Assembly (NCBI RefSeq): GCF_018474015.1
Contig: NZ_JAHCSG010000005.1
Coordinates: 248,001 to 312,000, forward strand
DNA: 64,000 nt
Direction: 5' to 3'
Origin: Williamsia sp. CHRR-6
Lineage (GTDB): Bacteria > Actinomycetota > Actinomycetes > Mycobacteriales > Mycobacteriaceae
The first letter of the stretch is position 1; every line of letters starts with the position of its first letter. The notes beneath the pieces were generated by a model, which saw nothing but the letters and a program-made list of their open reading frames with translations, was not told the origin of the DNA and searched no databases. This document shows positions 1-64,000 of the stretch, in pieces. The position numbers and the translations under genes were made by a program.

Positions 1-1
1 C

Positions 2-832
2 AAGCAGACCAATCGGCTCCGTCACGCCCCGATCGCGCTGCTGCTGGTCGGGTTGATCCTGTTGACGATCGCACTGGCCGGTCCACAGGCCGACCGGCGG
101 ATTCCACGCAACAAGGCGACGGTGATCTTGGTGATCGACGTGTCGCGCTCGATGAACGCCACCGATGTGGCCCCGAGTCGTATCAAGGCGGCTCAGGTGG
201 CCGCAAAGAAGTTCGCCGACGAGTTGACCGACGGCATCAACCTCGGGCTCATCTCGTTCGCGGGGACCGCGACCACCCTGGTCTCGCCGACGCCGGACCG
301 CAGTGCCACCAAGGACGCGGTGGACAAGCTGCAGCTCGACGACAAGACGGCCACCGGCGAAGGCATCTTCGCCGCCATCCAGCAGATCAAGACCCTCAAC
401 GGGGTGCTTGGTGGCGACAAGGGGGCACCACCGGCGCGCATCGTGCTGGAGTCCGACGGCAAGGAGACCGTGCCCGACGACCCCAACGATCCCCGCGGGG
501 CCTTCACCGCAGCACGTAAGGCCAAGGAGGAGAAGATCCCGGTCAGCACCATCTCCTTCGGAACCCGAACCGGCACCGTCGATCTCGAGGGCGATCGCAT
601 CCCGGTCCCGGTCGACGACGACTCGTTGCGGCGCATCGCGTCGCTGTCCGGCGGAGACTTCTTCACCGCGAGCAGCCTCGACGAGCTGACCAAGGTCTAC
701 GACACGCTGCAGAAGCAGATCGGTTTCGAGACCCGCCGCGGGGACAACTCCCGACCCTGGGTCGTGGCCGGGACCATCCTGGTGGTGATCGCCGCCGCGG
801 GTGCGATCGCGATGAACCGGCGCCTTCCGTGA
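2..832 (+). CDS. VWA-domain membrane protein, Rv1481-like (5' end missing)
   Basis: The reading frame is open from the first bases of the window, so the N-terminus lies outside. The visible part begins with a hydrophobic segment ending near TIALAGP, followed by a von Willebrand factor A domain whose MIDAS motif reads DVSRSMNATD (DxSxS). A second hydrophobic segment (WVVAGTILVVIAAAGAIA) closes the protein, giving an extracytoplasmic or membrane-anchored VWA module between two helices. Proteins of this layout sit beside MoxR ATPase genes upstream of fabG1-inhA in mycobacteria and are thought to act with the MoxR chaperone. That role is family knowledge; the substrate is unknown. The fabG1 promoter follows 62 bp downstream. 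Confidence 0.88.
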   Translation, partial: KQTNRLRHAPIALLLVGLILLTIALAGPQADRRIPRNKATVILVIDVSRSMNATDVAPSRIKAAQVAAKKFADELTDGINLGLISFAGTATTLVSPTPDRSATKDAVDKLQLDDKTATGEGIFAAIQQIKTLNGVLGGDKGAPPARIVLESDGKETVPDDPNDPRGAFTAARKAKEEKIPVSTISFGTRTGTVDLEGDRIPVPVDDDSLRRIASLSGGDFFTASSLDELTKVYDTLQKQIGFETRRGDNSRPWVVAGTILVVIAAAGAIAMNRRLP

Positions 833-859
833 GGTTCCCCGGCGCCGAGGCGGCGGTAG

Positions 860-1663
<804 letters not shown>

Positions 1664-1762
1664 CCCGCCCGTGCGCCACGGACTGACTCTGAGATGTTCT
1701 GTGGCGCATCGCTTCATCCCAGCTCGCCACGCCCCAACCCGACCCACCGCTAGGAGATCATC

Positions 1763-2593
1763 GTGAGTGGACTGCTCGAGGGCAAGACCATCCTTGTCAC
1801 CGGCATCATCACCGACTCGTCCATCGCCTTCCATGCCGCTGCGATGGCACAGGAACAGGGTGCCCGGGTGATCATCACCGGATTCGATCGCCTGCGCCTC
1901 ATCGACCGCATCGCCCAACGGCTGCCCAAAGAGGTCGGCCCGGCCATCGAGCTCGACGCCACCGACGAGGAGCATCTGGCGACCCTGGCCGACCGGCTGC
2001 GCGAGGTGGCGCCCGAGGGTATCGACGGTGTGCTGCACTCCATCGCGTTCGCGCCGCGCACACTGATGGGACCCGACGCCAAACCGTTCCTCGACGGCCC
2101 AGGACCCGATGCGGCACAGGCCTTTCAGGTGTCGGCGTGGAGCTATGCGGCACTGGCCCGCGCGGTACTGCCGGTGATGAACGAGGGTGGCTCGATCGTG
2201 GGCATGGACTTCGACCCGCGCACCGCGATGCCGTACTACAACTGGATGGGTGTGGCCAAGGCCGCGCTGGAATCGGTGAACCGCTACGTGGCCCGCGAGG
2301 TGGGTGCGGCCAAGCGGGTGCGCTCCAACCTCGTCGCCGCCGGGCCCATCAAGACGTTGGCCGCCAAGGCGATTGCGGGCACCGCCACCGACGACGCCAA
2401 GAAGCTCGATCAGCTCAACGAGTACTGGGACGGTGCCTCGCCCATCGGCTGGGATGTCGATGATCCCTCTGCGGTCGCCAAGTCGATCTGCGCGGTGCTC
2501 TCCGATTGGCTTCCCGCCACCACCGGTTCGATCATCTACGTCGACGGCGGCGCGAGCCACAACACGTGGTTTCCCGAGGACGGGCAGTCATGA
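1763..2593 (+). CDS. inhA: NADH-dependent enoyl-ACP reductase InhA
   Basis: Reduces trans-2-enoyl-ACP in FAS-II, the step blocked by isoniazid-NAD adducts in mycobacteria. The protein (276 aa) starts [20 protein letters not shown], the extended SDR cofactor motif typical of InhA/FabI. The GMDFDP segment carries the active-site Phe, and [12 protein letters not shown] carries the catalytic Tyr and the Lys six residues on. The end reads [11 protein letters not shown], close to the mycobacterial C-terminus. The GTG start at 1763 is preceded by AGGAGATCATC, a clear ribosome-binding site. The stop overlaps the hemH ATG (ATGA), so the two are translationally coupled. A 99-bp gap separates it from fabG1. 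Confidence 0.96.
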
Positions 2594-3657
2594 GTTCGTT
2601 CGACGCCCTGCTGTACCTGTCCTTCGGCGGACCCAACGGACCTGATGATGTGATGCCGTTTCTGGAGAACGTCACCCGCGGCCGTGGGATCCCGCGTGAG
2701 CGGCTGGAATCGGTGGCCGAGCACTACTTTCACTTCGGCGGTGTCTCACCGATCAACGAGCTCAACCTCGACATCATCGAACGGCTGAAGGCCGCGCTGT
2801 CGGCCGAATCGATCGACCTGCCGGTCTATTTCGGAAACCGCAACTGGCATCCGATGATCGAGGACACGCTGGGGAAGATGTACGACGACGGGCACCGCCG
2901 GGTACTGGTCTTCCCGACCTCGGCCTGGGGCGGATTCTCCGGATGTGGGCAGTACCACGACGACATCCGACGGGCTTTGGACGCGCTCAACGCCCGCGTC
3001 GGTGCGCAATCGGACGTGATGACCCTGCGCAAGCTCCCGCAGTACTGGGACCGGCCCGAGATGGTGGGCGCCTGCGCGGACGCGGTCACCACCGCCATCG
3101 CACAGCTACCCGATGACGTTCGCGACCGTGCGCGACTGGTGTTCACCGCCCACTCCATCCCGGTGGCGGCCGACGCCGCCGCCGGACCCCCGGAACTCGG
3201 CGGCCACCTGTACAGCAAGCAGGTCGAGAAGGCATCGGCAGCAGTGGCTTCGGCAGTGGGGGTGTCCGACTACGACGTCGTGTGGCAGTCCCGGTCGGGC
3301 CCACCGCAGGTGCCGTGGCTGGAACCAGACATCTGTGACCATCTGGAGTCCCGTGCGGGCGCCGGTGATCCGGCGTTCGTCATCTGCCCCATCGGGTTCG
3401 TCTCCGATCATCTCGAGGTGGTCTGGGACCTCGACACCGAGGCCCGGGAGGTGGCCACTCGGTTGGGCACCCCGATGCAACGCGCGGCGACGGTGGGCAC
3501 CGACGACCGGTTCGTGACGATGATCGTCTCGGCGGTGCGCACGCAGCTCGACGGGGTCGATCCCCTCGACGCGGGCCTGGGATGTCGGGAGAACGGCACG
3601 CGCTGCGCTCCGGGATGTTGTGTCTCGCAACGCCCGTCGCGTCCCGCCTCGGCCTGA
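2590..3657 (+). CDS. hemH: Ferrochelatase (coproporphyrin III type)
   Basis: Inserts Fe2+ into the porphyrin ring; actinobacterial members use coproporphyrin III and are also named CpfC. The 355-aa protein opens [16 protein letters not shown], the family signature, and has the catalytic His region TAHSIP. Cys119 (SGCGQY) and a C-terminal cluster at Cys332, Cys339 and Cys343/344 are visible. Cys residues at equivalent places ligate a [2Fe-2S] cluster in mycobacterial ferrochelatase, so a cluster is likely here. The tail after residue 345 is short and Pro/Ser-rich. The start ATG overlaps the inhA stop, placing hemH in the fabG1-inhA operon. Family identity is secure; the exact porphyrin substrate is inferred. 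Confidence 0.94.
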
Positions 3658-3663
3658 GTGGAG

Positions 3664-4497
3664 TCAGCCCTGCAGATCGTCGGCGATGCTGAGCAGGGTG
3701 TTGACCGCGGTCATCCGGGCCACCCGGGCCAACCCGCGCAGCTGCTCGGCGGCGTGATCGGCGCTCGACTGCGTCGCCGAGGTGAGTCCGAAGGTGGGCG
3801 CGCGTTCGGCGACCAGATCGACGATCGCCGCCACCTGGGTGGCCTGCGTCATCACCCGCACCACGCGGTCCTCCGACTGTGGGGGCAGCTCCACCCCGGC
3901 CCGCTGCGTGAGCGCCGCCAACCTCAACCGCAGATCAGTTCCGCTGTCGCGGCCCCCGACCTCGATCGAGCCCAGGCTCGCGAACAGGGTTGCGGCGTCC
4001 CGGATGCCTTCCCGCAGGCTGTATTCGGTGGCGGCGAGGCTGTCCACCACAATCGGCGGTACCGCACCGAGATCGTGCAGCGTCCAGACGATCGTGTCGA
4101 GCCCCGCAGGACGAGCCAACAGGCCGAAGGCGTTGTCGTCCAGTTCGTCTCGCGGCCAGATGACCATGATCTCGCCGGCGTCGAGAGCTTGGTCGAGAAC
4201 AGGTGACGGCTTGATGCCGTAGGTGGCGCCGGGCGCGGGCAGCACGAGTCGGAGCCGATCTGAGGCCCGCAGCACGCCCAACAGCCCGCCCGCACCCGCC
4301 TGCGCTCCGCCCAACGAGAACGTCTCGGCGGCACGGTGATCGGCTGCGACCACCCGGTGGTGCAGTGCGGTATCCGACAGCGAGTCCAGCACGTCGTCGG
4401 GCGCACACGACCCCGAGCGCCATAACGCGCCCCAGGTGGACAGTGCCGTCAGTGCGCGTAGGCCGCTCGGTGACGGCTGCTGGGTGGTCTCGGACAT
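3664..4497 (-). CDS. Conserved hypothetical protein (Rv1486c-like position)
   Basis: A 277-aa soluble protein with no motif I recognise. It is Ala/Leu-rich, has no signal peptide or membrane helix, and contains segments such as IMVIWPRDELDDNAFGLLARPAG and DRVVRVMTQATQVAAIVDLVAERAP. It lies convergent to hemH with only 6 bp between the stops, and divergent to the DUF3097 gene. A conserved hypothetical occupies this place after hemH in mycobacteria, which is the main reason to accept it as a real gene together with its length and actinobacterial codon pattern. Function unknown. Confidence 0.8.
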   Translation of the reverse strand: MSETTQQPSPSGLRALTALSTWGALWRSGSCAPDDVLDSLSDTALHHRVVAADHRAAETFSLGGAQAGAGGLLGVLRASDRLRLVLPAPGATYGIKPSPVLDQALDAGEIMVIWPRDELDDNAFGLLARPAGLDTIVWTLHDLGAVPPIVVDSLAATEYSLREGIRDAATLFASLGSIEVGGRDSGTDLRLRLAALTQRAGVELPPQSEDRVVRVMTQATQVAAIVDLVAERAPTFGLTSATQSSADHAAEQLRGLARVARMTAVNTLLSIADDLQG

Positions 4498-4572
4498 CCC
4501 CGTCCACGATAGCCGCGGGGATCGATGCCGGACGGGTCGGCGTGGCGGGTCGCACCCGGAGTCGATCGTCTC

Positions 4573-4578
4573 TAGCGT
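4573..4578 (+). promoter_or_regulatory. -10 box (TAGCGT), leaderless start of DUF3097 gene
   Basis: TAGCGT ends 7 nt before GTG 4586, with no ribosome-binding site between. This selects GTG 4586 over the second in-frame GTG at 4592. Confidence 0.55.
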
Positions 4579-4585
4579 CGGGACA

Positions 4586-5437
4586 GTGAGTGTGAGTCGA
4601 GGTGACGACCGATACGGGTCGGACGTACTGGCATCCCGAGCGCGCCGACGTGTCCCCGCGGCCGCGACGGTGCCGGCTGAGCGTGGGCTGGTGGTCGAAG
4701 ACGCGGTCTCTGGGTTCTGTGGCGCAGTGGTCGGTTTCGAGCGGGGTTACGACGGTGAGCACGTCCGGCTCGAGGACCGTGCCGGACGGACGCGGATCTT
4801 CGCGATGCGTGAGGCCGCATTCCTGATCGATGGCGTACCGACCACCCTGACCCGTCCCACGGTGGTCTCCGCCCCGGCGCGACGGCTCACCGCGTCGGGG
4901 TCGGTGGCGGCGCCGGTGCGTCGTGCCCGTACCGCCCGGGCCAGTCGGATCTTTGTCGAGGGCGTGCACGATGCAGCTCTGGTGGAACGCATCTGGGGCG
5001 ATGACCTGCGCGCCGAGGGCGTGGTGGTGTGCAGCCTGGACGGGCTGGACAACCTGGCCCAGGTCATGGCCGAGTTCGCCCCTGCCCCGCACCGCCGCGC
5101 GGGGATCCTGGTCGATCACCTGGTGGCCGATTCGAAGGAGAGTCGACTCACCGCCGGACTGGGTCCGCACGTGTTGGTGTGTGGTCACCCGTTCGTCGAT
5201 GTCTGGGAAGCGGTCAAACCCGAGCGGGTGGGCATCACCGCGTGGCCCACGGTGCCGCGGTCGGAGGAATGGAAGGCCGGTGTGTGTCGACGGCTGGGTT
5301 GGGGCAGCCCGCAGGACGGGTGGCGCCACATCTACGGCCGGGTGAGCGATTTCCGTGATGTCCGAGTGGAATTGCTGCGCAGCGTCGAAGAGCTCATCGA
5401 CTTCGTGACCTCAGTGGACACCGACTCCGGCAGGTGA
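4586..5437 (+). CDS. DUF3097 family protein
   Basis: A 283-aa protein of the actinobacterial DUF3097 family. The N-terminal part (VPAAATVPAERGLVVEDAVSGFCGAVVG) resembles a small beta-rich domain, and the later part contains RIFVEGVHDAALVERIWGDDLRAEGV and GILVDHLV. These read like a Toprim-type fold (acidic E and DH motifs), suggesting nucleic-acid or phosphotransfer chemistry, but this is inference. No membrane segment is seen. The start is set by the leaderless promoter just upstream. It stands alone between a divergent hypothetical and the nfeD-like gene. Confidence 0.85.
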   Translation: MSVSRGDDRYGSDVLASRARRRVPAAATVPAERGLVVEDAVSGFCGAVVGFERGYDGEHVRLEDRAGRTRIFAMREAAFLIDGVPTTLTRPTVVSAPARRLTASGSVAAPVRRARTARASRIFVEGVHDAALVERIWGDDLRAEGVVVCSLDGLDNLAQVMAEFAPAPHRRAGILVDHLVADSKESRLTAGLGPHVLVCGHPFVDVWEAVKPERVGITAWPTVPRSEEWKAGVCRRLGWGSPQDGWRHIYGRVSDFRDVRVELLRSVEELIDFVTSVDTDSGR

Positions 5438-5551
5438 GCCGCCATCGACACCAACCGCTGAGTAGACCCCGCGCGCCGCAACTGATGGTGTCAGGACGTC
5501 GACCTTGCCAGTCGGATGTCCGGCGCGCCCGGCATCTGGCACGATGAAGCC

Positions 5552-5980
5552 ATGTCCGCGGCAGTGTGGTTGATCGTGGCGCTGATCCTGTTGGGGGCTG
5601 AGGCTCTCGGCGGTGAGTTGGTGCTGCTGATGCTGGCCGGGGGAGCGTTCGCGGCGGCCGCGACCGCGGCCGCCACCGACAGTCCGGTGCTCGTCGAAGG
5701 CATCGTCTTCGCCGTCGTCTCGGTGGTGCTCCTGATCACGGTGCGACCGGTCGCCCGCCGACAGCTGAGCAAGCGGCCCGCGTTGGCCACCAACGCGCAA
5801 GCCCTGCCGGGCAAGACTGCGACGGTGATCGAGCTCGTCAGCGGCCAGGGTGGGCAGGTGCGGCTCGCCGGTGAGGTGTGGTCGGCGCGGTCGTTGCACC
5901 CGGGCGACGAATTCGCACCTGGTCAGGACGTGCAGGTGATGGAAATCGACGGCGCCACGGCTGTGGTGTGGAGAAACTAG
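5552..5980 (+). CDS. NfeD-like membrane protein (short form)
   Basis: A 142-aa protein with two or three hydrophobic helices in the first ~75 residues (AVWLIVALILLGAEALGGELVLLMLAG; EGIVFAVVSVVLLITV), then a C-terminal OB-fold-like domain of the NfeD type (GKTATVIELVSGQGGQVRLAGEVWSARS). Short NfeD proteins pair with SPFH/stomatin proteins in membrane microdomains, and an SPFH gene follows after 9 bp, so the two almost certainly form an operon. The usual ClpP-like protease domain of long NfeD is absent. ATG 5552 is the first start that places the helix at the N-terminus. Confidence 0.88.
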   Translation: MSAAVWLIVALILLGAEALGGELVLLMLAGGAFAAAATAAATDSPVLVEGIVFAVVSVVLLITVRPVARRQLSKRPALATNAQALPGKTATVIELVSGQGGQVRLAGEVWSARSLHPGDEFAPGQDVQVMEIDGATAVVWRN

Positions 5981-5989
5981 GAGTCATTG

Positions 5990-7165
5990 ATGGGAATCGG
6001 GCTGATCTTCGCCGTGGTGCTCGCCCTTGTCGTGGTGGTGATCCTGCTCCGATCGGTAGCGCTGATCCCGCAGGCCGAGGCGGCCGTGATCGAACGATTG
6101 GGCCGTTTCACGCGGACCGTGTCTGGGCAACTCACCCTGCTCATCCCGTTCGTCGATCGCATCCGAGCGCGCGTGGACCTGCGCGAGCAGGTGGTGTCGT
6201 TTCCCCCGCAGCCGGTGATCACCGAGGACAATCTCACCCTCTCCATCGACACCGTTGTCTACTTCCAGGTGACTGTCCCGCAGGCAGCTGTCTACGAGAT
6301 CAACGACTACATCGTCGGTGTGGAGCAGCTGGCCACCACCACCCTGCGCAATGTGGTGGGTGGGATGACGCTGGAGGAGACCCTCACCTCGCGTGACTCG
6401 ATCAACGCGCAGCTGCGCGGTGTTCTCGACGAGGCAACCGGACGCTGGGGTCTGCGGGTCGCGCGGGTCGAGTTGAAGAGCATCATGCCGCCGCCGTCGA
6501 TTCAGGAATCGATGGAGAAGCAGATGAAGGCCGACCGTGAGAAGCGCGCAATGATCCTCACCGCCGAAGGTCAGCGTGAGTCGTCGATCAAGACCGCCGA
6601 GGGCAACAAGCAGAGCCAGATCCTCGCCGCCGAAGGTGCCAAGCAAGCGGCCATCCTCGCTGCCGAGGCCGAACGGCAGTCACAGATCCTGCGTGCTCAA
6701 GGTGATCGGGCGTCGCAGTACCTCAAGGCTCAGGGTGAGGCGAAGTCGATCGAGCGAGTGTTCGCCGCCATCAAGGCAGCCAAGCCCACCCCCGAGCTGT
6801 TGGCCTACCAGTACCTGCAGAAGTTGCCGGAAATGGCTGCTGGTGAGGGCAACTCGGTGTGGGTGGTGCCGTCCGACTTCGGGTCGGCTCTACAGGGCTT
6901 TGCCAGGTCCTTCGCTCAGCAAGGCGATGACGGGGTATTCCGCTACCAACCGTCTGGCAACGACGATGCCGTCGCCATCGACGACTCCGACACCGAGGAC
7001 TGGTTCGATCTGAAGTCCGATCCACACGTCGTCAAGGCCGCCGGCGACGCTGAGGCGGTGGCCCAGAGCCCGATCGACGGGGTGGTCGACCACGCCGACG
7101 GTCGAGTCGACCACGCCCCGGACCAGGACTCGCAGAACCAGCCCTGGCCGCCGCCTGCTCCCTAG
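5990..7165 (+). CDS. SPFH/band-7 membrane protein (stomatin/QmcA-like)
   Basis: A 391-aa protein with an N-terminal membrane anchor (LIFAVVLALVVVVILLRSV) followed by the SPFH domain (IPQAEAAVIERLGRFTRTVSG; VEQLATTTLRNVVGGMTLEE). Residues ~175-255 form a long Ala/Glu/Gln-rich helix with repeated AEG/AQG units, the coiled-coil oligomerisation segment. The last ~80 residues are acidic and low-complexity. Such proteins scaffold membrane microdomains and control membrane proteases. The ATG follows an AGGAG site at 5979-5983, and the partner NfeD-like gene ends 9 bp before. A hairpin lies after the stop. Confidence 0.92.
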   Translation: MGIGLIFAVVLALVVVVILLRSVALIPQAEAAVIERLGRFTRTVSGQLTLLIPFVDRIRARVDLREQVVSFPPQPVITEDNLTLSIDTVVYFQVTVPQAAVYEINDYIVGVEQLATTTLRNVVGGMTLEETLTSRDSINAQLRGVLDEATGRWGLRVARVELKSIMPPPSIQESMEKQMKADREKRAMILTAEGQRESSIKTAEGNKQSQILAAEGAKQAAILAAEAERQSQILRAQGDRASQYLKAQGEAKSIERVFAAIKAAKPTPELLAYQYLQKLPEMAAGEGNSVWVVPSDFGSALQGFARSFAQQGDDGVFRYQPSGNDDAVAIDDSDTEDWFDLKSDPHVVKAAGDAEAVAQSPIDGVVDHADGRVDHAPDQDSQNQPWPPPAP

Positions 7166-7174
7166 GTCGATGTT

Positions 7175-7200
7175 GTCGCACGCCGGTGTTGTCGTGCGAC
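7175..7200. terminator. Hairpin between convergent genes, probable bidirectional terminator
   Basis: Perfect 8-bp inverted repeat GTCGCACG / CGTGCGAC with a 10-nt loop, placed 10 bp after the SPFH stop and 25 bp before the end of the convergent TVP38 gene. There is no T-tract, which is common for actinobacterial terminators. Confidence 0.6.
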
Positions 7201-7225
7201 GGTCTGCGCGCAGGTCGGTCTGATG

Positions 7226-7963
7226 TCAGGTCGTGGTCTGGGTCGCCGGTTGGTTGCCGGCAACATCGTCGCCGATGTCATCGGCGGTCGTCGTGCCGGC
7301 GGTGGGTTCGGTCACCGGCAGCCACGCGTCGAGGCCCATCCCGATGAGGCCCAGCGCGACACCGGCCGCTGAGATGATGAGGTTGACGGGGTGGGCGCCG
7401 CCGGAGAGCACGCTGCCGAGCAGGACCACCGACACTGTGCCCGGCAGGATGCCTACGAAGGTGGCACACACATAGGGCACCAGACGGATCGGCGAGAGCG
7501 CGGCCAGGTAGTTCAGGATCGAGAACGGGACCGGCGCGATCATTCGCAGTGAACCGACTGCCAGCCACCCGCGTCTGTCGAGGCGGCGTGCCACCGCTCG
7601 AGCGGCAGGATGAGTGATGCGGTCGGCTACGGCGTGTCCGCCGACCGCTCGGACGAGGACGAACGCCGCAACCGCCGCGGTCATCGTGGCGCCCACCGCG
7701 ACCGCCAGGCCCAGGATCGGCCCGAACATCACCCCGGAGGCGAGGGTGAAGATCGTGCGTGGGATCGGGGTGATGCAGACCAGTGCGTGCACCACGACGA
7801 ACACGAGCACGAACCACCCGCCCAACGACGCCGACCACGTACGGAACTGCTCGGTGTCAGGAAGTCCCACCACGGCGGCCACCACGGCGACGGCGGCGAA
7901 CACGCCCATCATCGCCAGGACCCGCCACCACCGCCGCACCGCCTTGACCACGGTTTTCGACAT
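7226..7963 (-). CDS. TVP38/TMEM64 family membrane protein (VTT domain)
   Basis: A 245-aa polytopic membrane protein. A short basic N-terminus (SKTVVKAVRRWWR) precedes the first helix. The VTT/DedA-like core follows, with HALVCITPIPRTIFTLASGVMFGPILGLAVAVG and RMIAPVPFSILNYLAALSPI, the paired reentrant-loop segments with Pro and Arg typical of the family. A Thr-rich hydrophilic tail ends the protein. VTT proteins are linked to lipid scrambling or undecaprenyl-phosphate and phospholipid transport; the substrate here is unknown. It is divergent from mutA, with a 270-bp shared upstream region. Confidence 0.88.
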   Translation of the reverse strand: MSKTVVKAVRRWWRVLAMMGVFAAVAVVAAVVGLPDTEQFRTWSASLGGWFVLVFVVVHALVCITPIPRTIFTLASGVMFGPILGLAVAVGATMTAAVAAFVLVRAVGGHAVADRITHPAARAVARRLDRRGWLAVGSLRMIAPVPFSILNYLAALSPIRLVPYVCATFVGILPGTVSVVLLGSVLSGGAHPVNLIISAAGVALGLIGMGLDAWLPVTEPTAGTTTADDIGDDVAGNQPATQTTT

Positions 7964-8233
7964 TACCGAAGACTGGCCACCCGCCTCCCGACCGAGCGTT
8001 CACACGGGTGTGACGGGGGTCTCATTCCGAGGTGGGGTACAAGTCATGGATACAGATCGTGCCCACCGTGTCTTCGCAGGCACCGAAACGGTTCCAGCGG
8101 TGGCTACGATCACGAGCAATCGGTCACAGCGAATCGTCGCCGGGTCGATCCGAAGTGGTCTCGCCGACCGCGTCGGGTCGGTCGAGCAGCGACGACGATC
8201 GCATCGGATCGACGAGCGATGGGAGATCCACCG
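7964..8233. other. Divergent intergenic region TVP38 / mutA, the longest gap in the window
   Basis: Contains the TCACAC-GG-GTGTGA palindrome (8000-8013) and no RNA gene that I can recognise. Short open frames cross it, including one from ATG 8046, but none has a ribosome-binding site or protein-like composition. The mutA ribosome-binding site GGGAGA is at 8221-8226. Confidence 0.5.
8000..8013. promoter_or_regulatory. Palindrome TCACAC-GG-GTGTGA, possible operator
   Basis: A perfect 6-bp inverted repeat with a 2-bp centre in the control region shared by the TVP38 gene and mutA. Symmetry and position suggest a dimeric regulator site. No cognate regulator gene is adjacent, so the assignment is tentative. 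Confidence 0.35.
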
Positions 8234-10135
8234 GTGGCGGACGAGTCGACCTTGGACAGCTCTGCGGCCCGACGGGCCTGGGAGTCGGCGGTGGCCGGGG
8301 TGTTGGAGAAGTCCCGTCGCGGGGCCGCCCTCCCCACCCCACCGTCGGCTGCGCTGACCACCACCACCTACGACGGCATCGACATCAAACCGCTCTACGA
8401 CATCACCGACGAGCTCGGCGAACCGGCGTTGCCCGGGCGGTTCCCGTTCACCCGTGGTCGCGACGCGGCTCGTGACGTCAACCGTGGCTGGCATGTGACC
8501 GCCCACTTCGGCGGACGCGGCCAGTCCGCCACCGAGGTCAACGCCGACATCCTCGACTCTCTGGCCACCGGCGTCAGCGCCATCTGGCTGACCAGTCCCG
8601 CCGGCGACCTGCCCGCCGCGCTCGACGGGGTGTTGCTTGACCTGGCCCCGCTGACCCTTGACGTCGGGTCTGACACCGAGGTCGTCGCCGGAGCCCTGTT
8701 CGACCTGCTCGACGCCCGCCCCGAGGGCTCGGCACCTGCGGTGAGCGTCGCACTGGGAGCCGATCCGTTGACCGCGGCGTTTGCCGGACGCGCCGCGGTC
8801 TCCGTCGACGCCGCAATCGGCCTGGCCATCCGGGCCGCGGCTCGGACCGACACCGTGCGCGCCATCACCGTCGATGGACGAGTGTTCCACGATGCAGGTG
8901 CCACCGAGGCCCAACAGGTCGGTGCTGCGGTGGCCGCAGGCGTCGACTACGTACGGGCGATGATGGCCGCCGGTCTCGATCCTGCCGCTGCACTGGGCCA
9001 GATCGAGTTCCGGTTCGCCGCCACCGACGCGCAGTTCGAGACCATCGCCACCTTCCGCGCCGCCCGGCGGGTGTGGGCGCGGGTGGCCGAACTCTTCGGT
9101 GTCCCCGGGGCCGGTGACGCCCCGCAACACGCGGTCACCTCAGCGGCGATGATGACCCGTCGCGATCCGTGGGTGAACATGTTGCGCACCACCCTCGGCG
9201 CCTTCGGGGCGGGCGTCGGGGGAGCCGATCAGGTGACGGTGCTCCCGTTCGACGCGGCCCTGCCGACCGGGGCGATCACGGTGTCGCGCACGTTCGCCGA
9301 CCGGATGGCCAAGAACACGCAGCTGTTGCTCATCGAGGAATCACACCTCGGGCGTGTGATCGATCCGGCCGCCGGGTCTTGGTACGTCGAGAAACTCACC
9401 AACGACCTCGCCGCCGCTGCGTGGACGTTCATGCAACAGGTGGAGCGAGCCGGCGGACATCGGGCCGCGCTCGCCGACGGCAGCCTCGCCGAGGCGATCG
9501 CCGCGACGCGCTCGGCTCGCGCCTCCGACATCGCCCACCGGCGCGTTCCGATCACCGGGGTGAGCGAGTTCCCCGACGTGTCCGAGGCGCCCCTGTCGCC
9601 CGCGGCCGACGACCCTGGGTTGTACCGCTACGCTGCGGCCTTCGAGGCCTTGCGCGACCGATCCGATACACACCTGCGCGCCACCGGCGCCCGCCCGGCG
9701 GCGTTGCTCGCGCCGCTGGGCAGCATCGCCGAGTACAACGCGCGAACCACCTTCACCGCGAACCTGCTGGCCGCAGGCGGGATCGTGGCGATCGACCCCG
9801 GACCGGCAGCGGGATCGTCTGCGGACCATTTGAATGCCGCTGCCCAGACTGCTGCCGCGTCGGTCGCGGTGATCTGTGGCACCGACAAGCGGTACGCAGA
9901 CGAGCTCACCGAGGCAGTGGCCACACTGCGCGCCGCCGGAGTGACACGAGTCCTGGTCGCCGGGTCGGCGTCGGTGGCCGCCGAGCTCACCGAGGATCGC
10001 CGTCCCGACGGGTTCCTCAGCTCGGGGATTGACGCGGTGGCCGCTCTCACCGACATCCTGGACCTGCTCGCACCTCCAAGCGCCCAATCGCCGGCCACCA
10101 CCCCGAGTACCGGGTCCACCGCACAGGGAGCATGA
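8234..10135 (+). CDS. mutA: Methylmalonyl-CoA mutase small (alpha-type, non-B12) subunit
   Basis: About 633 aa. It forms the heterodimer with MutB that interconverts succinyl-CoA and methylmalonyl-CoA. The TIM-barrel part resembles MutB ([40 protein letters not shown]), but the C-terminal domain lacks the DxHxxG cobalamin-ligand motif (it reads [20 protein letters not shown]), as expected for the small subunit. GTG 8234 is preferred because GGGAGA lies 7 nt before it; an in-frame ATG at 8219 is the alternative. The stop lies at the start of mutB. In actinomycetes the pair serves propionate and odd-chain or cholesterol catabolism, or supplies methylmalonyl-CoA for methyl-branched lipids. Confidence 0.94.
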
Positions 10136-10137
10136 CC

Positions 10138-12399
<2,262 letters not shown>

Positions 12400-12414
12400 G
12401 CCGGTCGCGACCAC

Positions 12415-13404
12415 ATGCCTCGACCCCCGCTCGATCCTGCCGCCCTGGCCGATGCGGTCCGCGCCGATGATCGTCCGCAGCTGGCCCGGGCCATCACACT
12501 GATCGAGTCGACCCGCGCCGACCACCGCGCCTCGGCTCAGGAGCTGCTGTTGGCGGTGACACCGGACTCCGGCGGTGCCTACCGCGTGGGCATCACCGGC
12601 GTACCCGGCGTGGGCAAGTCGACGACCATCGAGGCGTTGGGCATGTACCTCATCGAGCAGGGCCACAAGGTGGCCGTCCTGGCCGTCGACCCGTCGTCCA
12701 CCCGCACGGGCGGGTCCATACTGGGTGACAAGACGCGGATGGGTCGACTCTCGGTGCACCCCAACGCCTACATCCGGCCCTCGCCGACCTCGGGGACGCT
12801 GGGTGGGGTGGCTCGCGCAACCCGAGAGACCATCGTGCTGATGGAGGCCGCCGGGTTCGACGTGGTGCTCGTGGAGACTGTCGGGGTGGGGCAGTCGGAG
12901 GTCACGGTGGCCAACATGGTCGACAGTTTCTGCTTCCTGACCCTGGCCCGCACCGGGGATTCGTTGCAGGGCATCAAGAAGGGTGTCCTCGAGCTGGCCG
13001 ACATCGTGGTGGTCAACAAGGCCGACGGCAAACATGAGCGGGAGGCACGGTCAGCGGCGCGCGAGCTGTCCGGGGCCATCCACCTGCTCTACCCCCACGA
13101 CGCCATCTGGACGCCGCCGGTGCTGACGATGAGCGCGCTGGAGAACACCGGTGTCGAGGAGTTCTGGCAGACCGTGCTCCGCCACAAACAGGTTCTCGCC
13201 GAGGCCGGCCAGTTCACCGAACGCCGCAGCCGCCAGCAGGTCGACTGGATGTGGACGATGGTGGCCGAGGCGTTGCGTCAGCGTCTGGACACCCACCCGC
13301 AGGTACGAGCGGCGCGATCCGATCTCGAGACGCGGGTGCGCACAGGAGAATTGACCCCCGCGCTGGGGGCCGCGGCGGTGCTCGACATCTTCGATCGCGA
13401 CTGA
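12415..13404 (+). CDS. meaB: MeaB-type G-protein chaperone of methylmalonyl-CoA mutase
   Basis: 329-aa GTPase that protects and reloads the adenosylcobalamin mutase. The Walker A motif is GVPGVGKS (residues 62-69), followed by AVLAVDPSSTRTGGSILGDKTRM, the family signature, then VETVGVGQSE (G3) and VVNKADG (NKxD, G4). Family proteins dimerise through N- and C-terminal helices, and both flanking regions are present. It directly follows mutB. A hairpin begins 5 bp after the stop and separates this operon from the Nit1C cluster. Confidence 0.95.
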   Translation: MPRPPLDPAALADAVRADDRPQLARAITLIESTRADHRASAQELLLAVTPDSGGAYRVGITGVPGVGKSTTIEALGMYLIEQGHKVAVLAVDPSSTRTGGSILGDKTRMGRLSVHPNAYIRPSPTSGTLGGVARATRETIVLMEAAGFDVVLVETVGVGQSEVTVANMVDSFCFLTLARTGDSLQGIKKGVLELADIVVVNKADGKHEREARSAARELSGAIHLLYPHDAIWTPPVLTMSALENTGVEEFWQTVLRHKQVLAEAGQFTERRSRQQVDWMWTMVAEALRQRLDTHPQVRAARSDLETRVRTGELTPALGAAAVLDIFDRD

Positions 13405-13408
13405 GTGG

Positions 13409-13431
13409 TGTCGATGCCGATGTCATCGACA
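13409..13431 (+). terminator. Hairpin after meaB, probable terminator
   Basis: Perfect inverted repeat TGTCGATG / CATCGACA with a 7-nt loop, starting 5 bp after the meaB stop and followed by a short TTA. It would end the mutAB-meaB transcript before the Nit1C control region. Confidence 0.5.
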
Positions 13432-13450
13432 TTACGTCGGCGAGCACCCG

Positions 13451-13488
13451 CTCACGGCGGCTTATTCTCACGGTAACCACCCCGAAAT
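13451..13488 (+). promoter_or_regulatory. Putative GlnR-type four-element site before the nitrilase gene
   Basis: The elements CTCAC, TTATT, GTAAC and GAAAT are each separated by 6 nt. GTAAC-N6-GAAAT at 13473-13488 is one mismatch from the actinobacterial GlnR half-box GTNAC-N6-GAAAC. The site ends 66 bp before the nitrilase ATG. The same layout recurs at 17626-17663. GlnR control would fit the nitrogen-starvation annotation of these families. That is inference; no binding data. Confidence 0.55.
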
Positions 13489-13554
13489 CTGATCCCGGTC
13501 AACTGGACGCACGCCGGATCACCGGCCGTCCCGTCGAACTCAGGGATCACCGGA

Positions 13555-14445
13555 ATGACGATTCTCGCCGCCGCGTCTGCGAACTTCACCCGCGACCTCG
13601 ACCAGAACTACGCGCTGATCGAGTCGCTGGTCGCCCAAGCCCGCTCGGCCGGGGTCGACTTCCTCGCCCTACCCGAAGCCGCGATCGGCGGATACCTGTC
13701 GTCGCTGGGCAACCATGGCGACACCGTCAAAACGACCAGCAGGTCGCTGCCGCCGGCCATCACGGTGGACGGTCCCGAGCTGGCGCGGGTGCGCGGCATC
13801 GCCCGAGACATGGTCGTGGCCATCGGTTTCTGCGAGCTGGCCGAGGACGGGGTGACCCGGTACAACTCCGCCGCCCTACTCGACGGCGACCAGATCTATG
13901 GCAGCTACCGCAAGGTGCACCAACCGCTGGGGGAGGGGATGTCGTATTCGGCGGGCGAGTCCTACAGTGCCTTCGACACGCCGGCGGGGCGCATCGGTCT
14001 TCAGATCTGTTACGACAAGGCCTTTCCCGAGGCCGCCCGGGCGATGGCGCTCGACGGTGCCGAGATCATCGCCAGCCTCTCGGCGTGGCCGGCCGCGCGA
14101 ACGGCCACCGCAGCCGATCTGCAGCAGGACCGCTGGACCTACCGGTTCAATCTCTTCGACATGGCCCGCGCCCTGGACAACCAGGTCTTCTGGGTGGCTT
14201 CCAACCAGTCGGGGACCTTCGGCTCCCTGAACTACGTCGGCAACGCCAAGGTCGTCGATCCGGGCGGAAACGTCCTGGCGACAACACTGTTGGGTTCAGG
14301 TATGGCGATCGCCGAGGTGGACGTCGCGGGCACCTTCGAGGCGATGCGCGGCGGGATGTTCCACCTGCGGGACCGGCGCCCCGACGTCTACGGCGCACTG
14401 ATGGCCGACGGGGCTGCGATTGGCGGAGGCCTCACCCATGCCTGA
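13555..14445 (+). CDS. nitC: Nit6803/Sll0784-family nitrilase (Nit1C cluster)
   Basis: 296-aa carbon-nitrogen hydrolase. The complete catalytic triad is visible: Glu41 (LALPEAAIGGY), Lys120 (YRKVHQP) and Cys152 (LQICYDKAFPEAARAM). Together with an ICYD active site this matches nitrilases rather than amidases of the superfamily. Characterised relatives convert nitriles to acid and ammonia. The gene opens a nine-gene run of Nit1C families, here with the nitrilase first rather than after the 0572-type gene. The stop overlaps the next ORF start by 8 bp. A putative GlnR site lies upstream. The natural nitrile is unknown; cyanide-derived or amino-acid-derived nitriles are possibilities. Confidence 0.92.
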   Translation: MTILAAASANFTRDLDQNYALIESLVAQARSAGVDFLALPEAAIGGYLSSLGNHGDTVKTTSRSLPPAITVDGPELARVRGIARDMVVAIGFCELAEDGVTRYNSAALLDGDQIYGSYRKVHQPLGEGMSYSAGESYSAFDTPAGRIGLQICYDKAFPEAARAMALDGAEIIASLSAWPAARTATAADLQQDRWTYRFNLFDMARALDNQVFWVASNQSGTFGSLNYVGNAKVVDPGGNVLATTLLGSGMAIAEVDVAGTFEAMRGGMFHLRDRRPDVYGALMADGAAIGGGLTHA

Positions 14446-14818
14446 GATGACCTTTGAGGTGCGATGGCCCGACGGACGGGTCGACCGCTGCTACTCTCCG
14501 AGCCTGGTGATGCACGATCACCTGGCCGCTCACACCGTCTACTCCATCTCAGATTTCGTGAGTCGGGCCGCCACCGCCCTGGACATCGCCAGCGAGCGGG
14601 TACGGGCCAAGTACGGGTTCGGCTGCACCTCGGCGATGGCCACTCTGGAGTTGATCCGTTCGCGGGCAGCACGATTCGGTTCCGATGAGGTCGTCGTCGT
14701 CGGTGTGCTGGACCCGACGGTCGACGCGCCCGCACACATCGTTCCCGCCACCCCGCCGGCCGCGACCACCGGCGGCAGGGCCGCGGCAACCGAAGTCGAC
14801 GACAAGGCGGGGTTCTGA
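14438..14818 (+). CDS. MSMEG_0570-family nitrogen starvation response protein
   Basis: Small soluble protein (126 aa) matching the MSMEG_0570 family of Nit1C clusters. The core is FEVRWPDGRVDRCYSPSLVM, followed by a helical segment and KYGFGCTSAMATLELI. The last 25 residues are Ala/Thr-rich and variable. Cys19 and Cys61 are the only candidate catalytic residues seen. ATG 14438 overlaps the nitrilase stop, and the stop overlaps the ATG of the flavoprotein gene (TGATG), so all three are coupled. Biochemical role unknown; the equivalent Pseudomonas gene has been called nitG, which I give from memory. Confidence 0.88.
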   Translation: MPEMTFEVRWPDGRVDRCYSPSLVMHDHLAAHTVYSISDFVSRAATALDIASERVRAKYGFGCTSAMATLELIRSRAARFGSDEVVVVGVLDPTVDAPAHIVPATPPAATTGGRAAATEVDDKAGF

Positions 14819-16140
14819 TGAGCCTGTCCGTAACCGATCCTGCTGGTGCCGAACATGTCTCGGTGATCATCGTCGGCGCCGGGCAAGCTGGATTGTCGGT
14901 GAGCTGGTATCTCGATCGGGCCGACGTCGATCACCTGGTGGTCGAATCCGACACGCCGCTGCACGAGTGGTCGGACACCCGGTGGGACAACTTCACCCTC
15001 GTCACCCCCAACTGGCATTGCCGACTGCCCGGATATCCCTACGACGGACCTGATCCCGACGGCTTCATGACCCGTGACGAGGTGGTGGCCTGGTTGAACA
15101 CCTGGGTGCAGTCGTTCGAGCCGCCGGTTCGGACCCACACGCGGGTGACCCGAGTGGCGCAGTCGGCCTCCGGAGGGTTTGAGGTGACATTGTGCCCCAA
15201 CGAATCTGGCACCCGAAGCGCCGAGGCGACCGAGACGCTCACATGCGACGAGGTGGTGATCGCCACCGGCGGTTACCCGCTGCCGATCACCCCTGACTGG
15301 GCCGATCGGGTGGATCCCGCTGTGCACCAAATACATTCCGAGCAGTACCGCAACGCTGAGCAGTTGCCCGACGGCGCGGTGCTGGTGGTCGGCTCGGGGC
15401 AGTCCGGCGCCCAGATCGCCGAGGACCTGCACCTGGCCGGACGTCAGGTGCACCTCGCCGTCGGCAACGCACCCCGGGTGGCTCGCACCTACCGGGGTCG
15501 CGACTGCATGACCTGGCTGGCCGACATGGGGCTCTACGACATCCCGGTCCGCCAATATCCCGGTGGTGCCGCCGCCCGGGAGAAGACGAACCACTACGTG
15601 ACCGGACGCGACGGTGGGCGCGACATAGACCTGCGAGCGTTCGCCCTGGAAGGGATGCGGCTCTACGGGACCCTCGTCGACGGGGCAGGCCGCACACTGC
15701 ATTTCGCTCCGACACTGAGTGCGGCCCTCGACTCCGCCGACGCCGTGTACAACTCGATATGTCGCGACATCGACGCGCACATCGCGCGTAACCGTCTCGA
15801 CGCACCACCGCCCACCCGCTATCAACCCGTGTGGGTGCCGTCGGAGGATCCGACCGAGCTCGACCTCGCCGACGCCGGTGTCACCTCGATCATCTGGGCC
15901 ATCGGATACCGACCGGACTACCGGTGGATCGAGGCCAGCGCCTTCGACGGATCTGGGCGTCCGATGCAGACGCGGGGGCGCACGCTGGTGCCCGGGCTGA
16001 GCTTCATCGGTCTGCCCTGGATGCACACCTGGGGATCGGGGCGGTTCCTGGGCATCGATGCTGATTCTCGCCATGTCGCCGAGTCGATCATCGATCGCCA
16101 CCACGGTTCTGGTGCGCTGCGGCTGGCCACCGGCGGCTGA
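14818..16140 (+). CDS. MSMEG_0569-family flavin-dependent oxidoreductase
   Basis: 440-aa flavoprotein monooxygenase-like enzyme. The FAD motif GAGQAG is near residues 20-25 (VSVIIVGAGQAGLSVSWYL), and a second dinucleotide motif GSGQSG near residue 191 (VLVVGSGQSGAQIAEDL) would bind NAD(P)H. This is the layout of class B flavin monooxygenases. The C-terminal part carries IIWAIGYRPDYRWI, typical of the group. In Nit1C clusters this protein is a constant member and may oxidise an amine or aldoxime-level intermediate towards the nitrile; this last step is inference. The start overlaps the previous stop; an AMP ligase follows after 8 bp. Confidence 0.9.
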   Translation: MSLSVTDPAGAEHVSVIIVGAGQAGLSVSWYLDRADVDHLVVESDTPLHEWSDTRWDNFTLVTPNWHCRLPGYPYDGPDPDGFMTRDEVVAWLNTWVQSFEPPVRTHTRVTRVAQSASGGFEVTLCPNESGTRSAEATETLTCDEVVIATGGYPLPITPDWADRVDPAVHQIHSEQYRNAEQLPDGAVLVVGSGQSGAQIAEDLHLAGRQVHLAVGNAPRVARTYRGRDCMTWLADMGLYDIPVRQYPGGAAAREKTNHYVTGRDGGRDIDLRAFALEGMRLYGTLVDGAGRTLHFAPTLSAALDSADAVYNSICRDIDAHIARNRLDAPPPTRYQPVWVPSEDPTELDLADAGVTSIIWAIGYRPDYRWIEASAFDGSGRPMQTRGRTLVPGLSFIGLPWMHTWGSGRFLGIDADSRHVAESIIDRHHGSGALRLATGG

Positions 16141-16148
16141 GCGCACGC

Positions 16149-17621
16149 GTGGAACAGTCGATCTCCCGCCTGATCAGTCGGCGGGCGCTCACCGATCCCG
16201 ACGCGGTGATGGTGGCCTGCCTGGGGCCCGCAGGGGAGTCGACGGCGACGATGACCGCTGCGCAGCTCGACCGACACAGCAACCGGCTGACGCGGGTCCT
16301 GATCGAGCGTGGGGTGCGGCCCGATGATCTGGTGACGTTGGCCGCCGACACCACGATCGAGTTCGTGTCGTGGTGCGTCGCGATCTGGAAGGCCGGGGCC
16401 ACCCCACAACCCATCGCGCCCGATCTCGACCCCGCCCAGCGGGGAGCGCTCGAAGCTGTAGTCCGGCCGGCGCTGGCGATCGGTAGTCCACCGGTGGACC
16501 CAGAGGTGCCCTGGATTGCGCTGGATCACCCCGCGCACGGCTTCTCCGACGACGAGTTGCCCGATCTGGCCTCGAGGTCGTGGAAGGCCCCGACGTCGTC
16601 GGGGAGTACCGGCACGCCGAAGGTCGTCGTGGCCACGGCTGCGGCCCGATTCGACCCCGATCGGGCGATCGCACCGTTCATCCCGCGGGCGGTGACACAG
16701 CTGGTGTGTGGGCCGCTGTGGCACTCGGCGACGTTCACCTACGCCATGCGCGGGCTGATGACCGATCACCACCTGGTGTTGCTGCCCCGACCTGATCCCC
16801 ATGCGGTGCTCACCGCGCTGCGGTCATGGCGTATCGGGTGGACGGTGTGGTCGCCCACCTTGATCCATGAGATCGTCGGGCTCGGTTGCGAACTCGACCG
16901 ATTCGACTGCCCGGCATTGCATTCGGTGCTCCACATCGGCGCTCCCTGTCCCGCGCAGGACAAGCGCGCCTTGATCGCATGGCTGGGACCGCACCGCGTC
17001 GTCGAGGTGTATGCGGGCAGTGAATCCAATGGACGCACGATGATCGACGGCCGAGACTGGCTGGCCCACCCCGGGAGCGTCGGCCGAGGACTGGACGACA
17101 CCGAGATCGAGATCCGCGGCGTCCACGGCACCCCGCTCGCCCCGGGACACCACGGGACCATCTGGATGCGGAGGCGCGGACCGACTCGCTACCACTACCT
17201 TGGCGGCCGGTCACAGCGCACCGTCGACGGCTGGGACACGTTGGGTGACATAGGGTTCTGCGATAAGGATGGATGGCTCACCGTCATCGATCGGGCCGCC
17301 GATCGCATCTCGTGTGCCGGCGCCGTCGTCTATCCGGCGGTGATCGAACACCAGATCCTCGAGCATCCCGCAGTGCGCGATGCGGTGGTCTACGCCGTGC
17401 CCGACCGCCACGGCACCACCCGGATGTGCGCGGTAATCGACATCGGTGACCACGACGTCGATCTCGCGCAGGTGCGCGCACACGCCCGATCCCGATTGGG
17501 CGATGGCTGCAGCCCCGGCTCTGTCACCGTGCAACGGAGTCGAATACGCAACGCCGCGGGCAAGGTCCGCCGCGCCGCGATGGCTCGTGCCGAACCCCGA
17601 GACGAGGGGCGGTCTGCCTGA
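16149..17621 (+). CDS. AMP-forming acyl-CoA synthetase/adenylation enzyme in the Nit1C cluster
   Basis: 490-aa member of the ANL superfamily. The P-loop-like motif is SSGSTGTPKVVV (about residues 152-163), A5 reads YAGSESNGRTM, the A7/A8 region reads GDIGFCDKDGWLTVIDRAADRISCAG, and the A10 lysine is Lys472 (AAGKVRR). All catalytic motifs are present, so it should adenylate a carboxylate and transfer it to CoA, an amine or a carrier. No carrier protein gene is nearby. The gene lies inside the cluster (8 bp after the flavoprotein gene), and I do not recall it as a core Nit1C member. Substrate unknown; it might activate the acid released by the nitrilase or a precursor acid. Confidence 0.88.
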   Translation: MEQSISRLISRRALTDPDAVMVACLGPAGESTATMTAAQLDRHSNRLTRVLIERGVRPDDLVTLAADTTIEFVSWCVAIWKAGATPQPIAPDLDPAQRGALEAVVRPALAIGSPPVDPEVPWIALDHPAHGFSDDELPDLASRSWKAPTSSGSTGTPKVVVATAAARFDPDRAIAPFIPRAVTQLVCGPLWHSATFTYAMRGLMTDHHLVLLPRPDPHAVLTALRSWRIGWTVWSPTLIHEIVGLGCELDRFDCPALHSVLHIGAPCPAQDKRALIAWLGPHRVVEVYAGSESNGRTMIDGRDWLAHPGSVGRGLDDTEIEIRGVHGTPLAPGHHGTIWMRRRGPTRYHYLGGRSQRTVDGWDTLGDIGFCDKDGWLTVIDRAADRISCAGAVVYPAVIEHQILEHPAVRDAVVYAVPDRHGTTRMCAVIDIGDHDVDLAQVRAHARSRLGDGCSPGSVTVQRSRIRNAAGKVRRAAMARAEPRDEGRSA

Positions 17622-17625
17622 TCAC

Positions 17626-17663
17626 GTAACAGATCGTTATTCCGTCAATAACCACAACGCAAT
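17626..17663 (+). promoter_or_regulatory. Second GlnR-like four-element site, before the 0572-family gene
   Basis: The elements GTAAC, TTATT, ATAAC and GCAAT are each separated by 6 nt, the same arrangement as at 13451-13488, with an identical second element. It also contains the perfect inverted repeat GTTATT-N5-AATAAC (17636-17652). It ends 98 bp before the 0572-type ATG, in the only sizeable gap inside the cluster, and so probably drives a second promoter. Confidence 0.5.
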
Positions 17664-17761
17664 TGGGTGCCGATGTACTCAGCGCACACACTGCCGCTCG
17701 ACAACACCCGCCCGACCACTTCCGCCCGATGATTCACCGACGCACCAGCGAAAGGCACGAC

Positions 17762-18286
17762 ATGTCTGAGATCGACGACGCCATCAAGGCCAACATCGAG
17801 AAGTCCCTGGCCGAGATCCCACATCCGTCTCTGCCCAAGGGTTCCAACATCTACGGCTCCACCAAGCTGTTCCCCGACTTCAAGGCCGAGGCCGGCGAGA
17901 CCTACTTCACCCTTGTCCACGGTATCGCCCACGAGTCGTCGGTGAGCTTCGTCGCCGTGCTGCAGGCCACGCGCGCGCTGCGCAAGGGATTCGAGTCGGC
18001 CATCTATTTCTACGGCCCGGGCGCGATCAACTGTCTTGCCACCCGCGGCTTTCCGACCACCGGCGACTCGGGCTTCCCGGGCGAGCAGAACATCAACGAC
18101 TCCCTGGAGACGTTCATCGGCGAGGGCGGCACCGTCTACTGCTGTCGTTTCGGGCTGGCGCTGCACGGGGGCCGCGAGGAGGATCTGATCGGCGGCGTCA
18201 TCCCGGCACACCCCCTCGACGTCCAGGACGCCCTCATCTACTACGCACGCAAGGGCGCGATCATCAACTCCACATACATGGTCTAG
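17762..18286 (+). CDS. MSMEG_0572/Sll0783-family nitrogen starvation response protein
   Basis: 174-aa protein matching the MSMEG_0572/Sll0783 family, the most characteristic Nit1C marker. Visible features are LVHGIAHESSVSFVAVLQATRALRKGFESAIYFYGPGA and a central EGGTVYCCRFGLALHGGREEDLIGGVIPAHPLDVQDALIYY, giving a small alpha/beta fold resembling DsrE-type proteins, with a Cys-Cys pair. ATG 17762 follows GAAAGGCACGAC; an in-frame start further up at 17663 would give a Pro/His-rich extension that is less likely. In Synechocystis the sll0783 gene is induced by nitrogen limitation and was linked to PHB synthesis, a point recalled from literature. Molecular function unresolved. Confidence 0.9.
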   Translation: MSEIDDAIKANIEKSLAEIPHPSLPKGSNIYGSTKLFPDFKAEAGETYFTLVHGIAHESSVSFVAVLQATRALRKGFESAIYFYGPGAINCLATRGFPTTGDSGFPGEQNINDSLETFIGEGGTVYCCRFGLALHGGREEDLIGGVIPAHPLDVQDALIYYARKGAIINSTYMV

Positions 18287-18295
18287 GGGGCGGCG

Positions 18296-19351
18296 ATGTC
18301 GGTATCCACGCGGGTCGACCTGGCCCTGCTCGGCATCCGCGGCCAACCACCGGTGTCGCGGTCGGCCGGAGCCGGTCCCAGCGACGACGGTCATCTCGTG
18401 ATCGACGGGATGAACGCCGCGCTGCCCCGAAACCCGCAGAGCCCGTATGAGTTCGACGGGCAACGGTTGCTCTACGACGGTGTGGACACCGGCCTCGACG
18501 TAGCCGTGATCAACCGGCCTCGCTTCTACGATCTGCACACTGCCGACGGCGTCGCCTACGAGCAGATCGCGCGCCTGCACGGGCGAGATGTATTGGCCAC
18601 CACAGTGGTTCAGACCTGCATCCGCTACGCCGAGGATCAGCGATGCCGATTCTGTTCGATCGAGGAGTCATTGCGGACGGGGTCGACGGTGGCGGTCAAA
18701 CGCCCCGCCGACCTCGCCGAGGTGGCAGCCGCGGCAGTGCGACTCGACGGGGTGCGTCAGATGGTGATGACCACCGGAACCTCGGCTGGGCGTGATCGCG
18801 GGGCTCGACATCTCGCGCGGTGCACGGCCGCGGTCCGTGCGGCGGTGCCGGATCTACCGATCCAGGTCCAGTGCGAGCCGCCCGACGATCTGGCCACCAT
18901 CACCGAACTGCGTTCGGCCGGGGCCGATTCCATCGGCATCCACGTGGAGTCGATGGACGACACCGTGCGCCGGCGCTGGATGCCGGGCAAGTCGACGGTG
19001 CCGCTGGTCGACTACTGGGCCGCCTGGACCGAGGCAGTTCGGGTGTTCGGTCGCAACCAGGTGTCGACGTACCTGATCGTCGGGCTGGGCGAGGACCCCG
19101 ATGAACTCGTCACCAGCGCCCGTCAGCTCATCGACGCGGGCGTGTACCCGTTCGTCGTCCCCTTCCGCCCACATCCGGGGACCCTCGCCGTCGACGCGGA
19201 CCGGGTGGGTGCACCCGATCCCGCGCTGGTGGAAAAGGTGTCGCGACAGGTGGCCGAACACCTCACGTTCACCGGGATGCTCGGGGCCGACCAGCGGGCC
19301 GGGTGTGCGGCCTGCGGTGCTTGCAGTGTCCTGCAGAACGTAGGCGGCTGA
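18296..19351 (+). CDS. MSMEG_0568-family radical SAM enzyme (Nit1C)
   Basis: 351-aa radical SAM protein. The cluster-binding cysteines are Cys108, Cys117 and Cys120 (TCIRYAEDQRCRFCSIEES), spaced CX8CX2C instead of the usual CX3CX2C. A second Cys group near the C-terminus, Cys337/Cys340/Cys343 (GCAACGAC, CX2CX2C), could hold an auxiliary cluster. The barrel shows MVMTTGTSAG and STYLIVGLGEDPDEL, close to biotin synthase/lipoyl synthase-type segments. It is a core Nit1C protein, preceded by the 0572 gene (9 bp) and followed by the GNAT fusion (4 bp). Its reaction has not been established; C-C bond cleavage or methyl/sulfur chemistry are all possible. Confidence 0.91.
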   Translation: MSVSTRVDLALLGIRGQPPVSRSAGAGPSDDGHLVIDGMNAALPRNPQSPYEFDGQRLLYDGVDTGLDVAVINRPRFYDLHTADGVAYEQIARLHGRDVLATTVVQTCIRYAEDQRCRFCSIEESLRTGSTVAVKRPADLAEVAAAAVRLDGVRQMVMTTGTSAGRDRGARHLARCTAAVRAAVPDLPIQVQCEPPDDLATITELRSAGADSIGIHVESMDDTVRRRWMPGKSTVPLVDYWAAWTEAVRVFGRNQVSTYLIVGLGEDPDELVTSARQLIDAGVYPFVVPFRPHPGTLAVDADRVGAPDPALVEKVSRQVAEHLTFTGMLGADQRAGCAACGACSVLQNVGG

Positions 19352-19355
19352 ACCG

Positions 19356-20828
19356 ATGCTGTCCGACACGGTTTCGACGCCGTTCGCAGCCGGTCAGATC
19401 TCCATCCTGGCCGGGTCACCACCGAGGCTGGGCGGCACCCCTGCCCCTGGCACGGACGGCACTCGGGTCGACTACCTGATCCAGCGAGCCGAATCTGATT
19501 CGGTTGTCGCCGAGTATCGGCGCCTGCGACGCGAGGCGTTCGTGGTCGAACAACACCTGTTCACCCGCGATGATCACGACGACATCGACGATGATCCGCG
19601 CACCGTCGTTCTGGTGGCGCTCGACCCGGACGGCACGGTGTTGGGCGGGGTCCGTCTGGCACCCTGCACGCCCACCGACATCGGATGGTGGGCAGGCAGT
19701 CGCCTGGTGGTCCGACCCGGCGGTCGCCACCTCGGGGCCGGTCCAGCTCTGATCCGCGCCGCCTGCGCGCACGCGCAGGCCCACGGGGTGTTGCGGTTCG
19801 ACGCTCTGGTCCAGGCCCGCCACCTGTCGATCTTTCGGCGGCTCGGCTGGGTGGCCGCGACCGGCGTCGACCATGCCGACTCATCGGTGGGCGGGGTCGA
19901 ACACATCGCGATGCGCTGGCCCATCGGCGCGATCCAGGCCACCGCCGACGCGACCAAATCGTTCCTCGGTGCCGCGCTCGCGCCGCTGCGGGCACAGCCC
20001 GGCGGTCTCGGACCGGCCGGCTTCACCGGCGACGACGGCGTCCCGGTGCCACGATCGGATGTGATCGCCGCCTGCGACGCGATCATCCCGTCGATGGTCG
20101 AACGTGATCCTGAGTGGGCAGGCTGGTGTTCGGTACTGGTCAACCTCAACGACCTGTCGGCCATGGGTGCCGATCCCACGGGTCTGCTCGACGCCGTCGG
20201 TGCGCCCAGCCGCTCGCACCTCACCCGCATCATCCGAGGGCTCGCTGCGGCCGCCGCCGCATGGGGGGTACCGGTGCTCGGCGGTCACACCCAACTCGGC
20301 GTCCCGTGCGCACTGTCGGTCACCGCGCTGGGCCACGCCGCCGACCCGATTCGCGCCGGAGGCGGTCGCTGCGGCGACGAGATCCGACTGACCGCCGACC
20401 TCACCGGTACCTGGCGGCGCGGATATCAGGGCCGTCAATGGGACTCGACAAGTGGACGCGGCGGAACCGACCTGCGAGCGATGGGCGCACTGATGGGGGC
20501 CATGCGTCCGGCCGCCGCGAAGGACGTCAGCATGGCCGGCACCGTGGGCACCCTCGGGATGCTGGCCGAGGCGTCGGGAACCGGGGCTGAACTCGACATG
20601 GCGTCGGTGCCCCGGCCCGAGGGCACCGACATGGGGGCCTGGCTGTCGTGTTTCCCGGGTTTCGCGATGATCAGCGCAGGCGCGGTGTCCCCGACACCAC
20701 TGCCTGCGGGTGTGGTCAGCACAGCGTGCGGTCGACTCACCTCGGCGCCAGGGGTTCGACTGCGCTGGCCTGACGGCGAACTGAGCACCGCGATCGGAGC
20801 CGGGGTGACCGGCCTGGGTGACGCGTGA
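19356..20828 (+). CDS. GNAT N-acetyltransferase fused to AIR-synthase-like (PurM fold) domain
   Basis: 490-aa two-domain protein. Residues ~30-185 form a GNAT domain (MSMEG_0567/Sll0786 family), with the acetyl-CoA loop RPGGRHLGAGPALIRAACAHA. Residues ~190-490 form a PurM/AIR-synthase-like ATP-binding domain (Sll0787 type), with GDDGVPVPRSDVIAACDAIIP, NLNDLSAMGADPTGLLDAVG and a late GFAMISAG. In cyanobacteria these are two genes (sll0786, sll0787), so fusion couples acylation with an ATP-dependent step. PurM-fold enzymes activate carbonyl oxygens by phosphorylation or act as kinases, as in SelD and HypE. HypE makes a nitrile (cyanide) ligand by dehydrating a thiocarboxamide, an interesting precedent. 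Start ATG follows the radical SAM stop by 4 bp. Confidence 0.9.
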   Translation: MLSDTVSTPFAAGQISILAGSPPRLGGTPAPGTDGTRVDYLIQRAESDSVVAEYRRLRREAFVVEQHLFTRDDHDDIDDDPRTVVLVALDPDGTVLGGVRLAPCTPTDIGWWAGSRLVVRPGGRHLGAGPALIRAACAHAQAHGVLRFDALVQARHLSIFRRLGWVAATGVDHADSSVGGVEHIAMRWPIGAIQATADATKSFLGAALAPLRAQPGGLGPAGFTGDDGVPVPRSDVIAACDAIIPSMVERDPEWAGWCSVLVNLNDLSAMGADPTGLLDAVGAPSRSHLTRIIRGLAAAAAAWGVPVLGGHTQLGVPCALSVTALGHAADPIRAGGGRCGDEIRLTADLTGTWRRGYQGRQWDSTSGRGGTDLRAMGALMGAMRPAAAKDVSMAGTVGTLGMLAEASGTGAELDMASVPRPEGTDMGAWLSCFPGFAMISAGAVSPTPLPAGVVSTACGRLTSAPGVRLRWPDGELSTAIGAGVTGLGDA

Positions 20829-21709
20829 GTGCGCCGACCGTGACACGCCCCACCGGTGCGGTGACGATCGGCGCGGTGGCCGCACACTTCGGCCGCGACC
20901 TCGATCGCGGACTGAGCAAGATCCGCACCATCATCGCCGGTGCTGCGCGAGACGGCGTGGATCTGCTGGTGCTTCCCGACGCGGCCCTCGGTGGATACCT
21001 CGGTGACCTGCGTTCGCCCGACGTCACCGCGCTGCCGCCCACACTGCGGGTCGACGGACCCGAGATCGCGATGGTGGCCGCAGCGGCCGGCCCGATGACG
21101 GTCTGCGTCGGCTACGCCGAAGAAGCCGACGGGCGACGGTTCAACTCCGCGGTGTGCGTCAGCGGGGATGGTGTGCTGGGCACCCACCGCAAGGTGCATC
21201 AGCCGGCGGGGGAGTCGATCGCCTATGACGCTGGTGACGGGTTCGAAGCTTTCGACACCCCGGTCGGACGGATGGGCATGCTGATCGACTACGACAAGAC
21301 GTTCCCCGAGGCCGCCCGCACGGTCGCCCTCGACGGCGCCCACGTCATCGCCGCCCTGTCGGCCTGGCCGGCCAGCGTCACCGATCGCGCGTCACGGCTG
21401 CCTGCCGATCGACAGTCACGGTTGTTCGATCTCTACGACGCCGCTCGGGCCGCCGAGAACCAGGTGGTGCTGGTGTCGTCCAACCAGACGGGGGTGATGG
21501 GTTCGCTGCGCTTCCTCGGACAGGCCAAGGTCGTGGGCCCTGGCGGAGAGATCCTGGCGACCACCCGATCCAAGGGCGGGATGGCTCGGGTGACGATGGA
21601 CATCAGCGCCGAGATCGCCCGCTCCCGGCGGGTTCTCGATCATCTCGCCGAGCGTCGTGTGGAGACCTACGCCGACGTGCCGTCGGTTCCCGGCACGTGT
21701 GCACCGTGA
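20825..21709 (+). CDS. Nitrilase-fold paralogue with substituted catalytic residues (probable pseudoenzyme)
   Basis: 294-aa nitrilase-superfamily protein clearly related to the first gene of the cluster: GGYL after the Glu site, HRKVHQP, DYDKTFPEAARTVALDGAHVIAALSAWPAS, QVVLVSSNQTGVMGSL. However the catalytic Glu is Asp52 (LVLPDAALGGY) and the nucleophilic Cys is Asp155 (LIDYDKTFPEAA); only Lys123 is kept. Without the Cys it cannot form the thioimidate/acyl-enzyme. It may bind the same ligand as a regulator or scaffold, pair with the active nitrilase in mixed spirals, or catalyse a non-hydrolytic step. The GTG start overlaps the previous stop (GTGA), and the stop overlaps the glycosyltransferase GTG. 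The rest of the fold is intact, so decay seems unlikely. Confidence 0.9.
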   Translation: MSAPTVTRPTGAVTIGAVAAHFGRDLDRGLSKIRTIIAGAARDGVDLLVLPDAALGGYLGDLRSPDVTALPPTLRVDGPEIAMVAAAAGPMTVCVGYAEEADGRRFNSAVCVSGDGVLGTHRKVHQPAGESIAYDAGDGFEAFDTPVGRMGMLIDYDKTFPEAARTVALDGAHVIAALSAWPASVTDRASRLPADRQSRLFDLYDAARAAENQVVLVSSNQTGVMGSLRFLGQAKVVGPGGEILATTRSKGGMARVTMDISAEIARSRRVLDHLAERRVETYADVPSVPGTCAP

Positions 21710-22818
21710 CCCGCTCGTTGTCGATCGCGTTGATCACCTACTCGACCAAACCGCGTGGCGGGGTGGTTCACACCTTGCATCTGGCCGAGGCGTTGGCAGC
21801 AGCCGGTGCGCGGGTGACGGTGTGGTCGCTGGCGCGGGCCGGTGACGTCGGGTTCTTTCGGGCTGTCGACCCCGCGGTGACCGTCCGACTGGTCGACTTC
21901 CCGACCGTCGACGGCGAATCGGTAACCGAGCGAATCGTGCGTTCCATCGAGGGGATGCGGGCAGCGGTGCGCCTCGACGACTACGACATCGTCCACGCAC
22001 AGGACTGCATCAGTGCCAATGCCGTCGGCACCTGTATCCGGACCGTGCACCACCTCGACACCTTCACCACGCCGATCCTGGTGGAATGCCACGAGAAGGC
22101 GATCGTCACCCCGTACGCGCACATCTGCGTGTCGCAGGCGGTGGCCGACGAGGTACACCACGGGTGGGGAGTGTCACCCACCGTCATCCCCAACGGTGTC
22201 GCCGCGGGGCGGTTCGCCGCCGCCGCCGCCGACACCGAAGAGGCGACCCGGGCGCGCCGGCGCTGGACCGACCGATTGGGCGACTACGTCCTGGCGGTCG
22301 GTGGCATCGAACCTCGCAAGGGGACAATCGATCTGGTGCGTGCTGTCGCTCGCCTGCAGACCATCCGACCTGAGATGTCCCTGGTGATCGCGGGCGGGGA
22401 GACGCTTTTCGACTACCGGGATTACCGCAGCGAGTTCGAATCGACCTGTGCCGCATTCAATGTCGATCCGGTGGTGCTCGGTGCGGTCGACGACGACGAA
22501 CTGCCCGCGCTGGTGGCCGCCTGCCGGGTGTTCGCCTTCCCGTCGACCAAGGAGGGCTTCGGCCTGGCGGCGATGGAGGCCCTGGCCGCCGGGCGACCGG
22601 TGGTGGCGCGTGACCTGCCGGTGCTGCGCGAGGTGTTCGGTGACACGGTGCGCTACGCCGGCGATGTCACCGGCCTCGCCCAGGAACTCGGCGACGCATG
22701 CCAACACCCGTCGACCACGCGCGATCGTGCCGCGGGCCAGGCGGTGGCTGCGGCCCTCACCTGGGATGTGGCCGCGCGCGCGCACCTGGACTTCTACCGT
22801 CGGCACCCGCGGCCCTAG
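21706..22818 (+). CDS. MSMEG_0565-family GT4 glycosyltransferase (Nit1C)
   Basis: 370-aa GT-B glycosyltransferase. The N-terminal Rossmann half has the donor/acceptor glycine motif KPRGGVVHTLHLAEALAAAGARVTVWS. The C-terminal half has the GT4 E-x7-E motif in KEGFGLAAMEALAAGRPVVARDL (residues ~282-291). No membrane helix is seen. It would move a sugar from a nucleotide sugar to a small molecule. GTG 21706 overlaps the stop of the nitrilase paralogue by 4 bp; GTG 21697 is an alternative. As last gene of the cluster it suggests that the pathway product is glycosylated. It ends 31 bp before the convergent DUF5695 gene. Confidence 0.9.
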   Translation: MTRSLSIALITYSTKPRGGVVHTLHLAEALAAAGARVTVWSLARAGDVGFFRAVDPAVTVRLVDFPTVDGESVTERIVRSIEGMRAAVRLDDYDIVHAQDCISANAVGTCIRTVHHLDTFTTPILVECHEKAIVTPYAHICVSQAVADEVHHGWGVSPTVIPNGVAAGRFAAAAADTEEATRARRRWTDRLGDYVLAVGGIEPRKGTIDLVRAVARLQTIRPEMSLVIAGGETLFDYRDYRSEFESTCAAFNVDPVVLGAVDDDELPALVAACRVFAFPSTKEGFGLAAMEALAAGRPVVARDLPVLREVFGDTVRYAGDVTGLAQELGDACQHPSTTRDRAAGQAVAAALTWDVAARAHLDFYRRHPRP

Positions 22819-22849
22819 CCCGCGGCCGTCCCGCAATGCTCGTCGGCGA

Positions 22850-25800
22850 TCACTTCAGTCCATCGATGCGGACATCGTCGATGTCGCCGATGAACTGCGG
22901 CCCGCCGAGACCTGACAGACCCAGGTAGTTCATCCGGGTGGCACCCAGCGCACTGGGAGCGACACGCAGATCGCGGACCGCCGACACCGGCGTCCCGTCG
23001 ACGAACATCTGATACTCGACCCGAGAGGGACCGCGGGTGCCGATGGTGACGGAGATGGTCGTCCAGCGCCCCGGTTGCGCGCGGAATGTCGAGTCCAGCT
23101 CCTGTTCAGTGGTCGCCGTCGCGATCTGGGTGACCGCGACACCTGGTACCGACAACGGGGTGAGCGAGAAATACGTCTCGTCGGGACCCGTGATGTCGAA
23201 CAACGGGAACTGATCCTTCTGGCCCACCTGCGATGCGTCGGCACGGAAGCGCATCGAGATGGTGCAGCTGTCGCAGCGACTCAGGATGTTCTCAGGCATG
23301 GCGGCGAACGAGTTCAGGGTTCCGTCAAGGTGCAGATGGCTGCCGGTACCGTCGGACCTGATCTCTGAACGGCCGAACAGAAGCAGGTCGTTGCCGTTTC
23401 CCGAGGTGTCGGGGACGGTTCGGTTGCGCTGGCTGTCAAAGGTGTAGTGGACCCAGTGCGCCGGCATAGGTGGCCGTGGCCGCACCACCACCGAGACCGA
23501 ATCGCTACTGCTCAATCGCCCGTCGGAGACCGACAACCGGAACGAGTAGGTCCCGGGCGTGCTCACCGTGACCCGTGGTCGCAGCGAACCCGCGGTGTCG
23601 ATGCGTGCCGAACCACCGACAGGTGTCGCGGTGACCGTCCAGCGGCTCGCCAGCGTCGCATCACCCGAACCAACCCCGTCGTCACGAGCTGATCCGTGCA
23701 ACGTGATGGCCTCGGTCCCGAAGGTCACCGTCTGATCGGGGCCGGCATCGACAGCGGGAGCGGTGTTCGGCGGGGTCGCCACGGGGTCGATCGAGAGCCC
23801 GAAGCGTCGGGCCGGCGGGGCGTTGAACTCGAATCGGACCGTGGGTGCCAGACCGTTGCGCGGTGGGGCGACGACGACTGTCCGACCAGGTTTCCCGTCC
23901 ACCGATACCCGATAAGCACCCGACACGAGTCCCGACACCCGGACGGTCCCGGTGTGCGAAGTACCTGCGGTGTTGGCCATGTCCAGTCGCAGCGCGCTGT
24001 TGGTGGCGGCCACCGTTGCCTGACGGTATGTGTCGGTGTCCAGCGACACCGACAGCTGTTGGCTCACCATGTTGAGTCGGCGGTTGACCCCGTCGGCCGG
24101 GGTGATGGTGGTGGACCGCGCGGTGGCTGTGGATCGCCCGCCGTAGGTGAGGGAGCCGAAGATGGGATCGTCGGTGACGACGTCGGTACTCATGGTCTGC
24201 AGGACACCCCACAGCCCGAGGTCACTCTCGCCGCTGCGGCTGCGCCACCCGTTGAGTTGCTCGACGTTTGGGCCACCGCCGTCACCCAGGGTCCCCAGCC
24301 GGCCCAACTCGGACTGGTAGGTCCAGGCGGAGGCCCCGATGTTCGCCGGGTCGGAGCTGATCTGACCGGAGTTGACACCGGCCATCAGGGTGGTCTTGGC
24401 GGCGTAGTTGGCGCGCTGCAGTTCCGCCCGGCGCGACGGGGTCACGGTGTCGCGACCCGTCTCGGTGGCCGCAGTGTGATTGACGTAGTCGTCCAACGGG
24501 TAGCCGGCCAGTGCGACGCTGTATTGCAACTGCCACCAGTTCTCCCCGTTGATGGTGGTGGGTACCACGTCGCGATACCAGACCGGCATGCGTCCTCGGG
24601 TGGCCAGCGTCTTGCCCACGATCTGGCGAAATGTCTTCTGCGCGCGTGCTCGGTCGGTCGCCATACGTTGTCGGGCCAGCGTGTAGACCGATTCTTCGCC
24701 GGTGTTGTCGTAGCTGTATTCCGAGCCGAAGGGGTATTTCTGCTTGGCGAACGCCTGATATTTGTCGTCGAGGGCGTCGTCGATGTCGTCGGCCTCTGCG
24801 GTCATCCCGGCATCGCGAAGGGCCTCCACGATGGTCGGCAGCAGTTGATCGCCCATCAGCCCGGCCTGCGAGTACCCGACGGGACCGCGGTAGAGCTCGC
24901 GCATGACGCCGTATGCGGCCTCGAGATACCACTGCGCGGGATGAGCGAACCGGATGATGCCCGGATACTGCTTGGCGATGCGGTACATGTCGAAAAACGT
25001 CGTGTAGATGTGCGGGTAGTTGTACCCGCGGTAGATCGGTGTGGTCCCCAGGCGTCCCGGTCGGCCCTGCTCCCAGAAGTTGAAGACCAGGTAGGACGGG
25101 TTCGTGCTGTCGGCAGAGTTGCCCATGAGGTTCTGCCAGACCGCCGTGGTCAGGTATCCGTCGAGCGCGCGTATCTGATCGGCGACCGGGTCTATCCGGT
25201 TCATCGCGGCGAGGAACTCGGCATGGGTGAAACCCCAGTCGTCGCCGAGCCCGAAGGATCCGGTGAAGTCGTTGTTGCGGCCGCCGGGAGGATTGTCGGA
25301 GGTGGGTGCAGATCCGTCGCGGGCGTTCATCAGCCAGTCGTCGAACGTCTGGTCGCGGATGTCGCCGGGCGCGAGTCGGTCCCGTTCGCGGGTCCACTGG
25401 GTCTTGGCGACCAGGAACGCAGCGTGCGCGCGGAGCGCCTTCCCGGTCGCGTCCGACACGTACAGCTGGGCGACCGAGGTGTTCATCCGTCCGGCCGGAT
25501 CTCGCCAGCGTACGGTGATCTGGTTGCGGCCCAGTGCGTTTCGGTTGGGGGTCACGGTGTAAATGCGGTAATCGCCGTTCGCTCTGGAATAGCGGATGGC
25601 GGGATCGCTGCGGACTGCCGATTTCAGGTCGTTCCCGGTTCGGGCGCTGACCGAGGTGATGGTGCCTTTGACCCGGACCGCGAGCTGAGCCTGCTGGTCG
25701 ACCGGCAACACCCACCCGGGCACCATCTGCAGATCCGGTTGCCCCAGCGCGACGAGAGTGTCGCGGCGGGCCACATCGTCGGCGACCGCCGAGATCCGAT

Positions 25801-26779
25801 AGCCGTGTGTGACCGAGGTGCCGGGATCGATGACGGTGGCGGTGTTGTCGAGGTAACCACGGCCCGTCGCGGCAATGGCGGTGGAGTTGCTGTAGAACAC
25901 GTTGAGGCCCTTGATGTTCGACAGCCCTTCCGGGGACGACGCCCACGCTGTCTGGCCCACTTCTTCGACCCGCCAGCGATCCTGGTACTCGAACCCTGAA
26001 CCGGTTCCCACGTCGGGGGTGAGCAACAGTGATGGCCCGATGCCACTTGGTCGACCGATCGTGATGAACGAACCGTCTCGTCCTACAAACGAGTGCGCCA
26101 ACACGCGCGTCTCGTAGATCTCGTCTTTGGGCTTGGTGAAGGTCTCGTTGTTCGGTATCGGCATCCCCCAATCACCGATGGTCAGGCGTCGACCCGAGGT
26201 GTTGTCGACGGTTTGAGACCACCGCATCGACCCGTCCGGGGCGAGGGAGTAGCGCTGGGTCACGGTGAAATCGGCGATGCCGCCCGGGGTGCGCGAGTTG
26301 CGGTAGGTCACGGTCACCGACGACGCGGTCTGCTCCACTGTGCGTCCGTCGCCGGAGAGGGTGGTCCACGCGCGCTGCCATGGCGTGCCCCCGACACCGC
26401 TCGTGGTCGCAGGACCGTCCCCGAGCGCGTAGGAGAACATCAGGTTGCCCAGCCATTGACGTTTGCCCACGTCAGGCTCGGCGGCCTCGTCAGGCGCGCT
26501 CACCGGGTTCATCACGTACTGCGTGTCGAAGGTGTCGCCGTTGATTCGCAACGACTGGATGCTGCCGTCGGCGCCGAACCCCACCTTGAGCTGCTTGGAC
26601 GCCAACCGGTGGGCGATTGCGGGCTCGGTGTCAGCCGACGCGGGGGTGGGCGTCACCGCCATCCCGGTCGCGATCACCGCCAGAGTCGCCATGCAGGCGA
26701 CGAGCCGCAAACACCCACCCGTCGGTGTCGCGCGACGCGCCGGCTCGGGCCAGAGCAAACCACGATTACGTCTGATCAC
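22850..26779 (-). CDS. Large secreted DUF5695 protein with PKD-like and LamG-like C-terminal domains
   Basis: 1309-aa exported protein. The N-terminal signal peptide has basic residues (IRRNRG), a hydrophobic core (ACMATLAVIATGMAV) and likely cleavage after TPASA. The large central part (about residues 55-990) matches DUF5695, a family with an alpha/alpha-toroid look suggestive of glycoside hydrolase or lyase activity; the fold assignment is inference. A PKD-like domain follows (about 1003-1100, AVDAGPDQTVTFGTEAITLHG; RLSVSDGRLSSSDSV), then a LamG/concanavalin-like domain (about 1105-1309, YTFDSQRNRTVPDTSGNGNDL). GTG 26779 is chosen because GAGGAAG precedes it; the frame stays open further upstream but without a start signal. 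Probably a polysaccharide-active secreted enzyme. It lies downstream of the nucleoside hydrolase gene. Confidence 0.85.
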   Translation of the reverse strand: MIRRNRGLLWPEPARRATPTGGCLRLVACMATLAVIATGMAVTPTPASADTEPAIAHRLASKQLKVGFGADGSIQSLRINGDTFDTQYVMNPVSAPDEAAEPDVGKRQWLGNLMFSYALGDGPATTSGVGGTPWQRAWTTLSGDGRTVEQTASSVTVTYRNSRTPGGIADFTVTQRYSLAPDGSMRWSQTVDNTSGRRLTIGDWGMPIPNNETFTKPKDEIYETRVLAHSFVGRDGSFITIGRPSGIGPSLLLTPDVGTGSGFEYQDRWRVEEVGQTAWASSPEGLSNIKGLNVFYSNSTAIAATGRGYLDNTATVIDPGTSVTHGYRISAVADDVARRDTLVALGQPDLQMVPGWVLPVDQQAQLAVRVKGTITSVSARTGNDLKSAVRSDPAIRYSRANGDYRIYTVTPNRNALGRNQITVRWRDPAGRMNTSVAQLYVSDATGKALRAHAAFLVAKTQWTRERDRLAPGDIRDQTFDDWLMNARDGSAPTSDNPPGGRNNDFTGSFGLGDDWGFTHAEFLAAMNRIDPVADQIRALDGYLTTAVWQNLMGNSADSTNPSYLVFNFWEQGRPGRLGTTPIYRGYNYPHIYTTFFDMYRIAKQYPGIIRFAHPAQWYLEAAYGVMRELYRGPVGYSQAGLMGDQLLPTIVEALRDAGMTAEADDIDDALDDKYQAFAKQKYPFGSEYSYDNTGEESVYTLARQRMATDRARAQKTFRQIVGKTLATRGRMPVWYRDVVPTTINGENWWQLQYSVALAGYPLDDYVNHTAATETGRDTVTPSRRAELQRANYAAKTTLMAGVNSGQISSDPANIGASAWTYQSELGRLGTLGDGGGPNVEQLNGWRSRSGESDLGLWGVLQTMSTDVVTDDPIFGSLTYGGRSTATARSTTITPADGVNRRLNMVSQQLSVSLDTDTYRQATVAATNSALRLDMANTAGTSHTGTVRVSGLVSGAYRVSVDGKPGRTVVVAPPRNGLAPTVRFEFNAPPARRFGLSIDPVATPPNTAPAVDAGPDQTVTFGTEAITLHGSARDDGVGSGDATLASRWTVTATPVGGSARIDTAGSLRPRVTVSTPGTYSFRLSVSDGRLSSSDSVSVVVRPRPPMPAHWVHYTFDSQRNRTVPDTSGNGNDLLLFGRSEIRSDGTGSHLHLDGTLNSFAAMPENILSRCDSCTISMRFRADASQVGQKDQFPLFDITGPDETYFSLTPLSVPGVAVTQIATATTEQELDSTFRAQPGRWTTISVTIGTRGPSRVEYQMFVDGTPVSAVRDLRVAPSALGATRMNYLGLSGLGGPQFIGDIDDVRIDGLK

Positions 26780-26780
26780 G

Positions 26781-26884
26781 TTCAGTGCATCTTCCTCGAG
26801 CTGGTGGACCACGACGGTACCCAGTCTCAAGGATGATGGAAAGCCCTGGTGCACTGAGTAATTCGCTGATTCAGTGCATTCTTC
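26781..26884. repeat. TTCAGTGCAT repeats flanking the DUF5695 upstream region
   Basis: TTCAGTGCATCTTC (26781-26794) and TTCAGTGCATTCTTC (26870-26884) are near-identical direct copies 89 bp apart. An inverted copy TGCACTGA at 26850-26857 forms the perfect inverted repeat TGCACTGA-N13-TCAGTGCA (26850-26878) with the second. One copy overlaps the DUF5695 ribosome-binding/start region and the other overlaps the end of the nucleoside hydrolase gene. The arrangement resembles operators for one regulator; a weak terminator is the alternative reading of the inverted pair. Confidence 0.45.
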
Positions 26885-27929
26885 ACGAATCAGACACCGA
26901 GCCTGCCCGGCGGGCCAGGTGGGCGATCCGCTCGATGAGGTCGTCGAAGAAGACATCGGCGTCTGCGGCCACCGCGATGGCGGCGTTGGGGTCGCGACCC
27001 CACATGCCGCGCAGGTCGGCCACCGTGGTGCCTCGGGTGAGGGTGCCCCCGAGCTCCACGTCCACGCACGCCGACATGGTCGCGGCGATGCTCGGATCCA
27101 CGGCAACGGCCGCAGCGAACGGGTCATGCATATGGGCGATGTAGCCCTCGGACTGGTCGGCATGGAACTCGAAGTAGAAGCGCACCGCATCGACGACGGC
27201 AGCGACCACGGGATTGCTTGCCACCGAACGAGTTCCGCGTTCGTCGTCGATCCCGGGCTGCTCGATCGGGGAGCTGTCGGCAGCTGCGGCCAACCGCGCG
27301 AGATGATCAGGTGTCATCACGATCGTCTCGGTGAGGTCGAGCGGGCAGACGATCGGGGTGGGAGCGCCATCGCGGCCGAACGCGGCGAACACATGCGCTG
27401 CGGCCTCGGGATCGACCGCGATGTTCCACTCCGAGGTGGGAGTGGTGTTCCCGGGGTGGTGGAACGCACCGCCCATGATCACCAGACGTCGCAACCGGCT
27501 CGGCAGCAGCGGATCTCGTTCGATCGCCAGCGCCAGGTTGGTCAGCGGACCGGTGACCAGTCCGATCACCTCGCCGGGCCGATCGGTGGTGATCTCGATC
27601 CAGGCGTCAGCGGCATCGCGTTGCGATCGCGTCGACAGTCCGGTGGGCAACTCGGCGTATCCGATTCCCCACGGGCCGTGAGTGTCCTCGGTGGTCATCA
27701 GCTCGGCCACCAGCGGACCCGCTGCACCAAGACAGACCTCCACGTCATCGCGCCCGCAGAGGGCCAGCCAAGCGAGGTTGTTGGCGCACACCACATCTGC
27801 GGGAACATTGCCTGCGCTCGAGAGCACGGCCAGCAGATCCACCTCACCGTGGGCCAGCAGATACAGCAGGGCAAGAGAGTCGTCGATTCCGGTGTCGCAG
27901 TCGAAGACGACGGGGATGTCTGCAGCCAT
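26883..27929 (-). CDS. Nucleoside hydrolase (IunH family)
   Basis: 348-aa enzyme that cleaves the N-glycosidic bond of nucleosides for base salvage. The N-terminal Ca2+-binding Asp cluster reads VFDCDTGIDDSLAL (DxDxGxDD), and SAGNVPADVVCANNLAWLALCGRDDVEV continues the family pattern. VTGPLTNLALAIE and the C-terminal EGYIAHMHDPFAAAVAVDPS (second Asp region) complete the active site. Substrate choice (purine, pyrimidine or a nicotinamide riboside-like compound) cannot be read from the motifs. ATG 27929 is supported by a leaderless -10 box that overlaps the end of the DinB-like gene. Confidence 0.92.
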   Translation of the reverse strand: MAADIPVVFDCDTGIDDSLALLYLLAHGEVDLLAVLSSAGNVPADVVCANNLAWLALCGRDDVEVCLGAAGPLVAELMTTEDTHGPWGIGYAELPTGLSTRSQRDAADAWIEITTDRPGEVIGLVTGPLTNLALAIERDPLLPSRLRRLVIMGGAFHHPGNTTPTSEWNIAVDPEAAAHVFAAFGRDGAPTPIVCPLDLTETIVMTPDHLARLAAAADSSPIEQPGIDDERGTRSVASNPVVAAVVDAVRFYFEFHADQSEGYIAHMHDPFAAAVAVDPSIAATMSACVDVELGGTLTRGTTVADLRGMWGRDPNAAIAVAADADVFFDDLIERIAHLARRAGSVSDS

Positions 27930-27935
27930 GTCGTG

Positions 27936-27941
27936 ACCTTA
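27936..27941 (-). promoter_or_regulatory. -10 box (TAAGGT) of the nucleoside hydrolase gene
   Basis: On the minus strand TAAGGT ends 6 nt before ATG 27929. The box includes the TAA stop of the DinB-like gene (27939-27941), so the hydrolase has its own leaderless promoter inside the gene junction. Confidence 0.5.
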
Positions 27942-28421
27942 AAGCTGCGCGGAACCGACCAGCACGTCGCGGGTGAGTTCCAGCTGCCCGAGGTGTTGGG
28001 CCAGTTCGCGGATCACATGGCTGAGCATCCATTCCGGTGTGGCCGTGGCGATCTGGTGGCGGCGGGTCGATCCGACCCCGCTGCGGTCACGAACGCCCTC
28101 GGTGAGCGCGACAGTGACCCACTCGACGATGCGCGCCACGAGGGAGTCGACCAGCTGCTGCAGGTCGGCGACCGAACCGGTGGCGGTGAACTCGGCTGCA
28201 CGATCGCGCGGAATCTGCTCGCCGCCGATCACGGTCCCGAGCCAGAACCGGGTGGCGGCCACCGAGTGGAAGACGATCACGTAGGGGCTGTTGGCCCCCG
28301 GCAGCGCGGGCCGCCGGTTGATCTGGTCGTCGCCGAGTTCTCGGACGATCGCGATCATCGATCGCAGGGTCTCGGTGATCACGTCGTCGGTGGCCGTGAT
28401 CATCGCCGTCGCATCGGTCAC
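27939..28421 (-). CDS. DinB/DUF664-like putative thiol-dependent transferase
   Basis: 160-aa four-helix protein of the DinB superfamily. Metal-ligand histidines are suggested by VFHSVAATRFWL in helix 2 and WMLSHVIRELAQHLGQLELTRD in the last helix, the H-x3-E/H pattern of DinB folds. In mycothiol-producing actinomycetes such proteins are often mycothiol S-transferases, and mshC is 10 kb away, but the specific substrate is unknown. The GTG start at 28421 overlaps the stop of the SDR gene (GTGA), so the two are coupled. An internal ATG at 28403 is the alternative start. Confidence 0.82.
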   Translation of the reverse strand: MTDATAMITATDDVITETLRSMIAIVRELGDDQINRRPALPGANSPYVIVFHSVAATRFWLGTVIGGEQIPRDRAAEFTATGSVADLQQLVDSLVARIVEWVTVALTEGVRDRSGVGSTRRHQIATATPEWMLSHVIRELAQHLGQLELTRDVLVGSAQL

Positions 28422-29851
28422 CACGGGTACTTCTGGAAATCCTTGAGAAAGCAGCCGTAGAGGTCGATCCCGTTCTCTCCGTCCACGATCGGGTGATAGA
28501 CCCGTGCCGCCCCGTCGACGAGGTCGAGGGGGGCACGGAAACCCTCCTCGGCCAGCCGCATCTTGGCCGTGTGCGGTCGCTCGTCGGTGATCCACCCGGT
28601 GTCGACCGCCGTCACCAGGATCCCGTCGTCGAAGAGTTTCCCGGCGCTGGTGCGGGTCAGCATGTTCAACGCCGCCTTGGCCATGTTGGTGTGGGGGTGG
28701 CCGGGTCCCTTGTAGCCGCGCGAGAAGATGCCCTCCATCGCCGACACGTTGACCACGTACTTGCGCCGGGCCGGCGACGCACGCAACGCCGGCGTGAGTC
28801 GGGAGAGCAGGATGAACGGGGCGACGCTGTTGCACAGTTGCACCTCGATCAGCTCCAACGGGTCGACGCGATCGACCGAGGCAACCCAGCTGTTCTCGCT
28901 GACCAGGTCGGGAAGCAGGCCGCCAGCATCGACGGCGGTCCCGTCTGCGATCCGCGCCGGCGACGCCGACCCGGCGGTCATCGCCAGCGCGGCCAACGCG
29001 GCGGCGGCGGCGTCGGTGTCGGACCCGCCAGCCAGCGCGGTGGGGTGTAGTTCGCTGCTGTTGCCCATCGTGACCGCCGGGATGTCGGCTGCGGCCCCGG
29101 TCAACGGTGCGGCCTCGGCATCGATCAATCCGCGGTAGGCGCCGGGGGATCGGCGTACGGTCTGCGCGGCGTTGTTGATCAAGATGTCGAGCCGACCCTG
29201 TGCCGCAACGGAATCGGCGAGACCGACCACGTCAGCCGGATTGCGCAGATCGATGCCGACGATCTGCAGTCGATGCAGCCACTCGCCGGAGTCCTGTTGT
29301 CGGGCAAAACGTCTGGCCGCGTCGCGGGGGAATCGGGTGGTGATGGTGAGGTGTGCACCATCGCGCAGCAGCATCAACGCGATGTACATGCCGATCTTCG
29401 CCCGACCGCCGGTCAACAACGCCCGACGCCCGCTGAGGTCGGTGCGCTGATCGCGGCGCGCACGGTTGGACACCACGCAGTGCGGACACAACTGATGGTG
29501 GAAGGCGTTGATCTCGGTGTAGAGCGCCTTGCACACATAACACGCCTGCGGTCGGCGCAGATGCCCGACTACGCCGGTGCCGTCGCCGGAGAGCCCGATC
29601 CCGGCGGTCTCGTCGTCGATTCGGTCCGCCGATCCGGTGGCCGTCGCGCCGATCACGGCGCGGTCGGCGTCGATGCGTTCCCGGTTGCGTTCCTTCTTTC
29701 GAGTGCGCTTGGCCAGCTTGAACATCCGGCCCACCGCACGTTGTACCTCGATCGAATCGGGATGCTCGGAGTCAAGCGCAGCGGCCTGCTTGAGGACACG
29801 GTGCAACACCGCCATGTCCTGCGCATCGATTCCGCCACCCGCCTGTTCCAC
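28418..29851 (-). CDS. SDR oxidoreductase with N-terminal zinc-ribbon extension
   Basis: 477 aa, almost twice the length of a classical SDR. The first ~145 residues are a basic helical stretch (KLAKRTRKKERNRERIDADR) followed by a CX2C...CX2C zinc-ribbon-like segment (CYVCKALYTEINAFHHQLCPHC). The SDR domain follows with the cofactor motif TGGRAKIGMYIA, a NNAAQT motif (NAG equivalent) and an active-site region VNVSAMEGIFS...YKGPGHPHTNMAKAALNM with Lys. The usual YxxxK Tyr is not obvious, so catalysis may be altered. The GTG start has a TAGGAT box 8 nt upstream. It is co-transcribed with the DinB-like gene. Confidence 0.85.
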   Translation of the reverse strand: MEQAGGGIDAQDMAVLHRVLKQAAALDSEHPDSIEVQRAVGRMFKLAKRTRKKERNRERIDADRAVIGATATGSADRIDDETAGIGLSGDGTGVVGHLRRPQACYVCKALYTEINAFHHQLCPHCVVSNRARRDQRTDLSGRRALLTGGRAKIGMYIALMLLRDGAHLTITTRFPRDAARRFARQQDSGEWLHRLQIVGIDLRNPADVVGLADSVAAQGRLDILINNAAQTVRRSPGAYRGLIDAEAAPLTGAAADIPAVTMGNSSELHPTALAGGSDTDAAAAALAALAMTAGSASPARIADGTAVDAGGLLPDLVSENSWVASVDRVDPLELIEVQLCNSVAPFILLSRLTPALRASPARRKYVVNVSAMEGIFSRGYKGPGHPHTNMAKAALNMLTRTSAGKLFDDGILVTAVDTGWITDERPHTAKMRLAEEGFRAPLDLVDGAARVYHPIVDGENGIDLYGCFLKDFQKYPW

Positions 29852-29859
29852 GGTTGACG

Positions 29860-29865
29860 ATCCTA
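29860..29865 (-). promoter_or_regulatory. -10 box (TAGGAT) of the zinc-ribbon SDR gene
   Basis: On the minus strand TAGGAT ends 8 nt before GTG 29851. The short gap suggests a near-leaderless transcript carrying the SDR and DinB-like genes. The divergent gluconokinase start lies 75 bp away. Confidence 0.4.
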
Positions 29866-29940
29866 ATGGCTGGATCGGGGCATCTTCCCGCGCGCGGCGT
29901 CGTCGCCCTACGCGCGGGACCGGCGTGCTAGACCTGCTTC

Positions 29941-30465
29941 ATGCAACGCGGTGCTCCCGATCGGTCACACGTGTGCGTGATGGGGGTCAGTGGCTGCGGG
30001 AAGAGCATTGTGGCCGCGGCCTTGGCTCAGCTGTGTGATCGCCCCTTTGACGACGCCGACGACCTGCACACCGCCGCGAACCTGGCGTCCATGGCCGCAG
30101 GTGTGCCGCTGACCGACACCGACCGCCTACCGTGGCTCGACGCGGTGGTGGCGCGCATGGATGCGCGCGCGGCGACGGTGGGTCCGTGTGTGATCGCATG
30201 CTCGGCGTTGCGTCGGCGCTATCGAGATCGGTTGCGGCAGGCGGGATCCGGGCTTGTATTCCTACATCTGGTGCTCGACGAGCGGACACTGGCGGAGCGT
30301 CTCGAGCGGCGGCGCGGGCATCCGGTGGGAGTGGACCTGCTGGCGTCGCAGCTGGCCACGCTCGAACCGCTGACACCCGACGAACCCGGAGTGTCGATCG
30401 CAGCCGACGGACCCGTCGACACGGTGGTCAACTCGGCGATGGGTGCGTTGCGGGCGCTGCGCTGA
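29941..30465 (+). CDS. gntK: Gluconokinase
   Basis: 174-aa small P-loop kinase phosphorylating D-gluconate to 6-phosphogluconate. The Walker A motif is GVSGCGKS, followed by DDADDLHTAANLASMAAGVPLTDTDRLPWLDAV, the diagnostic gluconokinase segment (DxLH...N...M..G.PLTDxDRxPWL), then ACSALRRRYRDRLR and a FLHLVLDERTLAERLERRRGH lid. The usual SGSGKS is SGCGKS here. No gluconate transporter or regulator lies beside it, so it is an orphan kinase between the divergent SDR gene and tRNA-Leu. Confidence 0.9.
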   Translation: MQRGAPDRSHVCVMGVSGCGKSIVAAALAQLCDRPFDDADDLHTAANLASMAAGVPLTDTDRLPWLDAVVARMDARAATVGPCVIACSALRRRYRDRLRQAGSGLVFLHLVLDERTLAERLERRRGHPVGVDLLASQLATLEPLTPDEPGVSIAADGPVDTVVNSAMGALRALR

Positions 30466-30498
30466 CCGGTGTGGCGAACCGGCAGTGCGATGATGTGT

Positions 30499-30583
30499 GT
30501 CCGGAGGGGGACTTGAACCCCCACGCCCGTTAATAGGGCACTAGCACCTCAAGCTAGCGCGTCTGCCATTCCGCCACCCGGAC
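30499..30583 (-). tRNA. tRNA-Leu (anticodon GAG)
   Basis: 85-nt class II tRNA read on the minus strand. The acceptor arms GTCCGGG / TCCGGAC pair, the anticodon stem CTAGC / GCTAG holds the loop TTGAGGT with anticodon GAG, a long variable arm TGCCC...GGGCG follows, and the T-arm is GGGGG-TTCAAGT-CCCCC. The 3' CCA is not encoded. GAG decodes CUC and CUU leucine codons. Confidence 0.96.
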
Positions 30584-30694
30584 CTGCGCGACCGCATGCG
30601 TCGCGCGAGTGCGCCGCCAACATTAACCGACCCCGTCGCCCGATCCCAAATCATCGGCGGCACCCTGACCTGGCGAGGTGATAGGAATGGATGG

Positions 30695-32035
30695 GTGACC
30701 GACATCCGCACGTCCCGAGCCCGCGACGAAGTCGTCGACCTGGTCAGCCGACTGATCCAGTTCGACACCACCAACACCGGCGAACTGGCCACCACCGTCG
30801 GTGAAGAGGCCTGCGCCCGCTGGGTGGGGGAGCAACTGGCCGAGGTCGGCTACGAGGTGACCTACGTGGAATCCGGTGCACCGGGACGCGGCAACGTGTT
30901 TGCCCGCTTGCCCGGCACCGATCCCGAGCGCGGCGCACTGCTGGTGCACACCCACCTCGACGTGGTGCCCGCCCAGCCAGAGGACTGGAGCGTTCATCCG
31001 TTCTCCGGCACCGTGTCCGACGGATACGTCTGGGGCCGAGGTGCTGTCGACATGAAGGACATGGTCGGGATGGCGTTGGCGTTGGCGCGTCAGTTCCGGC
31101 GCGAGGGCACAGTGCCACCGCGCGACCTGCTGTTCGCGTTCTTGGCCGACGAGGAGGCCGGCGGCGCCTACGGTTCACATTGGCTGGTCGAGCACCGGCC
31201 CGAGTTGTTCGACGGTGTCACCGAGGCGATCGGCGAGGTGGGCGGCTTTTCACTCACGGTCGACACCCCGTCAGGTGAACCCAAACGCCTCTATCTCGTG
31301 GAGACCGCAGAGAAGGGCATCGCCTGGATGCGGCTCACCGCGACCGCCACCGCAGGCCACGGGTCGTTTCTGCACGAACACAATGCGGTGACCATCCTCG
31401 CTGAGGCCGTGGCGAAACTTGGTCGACACGAGTTCCCGCTCATCGTCTCCGACTCGGTGGCCGAGTTCATCGGCGCGGTCAGTGAGGAGTCCACCTTGGA
31501 GATCCGAGCCGACTCGCCGGACCTCGAGAGCGCGTTGCACAAGTTGGGCCCGCTGGCACGCATCCTCGGCGCGACACTGCGAGACACCGCCAACCCCACG
31601 ATGCTCGACGCCGGGTACAAAGCCAACGTCATCCCGCAGACCGCCACCGCAGTGGTGGATTGCCGGGTGCTACCGGGCCGCCAAGCACAGTTCGAGGCCG
31701 AGGTGGACGCGATCATCGGGCCCGACGTGACGCGCGAATGGGTGACCAAGCTGGAGTCTTACGAGACCACCTTCGACGGTGCATTGGTGGACGCGATGAA
31801 CGCCGCTGTCCTGGCCTTCGATCCGCAGGCCCGCACGGTTCCCTACATGCTCTCGGGCGGCACCGATGCAAAAGCGTTCGCCAAGTTGGGGATCCGCTGT
31901 TTCGGTTTCGCGCCACTACAACTGCCCGCCGATCTCGACTTCGCGGGCCTCTTCCATGGCGTCGACGAGCGGGTGCCGGTGGACGGACTGCTGTTCGGGG
32001 TCGACGTGCTCGAACACTTCCTGCTCAACTGCTGA
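30695..32035 (+). CDS. M20-family metallopeptidase/amidohydrolase (ArgE/DapE/ACY1 type)
   Basis: 446 aa. Two-zinc hydrolase with the metal-binding motifs HTHLDVVPAQPEDWSVHPF (first His/Asp), GRGAVDMKDM (bridging Asp) and ADEEAGG (catalytic Glu-Glu). The dimerisation insert and a C-terminal LSGGTDAKAF region with the last ligand follow. Such proteins remove acyl or aminoacyl groups; the exact substrate cannot be told, and mycobacterial relatives are annotated only as peptidases. GTG 30695 is chosen because AGGAA precedes it at good spacing; upstream in-frame codons would run into the tRNA promoter. The stop abuts that of convergent pyrD. Confidence 0.9.
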   Translation: MTDIRTSRARDEVVDLVSRLIQFDTTNTGELATTVGEEACARWVGEQLAEVGYEVTYVESGAPGRGNVFARLPGTDPERGALLVHTHLDVVPAQPEDWSVHPFSGTVSDGYVWGRGAVDMKDMVGMALALARQFRREGTVPPRDLLFAFLADEEAGGAYGSHWLVEHRPELFDGVTEAIGEVGGFSLTVDTPSGEPKRLYLVETAEKGIAWMRLTATATAGHGSFLHEHNAVTILAEAVAKLGRHEFPLIVSDSVAEFIGAVSEESTLEIRADSPDLESALHKLGPLARILGATLRDTANPTMLDAGYKANVIPQTATAVVDCRVLPGRQAQFEAEVDAIIGPDVTREWVTKLESYETTFDGALVDAMNAAVLAFDPQARTVPYMLSGGTDAKAFAKLGIRCFGFAPLQLPADLDFAGLFHGVDERVPVDGLLFGVDVLEHFLLNC

Positions 32036-33160
32036 TCAGGACGCCTCGGGTCGTCTCCGCCCGGACACCTCGCTGCCCACGGCCTCAGCGAGCGAGGAAA
32101 AGCCGTGGCTGCGCAGCCGGGCGGCGATCCCATCGTTGATGTCTTTGACCCACATCGGCCCGCCGTAGATGAAGCCGGTGTAGCCCTGGATGAGGGAGGC
32201 GCCCGCACAGATCCGCTCCCACGCCTGCTCGGCGGTTTCGATGCCACCGACCGAGATGAGCACCTGTCGGTCGCCGACCCGGTCGTGGAGCCGACGCAGG
32301 ACCTCCAGTGATCGGGCTGCCAGCGGCGCTCCGGACAACCCGCCGGGCCCGATCTGCGCCACGGTGTCGGGGGCGGTGTGCAGGCCCTCGCGCGTGATCG
32401 TGGTGTTGGTGCAGACGATGCCGGCGAGCCCGAGTTCGACGGCAAGGTCAGCGATCTCGTCGATGTCGGAGTCACTGAGGTCGGGGGCGATCTTGACCAG
32501 CACCGGAACCGACACCGCGTCGAGAACGGCCGAGAGCAGCGGACGCAGCGCGGCCACCGCCTGCAGGTCGCGCAGGCCCGGGGTGTTGGGGGAACTGACG
32601 TTGACCACCACGAAGTCGGCGAGCGGCCCGAGCAGCCGTGCGCTGGTGAGATAGTCAGCCACCGCATCGGCGGCCTCGACGATCTTGGTCTTGCCGATGT
32701 TCGCGCCGATCGGTATCGCAGCAGCACCCATCCGGCGCGTGGCCAGCTTCGCCGCGGCGGCGCCTGCTCCGTGATTGTTGAAACCCATCCGATTGATCAG
32801 CGCGCGATCGGCGGGCAACCGGAACAGGCGAGGCGTGGGGTTGCCCGGTTGTGGATGACCGGTGACGGTGCCGATCTCGGCGAACCCGAAACCGATTGGT
32901 CCCCAGGCGTTCACCGCCTCAGCGTTCTTGTCGAATCCGGCCGCCAGGCCCAGCGGGGCCGGAAACCGGACACCGAACACCGTCGAGGCCAGAATCGGGT
33001 CGTGGCGGGCGAACACCGGACGCAGGACGGCTGCGACCGGCCGCGACGAGCCGACGGTGGCCAACAGCCACGAGACGATGGTGTGGATGCGCTCGGCGGG
33101 TACCCGGAACATCAGCCGCAGCACCAGCGGATAGACGACATCGTTGATGCGCTTGATCAT
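32036..33160 (-). CDS. pyrD: Quinone-dependent dihydroorotate dehydrogenase (class 2)
   Basis: 374-aa FMN enzyme oxidising dihydroorotate to orotate in pyrimidine synthesis, coupled to menaquinone. The N-terminal amphipathic membrane-docking helices ([25 protein letters not shown]) mark class 2. [40 protein letters not shown] (the catalytic Ser is in VNVSSPN) and [33 protein letters not shown] (FMN phosphate site) follow. The ATG overlaps the stop of the DUF5703 gene (ATGA), so it is the last gene of an lppL-DUF5703-pyrD operon. Confidence 0.97.
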
Positions 33161-33420
33161 TGCGATCCCATCTCGTCGAGGCTCTCACGCGCCCGGCGCT
33201 TGCGACGCAGCAGCACCTTGCGGGTGCCGTCGGTGTACAGGCGAACCCGAGATATCTCCCAACCGCCGAACTCGGCCTGGATGGCCAACCGCATGGAGGC
33301 GGTCACGCGGGTGACGTCCGGAGGTAATCGCAACGGGATGTACTCGTATTCGTCGGTGTCTGCGCTGGTCCACTCGGGCGGAAAGCCGAGACTGCGCCCA
33401 CCCCGCGCCGGTGTGTTCAA
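33157..33420 (-). CDS. DUF5703 family small protein
   Basis: 87-aa soluble protein of the DUF5703 family, known from mycobacterial relatives next to pyrD. The sequence is basic at the C-terminus ([14 protein letters not shown]), with a conserved core [41 protein letters not shown]. The TTG start at 33420 is supported by GAGAGGAG six bases upstream on the minus strand. Stop and pyrD start overlap, so expression is coupled to pyrimidine synthesis. Function unknown. Confidence 0.86.
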
Positions 33421-33457
33421 CCCCGCTCCTCTCGCTGCTCGTGCCCTGTCGCTGCCG

Positions 33458-34531
33458 TCATGAGATGGCTTGTAGCCCTTCCCCTCGCGACGACAGGACG
33501 AACACCAGCCCGGATGAGCTGTCCACGACCAACGAATCGGCCTGTCCCACCGTTGCGACCCGACGCTTCTCCACCGGGATGCCGGTGGACAGGTCGTAGG
33601 CGATGGCCTGATTGGCCCCGTTGGCCACCACCCACATCAGACCCCGGGTGTCGTCGAATCCTACGGCGTAGGGCCCGGGCGCCACGGGGTAGCGGATCCG
33701 CGAGACCAACGGGTCGCCGGCAAACACCACCACCTGATCGTCGCGGGTGTCGCTGGAGAGGAAACGCCCGAAGCGGTCGACGGTGAGTGTGGTGGCTCCG
33801 TCGCCCACGCGCAGGGCCACACCCAGGTCGGACTTGTCGACATCGACCATGGTCACCGCCGACTGGGCGCGATCGAGGGCAACCACCTGGTCCTTTTTGC
33901 CGGCGCGACGCCAGACCGCGATCGCATCCACCCGAACCAGCCCGGTGATGCGGTGCCGCGCAGCGCCATCGGGGCCGAGGTCGACGATGGTGCCGTCGGC
34001 AGTGCCGACCAGCACGGTTCCCGCAGAGGTGTAGGCGATGCTCAGCGGTCTGGACACGGGAACACGTTGTTCGAGCACCGCACCGGTCGCGAGGTCGATC
34101 CGCGCCAACACCCCCTCGCCGATCGCACCCACCCGACCGTCACCGAGGTCGGCGATGGCTGCGGCGGGAGTGTTCAACACCACGGTGCGTATCCGAACGG
34201 GTTGGGCGGCAGCCGAATACACCTCCACCGAGCGGCCGGCGGCATCGAGTGCGGCGACCTGTCGGGTACGAGCGTCGACGACCAGCCCGCGACCCGCGCT
34301 CGCCGGGACCACCGTTCCCGCAGGAACCGCGGTCCCGGGCGGGGCACTCGGTGCGGTCTGCGGCACCGTCGTGGCCACCGACGGCGACGAGGAGGACGAT
34401 CCACAGCCGACGACCACAGCGACGAGGGTCACGCCGATCACCATCAGGCTCACCGCCCGCACCCGCGACCCCACCCCCACCATCGGGGTGCGGCCGGCGG
34501 GCACGGCCCGCTCCACAGTCCTGCGCGTCAT
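33458..34531 (-). CDS. lppL: LppL-like lipoprotein, YncE-type beta-propeller
   Basis: 357-aa exported lipoprotein. The N-terminus has RVRAVSLMVIGVTLVAVVVGC, a signal peptide with lipobox ending at Cys43, then a Ser/Pro/Thr linker (SSSSSPSVATTVPQTAPSAPP). The mature part shows repeated propeller blades such as RGLVVDARTRQVAALDAAGRSVEVYS, GRVGAIGEGVLARIDLATG and DDTRGLMWVVANGANQAIAYDLSTG. A lipoprotein gene in this place before pyrD is named lppL in M. tuberculosis. The role is unknown; propellers often bind ligands or proteins at the cell envelope. It is the first gene of the operon with DUF5703 and pyrD (37 bp gap). Confidence 0.86.
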   Translation of the reverse strand: MTRRTVERAVPAGRTPMVGVGSRVRAVSLMVIGVTLVAVVVGCGSSSSSPSVATTVPQTAPSAPPGTAVPAGTVVPASAGRGLVVDARTRQVAALDAAGRSVEVYSAAAQPVRIRTVVLNTPAAAIADLGDGRVGAIGEGVLARIDLATGAVLEQRVPVSRPLSIAYTSAGTVLVGTADGTIVDLGPDGAARHRITGLVRVDAIAVWRRAGKKDQVVALDRAQSAVTMVDVDKSDLGVALRVGDGATTLTVDRFGRFLSSDTRDDQVVVFAGDPLVSRIRYPVAPGPYAVGFDDTRGLMWVVANGANQAIAYDLSTGIPVEKRRVATVGQADSLVVDSSSGLVFVLSSRGEGLQAIS

Positions 34532-34598
34532 CACTCCATAGTGCGGCACCCCGCACCGCGGTCCCCAATCGAGCCGAAAGCGTGCCGCAGATCTGACG

Positions 34599-34604
34599 TA
34601 GGCT
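34599..34604 (+). promoter_or_regulatory. -10 box (TAGGCT) of uppP
   Basis: TAGGCT ends 9 nt before GTG 34614, giving a near-leaderless transcript with at most a few bases before the start codon. No ribosome-binding site is seen. Confidence 0.4.
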
Positions 34605-34613
34605 CTGCAGCTT

Positions 34614-35456
34614 GTGACTGATGCGATGACCTGGACCCAGGCTGTGGTGCTGGGTGCTGTGCAAGGCCTGACCGAGTTCCTACCGGTGTCCTCCTCCGGG
34701 CACCTGCGCATCGTCTCGGGCGTCTTCTTCGGCGACGACGCGGGGGCCTCGTTCACCGCGGTCACCCAGCTGGGCACCGAAGCGGCCGTGCTGATCTTCT
34801 TCCTGCGCGACATCATCAGGATCGTCGGCGCCTGGTTCGTGGGTCTGCGCGATGCCACCCGCCGTGGTCTGGACTATCGCATCGGGTGGTACGTGATCTT
34901 GGCGACCATCCCCATCGGCGTCCTCGGCATCGTCTTCAAGGACCAGATCCGTACCGGCGCACGCAATCTCTGGCTGATCGCCACCATGCTGATCGTGTTC
35001 TCGGTGGTGATCGTGGCGGCCGAACGCTACGGCACCCGCCGACGTCCGCTGGAGGAGTTGACCCTGCGTGACGGCCTGACCATGGGTGTCGCCCAGTGTC
35101 TGGCGCTGATCCCTGGGGTGTCGCGGTCGGGAGCGACAGCCAGTGCCGGACTGTTCCTCGGACTGCAACGAGAAGCGGCCGTGCGATTCTCGTTTCTGCT
35201 GGCCATTCCCGCCGTCACCGCCTCGGGTCTGTTCAGCCTCCCCGACGCCTTCGCCCCCAGCGGCAGCGGGCTTCAGGCCAGCGGACCACAACTGCTGGTG
35301 GCCACCGTCATCGCGTTCGTCATCGGCTACGCCTCCATCGCCTGGCTGCTCAAGTTCGTGGCCAAGCATTCGTTGAACTGGTTCGTCGCCTACCGCGTGA
35401 TCGTCGGTCTGGTGGTGCTCGGATTGTTGGCCGGTGGAGTGGTCTCGGCCACCTGA
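34614..35456 (+). CDS. uppP: Undecaprenyl-diphosphatase UppP (BacA)
   Basis: 280-aa integral membrane enzyme that dephosphorylates undecaprenyl (decaprenyl) diphosphate to recycle the lipid carrier for peptidoglycan and arabinogalactan. The family signature is at the N-terminus ([27 protein letters not shown], with the catalytic Glu and Ser/His), and a second, inverted motif [35 protein letters not shown] carries the Arg. About seven or eight helices are apparent. GTG 34614 gives an N-terminus matching family members. It is divergent from lppL and upstream of the phosphatase gene. Confidence 0.96.
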
Positions 35457-35501
35457 GCCGAGCCGTCAGCGCCGCACACCGGAGGGTGGCTCGAGTCGGC
35501 A

Positions 35502-35507
35502 TAGGCT
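35502..35507 (+). promoter_or_regulatory. -10 box (TAGGCT), leaderless start of the phosphatase gene
   Basis: TAGGCT ends 6 nt before GTG 35514, with no ribosome-binding site between. It marks the start of the phosphatase-DUF3090-SCO1664 run. Confidence 0.55.
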
Positions 35508-35513
35508 GGTCCG

Positions 35514-36215
35514 GTGACCGTCATCCTGCTCCGCCACGGCCGTTCGACCGCCAACACCGCGGGTGTGCTCGCCGGACGCAGCGGCGGCGTCGACCTCGAC
35601 GAGGTGGGCCGCAATCAGGCGTCGAGCATCGTGGAGCGGCTGGCTCATGTGCCGACCATCACCGCGGTGGTCCGCTCACCCCTGCAACGCTGCGCACAGA
35701 CGATCGGCCCGTTGCTGGGCGCACGTCAGATCGAGGAGATGATCGACGACCGTCTGGTGGAGGTCGACTACGGATCGTGGACCGGCCGACCGATCAAAGA
35801 GCTGCTGCGCGAGGATCTCTGGAAGACGGTGCAGCAGCAGCCGTCGGCGGCGGTGTTCCCCGACGGGGAGGGACTGGCCGCCGTCCAGAGCCGCGCCGTG
35901 GCCGCTGTCCGTGAGCTCGACGCGCAGTTCGGGGGCTCCGACGGTGGCGGGGTGTGGGTGGCCTGCTCGCACGGGGACGTGATCAAGGCGGTCATCGCCG
36001 ACGCCATGGGCATGCACCTCGACTCGTTCCAGCGGATCGTCGTCGAACCGGCGTCCATCAGCGTCATCCGCTACAGCTCTGCGCGGCCCTACGTGCACAC
36101 CGTGAACTCGACCGGCGCGCAACCGGTGGTGCCGGTGCCGCCGCCCGCCGGTACCGTGGCGCCGACCGACACCGGTGACGACGCGGTGATCGGGGGAGCC
36201 ACCGGTGCGGCGTGA
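35514..36215 (+). CDS. Histidine phosphatase family protein (MSMEG_4193 type)
   Basis: 233-aa histidine phosphatase (phosphoglycerate-mutase fold). The catalytic motif is LLRHGRSTANT near the N-terminus. Further conserved points are RSPLQRCAQTIGPLL (second Arg), EVDYGSWTGRPIKELL (acid residue) and WVACSHGDVIKAVIAD (second His). A Pro/Thr-rich tail of about 30 residues ends the protein. The MSMEG_4193 group lies in a conserved actinobacterial trio with DUF3090 and SCO1664 proteins; its phosphorylated substrate is unknown. The start is set by the leaderless promoter 6 nt upstream. Confidence 0.9.
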   Translation: MTVILLRHGRSTANTAGVLAGRSGGVDLDEVGRNQASSIVERLAHVPTITAVVRSPLQRCAQTIGPLLGARQIEEMIDDRLVEVDYGSWTGRPIKELLREDLWKTVQQQPSAAVFPDGEGLAAVQSRAVAAVRELDAQFGGSDGGGVWVACSHGDVIKAVIADAMGMHLDSFQRIVVEPASISVIRYSSARPYVHTVNSTGAQPVVPVPPPAGTVAPTDTGDDAVIGGATGAA

Positions 36216-36275
36216 ATCACAGGCGTCGCCACGACGTCACCGGAGGGGCACCGACCGCGACATGACTGCACAATC

Positions 36276-36303
36276 GAGATGACGGCAGCGAGATGACGGC
36301 AGA
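36276..36303 (+). repeat. 14-bp tandem duplication before the DUF3090 gene
   Basis: GAGATGACGGCAGC is followed directly by GAGATGACGGCAGA, 13 of 14 bases identical. The repeat ends within the ribosome-binding site region of the DUF3090 gene. Probably a small slippage duplication in the leader. Confidence 0.6.
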
Positions 36304-36312
36304 GGAGGTGTG

Positions 36313-37032
36313 ATGCCCAGAGCGATACATGTGTTCCGCAGCCCCGACCGCTTCGTGGCCGGAACGGTCGGTGAGCCGGGCGACCGCACGTTCTACCTGC
36401 AGGCCGCCCATGACGCACGGGTGGTCAGCGTGATGCTTGAAAAGCAACAGGTGCAAATCCTCGCCGACCGCATCGACGCGCTGCTCGAGGAGATCCACCG
36501 GCGGTTCGGCACACCCTTGCCGCCGCCCACCGACGTCATCAGCGACCTCGACCCGCTGCAGATGCCGGTGGACGCCGAGTTCCGGGTGGGGACAATGGGT
36601 TTGGGCTGGGACGCCGAGTCCGAGGCGGTGGTGGTGGAGCTGTTGGCCATCACCGAGGGCGAGTTCGACGAGAGTGTGGTTCTCGACGACACCGACGAGG
36701 GTCCCGACGCCGTACGCGTGTTCTTGTCCACCGTCGCCGCCCGCGAGTTCGCGGCGCGCTCCGAGCGGGTCATCGGCGCCGGTCGCGAACCCTGCCCGCT
36801 GTGTTCAGCGCCCCTGGACCCGACCGGCCACATGTGCGTGCGCACCAACGGCTTCAAACGTGATGTGGCCCTGGACAAGTCGCTGGAGTTCGTCGATCCG
36901 TCGTTGTTCGACGATCCGGAGCTGCGCGACGCCCTCGACGGGGACGACACCGACAGCACGGACCACGACGACACCGACGACGATCTGGGCGAGGACTCCG
37001 ACGGTCCCGGCGAGTCGCCCGGCGGACGTTGA
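36313..37032 (+). CDS. DUF3090 family protein
   Basis: 239-aa protein of the DUF3090 family. The N-terminal part reads RAIHVFRSPDRFVAGTVGEPGDRTFYLQAAHDARVVSVMLEKQQVQILADRIDALLEEI, and a C-terminal CPLCSAPLDPTGHMC suggests a zinc site. The last ~35 residues are highly acidic (Asp/Thr repeats). The ATG at 36313 follows AGGAGG (36302-36307). The stop overlaps the next start. It is a constant neighbour of SCO1664-family proteins in actinobacteria; the joint function is not established. Confidence 0.9.
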   Translation: MPRAIHVFRSPDRFVAGTVGEPGDRTFYLQAAHDARVVSVMLEKQQVQILADRIDALLEEIHRRFGTPLPPPTDVISDLDPLQMPVDAEFRVGTMGLGWDAESEAVVVELLAITEGEFDESVVLDDTDEGPDAVRVFLSTVAAREFAARSERVIGAGREPCPLCSAPLDPTGHMCVRTNGFKRDVALDKSLEFVDPSLFDDPELRDALDGDDTDSTDHDDTDDDLGEDSDGPGESPGGR

Positions 37033-37952
37033 CCGTGGGGCCCACGTCCCGCGAGCCCGATCCGGCCGACGAAACGGCCACAGATGCCAGGGGCATCGAC
37101 GGCGCCGCCATCGCCGAGGTGCTCGAACACGGCGAGCTGGAGTTGGTCGGTCAGGTGCGCGGAGCCAGTAACGCCACGCTGGTGTGCGACGCGGTCTACC
37201 GCGACGACGTGGTTCGCTGCGTCTACAAACCCGTCCGCGGTGAACAGCCGCTCTGGGACTTTCCCGACGGCACCCTGGCCGGTCGCGAGGTGGGCTCGTT
37301 CCTGATCAGCGACGCCCTGCGGTGGTCGACCATCCCCACGACCGTGCTGCGGGACGGGCAGTTCGGGCCGGGGATGGTGCAGCGGTGGATCGACGGTCCC
37401 GACGACGGCCACGCGGGGGACGACCAGGCGGGGGATGGCGACATCGACGACGGGGTGGCGCACGGTCGGCTCGATCTGGTCGATCTGTGCCGCAGCGATG
37501 CCGTCCCCAGCGGTTTCCACCGCGTCATCGAGGCCTACGATTCGCGCGGCCAGGAGGTGACGCTGGTGCACGCTGACGATCCTCGGCTGCTGCGGATGGC
37601 CGTGCTCGACGTGGTCATCAACAACGCAGACCGCAAGGGCGGACACATCCTGGCTGGGGCCGACGGTGCGGTCTACGGGGTGGACCACGGCATCTGTCTG
37701 CATCGGGAGGACAAACTCCGCACCGTCCTGTGGGGATGGGCTGGGCAGCCGGTGCCCGCCGAGCTCGTGGCCGACCTCGAAGGTCTGCTCGCGCGGCTCA
37801 CCGACCGAACCGGCGCGCTGCGAACACGCCTGCAGACGCTGATCACCACCACAGAGGTGGCGATGCTGGTGGAACGGATCCGCGCGATCATCGACCGCCC
37901 GGTGATGCCCACACCCGATCGGTCCCGACCGATCCCCTGGCCGGCTTTTTGA
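37029..37952 (+). CDS. SCO1664-family protein (PI3/4-kinase-like fold)
   Basis: 307 aa. It contains VCDAVYRDDVVRCVYKPVRGEQPLWDFPDGTLAGREVGSFLISDAL, resembling the phosphate-binding and Lys segment of atypical kinases, and LRMAVLDVVINNADRKGGHILAGADGAVYGVDHGICL, which reads like the catalytic loop (DxxxxNxDR...) and DHG metal motif of PI3/4-kinase-like proteins. A kinase or nucleotide-transfer activity is thus likely, with unknown substrate. The TTG start (37029) overlaps the DUF3090 stop; GTG 37035 is the alternative. It precedes mshC by 153 bp. Confidence 0.87.
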   Translation: MTVGPTSREPDPADETATDARGIDGAAIAEVLEHGELELVGQVRGASNATLVCDAVYRDDVVRCVYKPVRGEQPLWDFPDGTLAGREVGSFLISDALRWSTIPTTVLRDGQFGPGMVQRWIDGPDDGHAGDDQAGDGDIDDGVAHGRLDLVDLCRSDAVPSGFHRVIEAYDSRGQEVTLVHADDPRLLRMAVLDVVINNADRKGGHILAGADGAVYGVDHGICLHREDKLRTVLWGWAGQPVPAELVADLEGLLARLTDRTGALRTRLQTLITTTEVAMLVERIRAIIDRPVMPTPDRSRPIPWPAF

Positions 37953-38038
37953 CGCTGCCGAGAACTGCGTTCAGCTGCCGGTTCGAGGGCAATGCTCCCT
38001 CAATAGCGGGTCATAGGGCAGTTTTCTGCAGGTAGAGC

Positions 38039-38056
38039 GGCCGGCCGGCCGGCCGG
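38039..38056. repeat. (GGCC)4GG simple repeat in the mshC upstream region
   Basis: Eighteen bases of alternating GG and CC, fully self-complementary, about 37 bp before the mshC -10 box. It could slip in replication or extrude, and may affect the spacing of promoter elements. No other element is seen in this 153-bp gap except a GAGGG/CCCTC mini-hairpin near 37986-38002. Confidence 0.6.
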
Positions 38057-38092
38057 TCTCACCCGGTTCGCGGGACATCGCGCCGCCTTCCA

Positions 38093-38098
38093 TACAGT
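38093..38098 (+). promoter_or_regulatory. -10 box (TACAGT), leaderless start of mshC
   Basis: TACAGT ends 7 nt before ATG 38106. This supports ATG 38106 over GTG 38097, which lies inside the box. Confidence 0.55.
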
Positions 38099-38105
38099 GG
38101 GCTGC

Positions 38106-39350
38106 ATGCAATCCTGGCCGACGCCCGCGATCCCCACCCTCCCCGGTCGCGGACCACAGTTGCGGCTTCACGACACCTCCGACGCGCAGGTCCGGCCAGT
38201 GACCCCAGGGCAGACGGCCACGATGTACGTCTGCGGCATCACCCCCTACGACGCCACCCACCTCGGTCACGCCGCCACCTACGTCACCTTCGACCTGATC
38301 AACCGGGTGCTGCGCGACCTAGGTCACGACGTGCACTACGTCCAGAACGTCACCGACGTCGACGACCCACTGTTCGAGCGGGCCGAGCGAGACGGTGTGG
38401 ACTGGCGCGACCTCGGGGCCCGCGAAACCCAGCTGTTCCGCGACGACATGACCGCCTTGCGTGTCCTGCCCCCGCGCGACTACGTCGGTGCGGTCGAATC
38501 GATCGGCGAGGTGACCGACGCGGTCGGGCGACTGCTCGCATCGGGTGCGGCGTACGTGGTCGACGACCCGCAGCACCCCGACGTCTACTTTCGGACCGAC
38601 GCGACAACGCAATTCGGCTACGAGTCCAACTACGACCGCGCGACCATGGCCGAATTCTTCGCCGAGCGCGGCGGTGATCCTCAACGGGTGGGAAAGCGGG
38701 ATCCACTCGACGCTCTGCTGTGGCGAGCACAGCGACCCGGCGAACCGTCGTGGCCCTCCGACCAGGGCCCCGGCCGCCCGGGATGGCACATCGAGTGCGC
38801 GGCCATCGCCGTCAACCGGTTGGGCGTGCCGTTCGACATCCAGGGCGGCGGCAGCGACTTGATCTTCCCGCACCACGAGTTCTCCGCAGCACACGCAGAA
38901 GCGTTGACCGGTGCGCGACGTCTTGCCCGGCACTACGTCCATACCGGCATGGTCGGGCTGGACGGGGAGAAGATGTCGAAGTCGCGCGGCAACCTGGTGT
39001 TCGTGTCCCGGCTGCTCGCCGACGATGTGGACCCTGCCGCGATCCGATTGGCACTGATCGCAGATCACTACCGCAGCGATCGCATGTGGGGTGACGACTC
39101 GCTGTCGGTGGCCGGTGCGCGCCTGGACCGGTGGCGAGCGGCAGTGGCGCGTGCGAACGGTCCGGCCGCGCAGGACACCATCGCACGGGTACGCCAGCAT
39201 CTCGCCGACGACCTCGACACCGCGAAGGCGATCACCGCGATCGACGCCTGGGCCGGCGACGCGATCGGCGGGCTGGGATCATCTCCCGACGCCGGACGCG
39301 ACATCGCCGTCTGCGTCGACGCACTGTTGGGGATCGAGCTGGGCCGCTGA
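38106..39350 (+). CDS. mshC: Cysteine:1-D-myo-inosityl-glucosaminide ligase MshC
   Basis: 414-aa class I aminoacyl-tRNA-synthetase-like enzyme that ligates Cys to GlcN-Ins in mycothiol synthesis using ATP. It starts MQSW, like the mycobacterial enzyme. [23 protein letters not shown] holds the zinc-binding Cys and the HIGH-like signature, [40 protein letters not shown] is the MshC/CysS core, and [10 protein letters not shown] is the KMSKS loop. It lacks the tRNA anticodon domain of CysS, which fixes the assignment to MshC. In M. tuberculosis cysQ precedes it; no such gene is seen here. Confidence 0.96.
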
Positions 39351-39379
39351 ACCACCGGCTTCGCGGGCTTGGCCGCTGG

Positions 39380-39441
39380 GGCCCTCTCGGGCCGAACGGC
39401 TCGGGCCCTCTCAGGCCGAACGGCTCGGGCCCTCTCGGGCC
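39380..39441. repeat. 24-bp tandem repeat with GGCCC-TCTC-GGGCC hairpins after mshC
   Basis: Three copies at 24-bp spacing begin at 39380, 39404 and 39428 (the last truncated). Copies one and three are perfect 5-bp stem hairpins with TCTC loops; the second has one change (AGGCC). The identical spacer GAACGGCTCG separates them. It lies 30 bp after the mshC stop and 46 bp before the next -10 box, so a multi-hairpin transcription stop is possible. Confidence 0.65.
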
Positions 39442-39486
39442 GTGAGATGTCGACCGCCCTTCGGCTCGGTTGCGGTGGACGATCGG

Positions 39487-39492
39487 TACAGT
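39487..39492 (+). promoter_or_regulatory. -10 box (TACAGT), leaderless start of the 102-aa gene
   Basis: TACAGT ends 6 nt before GTG 39499 and selects that start; the same hexamer serves mshC. Confidence 0.5.
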
Positions 39493-39498
39493 TCCCCC

Positions 39499-39807
39499 GT
39501 GGCGCATTCGCACGAGCTGGACCCCGACACCACCGATGGTGTGTGGACTGTGGTCACCCGCACCTCGACGTACCTCATCGACTTCGACGAGATGACGTTG
39601 CTGCGCGCTCCCGGTGTGGGTGGCAGCACCGACGAGTCGTGGACGGTCAGCAAGTTGCGCCGCGACTCCGAGGACATCCCGCTGCTGGGAGTCAAATCGT
39701 GCCGGGTGGGCGAATCCGCGCAATTCTGGGTACGGGCCGCCGACGACCCCGACGTGCGTACCTGGCGCATCACCACTCCGGTCGTGTCCATCGAACGCAT
39801 CAGCTGA
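39499..39807 (+). CDS. Hypothetical protein of 102 aa
   Basis: Small soluble protein with no family I recognise. It has a beta-strand-rich look: WTVVTRTSTYLIDFDEMTLLRAPG, SKLRRDSEDIPLLGVKSCRVGESAQFWVRA, RTWRITTPVVSIERI. One Cys is present. A leaderless promoter, a start codon in the expected place and typical codon use support it as a real gene. It is convergent to the PAC2 gene (53 bp between stops). Function unknown. Confidence 0.7.
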   Translation: MAHSHELDPDTTDGVWTVVTRTSTYLIDFDEMTLLRAPGVGGSTDESWTVSKLRRDSEDIPLLGVKSCRVGESAQFWVRAADDPDVRTWRITTPVVSIERIS

Positions 39808-39860
39808 CCCGAGTCGAACGCAGGGTGCTGGCGCGACCTGGCCGTGACCGGAGCCTAGCG

Positions 39861-40739
39861 TCAGCCGCCGAACGAACCCGGACGACGGCGGCGTAGGTAC
39901 TTCTCGAACTCCGCGGCCAATGCGTCGCCATCGATCGCGGCCATGGCGTCGTCGACGTTGAGCTCGGCGTCGCCGCGTTCCTCGAGGCTGCGCACGTATT
40001 CGGCGATCTCCTCGTCGTCCGCGGTCATCTCGGTGACGGCCTGCTCCCATTCGAGCGCCTGGGCGGGCAGGTCGCCCAACGGCACCTCGAGGTCGAGTAC
40101 CTCTTCGACGTGGCTGAGCAACGCGATCGTGGCCTTGGGGTTGGGCGGAGTGGACACGTAGTGCGGGACCGCCGCCCAGAACGACACCGCGGGTATGCCC
40201 GCCCGTACGCAGGCGTCCTGCAGCACCCCGGTGATCCCGGTGGGGCCCTCGTAGCGACTCTCCTGCAGGTTGTATGCCGTGGCCGACTCGGCGCTGTAGG
40301 CAGATCCGGTCACCGGAACCGGTCGGGTGTGCGGCGCGTCGGCCAGCAACGCACCCAGGATCACCACGGTCTGGATCTGCAGCTCATGGGCCAGACCGAT
40401 GATCTCGGCACAGAATCCGCGCCAGCGCATGTTCGGTTCGATCCCGCGCAGCAGGACGATGTCACGGTCGGATCCGGGGGGACTGCACCACGAGATCGAT
40501 GTCGTGGGCCATTCGATGCGGCGTGTGACGCCGTCGACCTGCCGAATCGTGGGCCGATTGACCTGGAAGTCGTAGTAGTCATCAGAGTCGATGTCAGACA
40601 GCGGATCGGCGTCCCAGATGAGCGCGAGGTGTTCGACCGCTCCGGATGCGGCGTCACCCGCGTCATTCCAGCCCTCGAATGCCGCGACGAGGATCGGCGC
40701 ACGTAAAGTGGGCAGGTCAACGGACCGGTCAGCGTTCAC
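39861..40739 (-). CDS. PAC2 family protein (proteasome assembly chaperone-like fold)
   Basis: 292 aa. Starts PILVAAFEGWNDAGDAASGAVEHL, the PAC2/Rv2125-type signature, followed by IVLLRGIEPNMRWRGFCAEIIGLAHELQIQTVVILGALLADAPHTRPV and a C-terminal charged helical tail. Archaeal and eukaryotic PAC2 relatives assist proteasome assembly. This actinobacterial group is of unknown role, and it lies about 9 kb from the proteasome genes. GTG 40739 is supported by a leaderless box. It is divergent from metH. Confidence 0.9.
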   Translation of the reverse strand: MNADRSVDLPTLRAPILVAAFEGWNDAGDAASGAVEHLALIWDADPLSDIDSDDYYDFQVNRPTIRQVDGVTRRIEWPTTSISWCSPPGSDRDIVLLRGIEPNMRWRGFCAEIIGLAHELQIQTVVILGALLADAPHTRPVPVTGSAYSAESATAYNLQESRYEGPTGITGVLQDACVRAGIPAVSFWAAVPHYVSTPPNPKATIALLSHVEEVLDLEVPLGDLPAQALEWEQAVTEMTADDEEIAEYVRSLEERGDAELNVDDAMAAIDGDALAAEFEKYLRRRRPGSFGG

Positions 40740-40745
40740 CGATCC

Positions 40746-40751
40746 AGACTA
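40746..40751 (-). promoter_or_regulatory. -10 box (TAGTCT) of the PAC2 gene
   Basis: On the minus strand TAGTCT ends 6 nt before GTG 40739. It faces away from the metH box at 40867, giving a compact divergent promoter pair. Confidence 0.5.
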
Positions 40752-40866
40752 CGACCATCGCTTGCGCAACCGACACCGGCGCAACGCGAAGCCGGGTGAC
40801 GACGTGTCTGCCGATCGAACACGTGCGACTGAACACAGCGAGACCGAACACCAGTGGGGAGCGATC

Positions 40867-40872
40867 TACTCT
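40867..40872 (+). promoter_or_regulatory. -10 box (TACTCT), leaderless start of metH
   Basis: TACTCT ends 7 nt before ATG 40880. The region between the divergent promoters shows no cobalamin riboswitch core, so a leader-based control is unlikely. Confidence 0.5.
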
Positions 40873-40879
40873 GAGCACC

Positions 40880-43800
40880 ATGTCTAGCCCAAACCGCAAC
40901 GACGCCTTCGACACGACCTTCATGGACGTGCTGGCCCAACGCGTCCTGGTCGGTGACGGAGCCATGGGGACCATGCTCCAGGCCGCAGATCTCTCGCTCG
41001 ACGACTTCCTGGGTCTTGAGGGGTGCAACGAGATCCTCAACGACACTCGGCCTGACGTCCTCGCCGAGATCCACCGCGCCTACTTCGCAGCCGGGGCCGA
41101 CGCCGTCGAGACCAACACCTTCGGCTGCAATCTGTCCAACCTCGGTGACTACGACATCGCCGACCGGATCCGGGAGCTGGCACGCAAGGGCGTCGCGATC
41201 GCTCGCGAGGTGGCCGACGAGATGGGACCGACCGAACACGGGACGGCTCGGTTCGTACTCGGCTCGGTGGGACCGGGTACCAAGCTGCCCAGCCTGGGCC
41301 ACACCACGTTCGAGGTGATCCGCGAGGCCTACCAGGAATGCGCGCTGGGCATGTTGGAAGCCGGCGCCGACGCGATCCTGGTGGAGACATCGCAGGATCT
41401 GTTGCAGGTGAAGGCCGCAGTGCTGGCGGCCAAGCGCGCCATGGACCAGTTGGGGCGCCGGATCCCGATCATCTCGCACGTGACGGTGGAGACCACCGGA
41501 ACCATGCTGCTCGGCTCGGAGATCGGTGCCGCCCTGGCCGCCATCGAGCCACTGGGCGTCGACATGATCGGACTCAACTGCGCCACCGGTCCGGCCGAGA
41601 TGAGCGAGCACCTGCGGTATCTGACCAAACATGCCCGCATCCCGGTGTCGGTGATGCCCAACGCCGGTCTGCCCGAGCTGGGCCCCAACGGTGCGGTGTA
41701 CCCGTTGGAGCCGGACAAGTTGGCCGAGGCGGTGTCGGGCTTCGTGGGCGAGTACGGCTTGTCGTTCGTCGGCGGGTGCTGCGGCACCACCCCCGAACAC
41801 ATCCGGCAGCTGGCCACTGCGGTGGCGGGCACCGTGCGTGCCCCGCGGCAACCGCGGCACGAGCCCGAGACCTCGTCGCTGTACTCGGCTGTCCCGTTCA
41901 ACCAGGACAACAGCTTCCTCATGGTGGGCGAACGGACCAACTCCAACGGGTCCAAGGCTTTCCGCGAGGCGATGCTGTCCGGCGACTTCCAGAAGTGTCT
42001 GGACATCGCCAAGGACCAGACCCGCGACGGCGCCCACATGCTCGACCTCAACGTCGACTACGTGGGCCGCGACGGCGCGCAGGACATGACCGCGTTGGCC
42101 AGTCGACTGGCCACCGCGTCCACGCTGCCGATCATGCTCGACTCCACCGAGCCCGCGGTGATCAAGGCCGGGCTGGAGTCCCTCGGTGGTCGCTGCGCGG
42201 TCAACTCGGTGAACTACGAGGACGGCGACGGACCCGATTCGCGGTTCCACAAGATCATGGAGCTCGCCGTCGAACACGGCGCCGCAGTGGTGGCGTTGAC
42301 CATCGACGAGCAGGGCCAGGCCCGCACCGCCGACTGGAAGGTGGAGGTGGCCGAGCGGCTGATCGCCGACATCACCGGCAACTGGGGCCTGCACGACGAG
42401 GACATCATCATCGACACCCTCACCTTCCCGGTGTCCACCGGGCAGGAGGAGACCCGCCGCGACGGCATCGAGACCATCGAGGCCATCCGACGGATCCACG
42501 AGACGCATCCGGATGTGCACTTCACCCTCGGCATCTCCAACATCTCGTTCGGCCTCAACCCCGCTGCGCGCCAGGTCCTGAACTCGGTATTCCTGCACGA
42601 GTGTGTCGCGGTCGGGCTGGACACCGCCATCGTGCACGCCTCGAAGATCCTGCCGATGGCGCGGATCCCCGAGGAACAGCGCGAGGTCGCCCTCGACCTG
42701 GTCTATGACCGACGCGGCACCGCGGGTGTCCGTAGCGAGGGCCGCGAGGACTACGACCCGCTGCAGACCCTGATGGGGTTGTTCGAAGGCGTCTCGGCGG
42801 CCTCCGCGCGCGAGTCTCGCGCTCAGGAGCTGGCCAAGTTACCGCTGTTCGAGCGGCTCGAGCAGCGCATCGTCGACGGCGAGCGCAACGGACTCGAATC
42901 CGACCTCGACGACGCGATGAAAGAGGTTCCACCCCTTCAGATCATCAACGAGACCCTACTGTCGGGCATGAAGACCGTCGGCGAGCTGTTCGGCTCGGGC
43001 CAGATGCAGCTGCCGTTCGTGCTGCAGTCAGCCGAGGTGATGAAGATGTCGGTCGCCCACCTCGAACCGCACATGGAGGCGACCGGCGAGGACGGTAAGG
43101 GTCGCATCGTCCTGGCCACCGTCAAGGGCGACGTCCATGACATCGGAAAGAACCTCGTCGACATCATCCTGTCCAACAACGGCTACGAGGTCGTCAACAT
43201 CGGTATCAAGCAGCCGATCTCGACGATCCTCGAAGTGGCCGAGGACAAGCGGGCCGACGTGATCGGCATGTCCGGGTTGCTGGTCAAGTCGACGGTGATC
43301 ATGAAAGAGAACCTGCAGGAGATCAACACCCGGGGCTTGGCGGAGAACTACCCGGTGCTGCTCGGCGGTGCGGCGTTGACCCGCGGGTACGTGGAGAACG
43401 ACCTGTCCGACACCTACGACGGCAAGGTCTACTACGCCCGCGATGCCTTCGAGGGCCTGCGGTTGATGGACGAGATCATGGCCGACAAGCGCGGTACCGG
43501 CACCGCCGCCGATCCCGAGGCCAAGGCCGCTGCCGACGCCAAGACAGCCGAACGCAAAGCCCGACATGAGAAGTCGGCGCGGATCGCGGCCAAGCGCAAG
43601 GCCGAGGCACCTACCGTCGAGGTACCGGCCCGCTCGGATGTGGTGGCCGACAACCCGATCCCGTTGCCACCGTTCTGGGGTTCGCGCATCGTCAAGGGCA
43701 TCCCGGTGGCCGACTACCGCGGTCTGCTCGACGAGCGAGCCCTGTTCCTGGGCCAGTGGGGGCTGCGCGGCGCCCGTGGGGGCGAAGGGCCCAGCTACGA

Positions 43801-44488
43801 GGAGCTCGTCGAGACCGAGGGTCGCCCACGCTTCCGTGAGTGGTTGGCGCGCTTGGCCACCGGCAACATCCTGCAGCATGCCGCGGTGGTCTACGGATAT
43901 TTCCCCGCCGTCAGCGAGGGCGACACGGTACATGTGCTGACCGAACCGACCCCCGATGCACCGGTGCGCTACAGCTTCACCTTCCCGCGCCAACAGCGCC
44001 CTCGCTTCCTGTGCATCGCCGACTTCATCGCCTCGCGCGAACGTGCGGTCGCCGAGGGCAGGGTGGATGTACTGCCGTTCCAGTTGGTCACCATGGGTCA
44101 ACCGATCGCCGACTTCGCCAACGAACTGTTCGCTGCCGACTCCTATCGCGACTACCTGGAGGTCCACGGGATCGGGGTGCAGCTGACCGAGGCACTGGCC
44201 GAGTACTGGCATCAGCGGGTGCGATCAGAGCTCAGCTTCGGCGACCTCTCGGTCGCCAGCGACGACCCGGACAGCCCACAGGGCTTCTTCGACCTCGAAT
44301 ATCGCGGCGCGCGATACTCCTTCGGCTACGGCGCATGCCCCAGCCTGGAGGACCGGGCGAAGATGATGGACCTGTTGGAGCCGGGTCGGATCGGGGTGGA
44401 ACTCTCCGAGGAACTGCAGCTGCATCCAGAGCAGTCCACCGATGCGTTCGTCCTGCATCACCCTGAAGCCAAGTACTTCAACACCTGA
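40880..44488 (+). CDS. metH: Cobalamin-dependent methionine synthase
   Basis: 1202 aa. Transfers methyl from methyltetrahydrofolate to homocysteine. Domains in order: homocysteine-binding barrel (GDGAMGTMLQ; zinc cysteines in NCATGP and GGCCGTTP), pterin domain (FLMVGERTNSNGSKAF; MLDSTEPAVIKAGLE), cap (about 640-735) and B12 domain with the axial His753 in DVHDIGKN, then a reactivation (AdoMet) domain (RYSFTFPRQQRPRFLCIADF; SFGYGACPSLEDRAKMMDLL). All domains are intact. A charged Ala/Lys linker rich in AEA/KAA joins the B12 and activation domains. ATG 40880 is set by the leaderless box. A HAD gene follows after 4 bp. Confidence 0.97.
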   Translation: MSSPNRNDAFDTTFMDVLAQRVLVGDGAMGTMLQAADLSLDDFLGLEGCNEILNDTRPDVLAEIHRAYFAAGADAVETNTFGCNLSNLGDYDIADRIRELARKGVAIAREVADEMGPTEHGTARFVLGSVGPGTKLPSLGHTTFEVIREAYQECALGMLEAGADAILVETSQDLLQVKAAVLAAKRAMDQLGRRIPIISHVTVETTGTMLLGSEIGAALAAIEPLGVDMIGLNCATGPAEMSEHLRYLTKHARIPVSVMPNAGLPELGPNGAVYPLEPDKLAEAVSGFVGEYGLSFVGGCCGTTPEHIRQLATAVAGTVRAPRQPRHEPETSSLYSAVPFNQDNSFLMVGERTNSNGSKAFREAMLSGDFQKCLDIAKDQTRDGAHMLDLNVDYVGRDGAQDMTALASRLATASTLPIMLDSTEPAVIKAGLESLGGRCAVNSVNYEDGDGPDSRFHKIMELAVEHGAAVVALTIDEQGQARTADWKVEVAERLIADITGNWGLHDEDIIIDTLTFPVSTGQEETRRDGIETIEAIRRIHETHPDVHFTLGISNISFGLNPAARQVLNSVFLHECVAVGLDTAIVHASKILPMARIPEEQREVALDLVYDRRGTAGVRSEGREDYDPLQTLMGLFEGVSAASARESRAQELAKLPLFERLEQRIVDGERNGLESDLDDAMKEVPPLQIINETLLSGMKTVGELFGSGQMQLPFVLQSAEVMKMSVAHLEPHMEATGEDGKGRIVLATVKGDVHDIGKNLVDIILSNNGYEVVNIGIKQPISTILEVAEDKRADVIGMSGLLVKSTVIMKENLQEINTRGLAENYPVLLGGAALTRGYVENDLSDTYDGKVYYARDAFEGLRLMDEIMADKRGTGTAADPEAKAAADAKTAERKARHEKSARIAAKRKAEAPTVEVPARSDVVADNPIPLPPFWGSRIVKGIPVADYRGLLDERALFLGQWGLRGARGGEGPSYEELVETEGRPRFREWLARLATGNILQHAAVVYGYFPAVSEGDTVHVLTEPTPDAPVRYSFTFPRQQRPRFLCIADFIASRERAVAEGRVDVLPFQLVTMGQPIADFANELFAADSYRDYLEVHGIGVQLTEALAEYWHQRVRSELSFGDLSVASDDPDSPQGFFDLEYRGARYSFGYGACPSLEDRAKMMDLLEPGRIGVELSEELQLHPEQSTDAFVLHHPEAKYFNT

Positions 44489-44492
44489 TCGC

Positions 44493-45218
44493 GTGACCAC
44501 CGAACGCACCCCCGACGGGTCGGCGGGCGGACTGCCCGACGCTGTCCTGTGGGACATGGACGGCACCCTGCTCGACTCCGAGAAGCTGTGGGATGTCGCG
44601 ATGATCGAGCTCGCACTCGAGCTGGGCATCGTGATGACCCACGAGTTGCGGCGATCCACCCTGGGCAACTCGATGCGGGGTGCGCTGAGCAAGGTGTTCG
44701 ATGCCGCGGCGATCGATGAGCCCGCACGTGACTACGACCGGTGGTCGCAGTGGCTGCGGGACCGGGTGTCGGAGCTGTTCGACGGTGCGATCCCGTGGCG
44801 ACCGGGCGCCGTCGAGGCGCTTGACACCGTGGCGGGTCTCGGTATCGCGATGGTGCTGGTGACCAACACCGAACGTGGGCTGACCGAGCTGGCCCTGCGC
44901 ACCATCGGCCGCGAACGGTTCACCGCGACCATCTGCGGCGACGAGGTCCCCGCGGGCAAACCCGCCCCCGACATCTATCTCGCCGCGGCTGCGCTCGTCG
45001 GCGCCGATCCATCGCGGTGCCTGGCGGTGGAGGACTCACCGACGGGCACGCAGGCGGCCACCTCGGCGGGCTGCCCCACGCTGGTCGTGCCCTCGGAGAT
45101 GCCGGTTCCCGACGGTCCCCGACGCACCTTCCGGGACGGGTTGATCGGTCTCGACGCGACCGCGTTGGCCCACGCCTTCGGAGTGCGGGACGGTTCGTGG
45201 GAGACTGATACCTCGTGA
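44493..45218 (+). CDS. HAD-family phosphatase/phosphoglucomutase-like
   Basis: 241-aa HAD hydrolase. Motif I is [12 protein letters not shown] (nucleophile Asp), motif II is VLVTNTERG, motif III is the Lys in AGKPAPDIY and motif IV is [12 protein letters not shown]. The cap lies between motifs I and II (type C1). Substrates in this subfamily are sugar or nucleotide phosphates. The GTG start lies 4 bp after the metH stop, and the stop overlaps the hisE GTG, so it may belong to a metH-HAD-hisE-hisG operon. Why a HAD phosphatase sits with hisE is unclear; house-cleaning of a pathway phosphate is a guess. Confidence 0.9.
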
Positions 45219-45478
45219 AGACCTTCGACGAGCTGTTCGCCGAGCTCAGTGAACGTGCTGCCACCCGGCCGCAGGGGAGTGGGACCGTCGCGGCGCTCGA
45301 TGCCGGAGTGCACACCCTGGGCAAGAAGATCATCGAGGAGGCCGGTGAGGTGTGGCTGGCCGCCGAGCACGAATCCGACGACTCGTTGGCCGAGGAGATC
45401 TCGCAGCTGATCTACTGGCTGCAGGTGATGATGATCAAGCGCGGGTTGTCCCCGGCCGACGTCTACCGACATCTCTAG
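45215..45478 (+). CDS. hisE: Phosphoribosyl-ATP diphosphatase
   Basis: 87-aa all-alpha NTP pyrophosphohydrolase (MazG-like) that performs the second step of histidine synthesis, PR-ATP to PR-AMP. The signature is [16 protein letters not shown] with the EExxE metal-binding helix, then [20 protein letters not shown] with the second acidic helix. The GTG start overlaps the HAD stop (GTGA). hisG follows after 66 bp, as in mycobacteria. The protein is a stand-alone HisE; there is no fused HisI. Confidence 0.95.
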
Positions 45479-45544
45479 CACCGGACCCGTTGCCGGTCGG
45501 CTTGCACGCTCACACTCACCACCTTCGATCCAAAGGACCGACAC

Positions 45545-46390
45545 ATGTTGCGGGTAGCTGTCCCGAACAAGGGTGCTCTCTCCGAGTCCGCCGCAGACAT
45601 CCTCAGCGAGGCGGGCTACCGGCGCCGCGGCGACGCCAAGGACCTCACCGTCCTCGACTCGGCCAACGACGTCGAGTTCTTCTTCCTGCGCCCCAAGGAC
45701 ATCGCGATCTACGTCGGCTCGGGCGAGTTGGACCTCGGGATCACCGGCCGTGATCTGGCCGCAGACTCTCTGGCCCCGGTGACCGAGGCGTTGGCGCTGG
45801 GGTTCGGTGCGTCGAGCTTCCGCTACGCAGGCCCGGCCGAGGCGACCATGGCTGTCACCGATCTCGCCGGTAAGCGGATCGCCACCTCGTTCGCCAACAT
45901 CGTGCGTGCCGACCTGAGTCGTCGCGGGATCGTCGCCGAGGTCATCCGGCTCGACGGCGCGGTGGAGATCTCCATCCAGCTCGGGGTCGCCGACGCCATC
46001 GCCGACGTGGTGGGCTCGGGACGCACTCTGCGCCAACACAATCTGGTCGCCTTCGGCGAGTCGATGTGCGAGTCGGAGGCCGTGCTCATCCACGGTGCCG
46101 ACCACGAGCCGTCCAAGGCTGCCCGCCAACTGATCGCCCGGATCCAGGGGGTGGTGGTCGGACAGCAGTACGTGATGATGGATTACGACTGTCCGCGTTC
46201 ACTTCTCGACCAGGCGGTGGCGATCACCCCCGGCATCGAGTCGCCCACCGTGTCACCGATGGCCGACGACGACTGGGTGGCGGTGCGCGCCATGGTGCCT
46301 CGCGGTGGTCACCAGTCGGTGATGGACGAACTCGCCGACATCGGCGCCAAAGCGATCCTGGTGAGCGACATCCGGTCCTGCCGCTTCTGA
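45545..46390 (+). CDS. hisG: ATP phosphoribosyltransferase, long form
   Basis: 281 aa, first committed enzyme of histidine synthesis. Starts [19 protein letters not shown] and has [14 protein letters not shown] and [20 protein letters not shown] (PRPP loop, EVSGSGRT-like). The C-terminal ~75 residues ([70 protein letters not shown]) are the ACT-like regulatory domain that binds histidine, as in mycobacterial HisG. ATG follows AAAGGA. A short hairpin lies after the stop. Confidence 0.96.
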
Positions 46391-46426
46391 GTCCGCCTGC
46401 TGCCGTTACCGATCCGCGGACCTGCG

Positions 46427-46443
46427 GTGCGGCGAGGCCGCGC
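46427..46443. terminator. Hairpin between convergent hisG and thioesterase genes
   Basis: Seven-bp stem (GTGCGGC / GCCGCGC, one G-T wobble) with a GAG loop, 37 bp after the hisG stop and just after the end of the convergent gene. No T-tract; a plausible bidirectional terminator. Confidence 0.4.
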
Positions 46444-46446
46444 AGT

Positions 46447-47252
46447 TCAGCTGCGGCGTGCGAGCAGAACCGTCTGCGACGACCGACCAATCAGCCCGGT
46501 CTGGTCGAACAGATCAGCGGCGGTGTAGCCGAATCCCGCCGCCCCGGCTTGCAACGTGGCATCGATCCCGAACCAGTCCCCGGCCGGCGAGCCCAGCAGG
46601 TGGATGGTCGTGTCGGTGTTCATCCACGTCCAGTCACGCACCGACAGCCCGCTGCCCAGGCCGTTGGCCACGTCGACGACGCAACAGAACCGTTGCAGGG
46701 CAGAGGGGTCCTCGTCCTCGACCAATGGCGAGGTGGTGCGCACCCAGGTCACCCCGTCGGGGTTGGGACCGCGATGGAACTGCAGGCCGGCGATGAACCC
46801 ATCGGTGAGCCATCCCATCCCGCGCCACTCCGGGGGCACCATGGCAGGTGTGTCGAGCGTGGGTGTCGAGTTCACCGATGCCGCGGGTAGCGCGATGTCG
46901 GAGGTGTCGGAGGTGGCGAGCAACCACGCGGTGGCCCGGGCGGCGACGCGAAAGGAACCGTCGGCTCCCAGCACGTCGAGTTCGGCCTGCGCCTGGCAGA
47001 TCTGGCGGCCCGGGCGGATGACCCGCGCACGAATCCTGTTCTCCGACAGCCCCACCGGCCCCAGGATGTCGATGGTCATGCGGGACACGGCCAGACCTGA
47101 CGGCGCGACGGACTCGATCGCCCGGGCCAGCAGCCCAGACGGCGGACCTCCGTGCTGCATCGTGTCGCTCCACACGCTCAGCGACGCCGAGGTGGGGTAG
47201 AGATGTTCGTACCCGTCGGATCCCGACCCCGCGCGCCGGTAGTAGGGCTCGC

Positions 47253-47256
<4 letters not shown>
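46447..47256 (-). CDS. Acyl-CoA thioesterase family protein (double hotdog)
   Basis: 269-aa hotdog-fold protein. The first half has MQHGGPPSGLLARAIESVAPSGLAVSRMTIDILGPVGLSENRIRARVIRPGRQICQAQAEL, typical of TesB/4HBT-like thioesterases. The second half has WVRTTSPLVEDEDPSALQRFCCVVDVANGLGSGLSVRDWTWMNTDTTIHLLG, the second hotdog with the catalytic Asp/Thr area. It would hydrolyse an acyl-CoA; chain length is not evident. The GTG start overlaps the RecB-like stop by 4 bp (GTGA), so the two are coupled although functionally unrelated as far as can be seen. Confidence 0.86.
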
Positions 47257-49133
<1,877 letters not shown>

Positions 49134-49236
49134 ACACGATCGACACAACTGCCGGTGACGCCACGTGTCACAGACAGTTAACGCGACATCAACAGCCACT
49201 GGCGTGGGACGTGACGCATCAGTTGGCAGTCGCCGG

Positions 49237-49242
49237 TAGCGT
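49237..49242 (+). promoter_or_regulatory. -10 box (TAGCGT) of mpa
   Basis: TAGCGT lies 50 bp before the mpa ATG, leaving a leader of about 44 nt that contains a GAGAGGAG ribosome-binding site (49280-49287). So mpa, unlike dop and pafA, appears to use a leadered mRNA. Confidence 0.4.
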
Positions 49243-49292
49243 GGTGAAAACGGTGTTGAGCAATTGCGTTCAGCCGCGGAGAGGAGTCAGCA

Positions 49293-51038
49293 ATGACCGA
49301 ATCTGACCGGAACGAGATCCCAGGCCAGTCGAGAGCGCACGCGCGTTCGGAGATTCCCGCGCCCGACACCGGGACCCGCAGCCCGTTCGGACGACCAGCA
49401 GGTTCCGGGGACGCCGATCAGATCGAAGCCCTCACCGCCCGCAACGCCAAGCTCCTCGAGACGCTCAAGGAAGCCCGCCAGCAGCTGTTGGTCCTGCGGG
49501 AGGAAGTAGACCGTCTTGGTCAGCCGCCGAGTGGCTACGGCGTACTGCTGGCCACCTACGACGACTCCACCGTCGACGTCTACACCTCCGGCCGCAAGAT
49601 GCGTCTGACCATCTCGCCCAACATCGAGGTCGACACCCTCAAGCGTGGGCAGACTTTGCGGCTCAACGAAGCCCTGACCGTGGTCGAAGCGTGCGAGTTC
49701 GACGTCGTCGGCGAGATCAGCACCCTGCGCGAGGTGTTGGCCGACGGCCAGCGCGCACTGGTGGTCGGGCACGCCGACGAGGAACGTGTGGTCTGGTTGG
49801 CCGACCAGCTGACCGGCGAGGTGGATGGCGAGAACGGTAAGCGCCTGCTGCGTCCCGGTGATTCCTTGCTGGTCGACACGAAGGCGGGCTTCGCCTTCGA
49901 ACGCGTACCCAAGGCCGAGGTCGAAGACCTCGTGCTCGAAGAGGTTCCCGACGTGGGGTACGAGGACATCGGAGGGTTGGGCCGCCAGATCGAACAGATC
50001 CGCGACGCCGTCGAGCTGCCGTTCCTGCACAAGGACCTGTTCCGCGACTACGCTCTGCGGCCACCGAAGGGTGTCCTGCTCTACGGTCCGCCCGGATGCG
50101 GCAAGACGCTCATCGCCAAGGCCGTGGCCAACTCGCTGGCCAAGAAGATCGCGTTGGCCCGCGGTGACGACGCGCGCGAGGCGAAGTCGTATTTCCTGAA
50201 CATCAAGGGTCCCGAACTGCTCAACAAGTTCGTCGGTGAGACCGAGCGGCACATCCGCCTGATCTTCCAGCGTGCGCGCGAGAAGGCGTCCGAGGGCACC
50301 CCGGTGATCGTGTTCTTCGACGAGATGGATTCGATCTTCCGTACCCGTGGTTCCGGTGTCTCCTCCGACGTCGAGACCACCGTGGTGCCGCAGCTGCTCA
50401 GCGAGATCGACGGCGTGGAGGGACTCGAGAACGTCATCGTCATCGGTGCGTCGAACCGCGAGGACATGATCGACCCCGCGATCCTGCGTCCCGGCCGCCT
50501 GGACGTGAAGATCAAGATCGAACGTCCCGACGCGGAGTCTGCGATCGACATCTTCTCCAAGTACCTGGTGGAGACGTTGCCAATCCACGCCGACGACATC
50601 AACGAGTTCGGTGGCGACCGGTCGGCGTGTGTGGCCGCGATGATCGAGAGCGTCGTGGAGAAGATGTACGCCGAGAACGACGACAACCGGTTCCTCGAGG
50701 TGACCTACGCCAACGGCGACAAAGAGATCATGTACTTCAAGGACTTCAACTCCGGTGCGATGATCCAGAACGTCGTCGACCGCGCGAAGAAGTACGCGAT
50801 CAAATCCCAGTTGGAGACCGGGGCTCCGGGTCTGCGCATCCAGCACCTGTTCGACTCGATCATCGACGAGTTCGCCGAGAACGAAGATCTGCCCAACACC
50901 ACCAACCCCGACGACTGGGCGCGGATCTCGGGCAAGAAGGGTGAGCGCATCGTCTATATCCGAACCTTGGTCAGCGGCAAGACATCCGGCGCCAGCCGGG
51001 CCATCGACACCGAGACCAACACCGGACAGTATCTGTAA
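49293..51038 (+). CDS. mpa: Proteasomal ATPase Mpa/ARC
   Basis: 581-aa AAA+ unfoldase feeding pupylated proteins into the 20S proteasome. The N-terminal coiled coil (about 45-85, [20 protein letters not shown]) is the Pup-binding region. OB domains follow, then the AAA module with Walker A GPPGCGKT (residues 265-272), Walker B with Asp343-Glu344 (FFDEMDSIF) and an Arg-finger region. The C-terminal tail GQYL carries the penultimate Tyr that docks to the proteasome. The ATG follows a strong ribosome-binding site. First gene of the pupylation run, 85 bp before dop. Confidence 0.97.
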
Positions 51039-51111
51039 TCTCGAGCGGCTCGGCGACACCGAGCACACCGCGCCGGGTGGGTCGTCGCGACCCGCCCGGT
51101 GTCGGTGCCTC

Positions 51112-51117
51112 TAGGCT
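51112..51117 (+). promoter_or_regulatory. -10 box (TAGGCT), leaderless start of dop
   Basis: TAGGCT ends 6 nt before the dop ATG at 51124. dop can therefore be transcribed separately from mpa. Confidence 0.5.
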
Positions 51118-51123
51118 CGTGGG

Positions 51124-52623
51124 ATGCAGCGGATCATCGGGACAGAGGTCGAGTACGGGATTTCGGCGCCAGGGGAGTCGGGGGCGAACCCGATCATGAC
51201 GTCGACTCAGGCCGTCCTCGCCTACGCCGCCGCGGCCGGGGTACCGCGAGCCAAACGCACTCGGTGGGACTACGAGGTGGAGTCCCCGATGCGCGATGCG
51301 CGCGGATTCGATCTGGGCCGCAGTTCGGGTCCGGCACCGATCATCGACGCCGACGAGGTGGGTGCGGCGAACATGATCCTCACCAACGGTGCCCGGCTCT
51401 ATGTCGATCACGCCCACCCCGAGTACTCGGCCCCCGAGGTGACCGATCCGCTGGACGCAGTCATCTGGGACAAGGCCGGCGAACGGGTGATGGAGGCCGC
51501 CGCGCGCCACGTCGCCAGCGTGCCCGGCGCCCCGAAACTGCAGCTGTACAAGAACAACATCGACGGCAAAGGCGCCTCATACGGCACCCACGAGAACTAC
51601 CTGATGGCTCGCGAGACCCCGTTCACCTCCGTGATCACCGGTCTCACACCGTTTTTCGCCAGCCGCCAGGTGTTCACCGGCTCCGGACGGGTGGGCATCG
51701 GACCGTCCGGCGACGACGCCGGGTTCCAGCTGTCCCAGCGCGCGGACTACATCGAGGTCGAGGTGGGCCTGGAGACCACGCTCAAGCGCGGCATCATCAA
51801 CACCCGCGACGAGCCGCACGCCGATCCCGACCGCTACCGCCGCCTGCACGTCATCATCGGCGACGCCAACCTGGCCGAGACAGCCACCTACCTGAAGGTG
51901 GGCACCACGTCCCTGGTCCTCGACCTGATCGAGGCCGGGATCGACTTCGCCGATCTTGAGTTGGCCCGACCGGTGCATGCGGTGCACCAGATCAGCCACG
52001 ACCCCACCCTGGCGGTCGCGGTGGCACTGGCCGACGGTAGGGAGATGACCGCGATCGCCCTGCAGCGCGTCTACCACGAACGGTGCGCCCGGTTCCACGC
52101 CGAGCGCGGGGTGGACGATGCGCGGGCCCAGCATGTGCTGGACACCTGGATCGACGTCCTCGACAAGTTGGATCGCGACCCGATGGAGTGTTCGGACCTA
52201 CTGGACTGGCCGGCGAAACTTCGGATCCTGGAAGGGTTTCGCAATCGGGAGGGTCTGGCGTGGTCGGCCCCGCGGCTGCAGCTGGTCGACCTGCAGTACT
52301 CCGACGTGCGCCTCGACAAGGGCCTGTACAACCGGCTGGTGGCGCGCGGCTCGATGCAGCGGATGACCACCGAGGCGCAGGTCTCCCAGGCCATCTCCAC
52401 GCCGCCGGAGAACACCCGCGCCTACTTCCGGGGTGAGTGTCTGCGCCGTTTCGGCGCCGACATCGCCGCAGCCAGTTGGGATTCGGTGATCTTCGACCTC
52501 GGTGGCGACTCGCTGGTGCGCATCCCGACCCTGGAACCCCTGCGCGGCAGCAAGGCTCACGTCGGCGCGTTGCTGGACTCGGTCGATTCGGCCGCAGAAC
52601 TGGTCGATCAGCTCACCACCTGA
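51124..52623 (+). CDS. dop: Pup deamidase/depupylase Dop
   Basis: 499 aa, glutamine-synthetase-like fold. It deamidates the C-terminal Gln of Pup to Glu and removes Pup from substrates. The start [14 protein letters not shown] carries the metal-binding Glu residues; the following region up to DLGRSSG is the Dop-specific loop, absent in Paf[37 protein letters not shown] and [23 protein letters not shown] are shared with PafA. The Pup encoded downstream ends in Gln, so deamidation is needed. Paralogue of pafA in this window. Confidence 0.97.
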
Positions 52624-52669
52624 CCCCTCGCCGACGTCGGCGGACCCGCACCGCGCCAGACCCTGCCGG

Positions 52670-52675
52670 TAGGGT
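52670..52675 (+). promoter_or_regulatory. -10 box (TAGGGT) of the pup-prcB-prcA operon
   Basis: TAGGGT lies 59 bp before the pup ATG. The expected leader of about 53 nt contains the GAAGGAGA site at 52722-52729. The same hexamer precedes pafA. Confidence 0.45.
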
Positions 52676-52734
52676 GTTCCTACGGACCTCGTCCCGGACA
52701 CCCGGGGTGAGATCGCTCGTTGAAGGAGACACCG

Positions 52735-52929
52735 ATGGCGCAGGAACAGACACGGCGTAGTGGCGGCGGAGACGACGACTCCGGCTCGGGCCCGGACACC
52801 AGCGCGGGCCAGGAGCGGCGAGAGAAGATCGCCGAGGACACCGATGACCTGCTCGACGAGATCGACGACGTGCTCGAGGAGAACGCCGAGGACTTCGTGC
52901 GCGCCTACGTCCAGAAAGGCGGCCAGTGA
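52735..52929 (+). CDS. pup: Prokaryotic ubiquitin-like protein Pup
   Basis: 64-aa intrinsically disordered tag attached to lysines of proteins destined for the proteasome. The Gly/Asp/Ser-rich N-terminus ([17 protein letters not shown]) threads into Mpa. The helical segment ([30 protein letters not shown]) binds the Mpa coiled coil. It ends KGGQ, so Dop must convert Gln64 to Glu before ligation. ATG 52735 follows a good ribosome-binding site; the stop overlaps the prcB GTG. Confidence 0.97.
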
Positions 52930-53789
52930 GCGACCACGTCACCTCGCTCGGTCGTGATCTGTCCTCCTTTTCCGACTACCTGCGCCGGCACGCTCCCGAA
53001 CTGCTTCCCGATCCGGCGGTCGAGGTGACCGGCGCCGAGAACATCCCCCACGGCACCACCATCGTGGCGGTGAGCTTTCCCGGCGGCGTGCTCATCGCCG
53101 GTGACCGCCGCGCCACGGCGGGCAACATGATCGCCAGCCGTGACATCCGCAAGGTCTTCGTCACCGACGACTACTCGGCGGCCGGCATCGCCGGGACAGC
53201 TGGGATCGCGGTGGAGATGGTGCGACTGTTCGCCGTCGAGCTCGAACATTACGAGAAGATCGAGGGTGTCCCACTGACGTTGGACGGCAAGGTGAATCGG
53301 CTCGCCGGGATGGTCCGTTCCAACCTCGGCGCAGCCATGCAGGGCTTGGCGGCGCTGCCGATGCTGGTCGGGTACGACACCGACGCATCCGACCCCCGCC
53401 GCGCTGGACGCATCTTCTCCTTCGACATCGCCGGAGACCGCCACGAGGAGTTCGGTGGTTTCCAGGCGATCGGGTCGGGGTCGGTGTTCGCCAAGTCTGC
53501 CCTCAAGAAGTTGTGGCGTGACGACCTCGACGCCGATGCAGCGGTGCGCATCGCGGTGGAGTCGCTCTACGACGCCGCCGACGACGACTCGGCCACCGGG
53601 GGACCTGACATGGCCCGTGGCATCTACCCGACTGCGGTGATCATCGACGCCGACGGCGCGCAGGAGGTCACCGCCGATCGGATCGAGACCGCCGCGCGCG
53701 CGGTGATCGCCGACCGGACCGCCGCGTACGAGGCCTCCGCCGGCCGGACCACAGAGGGCAGGACCATGAGGGGCAGGACGCAGCCATGA
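52926..53789 (+). CDS. prcB: 20S proteasome beta subunit
   Basis: 287-aa catalytic subunit. A 43-residue propeptide ends PHG, and autocleavage would expose Thr44 ([21 protein letters not shown]) as the N-terminal nucleophile. Asp and Lys partners lie in GDRRAT and SRDIRKVF, and [13 protein letters not shown] carries the conserved SGS-like segment near the C-terminus. The C-terminal tail after residue 270 is Arg/Thr/Gly-rich and variable. Start and stop overlap pup and prcA (GTGA, ATGA), so the three are strictly coupled. Confidence 0.97.
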
Positions 53790-54634
53790 CATTCCCGTAC
53801 TACGCCAGTGCCGAGCAGATCATGCGCGATCGCTCGGAACTCGCCCGTAAGGGAATTGCCCGGGGCCGCAGCGTCATCGCCTTGACCTACGCCGACGGGG
53901 TCCTTTTCGTGGCCGAGAACCCGTCGAACACCCTGCGCAAGATCAGTGAGATCTACGATCGCATCGGTTTCGCGGCCGTCGGCAAGTACAACGAGTTCGA
54001 GAGCCTGCGCAAGGCCGGGATCCGACACGCCGACATGCGCGGTTACAGCTACGACCGGGCCGACGTGAGCGGGCTGTCGTTGGCCAACGCCTACGCCAAC
54101 ACGCTCGGTGCGGTGTTCACCGAGCAGCCCAAGCCCTACGAGGTGGAGCTGTGCGTCGGCGAGGTCGGACGAGCCGGGTCGACGCGTCCGTCGACGCTGT
54201 ATCGGATCACCTACGACGGGTCGATCAACGACGAGACCCGCTTCCTCGTGATGGGTGGGGCGACCGAGTCGATCGCCACCGCGATGGGTGAGACCTACAC
54301 CGAGGGTGCCGATCTGAAGACCGCATTGACCGCAGCCGTCGCCGCACTGGGCACGCCGCCTACGCCCAACGGGTCGAGCACTGCCGCAGCCGCCGAACCA
54401 CGGGTTCTCAGCGCCGGTGACCTCGAGGTCGCCATCCTCGATCGCAACCGTCCACGGCGTGCGTTCCGGCGGCTCAGCGCCGAAACACTGACCGAGTTGC
54501 TACCCGAGCAGGTGGAGCCCGAGCACCCTGCAGGCGAGGACAGCAGCGCGCAGAACGGGGCCGACTCGCCCCCGTCCGGTGAGACCTCGGCGTCCACCGA
54601 CCCCTCGCCGGGACCCCTCGACGACGCCGGCTGA
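53786..54634 (+). CDS. prcA: 20S proteasome alpha subunit
   Basis: 282-aa non-catalytic ring subunit. The N-terminus [33 protein letters not shown] is the gate helix region. [41 protein letters not shown] holds the conserved alpha-subunit pattern that accepts the Mpa tail. YADGVLF replaces the catalytic segment of the beta subunit. The last ~50 residues are acidic and low-complexity. The start overlaps the prcB stop; pafA follows after 49 bp with its own box. Confidence 0.97.
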
Positions 54635-54671
54635 GTCGGTCACGTTGTCCGGTCCCGTCCCGCCCCACCGG

Positions 54672-54677
54672 TAGGGT
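54672..54677 (+). promoter_or_regulatory. -10 box (TAGGGT), leaderless start of pafA
   Basis: TAGGGT ends 6 nt before GTG 54684, choosing this GTG over the out-of-frame GTG two bases earlier. Confidence 0.5.
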
Positions 54678-54683
54678 TGGGGT

Positions 54684-56042
54684 GTGGACCGACGAATCAT
54701 GGGAATCGAGACCGAGTTCGGTGTGACCTGCACCTTTCATGGGCACCGTCGGCTCAGTCCCGACGAGGTGGCGCGGTATCTGTTCCGTCGCGTCGTGTCG
54801 TGGGGGCGTTCGTCGAACGTCTTCTTGCAGAACGGCGCTCGGCTCTACCTCGATGTCGGCTCGCATCCGGAGTACGCGACCGCCGAGTGCGACAGCCTGG
54901 TGCAGTTGATCGAACACGATCGCGCGGGTGAGCTGGTCCTCGAGGAACTGCTCATCGACGCCGAGCGGCGCCTGGCCGACGAGGGCATCGGCGGCGACAT
55001 TTACCTGTTCAAGAACAACACCGATTCGGCAGGCAACTCCTACGGCTGCCACGAGAACTACCTGGTCGTGCGGGCGGGCGAGTTCTCCCGAATCTCTGAT
55101 GTGCTGCTGCCGTTCCTGGTCACCCGCCAACTCATCTGCGGCGCCGGCAAGGTGCTGCAGACCCCGAAGGCTGCCACCTACTGCCTCTCGCAGCGCGCTG
55201 AACACATCTGGGAGGGTGTCTCCTCGGCCACCACGCGCTCGCGCCCCATCATCAACACACGCGACGAGCCGCACGCCGACGCCGAGAAGTACCGCCGCCT
55301 GCACGTCATCGTCGGCGACTCGAACATGGCCGAGACCACCACTCTGCTCAAGGTCGGTTCAGCCGCACTGGTGTTGGAGATGATCGAGGCCGGCGTGCCG
55401 TTCAAAGACTTTGCCCTGGACAACCCCATCCGTGCCATCCGAGAGGTCAGCCACGACACCACCGGACGGCGCCCGGTACGCCTGGCCGGTGGACGCCAGG
55501 CCAGCGCGCTGGACATCCAGCGCGAATACCATTCGCGCGCCGTCGAACACCTGCGTAACCGTCGACCCGATCCGGAGATGGACCGCGTGGTCGATCTGTG
55601 GGGTCGGATGCTGGATGCGGTGGAGACCCAGGACTACTCGTCGGTCGACACCGAGATCGACTGGGTGATCAAGCGCAAACTGTTCGACCGCTACGTCGAG
55701 AAGTACTCGATGGATCTGTCGGACCCGAAGATCGCCCAGCTCGACCTCGCGTATCACGACATCAAGCGGGGTCGTGGGGTGTTCGATGTGCTGTCGCGCA
55801 AGGGGCTCGTCGCGCGCGTGACCACCGACGAGAAGATCAAGGCCGCCGTCGACGAACCGCCGCAGACCACCCGCGCCAAACTGCGGGGCGACTTCATCGC
55901 CGCCGCGCAGAAGGCGGGCCGCGACTTCACGGTCGACTGGGTGCATCTCAAACTCAACGACCAGGCCCAGCGAACAGTGCTGTGCAAGGACCCCTTTCGC
56001 AATGTCGATGAGCGCGTCGATCGGTTGATCGCCTCGATGTAG
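54684..56042 (+). CDS. pafA: Pup--protein ligase PafA
   Basis: 452 aa. Ligates deamidated Pup to substrate lysines via gamma-glutamyl phosphate, with a glutamine-synthetase-like fold. The start [20 protein letters not shown] and length match the mycobacterial enzyme. [20 protein letters not shown] carries the catalytic Asp57, and [50 protein letters not shown] and [24 protein letters not shown] are shared with Dop. The Dop loop is absent, which distinguishes it. The C-terminal small domain ends RVDRLIASM. Followed by pafB with its own promoter. Confidence 0.97.
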
Positions 56043-56054
56043 CAGTTGCTGGCC

Positions 56055-56060
56055 TAGTCT
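56055..56060 (+). promoter_or_regulatory. -10 box (TAGTCT), leaderless start of pafB
   Basis: TAGTCT ends 7 nt before GTG 56068. It selects this start over the in-frame TTG at 56062 and gives pafBC a promoter independent of pafA. Confidence 0.5.
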
Positions 56061-56067
56061 TTTGTCC

Positions 56068-57054
56068 GTGAGCATCAGCAAAGTGGAACGGCAGCTGAAC
56101 CTGGTCATCTGCCTGCTCTCCACCCGCCAGTTCATCTCCGCCGAACAGATTCGGTCCAGTGTCGCCGGGTACGGGGAGTCCGCGCCCGGGGCAGCTTTCA
56201 ACCGGATGTTCGAGCGCGACAAGGCCGACCTTCGTGAGCTCGGCATCCCATTGGAGACCGGAACCACCCCCGGCGGTACGGCCGGCGATGGCTACCGGAT
56301 CAACCGGGACGACTACGAGCTGCCCCCCATCGAGTTCGACCGCGACGAGGCCGCCGCAGTCGCCATGGCCGCGGCGCTGTGGGACAGCCCCGAGATGGCG
56401 AACGCGGCTCAGTCGGCTCTGCTCAAACTGCGCGCCGCCGGCGTGGACCTCGACAACGACGCCCTGGCCGACATACACGCCTCCTCGCCGCGGGGCATCG
56501 GTTCAGAATCGGTGCTCAACGCGCTGCTCTCGGCGGTGAACCGCCGTCGTGCCGTCACCTTCCGACACCGTTCAGCCTCCAATCAACCGTGGGCTGTCCG
56601 CACCCTGGAGCCCTGGCGGGTGGTCACCGCCAATGGTCGTTGGTATGTCGTCGGACGCGACCGCGACCGCGACGAGACCCGCACCTTCCGCCTGTCCCGT
56701 ATCGGTGAACCGGTGGAGCTGATCGGCTCCGACGGCGACGTCGTCGCCCCCGACACCGACATCACCGCCATCGTCACCGCCGCCATCTCCCGCAGTGAGC
56801 AGAAGGAGAATGCCGTCCCCGCGCGCATCTGGCTGGCCGCCGATCGGGCGGCGGGGCTGCGTCGAATCGCCTCGCGCGTCATCCCGGGCGATCGGGCCGG
56901 TCGGGCTGGCGACGTCGCGGAATTCGACACCTGGTCGCGGGAGCGGCTCGCCAGACTGGTCTTGGGTGCCGGGGAGGATGCAGTGGTTCTGGAACCCGAC
57001 GAGTTGCGTGACCATGTCGTCGCCGCGCTCCGCGATCTGGTAGCCGCGCGATGA
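56068..57054 (+). CDS. pafB: WYL-domain transcriptional regulator PafB
   Basis: 328 aa. N-terminal winged helix (VERQLNLVICLLSTRQFISAEQIRSSVAGYGESAPGAAFNRMFERDKADLRELGIPLETG), then a WYL domain (VRTLEPWRVVTANGRWYVVGRDRDRDETRTFRLSRIG) and a WCX C-terminal extension. PafB works with PafC as a heterodimer that activates the RecA-independent DNA-damage regulon. GTG 56068 is chosen on the TANNNT box. Stop and pafC start overlap (ATGA). Confidence 0.95.
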   Translation: MSISKVERQLNLVICLLSTRQFISAEQIRSSVAGYGESAPGAAFNRMFERDKADLRELGIPLETGTTPGGTAGDGYRINRDDYELPPIEFDRDEAAAVAMAAALWDSPEMANAAQSALLKLRAAGVDLDNDALADIHASSPRGIGSESVLNALLSAVNRRRAVTFRHRSASNQPWAVRTLEPWRVVTANGRWYVVGRDRDRDETRTFRLSRIGEPVELIGSDGDVVAPDTDITAIVTAAISRSEQKENAVPARIWLAADRAAGLRRIASRVIPGDRAGRAGDVAEFDTWSRERLARLVLGAGEDAVVLEPDELRDHVVAALRDLVAAR

Positions 57055-58043
57055 GCGGCGGATCGAGCGCTGACCGGCTCAACCGCCTGCTGGCACTGGT
57101 CCCGTACCTGTTGGCACATCCCGGGGTACACAAAGGCAGGGCCGCCGAGGAGCTCGGCGTGACCCGTGACCAGCTCGACAAGGACCTCGACCAGCTGTGG
57201 ATGTGTGGGCTGCCCGGGGGGTACCCCGACGATCTCATCGACCTGTCCTTCGGACCCGACGACACCGTCACCGTCACCTTCTCGGCAGGTATCGACCGGC
57301 CGTTACGGCTCACCGCGGCCGAGGCGTCGGTGCTGCTGATGGCGTTGCGCGCGTTGCTCGACGTTCCGGGTCTCATCGACACCGACGCCGCACGACGCGC
57401 TGCGGCGAAAGTGGACCAGGCGTTCGGGACCCCCGCAGGCGACTCGGCGAACACCACGTCCGGCGTATCGCCCGACCGAACGACACCGGATTTCTCGGCG
57501 ACCGTGCGAGATGCGGTCACCTCACGCCGTGCCCTGAGGATCCGGTACTACTCGGCCTCACGCGACGCTGTCTCTCAGCGCACCGTCGATCCGGTTCGGA
57601 TCCAGTCGGTGGACACCTTCAGCTACCTCGAGGCGTGGTGTCGCGACGCCGAGGCCATCCGCTTGTTCCGGCTCGATCGGATCGAGAACGCCGAGTTGCT
57701 CGACGAACCGGCAACCGTCCCGGCCGTCCCCGAGGTGGGGGAGAGCCTGGCGCTGTTCCACTCCGACCCGTCGTTGCCGACGGTGACCTTGGAGATCGAT
57801 CCAGACGTGGCGTGGGTGATCGACTACTACCTGATCGAGCCGCTGACGGCAGCGGCCGACACCGCGCCTGAACAGCCGATCATCGCGACGATGACCTACG
57901 GCTCGACCGAATGGTTGATCCGTTTCCTGCTCGGGTTCGGCGGCCAGATCCGGCTGCAGAGTTCACCAGAGATCTCTGCCGAGGTCGCCGCCCGTTCATC
58001 GAAAGCCCTCCAGGCGTACGGCTCCGCCGACAACACTGCGTGA
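57051..58043 (+). CDS. pafC: WYL-domain transcriptional regulator PafC
   Basis: 330 aa. Winged-helix part ([46 protein letters not shown]), WYL domain ([58 protein letters not shown]) and C-terminal WCX domain. It is the partner of PafB; the two genes overlap, matching a heterodimer made in equal amounts. Located between the Pup ligase and Tat genes, as in other Mycobacteriales. Confidence 0.95.
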
Positions 58044-58126
58044 CCGCAGACGTGTGCTGCAGCAGCGATCGCCGGGTCTCGCGGTCTGGGCTGTCCGCGG
58101 GACGAGGTCACAGCGACCAGGTCCGG

Positions 58127-58132
58127 TAGCAT
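58127..58132 (+). promoter_or_regulatory. -10 box (TAGCAT) of tatA
   Basis: TAGCAT predicts a start near 58140 and a leader of about 22 nt holding the CGGAGG site at 58151-58156, 5 nt before the tatA ATG. Confidence 0.45.
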
Positions 58133-58161
58133 CAACTACGAATCAACCCCCGGAGGTAGAC

Positions 58162-58428
58162 ATGGGCGCCATCCAGCCTTGGCACATCATCGTCGTGGTG
58201 ATCGTGTTCCTGATCCTGTTCGGATCGAAGAAGCTCCCGGATGCGGCGCGCGGCCTGGGCCGGTCGATGCGCATCTTCAAAAGCGAGGTGCAGGAGATGC
58301 AGAACGACGGCAAGCGTTCCGACGCCTCGACGTCCGACGACGCGACCCGACAGATCCCCGCACCCAGCCCCACCGACGCGGCCCGCACCACCGACGGGGT
58401 CCCCGACAGTGAGCGGCGTTCGGCCTGA
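58162..58428 (+). CDS. tatA: Sec-independent translocase subunit TatA
   Basis: 88 aa. A single N-terminal membrane helix ([37 protein letters not shown]) includes the conserved FGSKKLP hinge and the amphipathic helix. A polar Ser/Thr/Asp-rich tail follows. TatA polymerises to form the protein-conducting element for folded proteins. ATG 58162 has a clear ribosome-binding site. tatC follows after 97 bp. Confidence 0.95.
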
Positions 58429-58525
58429 GTCGACGTCGGCGGCGCCCGCAACAGTCGGCGTCGTCTGCGCGGCCTGGTGACCTGGCCGCGCTGGAGTTCT
58501 CCGCACCCTGAACCGAGAGCAGACC

Positions 58526-59518
58526 GTGCGCATCCCGTTTGATCCGCGCCGCCGGAAACGCAAGCTCAACCCCGACGGCACCATGTCGCTCGTCGAACAT
58601 CTCTACGAGCTTCGGACTCGTCTGCTCATCTCGGTGTTCGCCATCTTGCTCACCACGATCGTCGGGTTCATCTGGTACTCCCACGGCTTCTTGCGGGTCG
58701 AATCCCTCGGTGAACTGCTGCGCGGTCCGTACTGTCAGCTGCCCGAGAGCGCGCGAGCGACGATCACCGCCAACGATGAATGTCGGCTGCTGGCCACCGG
58801 GCCGTTCGACCAGTTCATGTTGCGCCTCAAGGTGGGTCTCACCGCGGGCGTCGTGCTGGCCTGCCCCATCTGGTTTTACCAACTGTGGCAATTCATCACC
58901 CCGGGCCTGCACAAACACGAACGTCGCTTCGGTCGCTACTTTTCCGGCGCCGCGGCGCTGCTGTTCGTCTCCGGTGCGATCCTGGCCTACATCGTCGTCG
59001 CCAAGGCTTTCCACTTCCTGCTCACGGTGGGCGACAACGTCCAGGTGACCGCGTTGGCCGGCGACCAGTACTTCAGCTTCATCCTGCACCTACTGATCAT
59101 CTTCGGCGTCAGCTTCGAACTACCGCTGCTGGTCGTCGCCCTCAACCTCATCGGGGTCCTCACCTATGCGCGCCTCAAGGCATGGCGCCGAGGACTGATC
59201 TTCGGCCTGTTCGTGTTCGCCGCGGTGGTCACGCCCGGGTCCGACCCGTTCACGATGGTGGCCCTGGCGGGCGCGATGACGATTCTCTTCGAGTTCGCGG
59301 TGCAGTTCGCCAGGATCCACGACCGCCGCAAAGCGCGTCGCGACGGAGAATACTGGGGTGACATCGCCGACGATGAGGCCTCGCCGTTGAACCTGACGCC
59401 GTCGACAGTCGGGGCGACGTCGCAGGTACGAGCGTCGGGACCGGTCGCTGCCTCGCCACTGTCCACTGCCGGCTCCACCCGCTCAGGCCGGGTAGACGAG
59501 TTCGATGACATCCTCTGA
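58526..59518 (+). CDS. tatC: Sec-independent translocase subunit TatC
   Basis: 330-aa polytopic protein with six hydrophobic helices. The N-terminal [23 protein letters not shown] is the TatC signature that recognises twin-arginine signal peptides. [22 protein letters not shown] and [31 protein letters not shown] follow (conserved PxxxYQxWxFxxPGL). A 90-residue hydrophilic C-terminal tail is rich in Ser/Thr/Ala. The stop overlaps the start of helY by 14 bp, a coupling seen in M. tuberculosis too. Confidence 0.96.
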
Positions 59519-62384
59519 GACAGAAGTCCATCCTCAGCTAGCCGCTTTCACCGACCGCCTGGAGTTCTCCCTCGACGACTTCCAACGCCGGTCCTGTGCA
59601 GCGTTGGAGGAGGGTCATGGCGTACTGGTCTGCGCGCCCACCGGCGCGGGCAAGACCATCGTCGGCGAGTTCGCGGTGCACCTGGCGTTGGCGGCGGGTA
59701 CGAAATGCTTCTACACCACCCCCATCAAGGCGTTGAGCAACCAGAAGTACGCCGATCTCGTCGCCGTACACGGACCCGACTCGATCGGCCTGCTGACCGG
59801 AGACAGCTCGATCAACCCCGGCGCGCCCGTCGTTGTGATGACCACCGAGGTGGTCCGCAACATGATCTACGCCAATTCCTCTGCCCTGCAGGGACTCTCC
59901 CACGTGGTGATGGACGAGGTGCACTTCCTGGCCGACCGCTTTCGCGGCGCGGTCTGGGAGGAGGTCATCTTGCATCTCGAACCGGAGGTGCGCGTGGTCA
60001 GCCTGTCGGCCACGGTCAGCAACGCCGAGGAGTTCGGCGAATGGATCCAGACGGTGCGCGGCGACACCACCGTCGTCGTCGACGAACACCGTCCCGTCCC
60101 GCTGTGGCAACACATGATGGTGGGCAACCGCATCTTCGATCTCTTCGATGGGCGGACCCGACCCGACGAGCGACCCCAGGTCAATCCGGAACTGACTCGA
60201 TTCATCAAGCAGCGGTTGGTGATCGACGATCACGATAGATCGCACGGGCGCCGTGGGCGTGGGCGACCCACCCACCGTGGGCGCGCACCGGGAGTGGTGT
60301 CACGACCTGATCTGATCGCTCGACTCGACCGCGAAGGACTGCTGCCCGCCATCGGGTTCATCTTCTCGCGTGCGGGATGTGAAGCAGCACTGGAACAGTG
60401 CACGCGGTCAGGTCTCAACCTGCTCGAACCCGATCAGGCCGACACCGTCGCCGAGATCGTCGACCGCTACGTCGGCGATCTGGGGCCGGCTGACCGCGAG
60501 GTGTTACGCGTCGACAGTTGGCGGGCAGGATTGATGCGGGGCCTGGCTGCCCACCACGCCGGCATGCTGCCCGCGTTCCGCCATGCCGTCGAGGAGTTGT
60601 TCGTACGCGGCCTGGTGCGTGCGGTGTTCGCCACCGAGACCCTGGCCCTGGGCATCAACATGCCCGCGCGGTCGGTGGTCCTGGAACGGCTGGTGAAGTA
60701 CAACGGCGAGGCGCACGTCGACCTCACCCCGGGAGAGTTCACCCAGCTGACCGGTCGCGCCGGGCGTCGCGGCATCGACGTCGAAGGTCACGCCGTGGTG
60801 GTGTGGACACCAGAGCTCGATCCCACCCGGGTGGCGGGACTGGCCGGGGCGCGCACCTTCCCGCTGCGCAGTTCCTTTGCGCCGGAATACAACATGGCGA
60901 TCAACCTGATCGGCCGCTTGGGTCTGACCGGGGCCAAGGAGCTGTTGGAGCGGTCGTTCGCGCAGTTCCAGACCGATCGTTCGGTGGTGGGTCAGAACCG
61001 CAAGATCGACAACGCCCGGCGAGCCCTGCGACGCATCGACGTCGAGGTGACCGGGCGAGCCGAGCGTCTGGGGATCGATATCGAATCCGACGATCTCGAC
61101 CCCGGTGCGGGCGACCTCGGCACCGACACCACCGGCACCGGGGACACCGCCGCCGACGGCTCGGGATCCGGGGGCGCGCAATCGGGGTCGTTCGTCGGGT
61201 TCCTGGGCTACATGCGGTTGCGGGAAGAGATCCGCACCCGTGAACGCGAGTTGAAGTTCACGCGCCGTATGCAGTCCCAGTCCAGCATCGTCGAGGAGCT
61301 GGTCGCACTCAAACGTGGTCACGTCATCGCGCTGCACGCCGGTCGCCACCGGGGGTTGGCGGTGGTCCTCGAGCCCGCCACCGATCGGCGTGACCCGATG
61401 CCGATGGTGCTGTGCGAAGACGCCTGGTGTGGCCGGGTGGGCAGTGGCGACTTCCTGAACCCACCTGAGGTGCTGGGCGACATGCGTCTGCCCAAACAGC
61501 TCGACCGGCGTACTGGCCGGGGTCGGCGCGATCTGGCTGCGTCGTTGCGCAACACCGGCATCGTGATGCCGCGCGGTCGACAGTCGCGGCGCGCGGCTGC
61601 CGCCGATGACCGTGAACTGGCGTCGCTGCGGGCCCGACTCCGGGCGCATCCGGCGCATCGCCTACCCGCCGGCGACGAACTGTTCCGCCTGGCCGAACGC
61701 CGGACGCGGGCCATACGAGAGATCGACTCGCTGGTCTCGGCGGTCGACAAGCGGACCTCCACCCTCACCGTCACGTTCGATCGGATCGTCGGCGTGCTCA
61801 CCGAGCTGGGGTACCTGTTGGCCGCTCCCGCATCGCCATCGCCGTCGGCCACGGTGACGGTGACCGACTCCGGTCGCACGCTCAGCCGGGTCTACAGCGA
61901 GAGCGACCTGCTGATCTGCGAATGCATCCGGGCCGGCGTGTGGGAGGAACTGGCACCACCAGAATTGGCCGCGGTGGTGTCCTCGGTGGTCTACGAATCC
62001 CGCCGAGACGCCTACACCGGTCCCGACCTGGTGACCGGCAATGCCACCCTGCGCGATGCGTTGGGCGCCACCCACCGCCAGTGGCGGGCCCTGACCGCGC
62101 TGGAGAACCGCCATCAGGTCTCGCCCACACGCGAGCCTGACGCCGGCTTCGCCACCGCGATGTACTGCTGGGCCGCGGGCCGGTCGTTGAGCGAGGCGTT
62201 GGCTGCGGCGGGCGAACGGGGCCGGCCGCTTCCGGCCGGCGATTTCGTACGCTGGTCGCGTCAGGTGATTGATCTGCTCGAGCAGATCCGCATGTGCACC
62301 GGCGGCGAAGGGCGGCTGGCACGGTCGGCGAAGTCGGCCATCGGATGCATCAAACGCGGAGTGGTGGCCGCAGAATTGGGATGA
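59505..62384 (+). CDS. helY: Ski2-like DEAD/DExH RNA helicase HelY
   Basis: 959 aa. N-terminal RecA-like domain with Walker A APTGAGKT (44-51), DEVH box at 137-140 ([13 protein letters not shown]) and [15 protein letters not shown] (motif III). The second RecA-like domain has [22 protein letters not shown] (motif V) and [19 protein letters not shown] (motif VI). The basic insert ([14 protein letters not shown]) near 245-260 and the C-terminal half with the DSHCT domain ([24 protein letters not shown]) are typical of HelY. The role is presumed RNA unwinding in degradation or ribosome maturation. ATG 59505 overlaps tatC. Confidence 0.94.
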
Positions 62385-62550
62385 GCAGCAATCCCGCACG
62401 GCTCGTGCGGGATTCGTCCGATTCGACGCGATGGCAGCATCCGACACCCCAGACCAGCGCACCGATGTGGTTCGGCTGGTGGGGTATCTTCGACGCACGA
62501 GGTCGGCGTCACATGTGGGCCGATCGTCATGTGCCGACCGCGGAGGACCG

Positions 62551-63345
62551 ATGACCGACCCGCAGAATCCCGAGCAGGGTGACCGGAATCCGGGGACCTA
62601 CACGTCCAACCCGTGGGCCCAGCAGCCTGATGCCCCCACCCAGGCCCAGCCGTGGAACCAGCCGCCCGCGCCGCAGGCGTGGGGCCAGCCGCAGGGCGTC
62701 GGTGGAGTTGCACCCAACCCGGGCAATTACGACCAGTCAGGTCAGTACGGTCAGCCCGATGCGTCTGGGGCCGCCGGATACGGGTACGGGCAGGGCTACC
62801 CACAGCAGCCGCAGACGTTCGGGCAGCAGGGCTTCGGCACCGGCTACACGCCGGATTACTCCACAACCGATGGCTCCCAGGCCGTTTCTGGCCAAGGCGG
62901 CTATGGCGGATACGGCAACCAAAACCCCTATGGCGCACAGCAGTTCGGGGTTGCGCAGCCGAGTGGATTCGGCGGGCCGGGCCAGGATCAGTTCGCTTCG
63001 ATGAACCGCCCGCTGCGCGACCGCAAGCCGCTGTTGATCTCGATCGGCGCCGGTGTCGTCGCGGTCATCGTGGCGGTGCTGGCCGTCACCGCGTTCTGGA
63101 TCCCCGGCTTCGCGGTCACCAAGAAGCTGTCACAGTCTGCCGTCGAGTCGGGCGTGAAGTCAGTGCTGACCAAGGACTACCAGGCCACCGACGTCACCGA
63201 GGTCTCCTGTCCGAGCGGGCAGAAGGTGAAGAAGGGCGACACCTTCGACTGTTCGGTGACCATCTCCGGCGCCAAGCAGAAGGTCACCGTCACCTTCCTC
63301 GACGACGACGGCGCATACGAGGTGGGGCGACCCAGCGCGAACTGA
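62551..63345 (+). CDS. DUF4333 membrane protein with Pro/Gln/Gly-rich N-terminus
   Basis: 264 aa. The first ~145 residues are low-complexity (Pro, Gln, Gly, Tyr, e.g. QPWNQPPAPQAWGQPQ) and cytoplasmic. One membrane helix follows (LLISIGAGVVAVIVAVLAVTAFWIPGF), then an extracytoplasmic DUF4333 domain with a Cys pair (EVSCPSGQKVKKGDTFDCSVTISGAKQKVTVTF). A disulfide is likely. Rv2091c is the equivalent in M. tuberculosis, from memory. ATG follows GGAGGA. Unknown role; the DUF4333 domain is found in several mycobacterial envelope proteins. Confidence 0.9.
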   Translation: MTDPQNPEQGDRNPGTYTSNPWAQQPDAPTQAQPWNQPPAPQAWGQPQGVGGVAPNPGNYDQSGQYGQPDASGAAGYGYGQGYPQQPQTFGQQGFGTGYTPDYSTTDGSQAVSGQGGYGGYGNQNPYGAQQFGVAQPSGFGGPGQDQFASMNRPLRDRKPLLISIGAGVVAVIVAVLAVTAFWIPGFAVTKKLSQSAVESGVKSVLTKDYQATDVTEVSCPSGQKVKKGDTFDCSVTISGAKQKVTVTFLDDDGAYEVGRPSAN

Positions 63346-63361
63346 TCGGCGGCGAGCCCGT

Positions 63362-64000
63362 TCAGAACCGCTCGTCCCACCGCAGGGCGGTGGCGAGTCG
63401 GTTCAACGACGAGCCGATACCGAGTTCGTTGCCCAGTGCGCGCAGCGCGTCGGGATCTGCGGGGGCAGTGGGCATCACGTCGTCGACACGATCGAACTCG
63501 ACTGGGGCATCGGTGCGCACGAACACGACTGTGCGGGCGGCCTGCAGGTAGTCGACGGCACCGCTGATCGCAGCTCGGATCCGTGGTGTCATCGAGTCCG
63601 ACCCCTGGGCCGCGGCCGACTCGACCTCGGCCAGAGTCCCGAACTGCTGCAACAACTTCGACGCCGTCTTCTCACCCACCCCGCTGACGCCGGGCAGTCC
63701 GTCGGAGGGATCGCCGCGCAGCATCGCCAACTCGGCGTAGGCGGTTCCTGGTCGCTTCGACGGGACACCATAGGTCGCGGCCACCTCACCGGGACCGAAC
63801 TTCTCCGCGCGATTCACCCCACGTCCCACGTAGAGCACCCGGACGGGAACCGGGTCGTCGGACACCACCTGCAGCAGGTCCCGATCGCCACTGACCACCA
63901 CAACCGGGTCGGTGCCCTCTCCGTCGGCCAGTGTGCCGATCACGTCGTCGGCCTCACATCCCGGTGCGCCGGCCGACGCGATGCCCGCCGCGGACAACAC
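63362..64000 (-). CDS. 5'-3' exonuclease, FEN/PolA-N type (5' end beyond the window)
   Basis: 212 residues visible, running off the right edge of the window. The metal-binding motifs CEADDVIGTL and SGDRDLLQVV, and the helix-hairpin-helix segment GDPSDGLPGVSGVGEKTASKLLQQFG, are those of the stand-alone 5'-3' exonuclease family (Rv2090 type) that resembles the N-terminal domain of DNA polymerase I. It would remove RNA primers or flaps. It is convergent to the DUF4333 gene with 16 bp between stops. Confidence 0.93.
   Translation of the reverse strand: MLSAAGIASAGAPGCEADDVIGTLADGEGTDPVVVVSGDRDLLQVVSDDPVPVRVLYVGRGVNRAEKFGPGEVAATYGVPSKRPGTAYAELAMLRGDPSDGLPGVSGVGEKTASKLLQQFGTLAEVESAAAQGSDSMTPRIRAAISGAVDYLQAARTVVFVRTDAPVEFDRVDDVMPTAPADPDALRALGNELGIGSSLNRLATALRWDERF

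Follow-up and report, generated by a model that had tools for sequence, protein, structure and literature searches.

Background

Gene clusters of the Nit1C type have so far been given functions as different as cyanide use in Pseudomonas and NADPH/redox balance in Synechocystis and Mycobacterium smegmatis. In M. smegmatis, the gpr cluster MSMEG_0565-0572 depends on nitrogen starvation and on GlnR, with a reported effect on the NADPH/NADP ratio and on survival of peroxide, according to the available text of PMC6039565. The same text suggests that MSMEG_0566, a putative aliphatic amidase, could contribute to nitrogen assimilation. Expression data in the accessible portions of PMC4222082, PMC3662644 and PMC6039565 support the link of this cluster to nitrogen starvation. 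In Pseudomonas, growth on cyanide is tied to the nitrilase NitC in the available portion of PMC11049912.

Here we describe a cluster of this kind from the actinobacterium Williamsia sp. CHRR-6. The gpr-type cluster itself is already known; what is new is that one of its two CN hydrolases, CNH-B, has lost the catalytic triad and has nevertheless been conserved. In the open-access literature, to the extent that its text was available, we found neither a CN hydrolase lacking the triad nor an AMP ligase described for Nit1C- or gpr-type clusters.

Results and Discussion

A gpr-type cluster in Williamsia sp. CHRR-6

The window is the whole stretch of DNA that was analysed (64,000 nucleotides; contig NZ_JAHCSG010000005.1, positions 248,001 to 312,000), and coordinates are counted from its first letter. 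Open reading frame calls place nine genes at 13555-22818, all on the + strand:

13555..14445, +, CNH-A, CN hydrolase with intact Glu41-Lys120-Cys152; counterpart of MSMEG_0571 by synteny
14420..14818, +, MSMEG_0570-family nitrogen starvation response protein (TIGR04042, 118 bits, cut-off 79.85)
14818..16140, +, MSMEG_0569-family flavin-dependent oxidoreductase (TIGR04046, 637 bits, cut-off 498)
16149..17621, +, AMP ligase (acyl-CoA-ligase-like), accessory; carries adenylation motifs and a C-terminal lysine motif
17762..18286, +, MSMEG_0572/Sll0783-family nitrogen starvation response protein (TIGR04044, 251 bits, cut-off 110)
18296..19351, +, MSMEG_0568-family radical SAM protein (TIGR04043, 509 bits, cut-off 304) with CX8CX2C cysteines
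19356..20828, +, MSMEG_0567, GNAT acyltransferase fused to a PurM/AIR-synthase-like domain (exceeds the cut-offs of TIGR04045 and TIGR04050)
20825..21709, +, CNH-B, triad-less CN hydrolase paralogue with Asp52-Lys123-Asp155; counterpart of MSMEG_0566 by synteny
21697..22818, +, MSMEG_0565-family GT4 glycosyltransferase (TIGR04047, 460 bits, cut-off 260)

Neighbouring genes overlap or lie at most 9 bp apart, the sole exception being a 140-bp gap (17622-17761) between the ligase and 0572, which confirms the tight co-directional packing described in the initial annotation; the true start of 0570 is probably 14438 or 14447 rather than 14420. The Nit1C-like gene set claimed there was equally borne out by profile searches, in which six of the nine genes (0570, 0569, 0572, 0568, 0567 and 0565) passed the NCBIfam cut-off of their own family. 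Its remark that the cluster holds more enzymes than nitrile hydrolysis requires is also supported. In 0567, the GNAT part matches TIGR04045 (79 bits, cut-off 68) and the C-terminal AIR-synthase-like part TIGR04050 (476 bits, cut-off 312), while the model of the sll0787 AIR synthase, TIGR04049, stays under its cut-off (173.5 bits against 321.3). The PurM-like domain carries the DX4GAXP motif, as defined in the available portion of PMC4506123, in the form DLSAMGADP; the pattern is absent from 0567 in 16 of 99 distinct loci. The CX8CX2C motif of 0568 occurs in all 98 distinct loci that have the gene, and 0572 shows a mean column identity of 94% over 23 sequences. The structure model of 0572 is poor (pLDDT 50), and searches of solved structures with 0572 and with the radical SAM protein returned no meaningful relative. 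A promoter scan of the cluster gave no match, and terminator-like sites numbered 3 against 1.8 in shuffles.

The gpr-type gene content is complete at this locus, with all eight families present and both CN hydrolases assigned by synteny. Of the 201 genomes examined from the family (Mycobacteriaceae), 48 have a 0568 match, and 35 of the 47 regions read from it hold the full set of eight core genes; among the other 12, L058 and L060 end at a contig boundary. Chance grouping is ruled out by this recurrence. The nine genes are very probably the actinobacterial, gpr-type form of Nit1C with an added AMP ligase. In what follows, the two sets of loci, one from the genomes searched and one from named contigs, overlap, so that counts over distinct loci use distinct CNH-B sequences (130 loci reduced to 102), and the set of relatives comprises the best 80 of 479.

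Judged from family names and locus numbers, all genes of the locus but the AMP ligase, eight in total, have a counterpart in MSMEG_0565-0572 as given in the available text of PMC6039565; among them are the two CN hydrolases, 0571 and 0566, recorded in the accessible part of PMC4222082. The AMP ligase is absent from MSMEG_0565-0572, and 0572 leads there, whereas in CHRR-6 CNH-A leads and 0572 opens a second module with a predicted GlnR-type box of its own. Judged by family models and published descriptions, the locus shares 0572/Sll0783, radical SAM, GNAT, AIR-synthase-like, 0570 and 0569 components with the Nit1C clusters of Pseudomonas and cyanobacteria (nitBCDEFGH; the sll0783 cluster), but differs from them in lacking Nit6803/NitC and in possessing a duplicated amidase-type pair, a fused GNAT-PurM gene and the AMP ligase.

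CNH-B is a conserved CN hydrolase paralogue without the catalytic triad

CNH-A and CNH-B are 49% identical; both are CN_hydrolase proteins (Pfam PF00795, 150 and 111 bits, respectively) and have amidases as their nearest relatives. The Glu-Lys-Cys triad is present in CNH-A and absent from CNH-B. Across 89 distinct loci it is found in CNH-A in 88, the lone exception (L223) being a gene that matches over residues 115-285 only. In CNH-B it is lost in 101 of 102 distinct loci, with Asp-Lys-Asp in 93 and His-Lys-Asp in 8; the one exception, L080, belongs to a locus that holds a single CN hydrolase. The syntenic counterparts of MSMEG_0566 are triad-less in 80 of 80 loci of the named-contig set, a count in which duplicates between the two locus sets are kept, and this casts doubt on annotating MSMEG_0566-type proteins as working amidases.

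In a tree of 61 chosen rows, CNH-A forms one clade (98/88) and CNH-B another (99/91), and the triad loss in CNH-B is explained by one change; the sister relation of the two, with L080 beside CNH-A, is weakly joined (93/64, 94/64) and carries a long-branch warning. The structure model of CNH-B has a confident CN-hydrolase fold (pLDDT 88.5), with amidases as its best Foldseek matches. Median dN/dS, calculated in two overlapping sets from the usable pairs (639 of 946 and 1464 of 2415), which are non-independent and include duplicates between the locus sets, is 0.21 and 0.17 for CNH-B and 0.31 and 0.15 for CNH-A. As estimated from these coding sequences, CNH-B is under purifying selection, as is its active-type sister.

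The 48 family genomes with 0568 are the same 48 that contain both CNH-A-type and CNH-B-type matches, these being sorted by score and not by triad (at least 324 bits and at most 284 bits, respectively, in a search with CNH-A as query at E 1e-60); the remaining 153 of the 201 have neither 0568 nor a match to this query. The second CN hydrolase, which the initial annotation had regarded as an extension of the cluster, is therefore standard: we rejected it as a novelty of CHRR-6, and it is a regular part of the actinobacterial form. The CNH-B-type matches in genomes G042 and G185 span a single TGA; in G092, the CNH-A copy that belongs to the cluster is split over several contigs.

Judged from its residues, CNH-B would be a non-working nitrilase, yet in all likelihood it is a functional protein. 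We somewhat favour a role as a non-catalytic partner. Such a role would have analogies in the plant NIT4A/NIT4B2 heteromeric nitrilase, whose paralogues act as one enzyme (available text of PMC5154151), and in trypanosome deoxyhypusine synthase, in which a dead paralogue boosts the active one (available text of PMC3663545); for the CNH-A/CNH-B pair, the likeness is one of analogy, not of membership. A tightly co-evolved CNH-A/CNH-B dimer is disfavoured because partners have been exchanged: the CNH-B of G010 shares 88% identity with its G131 counterpart and 76% with that of CHRR-6, and the separate CNH-A of G040, a sister genome of G010, is 84% identical to CNH-A of CHRR-6 and 55% to the cluster copy of G131.

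Rather doubtful is the more far-reaching proposal that CNH-B constitutes a new functional class of the nitrilase fold, evolved once by replacement of Cys with an invariant Asp and kept alongside an active sister and a pathway of radical SAM, PurM and GNAT components, where it would act as an allosteric or ligand-relay subunit, or by new Asp-based chemistry, in the synthesis of a metabolite that actinobacteria make under nitrogen starvation and for which the AMP ligase would optionally activate an acyl group. We regard it as unlikely that CNH-B is an enzyme with new chemistry, in which the invariant Asp at the nucleophile site, the Lys and a nearby Glu would form an active site of another type, working by acid-base catalysis, through a metal or with Asp as nucleophile. 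Asp155 and Lys123 are indeed invariant in 20 of 20 alignment rows, Glu130 is nearly so, the fold is kept, and an invariant Asp would be superfluous for pure scaffolding; however, the variation between Asp (93) and His (8 of 102 distinct loci) at the triad-Glu position is odd for a catalytic residue, and no natural enzyme of such a kind was recognised among the solved matches listed. A functionless duplicate in decay, as the disappearance of two of the three triad residues might suggest, is scarcely credible and was rejected, since the loss is single and old on the tree, is retained in the family and in the outside lineages L078 and L079, and is accompanied by a median dN/dS of about 0.2 and by a CNH-B-type match in all 48 cluster genomes of the family.

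Predicted GlnR-type boxes and two separable modules

Sites resembling the consensus Gn2AC-n6-GnAAC, taken from the available portion of PMC3662644, precede both halves of the cluster:

13473..13488, +, predicted GlnR-type box 1, GTAACCACCCCGAAAT, one mismatch to the consensus, 66 bp before the CNH-A start
17648..17663, +, variant GlnR-type box 2, ATAACCACAACGCAAT, differing from the consensus at two positions, the first and the last; lies within the 140-bp gap upstream of 0572

All 16 Williamsia-type loci (9 distinct, duplicates between the locus sets being kept in the larger figure) have a matching site before CNH-A, and the 15 of them other than CHRR-6 (8 of 9 distinct) have consensus-like sites in the gap before 0572; box 2 of CHRR-6 was left uncounted in the box statistics. 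With a relaxed consensus and base-shuffled controls, 84 of the 92 distinct loci led by 0572 have a box before that gene (6.2 in shuffles), the other 8 being without a site; for a leading CNH-A the figure is 9 of 13 (0.7 in shuffles), where the nine are the Williamsia-type loci and the other four lack a site. Before an internal CNH-A there were 2 in 76, against 4.5 in shuffles. Such boxes, found upstream of each half in the genus and of most leading 0572 genes, strengthen the nitrogen-starvation link drawn previously and point to putative GlnR control of the cluster in CHRR-6.

The cluster consists of two modules that are able to lie apart in the genome. G010, G040, G142 and Rhodococcoides trifolii have a cluster without CNH-A and a distant CNH-A 81-83% identical to that of CHRR-6; G106 shows a similar separation, but both pieces sit at contig ends. 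The separate CNH-A adjoins 0569 in G010, G040, G142 and G106. Four family clusters without CNH-A had raised the suspicion that CNH-B persists alone, which was rejected when whole-genome searches found CNH-A elsewhere in all four and in R. trifolii. A separate module led by a second 0572 has a GlnR-type box of its own in all four loci tested (G010, G040, G131 and G142); of the six separate-module loci, L240 is cut by a contig end and L244 is without a leading 0572. The GNAT and PurM parts, fused into one gene in CHRR-6, are separate genes in L234 and L235.

The AMP ligase is a recurrent accessory

The ligase matches the Pfam AMP-binding domain (PF00501, 125 bits) and PF13193; of its 89 NCBIfam matches, the 25 listed include none over a cut-off. 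Alignment recovers the phosphate-binding motif and the C-terminal lysine characteristic of ANL adenylating enzymes. Its best solved match is a bile acid-CoA ligase, and it has no close characterised relative. A ligase is present in 19 of 88 distinct loci, right after the 0569 flavoprotein gene in 17 of the 19; in G076 and G092 the ligase match begins 80 bp behind the 0569 match, on a contig different from that of 0568. The ligase is a recurrent accessory of the cluster. Of the ligase and the second CN hydrolase, for which the initial annotation had proposed a survey of loci, the former recurs in a minority of loci and the latter is regular; the ligase is a real addition, as had been claimed, and we rejected the idea that it is peculiar to CHRR-6.

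Possible working of the cluster

On balance we incline to a scheme in which nitrogen starvation would switch on two modules, one hydrolytic/oxidative and the other biosynthetic, and CNH-B would act as a non-catalytic partner. The chemistry proposed for both modules follows from family resemblance and is tentative. The first module (CNH-A, 0570, the 0569 flavoprotein and the AMP ligase) would be hydrolytic and oxidative: CNH-A may cleave a C-N bond in a substrate resembling an amide or a nitrile, and the ligase may activate a carboxylic acid, perhaps the acid freed by CNH-A or the acyl group of the GNAT domain. The second (0572, the radical SAM protein, the GNAT-PurM fusion, CNH-B and the GT4 enzyme) would build or remodel a small molecule that contains nitrogen and bears acyl and sugar groups, with ATP spent by the PurM-like domain on an amide or carboxamide oxygen. 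Unable to use the Glu-Lys-Cys mechanism, CNH-B would most likely serve either as a regulatory or structural subunit of CNH-A or as a holder of the same ligand for the second module. The cluster may, as the initial annotation suggested, make a nitrogenous metabolite that it also activates and glycosylates, and the two modules, the always-kept triad-less paralogue and the accessory ligase offer handles for a search for it. The net effect would probably be that of gpr in M. smegmatis, namely an NADPH pool shifted towards the reduced state and an improved nitrogen economy in starved cells.

Glutaminase-like coupling, in which ammonia is donated, is exemplified by NAD synthetase. Decidedly unlikely, in our view, is an arrangement of this kind here, with CNH-A as ammonia donor to the ATP-using PurM-like domain and the cluster building an amide, amidine or nitrile instead of freeing ammonia. 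A CN hydrolase gene does follow the GNAT-PurM gene in the two common gene orders, and the PurM-fold HypE uses ATP to act on a carbamoyl group, which is finally turned into cyanide (available portion of PMC4506123), but CNH-A is unlinked from the PurM gene in at least 4 genomes, and in most clusters with a single CN hydrolase the gene behind the PurM gene is CNH-B rather than CNH-A.

It is equally improbable that the cluster assimilates cyanide or nitriles in the manner of Pseudomonas nit1C, with CNH-A standing in for NitC. The families 0572, 0568, 0567, 0570 and 0569 are all present, and the available text of PMC11049912 ties the Pseudomonas cluster to growth on cyanide; against this, CNH-A is far from Nit6803. 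That identity, given to the nitrilase in the initial annotation, was rejected for both CN hydrolases, which score 34.1 (CNH-A) and 34.4 bits (CNH-B) against a cut-off of 502.6 and fall in a separate clade of the tree, CNH-A lying far off. The best solved relatives of CNH-A are N-carbamoylputrescine amidohydrolase and a Pyrococcus CN hydrolase. With the Nit6803 label falls the direct transfer of cyanide or nitrile use: since it is the nitrilase NitC that is tied to cyanide growth in Pseudomonas (PMC11049912, available portion), this role is not simply portable to the actinobacterial form, which our survey sets apart from the Nit6803 form. Among the 73 actinobacterial genomes that match 0568 (67 of them above the 0568 cut-off), none has Nit6803 over its cut-off. 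Weaker homologues occur elsewhere in 13 of the 73.

A nine-gene cluster of a known kind

ORF reading of the window bears out the nine co-directional genes claimed in the initial annotation: 13555-22818 holds nine ORFs, all on the + strand. Their order is CNH-A, 0570, the flavoprotein 0569, an AMP ligase and, after a 140-bp gap, 0572, the radical SAM protein 0568, the GNAT-PurM fusion 0567, CNH-B and the GT4 glycosyltransferase 0565, the numbers denoting MSMEG_ families. CNH-A is a carbon-nitrogen (CN) hydrolase with an intact Glu41-Lys120-Cys152 triad and CNH-B its triad-less paralog (Asp52-Lys123-Asp155); neither name refers to the Pseudomonas proteins NitA or NitB. For six of the nine genes the product scores above the NCBIfam cut-off of its cluster family, in the case of 0567 with two models. 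Methylmalonyl-CoA mutase and MeaB genes lie 5' of the cluster on the same strand, with 150 bp between the end of MeaB and CNH-A. On the 3' side a long opposite-strand ORF (22850-27190, - strand, 1446 residues; first + strand coordinate 22850) gave no NCBIfam family match at E 1e-20.

The cluster itself is of an already known kind. Eight of the same families make up MSMEG_0565-0572 of M. smegmatis, the GlnR-dependent gpr cluster (PMC6039565), in whose annotation 0571 is a carbon-nitrogen hydrolase and 0566 an aliphatic amidase (PMC4222082). Nitrogen starvation induces expression of this gene set, and GlnR binding has been located upstream of msmeg_0572 (PMC4222082, PMC3662644, PMC4617892). The gpr cluster raises NADPH/NADP and improves survival of peroxide (PMC6039565), a Synechocystis sll0783 mutant shows no rise in NADPH/NADP on nitrogen starvation (PMC3901256), and in Pseudomonas growth on cyanide is tied to the Nit1C cluster with NitC (PMC11049912). 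For M. smegmatis, selenocysteine read-through from the MSMEG_0571 stop to 0569 has been proposed (PMC6039565). In the window the open frame holding 0569 comprises 483 codons and the protein 440 residues, so that the stretch from CNH-A to 0569 (14445-14818) must contain at least one further in-frame stop, and recoding of one stop would not fuse the two.

Four features are apparently new: the conserved triad-less CN hydrolase, its pairing with an active copy, the probable control in two modules and the presence of an accessory ligase. Within the excerpts of the literature covered by our search we found no account of a conserved triad-less CN hydrolase in such clusters or of its co-occurrence with an active copy, and none of two-module control or an accessory AMP ligase.

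An intact and a triad-less CN hydrolase

The cluster nitrilase had been assigned to Nit6803, an identity that is ruled out: with the Nit6803 model, whose cut-off is 502.6 bits, CNH-A reaches 34.1 and CNH-B 34.4 bits, and Nit6803-type proteins, including cyanobacterial and Methylocystis plasmid cluster members, separate from both in a tree built from 61 selected rows. A 0568 match at E 1e-60 was obtained in 73 actinobacterial genomes (in 67 of them over the 0568 cut-off); none of the 73 has a Nit6803 protein over the Nit6803 cut-off, and 13 carry weaker homologs, none at the 0568 locus. The best solved relatives of CNH-A and CNH-B are N-carbamoylputrescine amidohydrolase and Pyrococcus CN hydrolases.

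The triad positions of CNH-B read Asp-Lys-Asp in 93 of 102 distinct loci, His-Lys-Asp in eight and Glu-Lys-Cys in one, this last (L080) being a cluster whose only CN hydrolase has a weakly supported tree position beside CNH-A (94/64). CNH-A retains Glu-Lys-Cys in 88/89 distinct loci; in the exception, the partial gene of L223, the triad is unreadable because only residues 115-285 match. CNH-A (98/88) and CNH-B (99/91) each form a single clade in the 61-row tree, on which one change accounts for the loss of the triad, with a long-branch warning among the outgroups. Both proteins are, as judged from codon comparisons, under purifying selection: median dN/dS is 0.31 for CNH-A and 0.21 for CNH-B in one set (639/946 pairs usable), and 0.15 and 0.17 in a second (1464/2415 usable). 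The predicted model of CNH-B (pLDDT 88.5) has the CN-hydrolase fold, and its best match is the C146A variant of a Pyrococcus amidase.

Distribution

With the 0568 model at E 1e-60, 48 of the 201 Mycobacteriaceae (family) genomes searched gave a match, as did 28 of 396 from the phylum Actinomycetota (22 of the 28 over the cut-off). The CNH-A search recovered the identical 48 family genomes. A survey proposed in the initial annotation concerned the co-occurrence of the second nitrilase homolog and the AMP ligase with the cluster: the former is constant, CNH-A-type and CNH-B-type matches, assigned by score, being found together in 48/48 cluster genomes of the family, and the ligase is occasional, at 19 of 88 distinct loci showing 0569, 0568 and 0567. 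Regions were read around 47 family and 25 phylum 0568 matches. All eight core genes are present in 35 of the 47; a CN hydrolase of the CNH-A/B kind is present in only three of the 25 (L078, L079, L080), and none was recognized within the stretch read at the deep actinobacterial 0568 loci L082-L102. A search with the CNH-B alignment, from which the best 80 of 479 relatives were retained, gave all eight core genes in 64 of these 80 loci, the record titles of the 80 naming Williamsia, Gordonia, Mycolicibacterium/Mycobacterium, Nocardia, Rhodococcus/Rhodococcoides, Millisia, Smaragdicoccus and a few others.

Two surveyed loci have titles that may be wrong or contaminated: L166, titled Kitasatospora arboriphila, has the gene scores of G106, a Mycobacteriaceae genome, and L217, titled Acidobacteriaceae, has cluster genes at Mycobacteriales-like scores. 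The linear plasmid pLP1 of Rhodococcus qingshengii bears the eight-gene cluster flanked by transposase genes. A 0568 relative at E 1e-30 occurs in 513 records of the plasmid collection, 373 of them from Klebsiella.

Two modules and their probable control by GlnR

In the window, module 1 comprises CNH-A, 0570, 0569 and the ligase, and module 2 comprises 0572, 0568, 0567, CNH-B and 0565. In four genomes (G010, G040, G106, G142) the cluster reads 0568-0567-0570-CNH-B-0565, with 0572 at its head wherever the contig extends that far, and CNH-A and 0569 are located elsewhere in the genome (in G106 only apparently, as both pieces are at contig ends). The Rhodococcoides trifolii cluster likewise has no CNH-A, with an 81% match on another contig. 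Of the six separate-module loci retrieved, four (L239, L241, L242, L243) begin with a second 0572; L240 is truncated, and in L244 no leading 0572 is seen. The CNH-B proteins of G010 and G131 share 88% identity, and those of G010 and the window 76%. For the separate CNH-A of G040, the sister genome of G010, identity is 84% with the window copy and 55% with the G131 cluster copy. These identity contrasts indicate partner exchange, which speaks against a strictly co-evolved CNH-A/CNH-B dimer.

We searched for the M. smegmatis GlnR consensus (PMC3662644), relaxed at one position, within 260 bp upstream. The window has two candidate sites:

13473, putative GlnR-type box 1, one mismatch to the consensus, upstream of CNH-A
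17648, putative GlnR-type box 2 variant, two positions off consensus

GlnR-type sites upstream of cluster genes in distinct loci
Gene; loci with site; shuffles; control stretch
Leading 0572; 84/92; 6.2; 4/92
Leading CNH-A; 9/13; 0.7; 0/13
Internal CNH-A; 2/76; 4.5; 8/76

A putative site also precedes the separate module 1 in 4/4 loci tested. This distribution supports, and stops short of proving, two GlnR-controlled transcription units.

The accessory AMP ligase

The ligase directly follows 0569 in 17 of its 19 distinct loci and 0565 in two (L079, L216), and lies inside the cluster in 8/8 matching genomes of the window's genus. A search at E 1e-70 matched 14 other family genomes at 36-39% identity. 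In G076 and G092 the ligase match begins 80 bp downstream of a 0569 match, on a contig other than that of 0568; these contigs start just before CNH-A, so that module separation is clear only in relatives such as G131. In alignment the ligase motifs are present in outline, with one match (G044) running over a TGA, and among solved structures the closest is that of a bile acid-CoA ligase.

A proposed role

We propose that nitrogen starvation would switch on a biosynthetic and a hydrolytic/oxidative module, both acting on one nitrogenous metabolite, with CNH-A as the cleaving enzyme and CNH-B as a holder or regulator; the AMP ligase, where present, might activate an acid. Precedents for such a partnership, proposed here by analogy, are a dead paralog that boosts an active one (PMC3663545) and a heteromeric nitrilase (PMC5154151).

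Conservation of individual cluster proteins

Among the proteins aligned, 0572 (17762-18286) is the most conserved, with 94% mean column identity (23 sequences); the value for CNH-B is 72% (20 sequences). 0572 has no Pfam match and no solved relative below E 0.29, and its predicted model was too poor for use. The PurM motif DX4GAXP of 0567 is present in the window (19356-20828), whereas of the 99 distinct loci that have 0567, 16 show no pattern match to it in the best ORF. The radical SAM protein 0568 (18296-19351) has a CX8CX2C cysteine spacing, unusual for its superfamily, which was found by pattern in 98/98 distinct loci with the gene.
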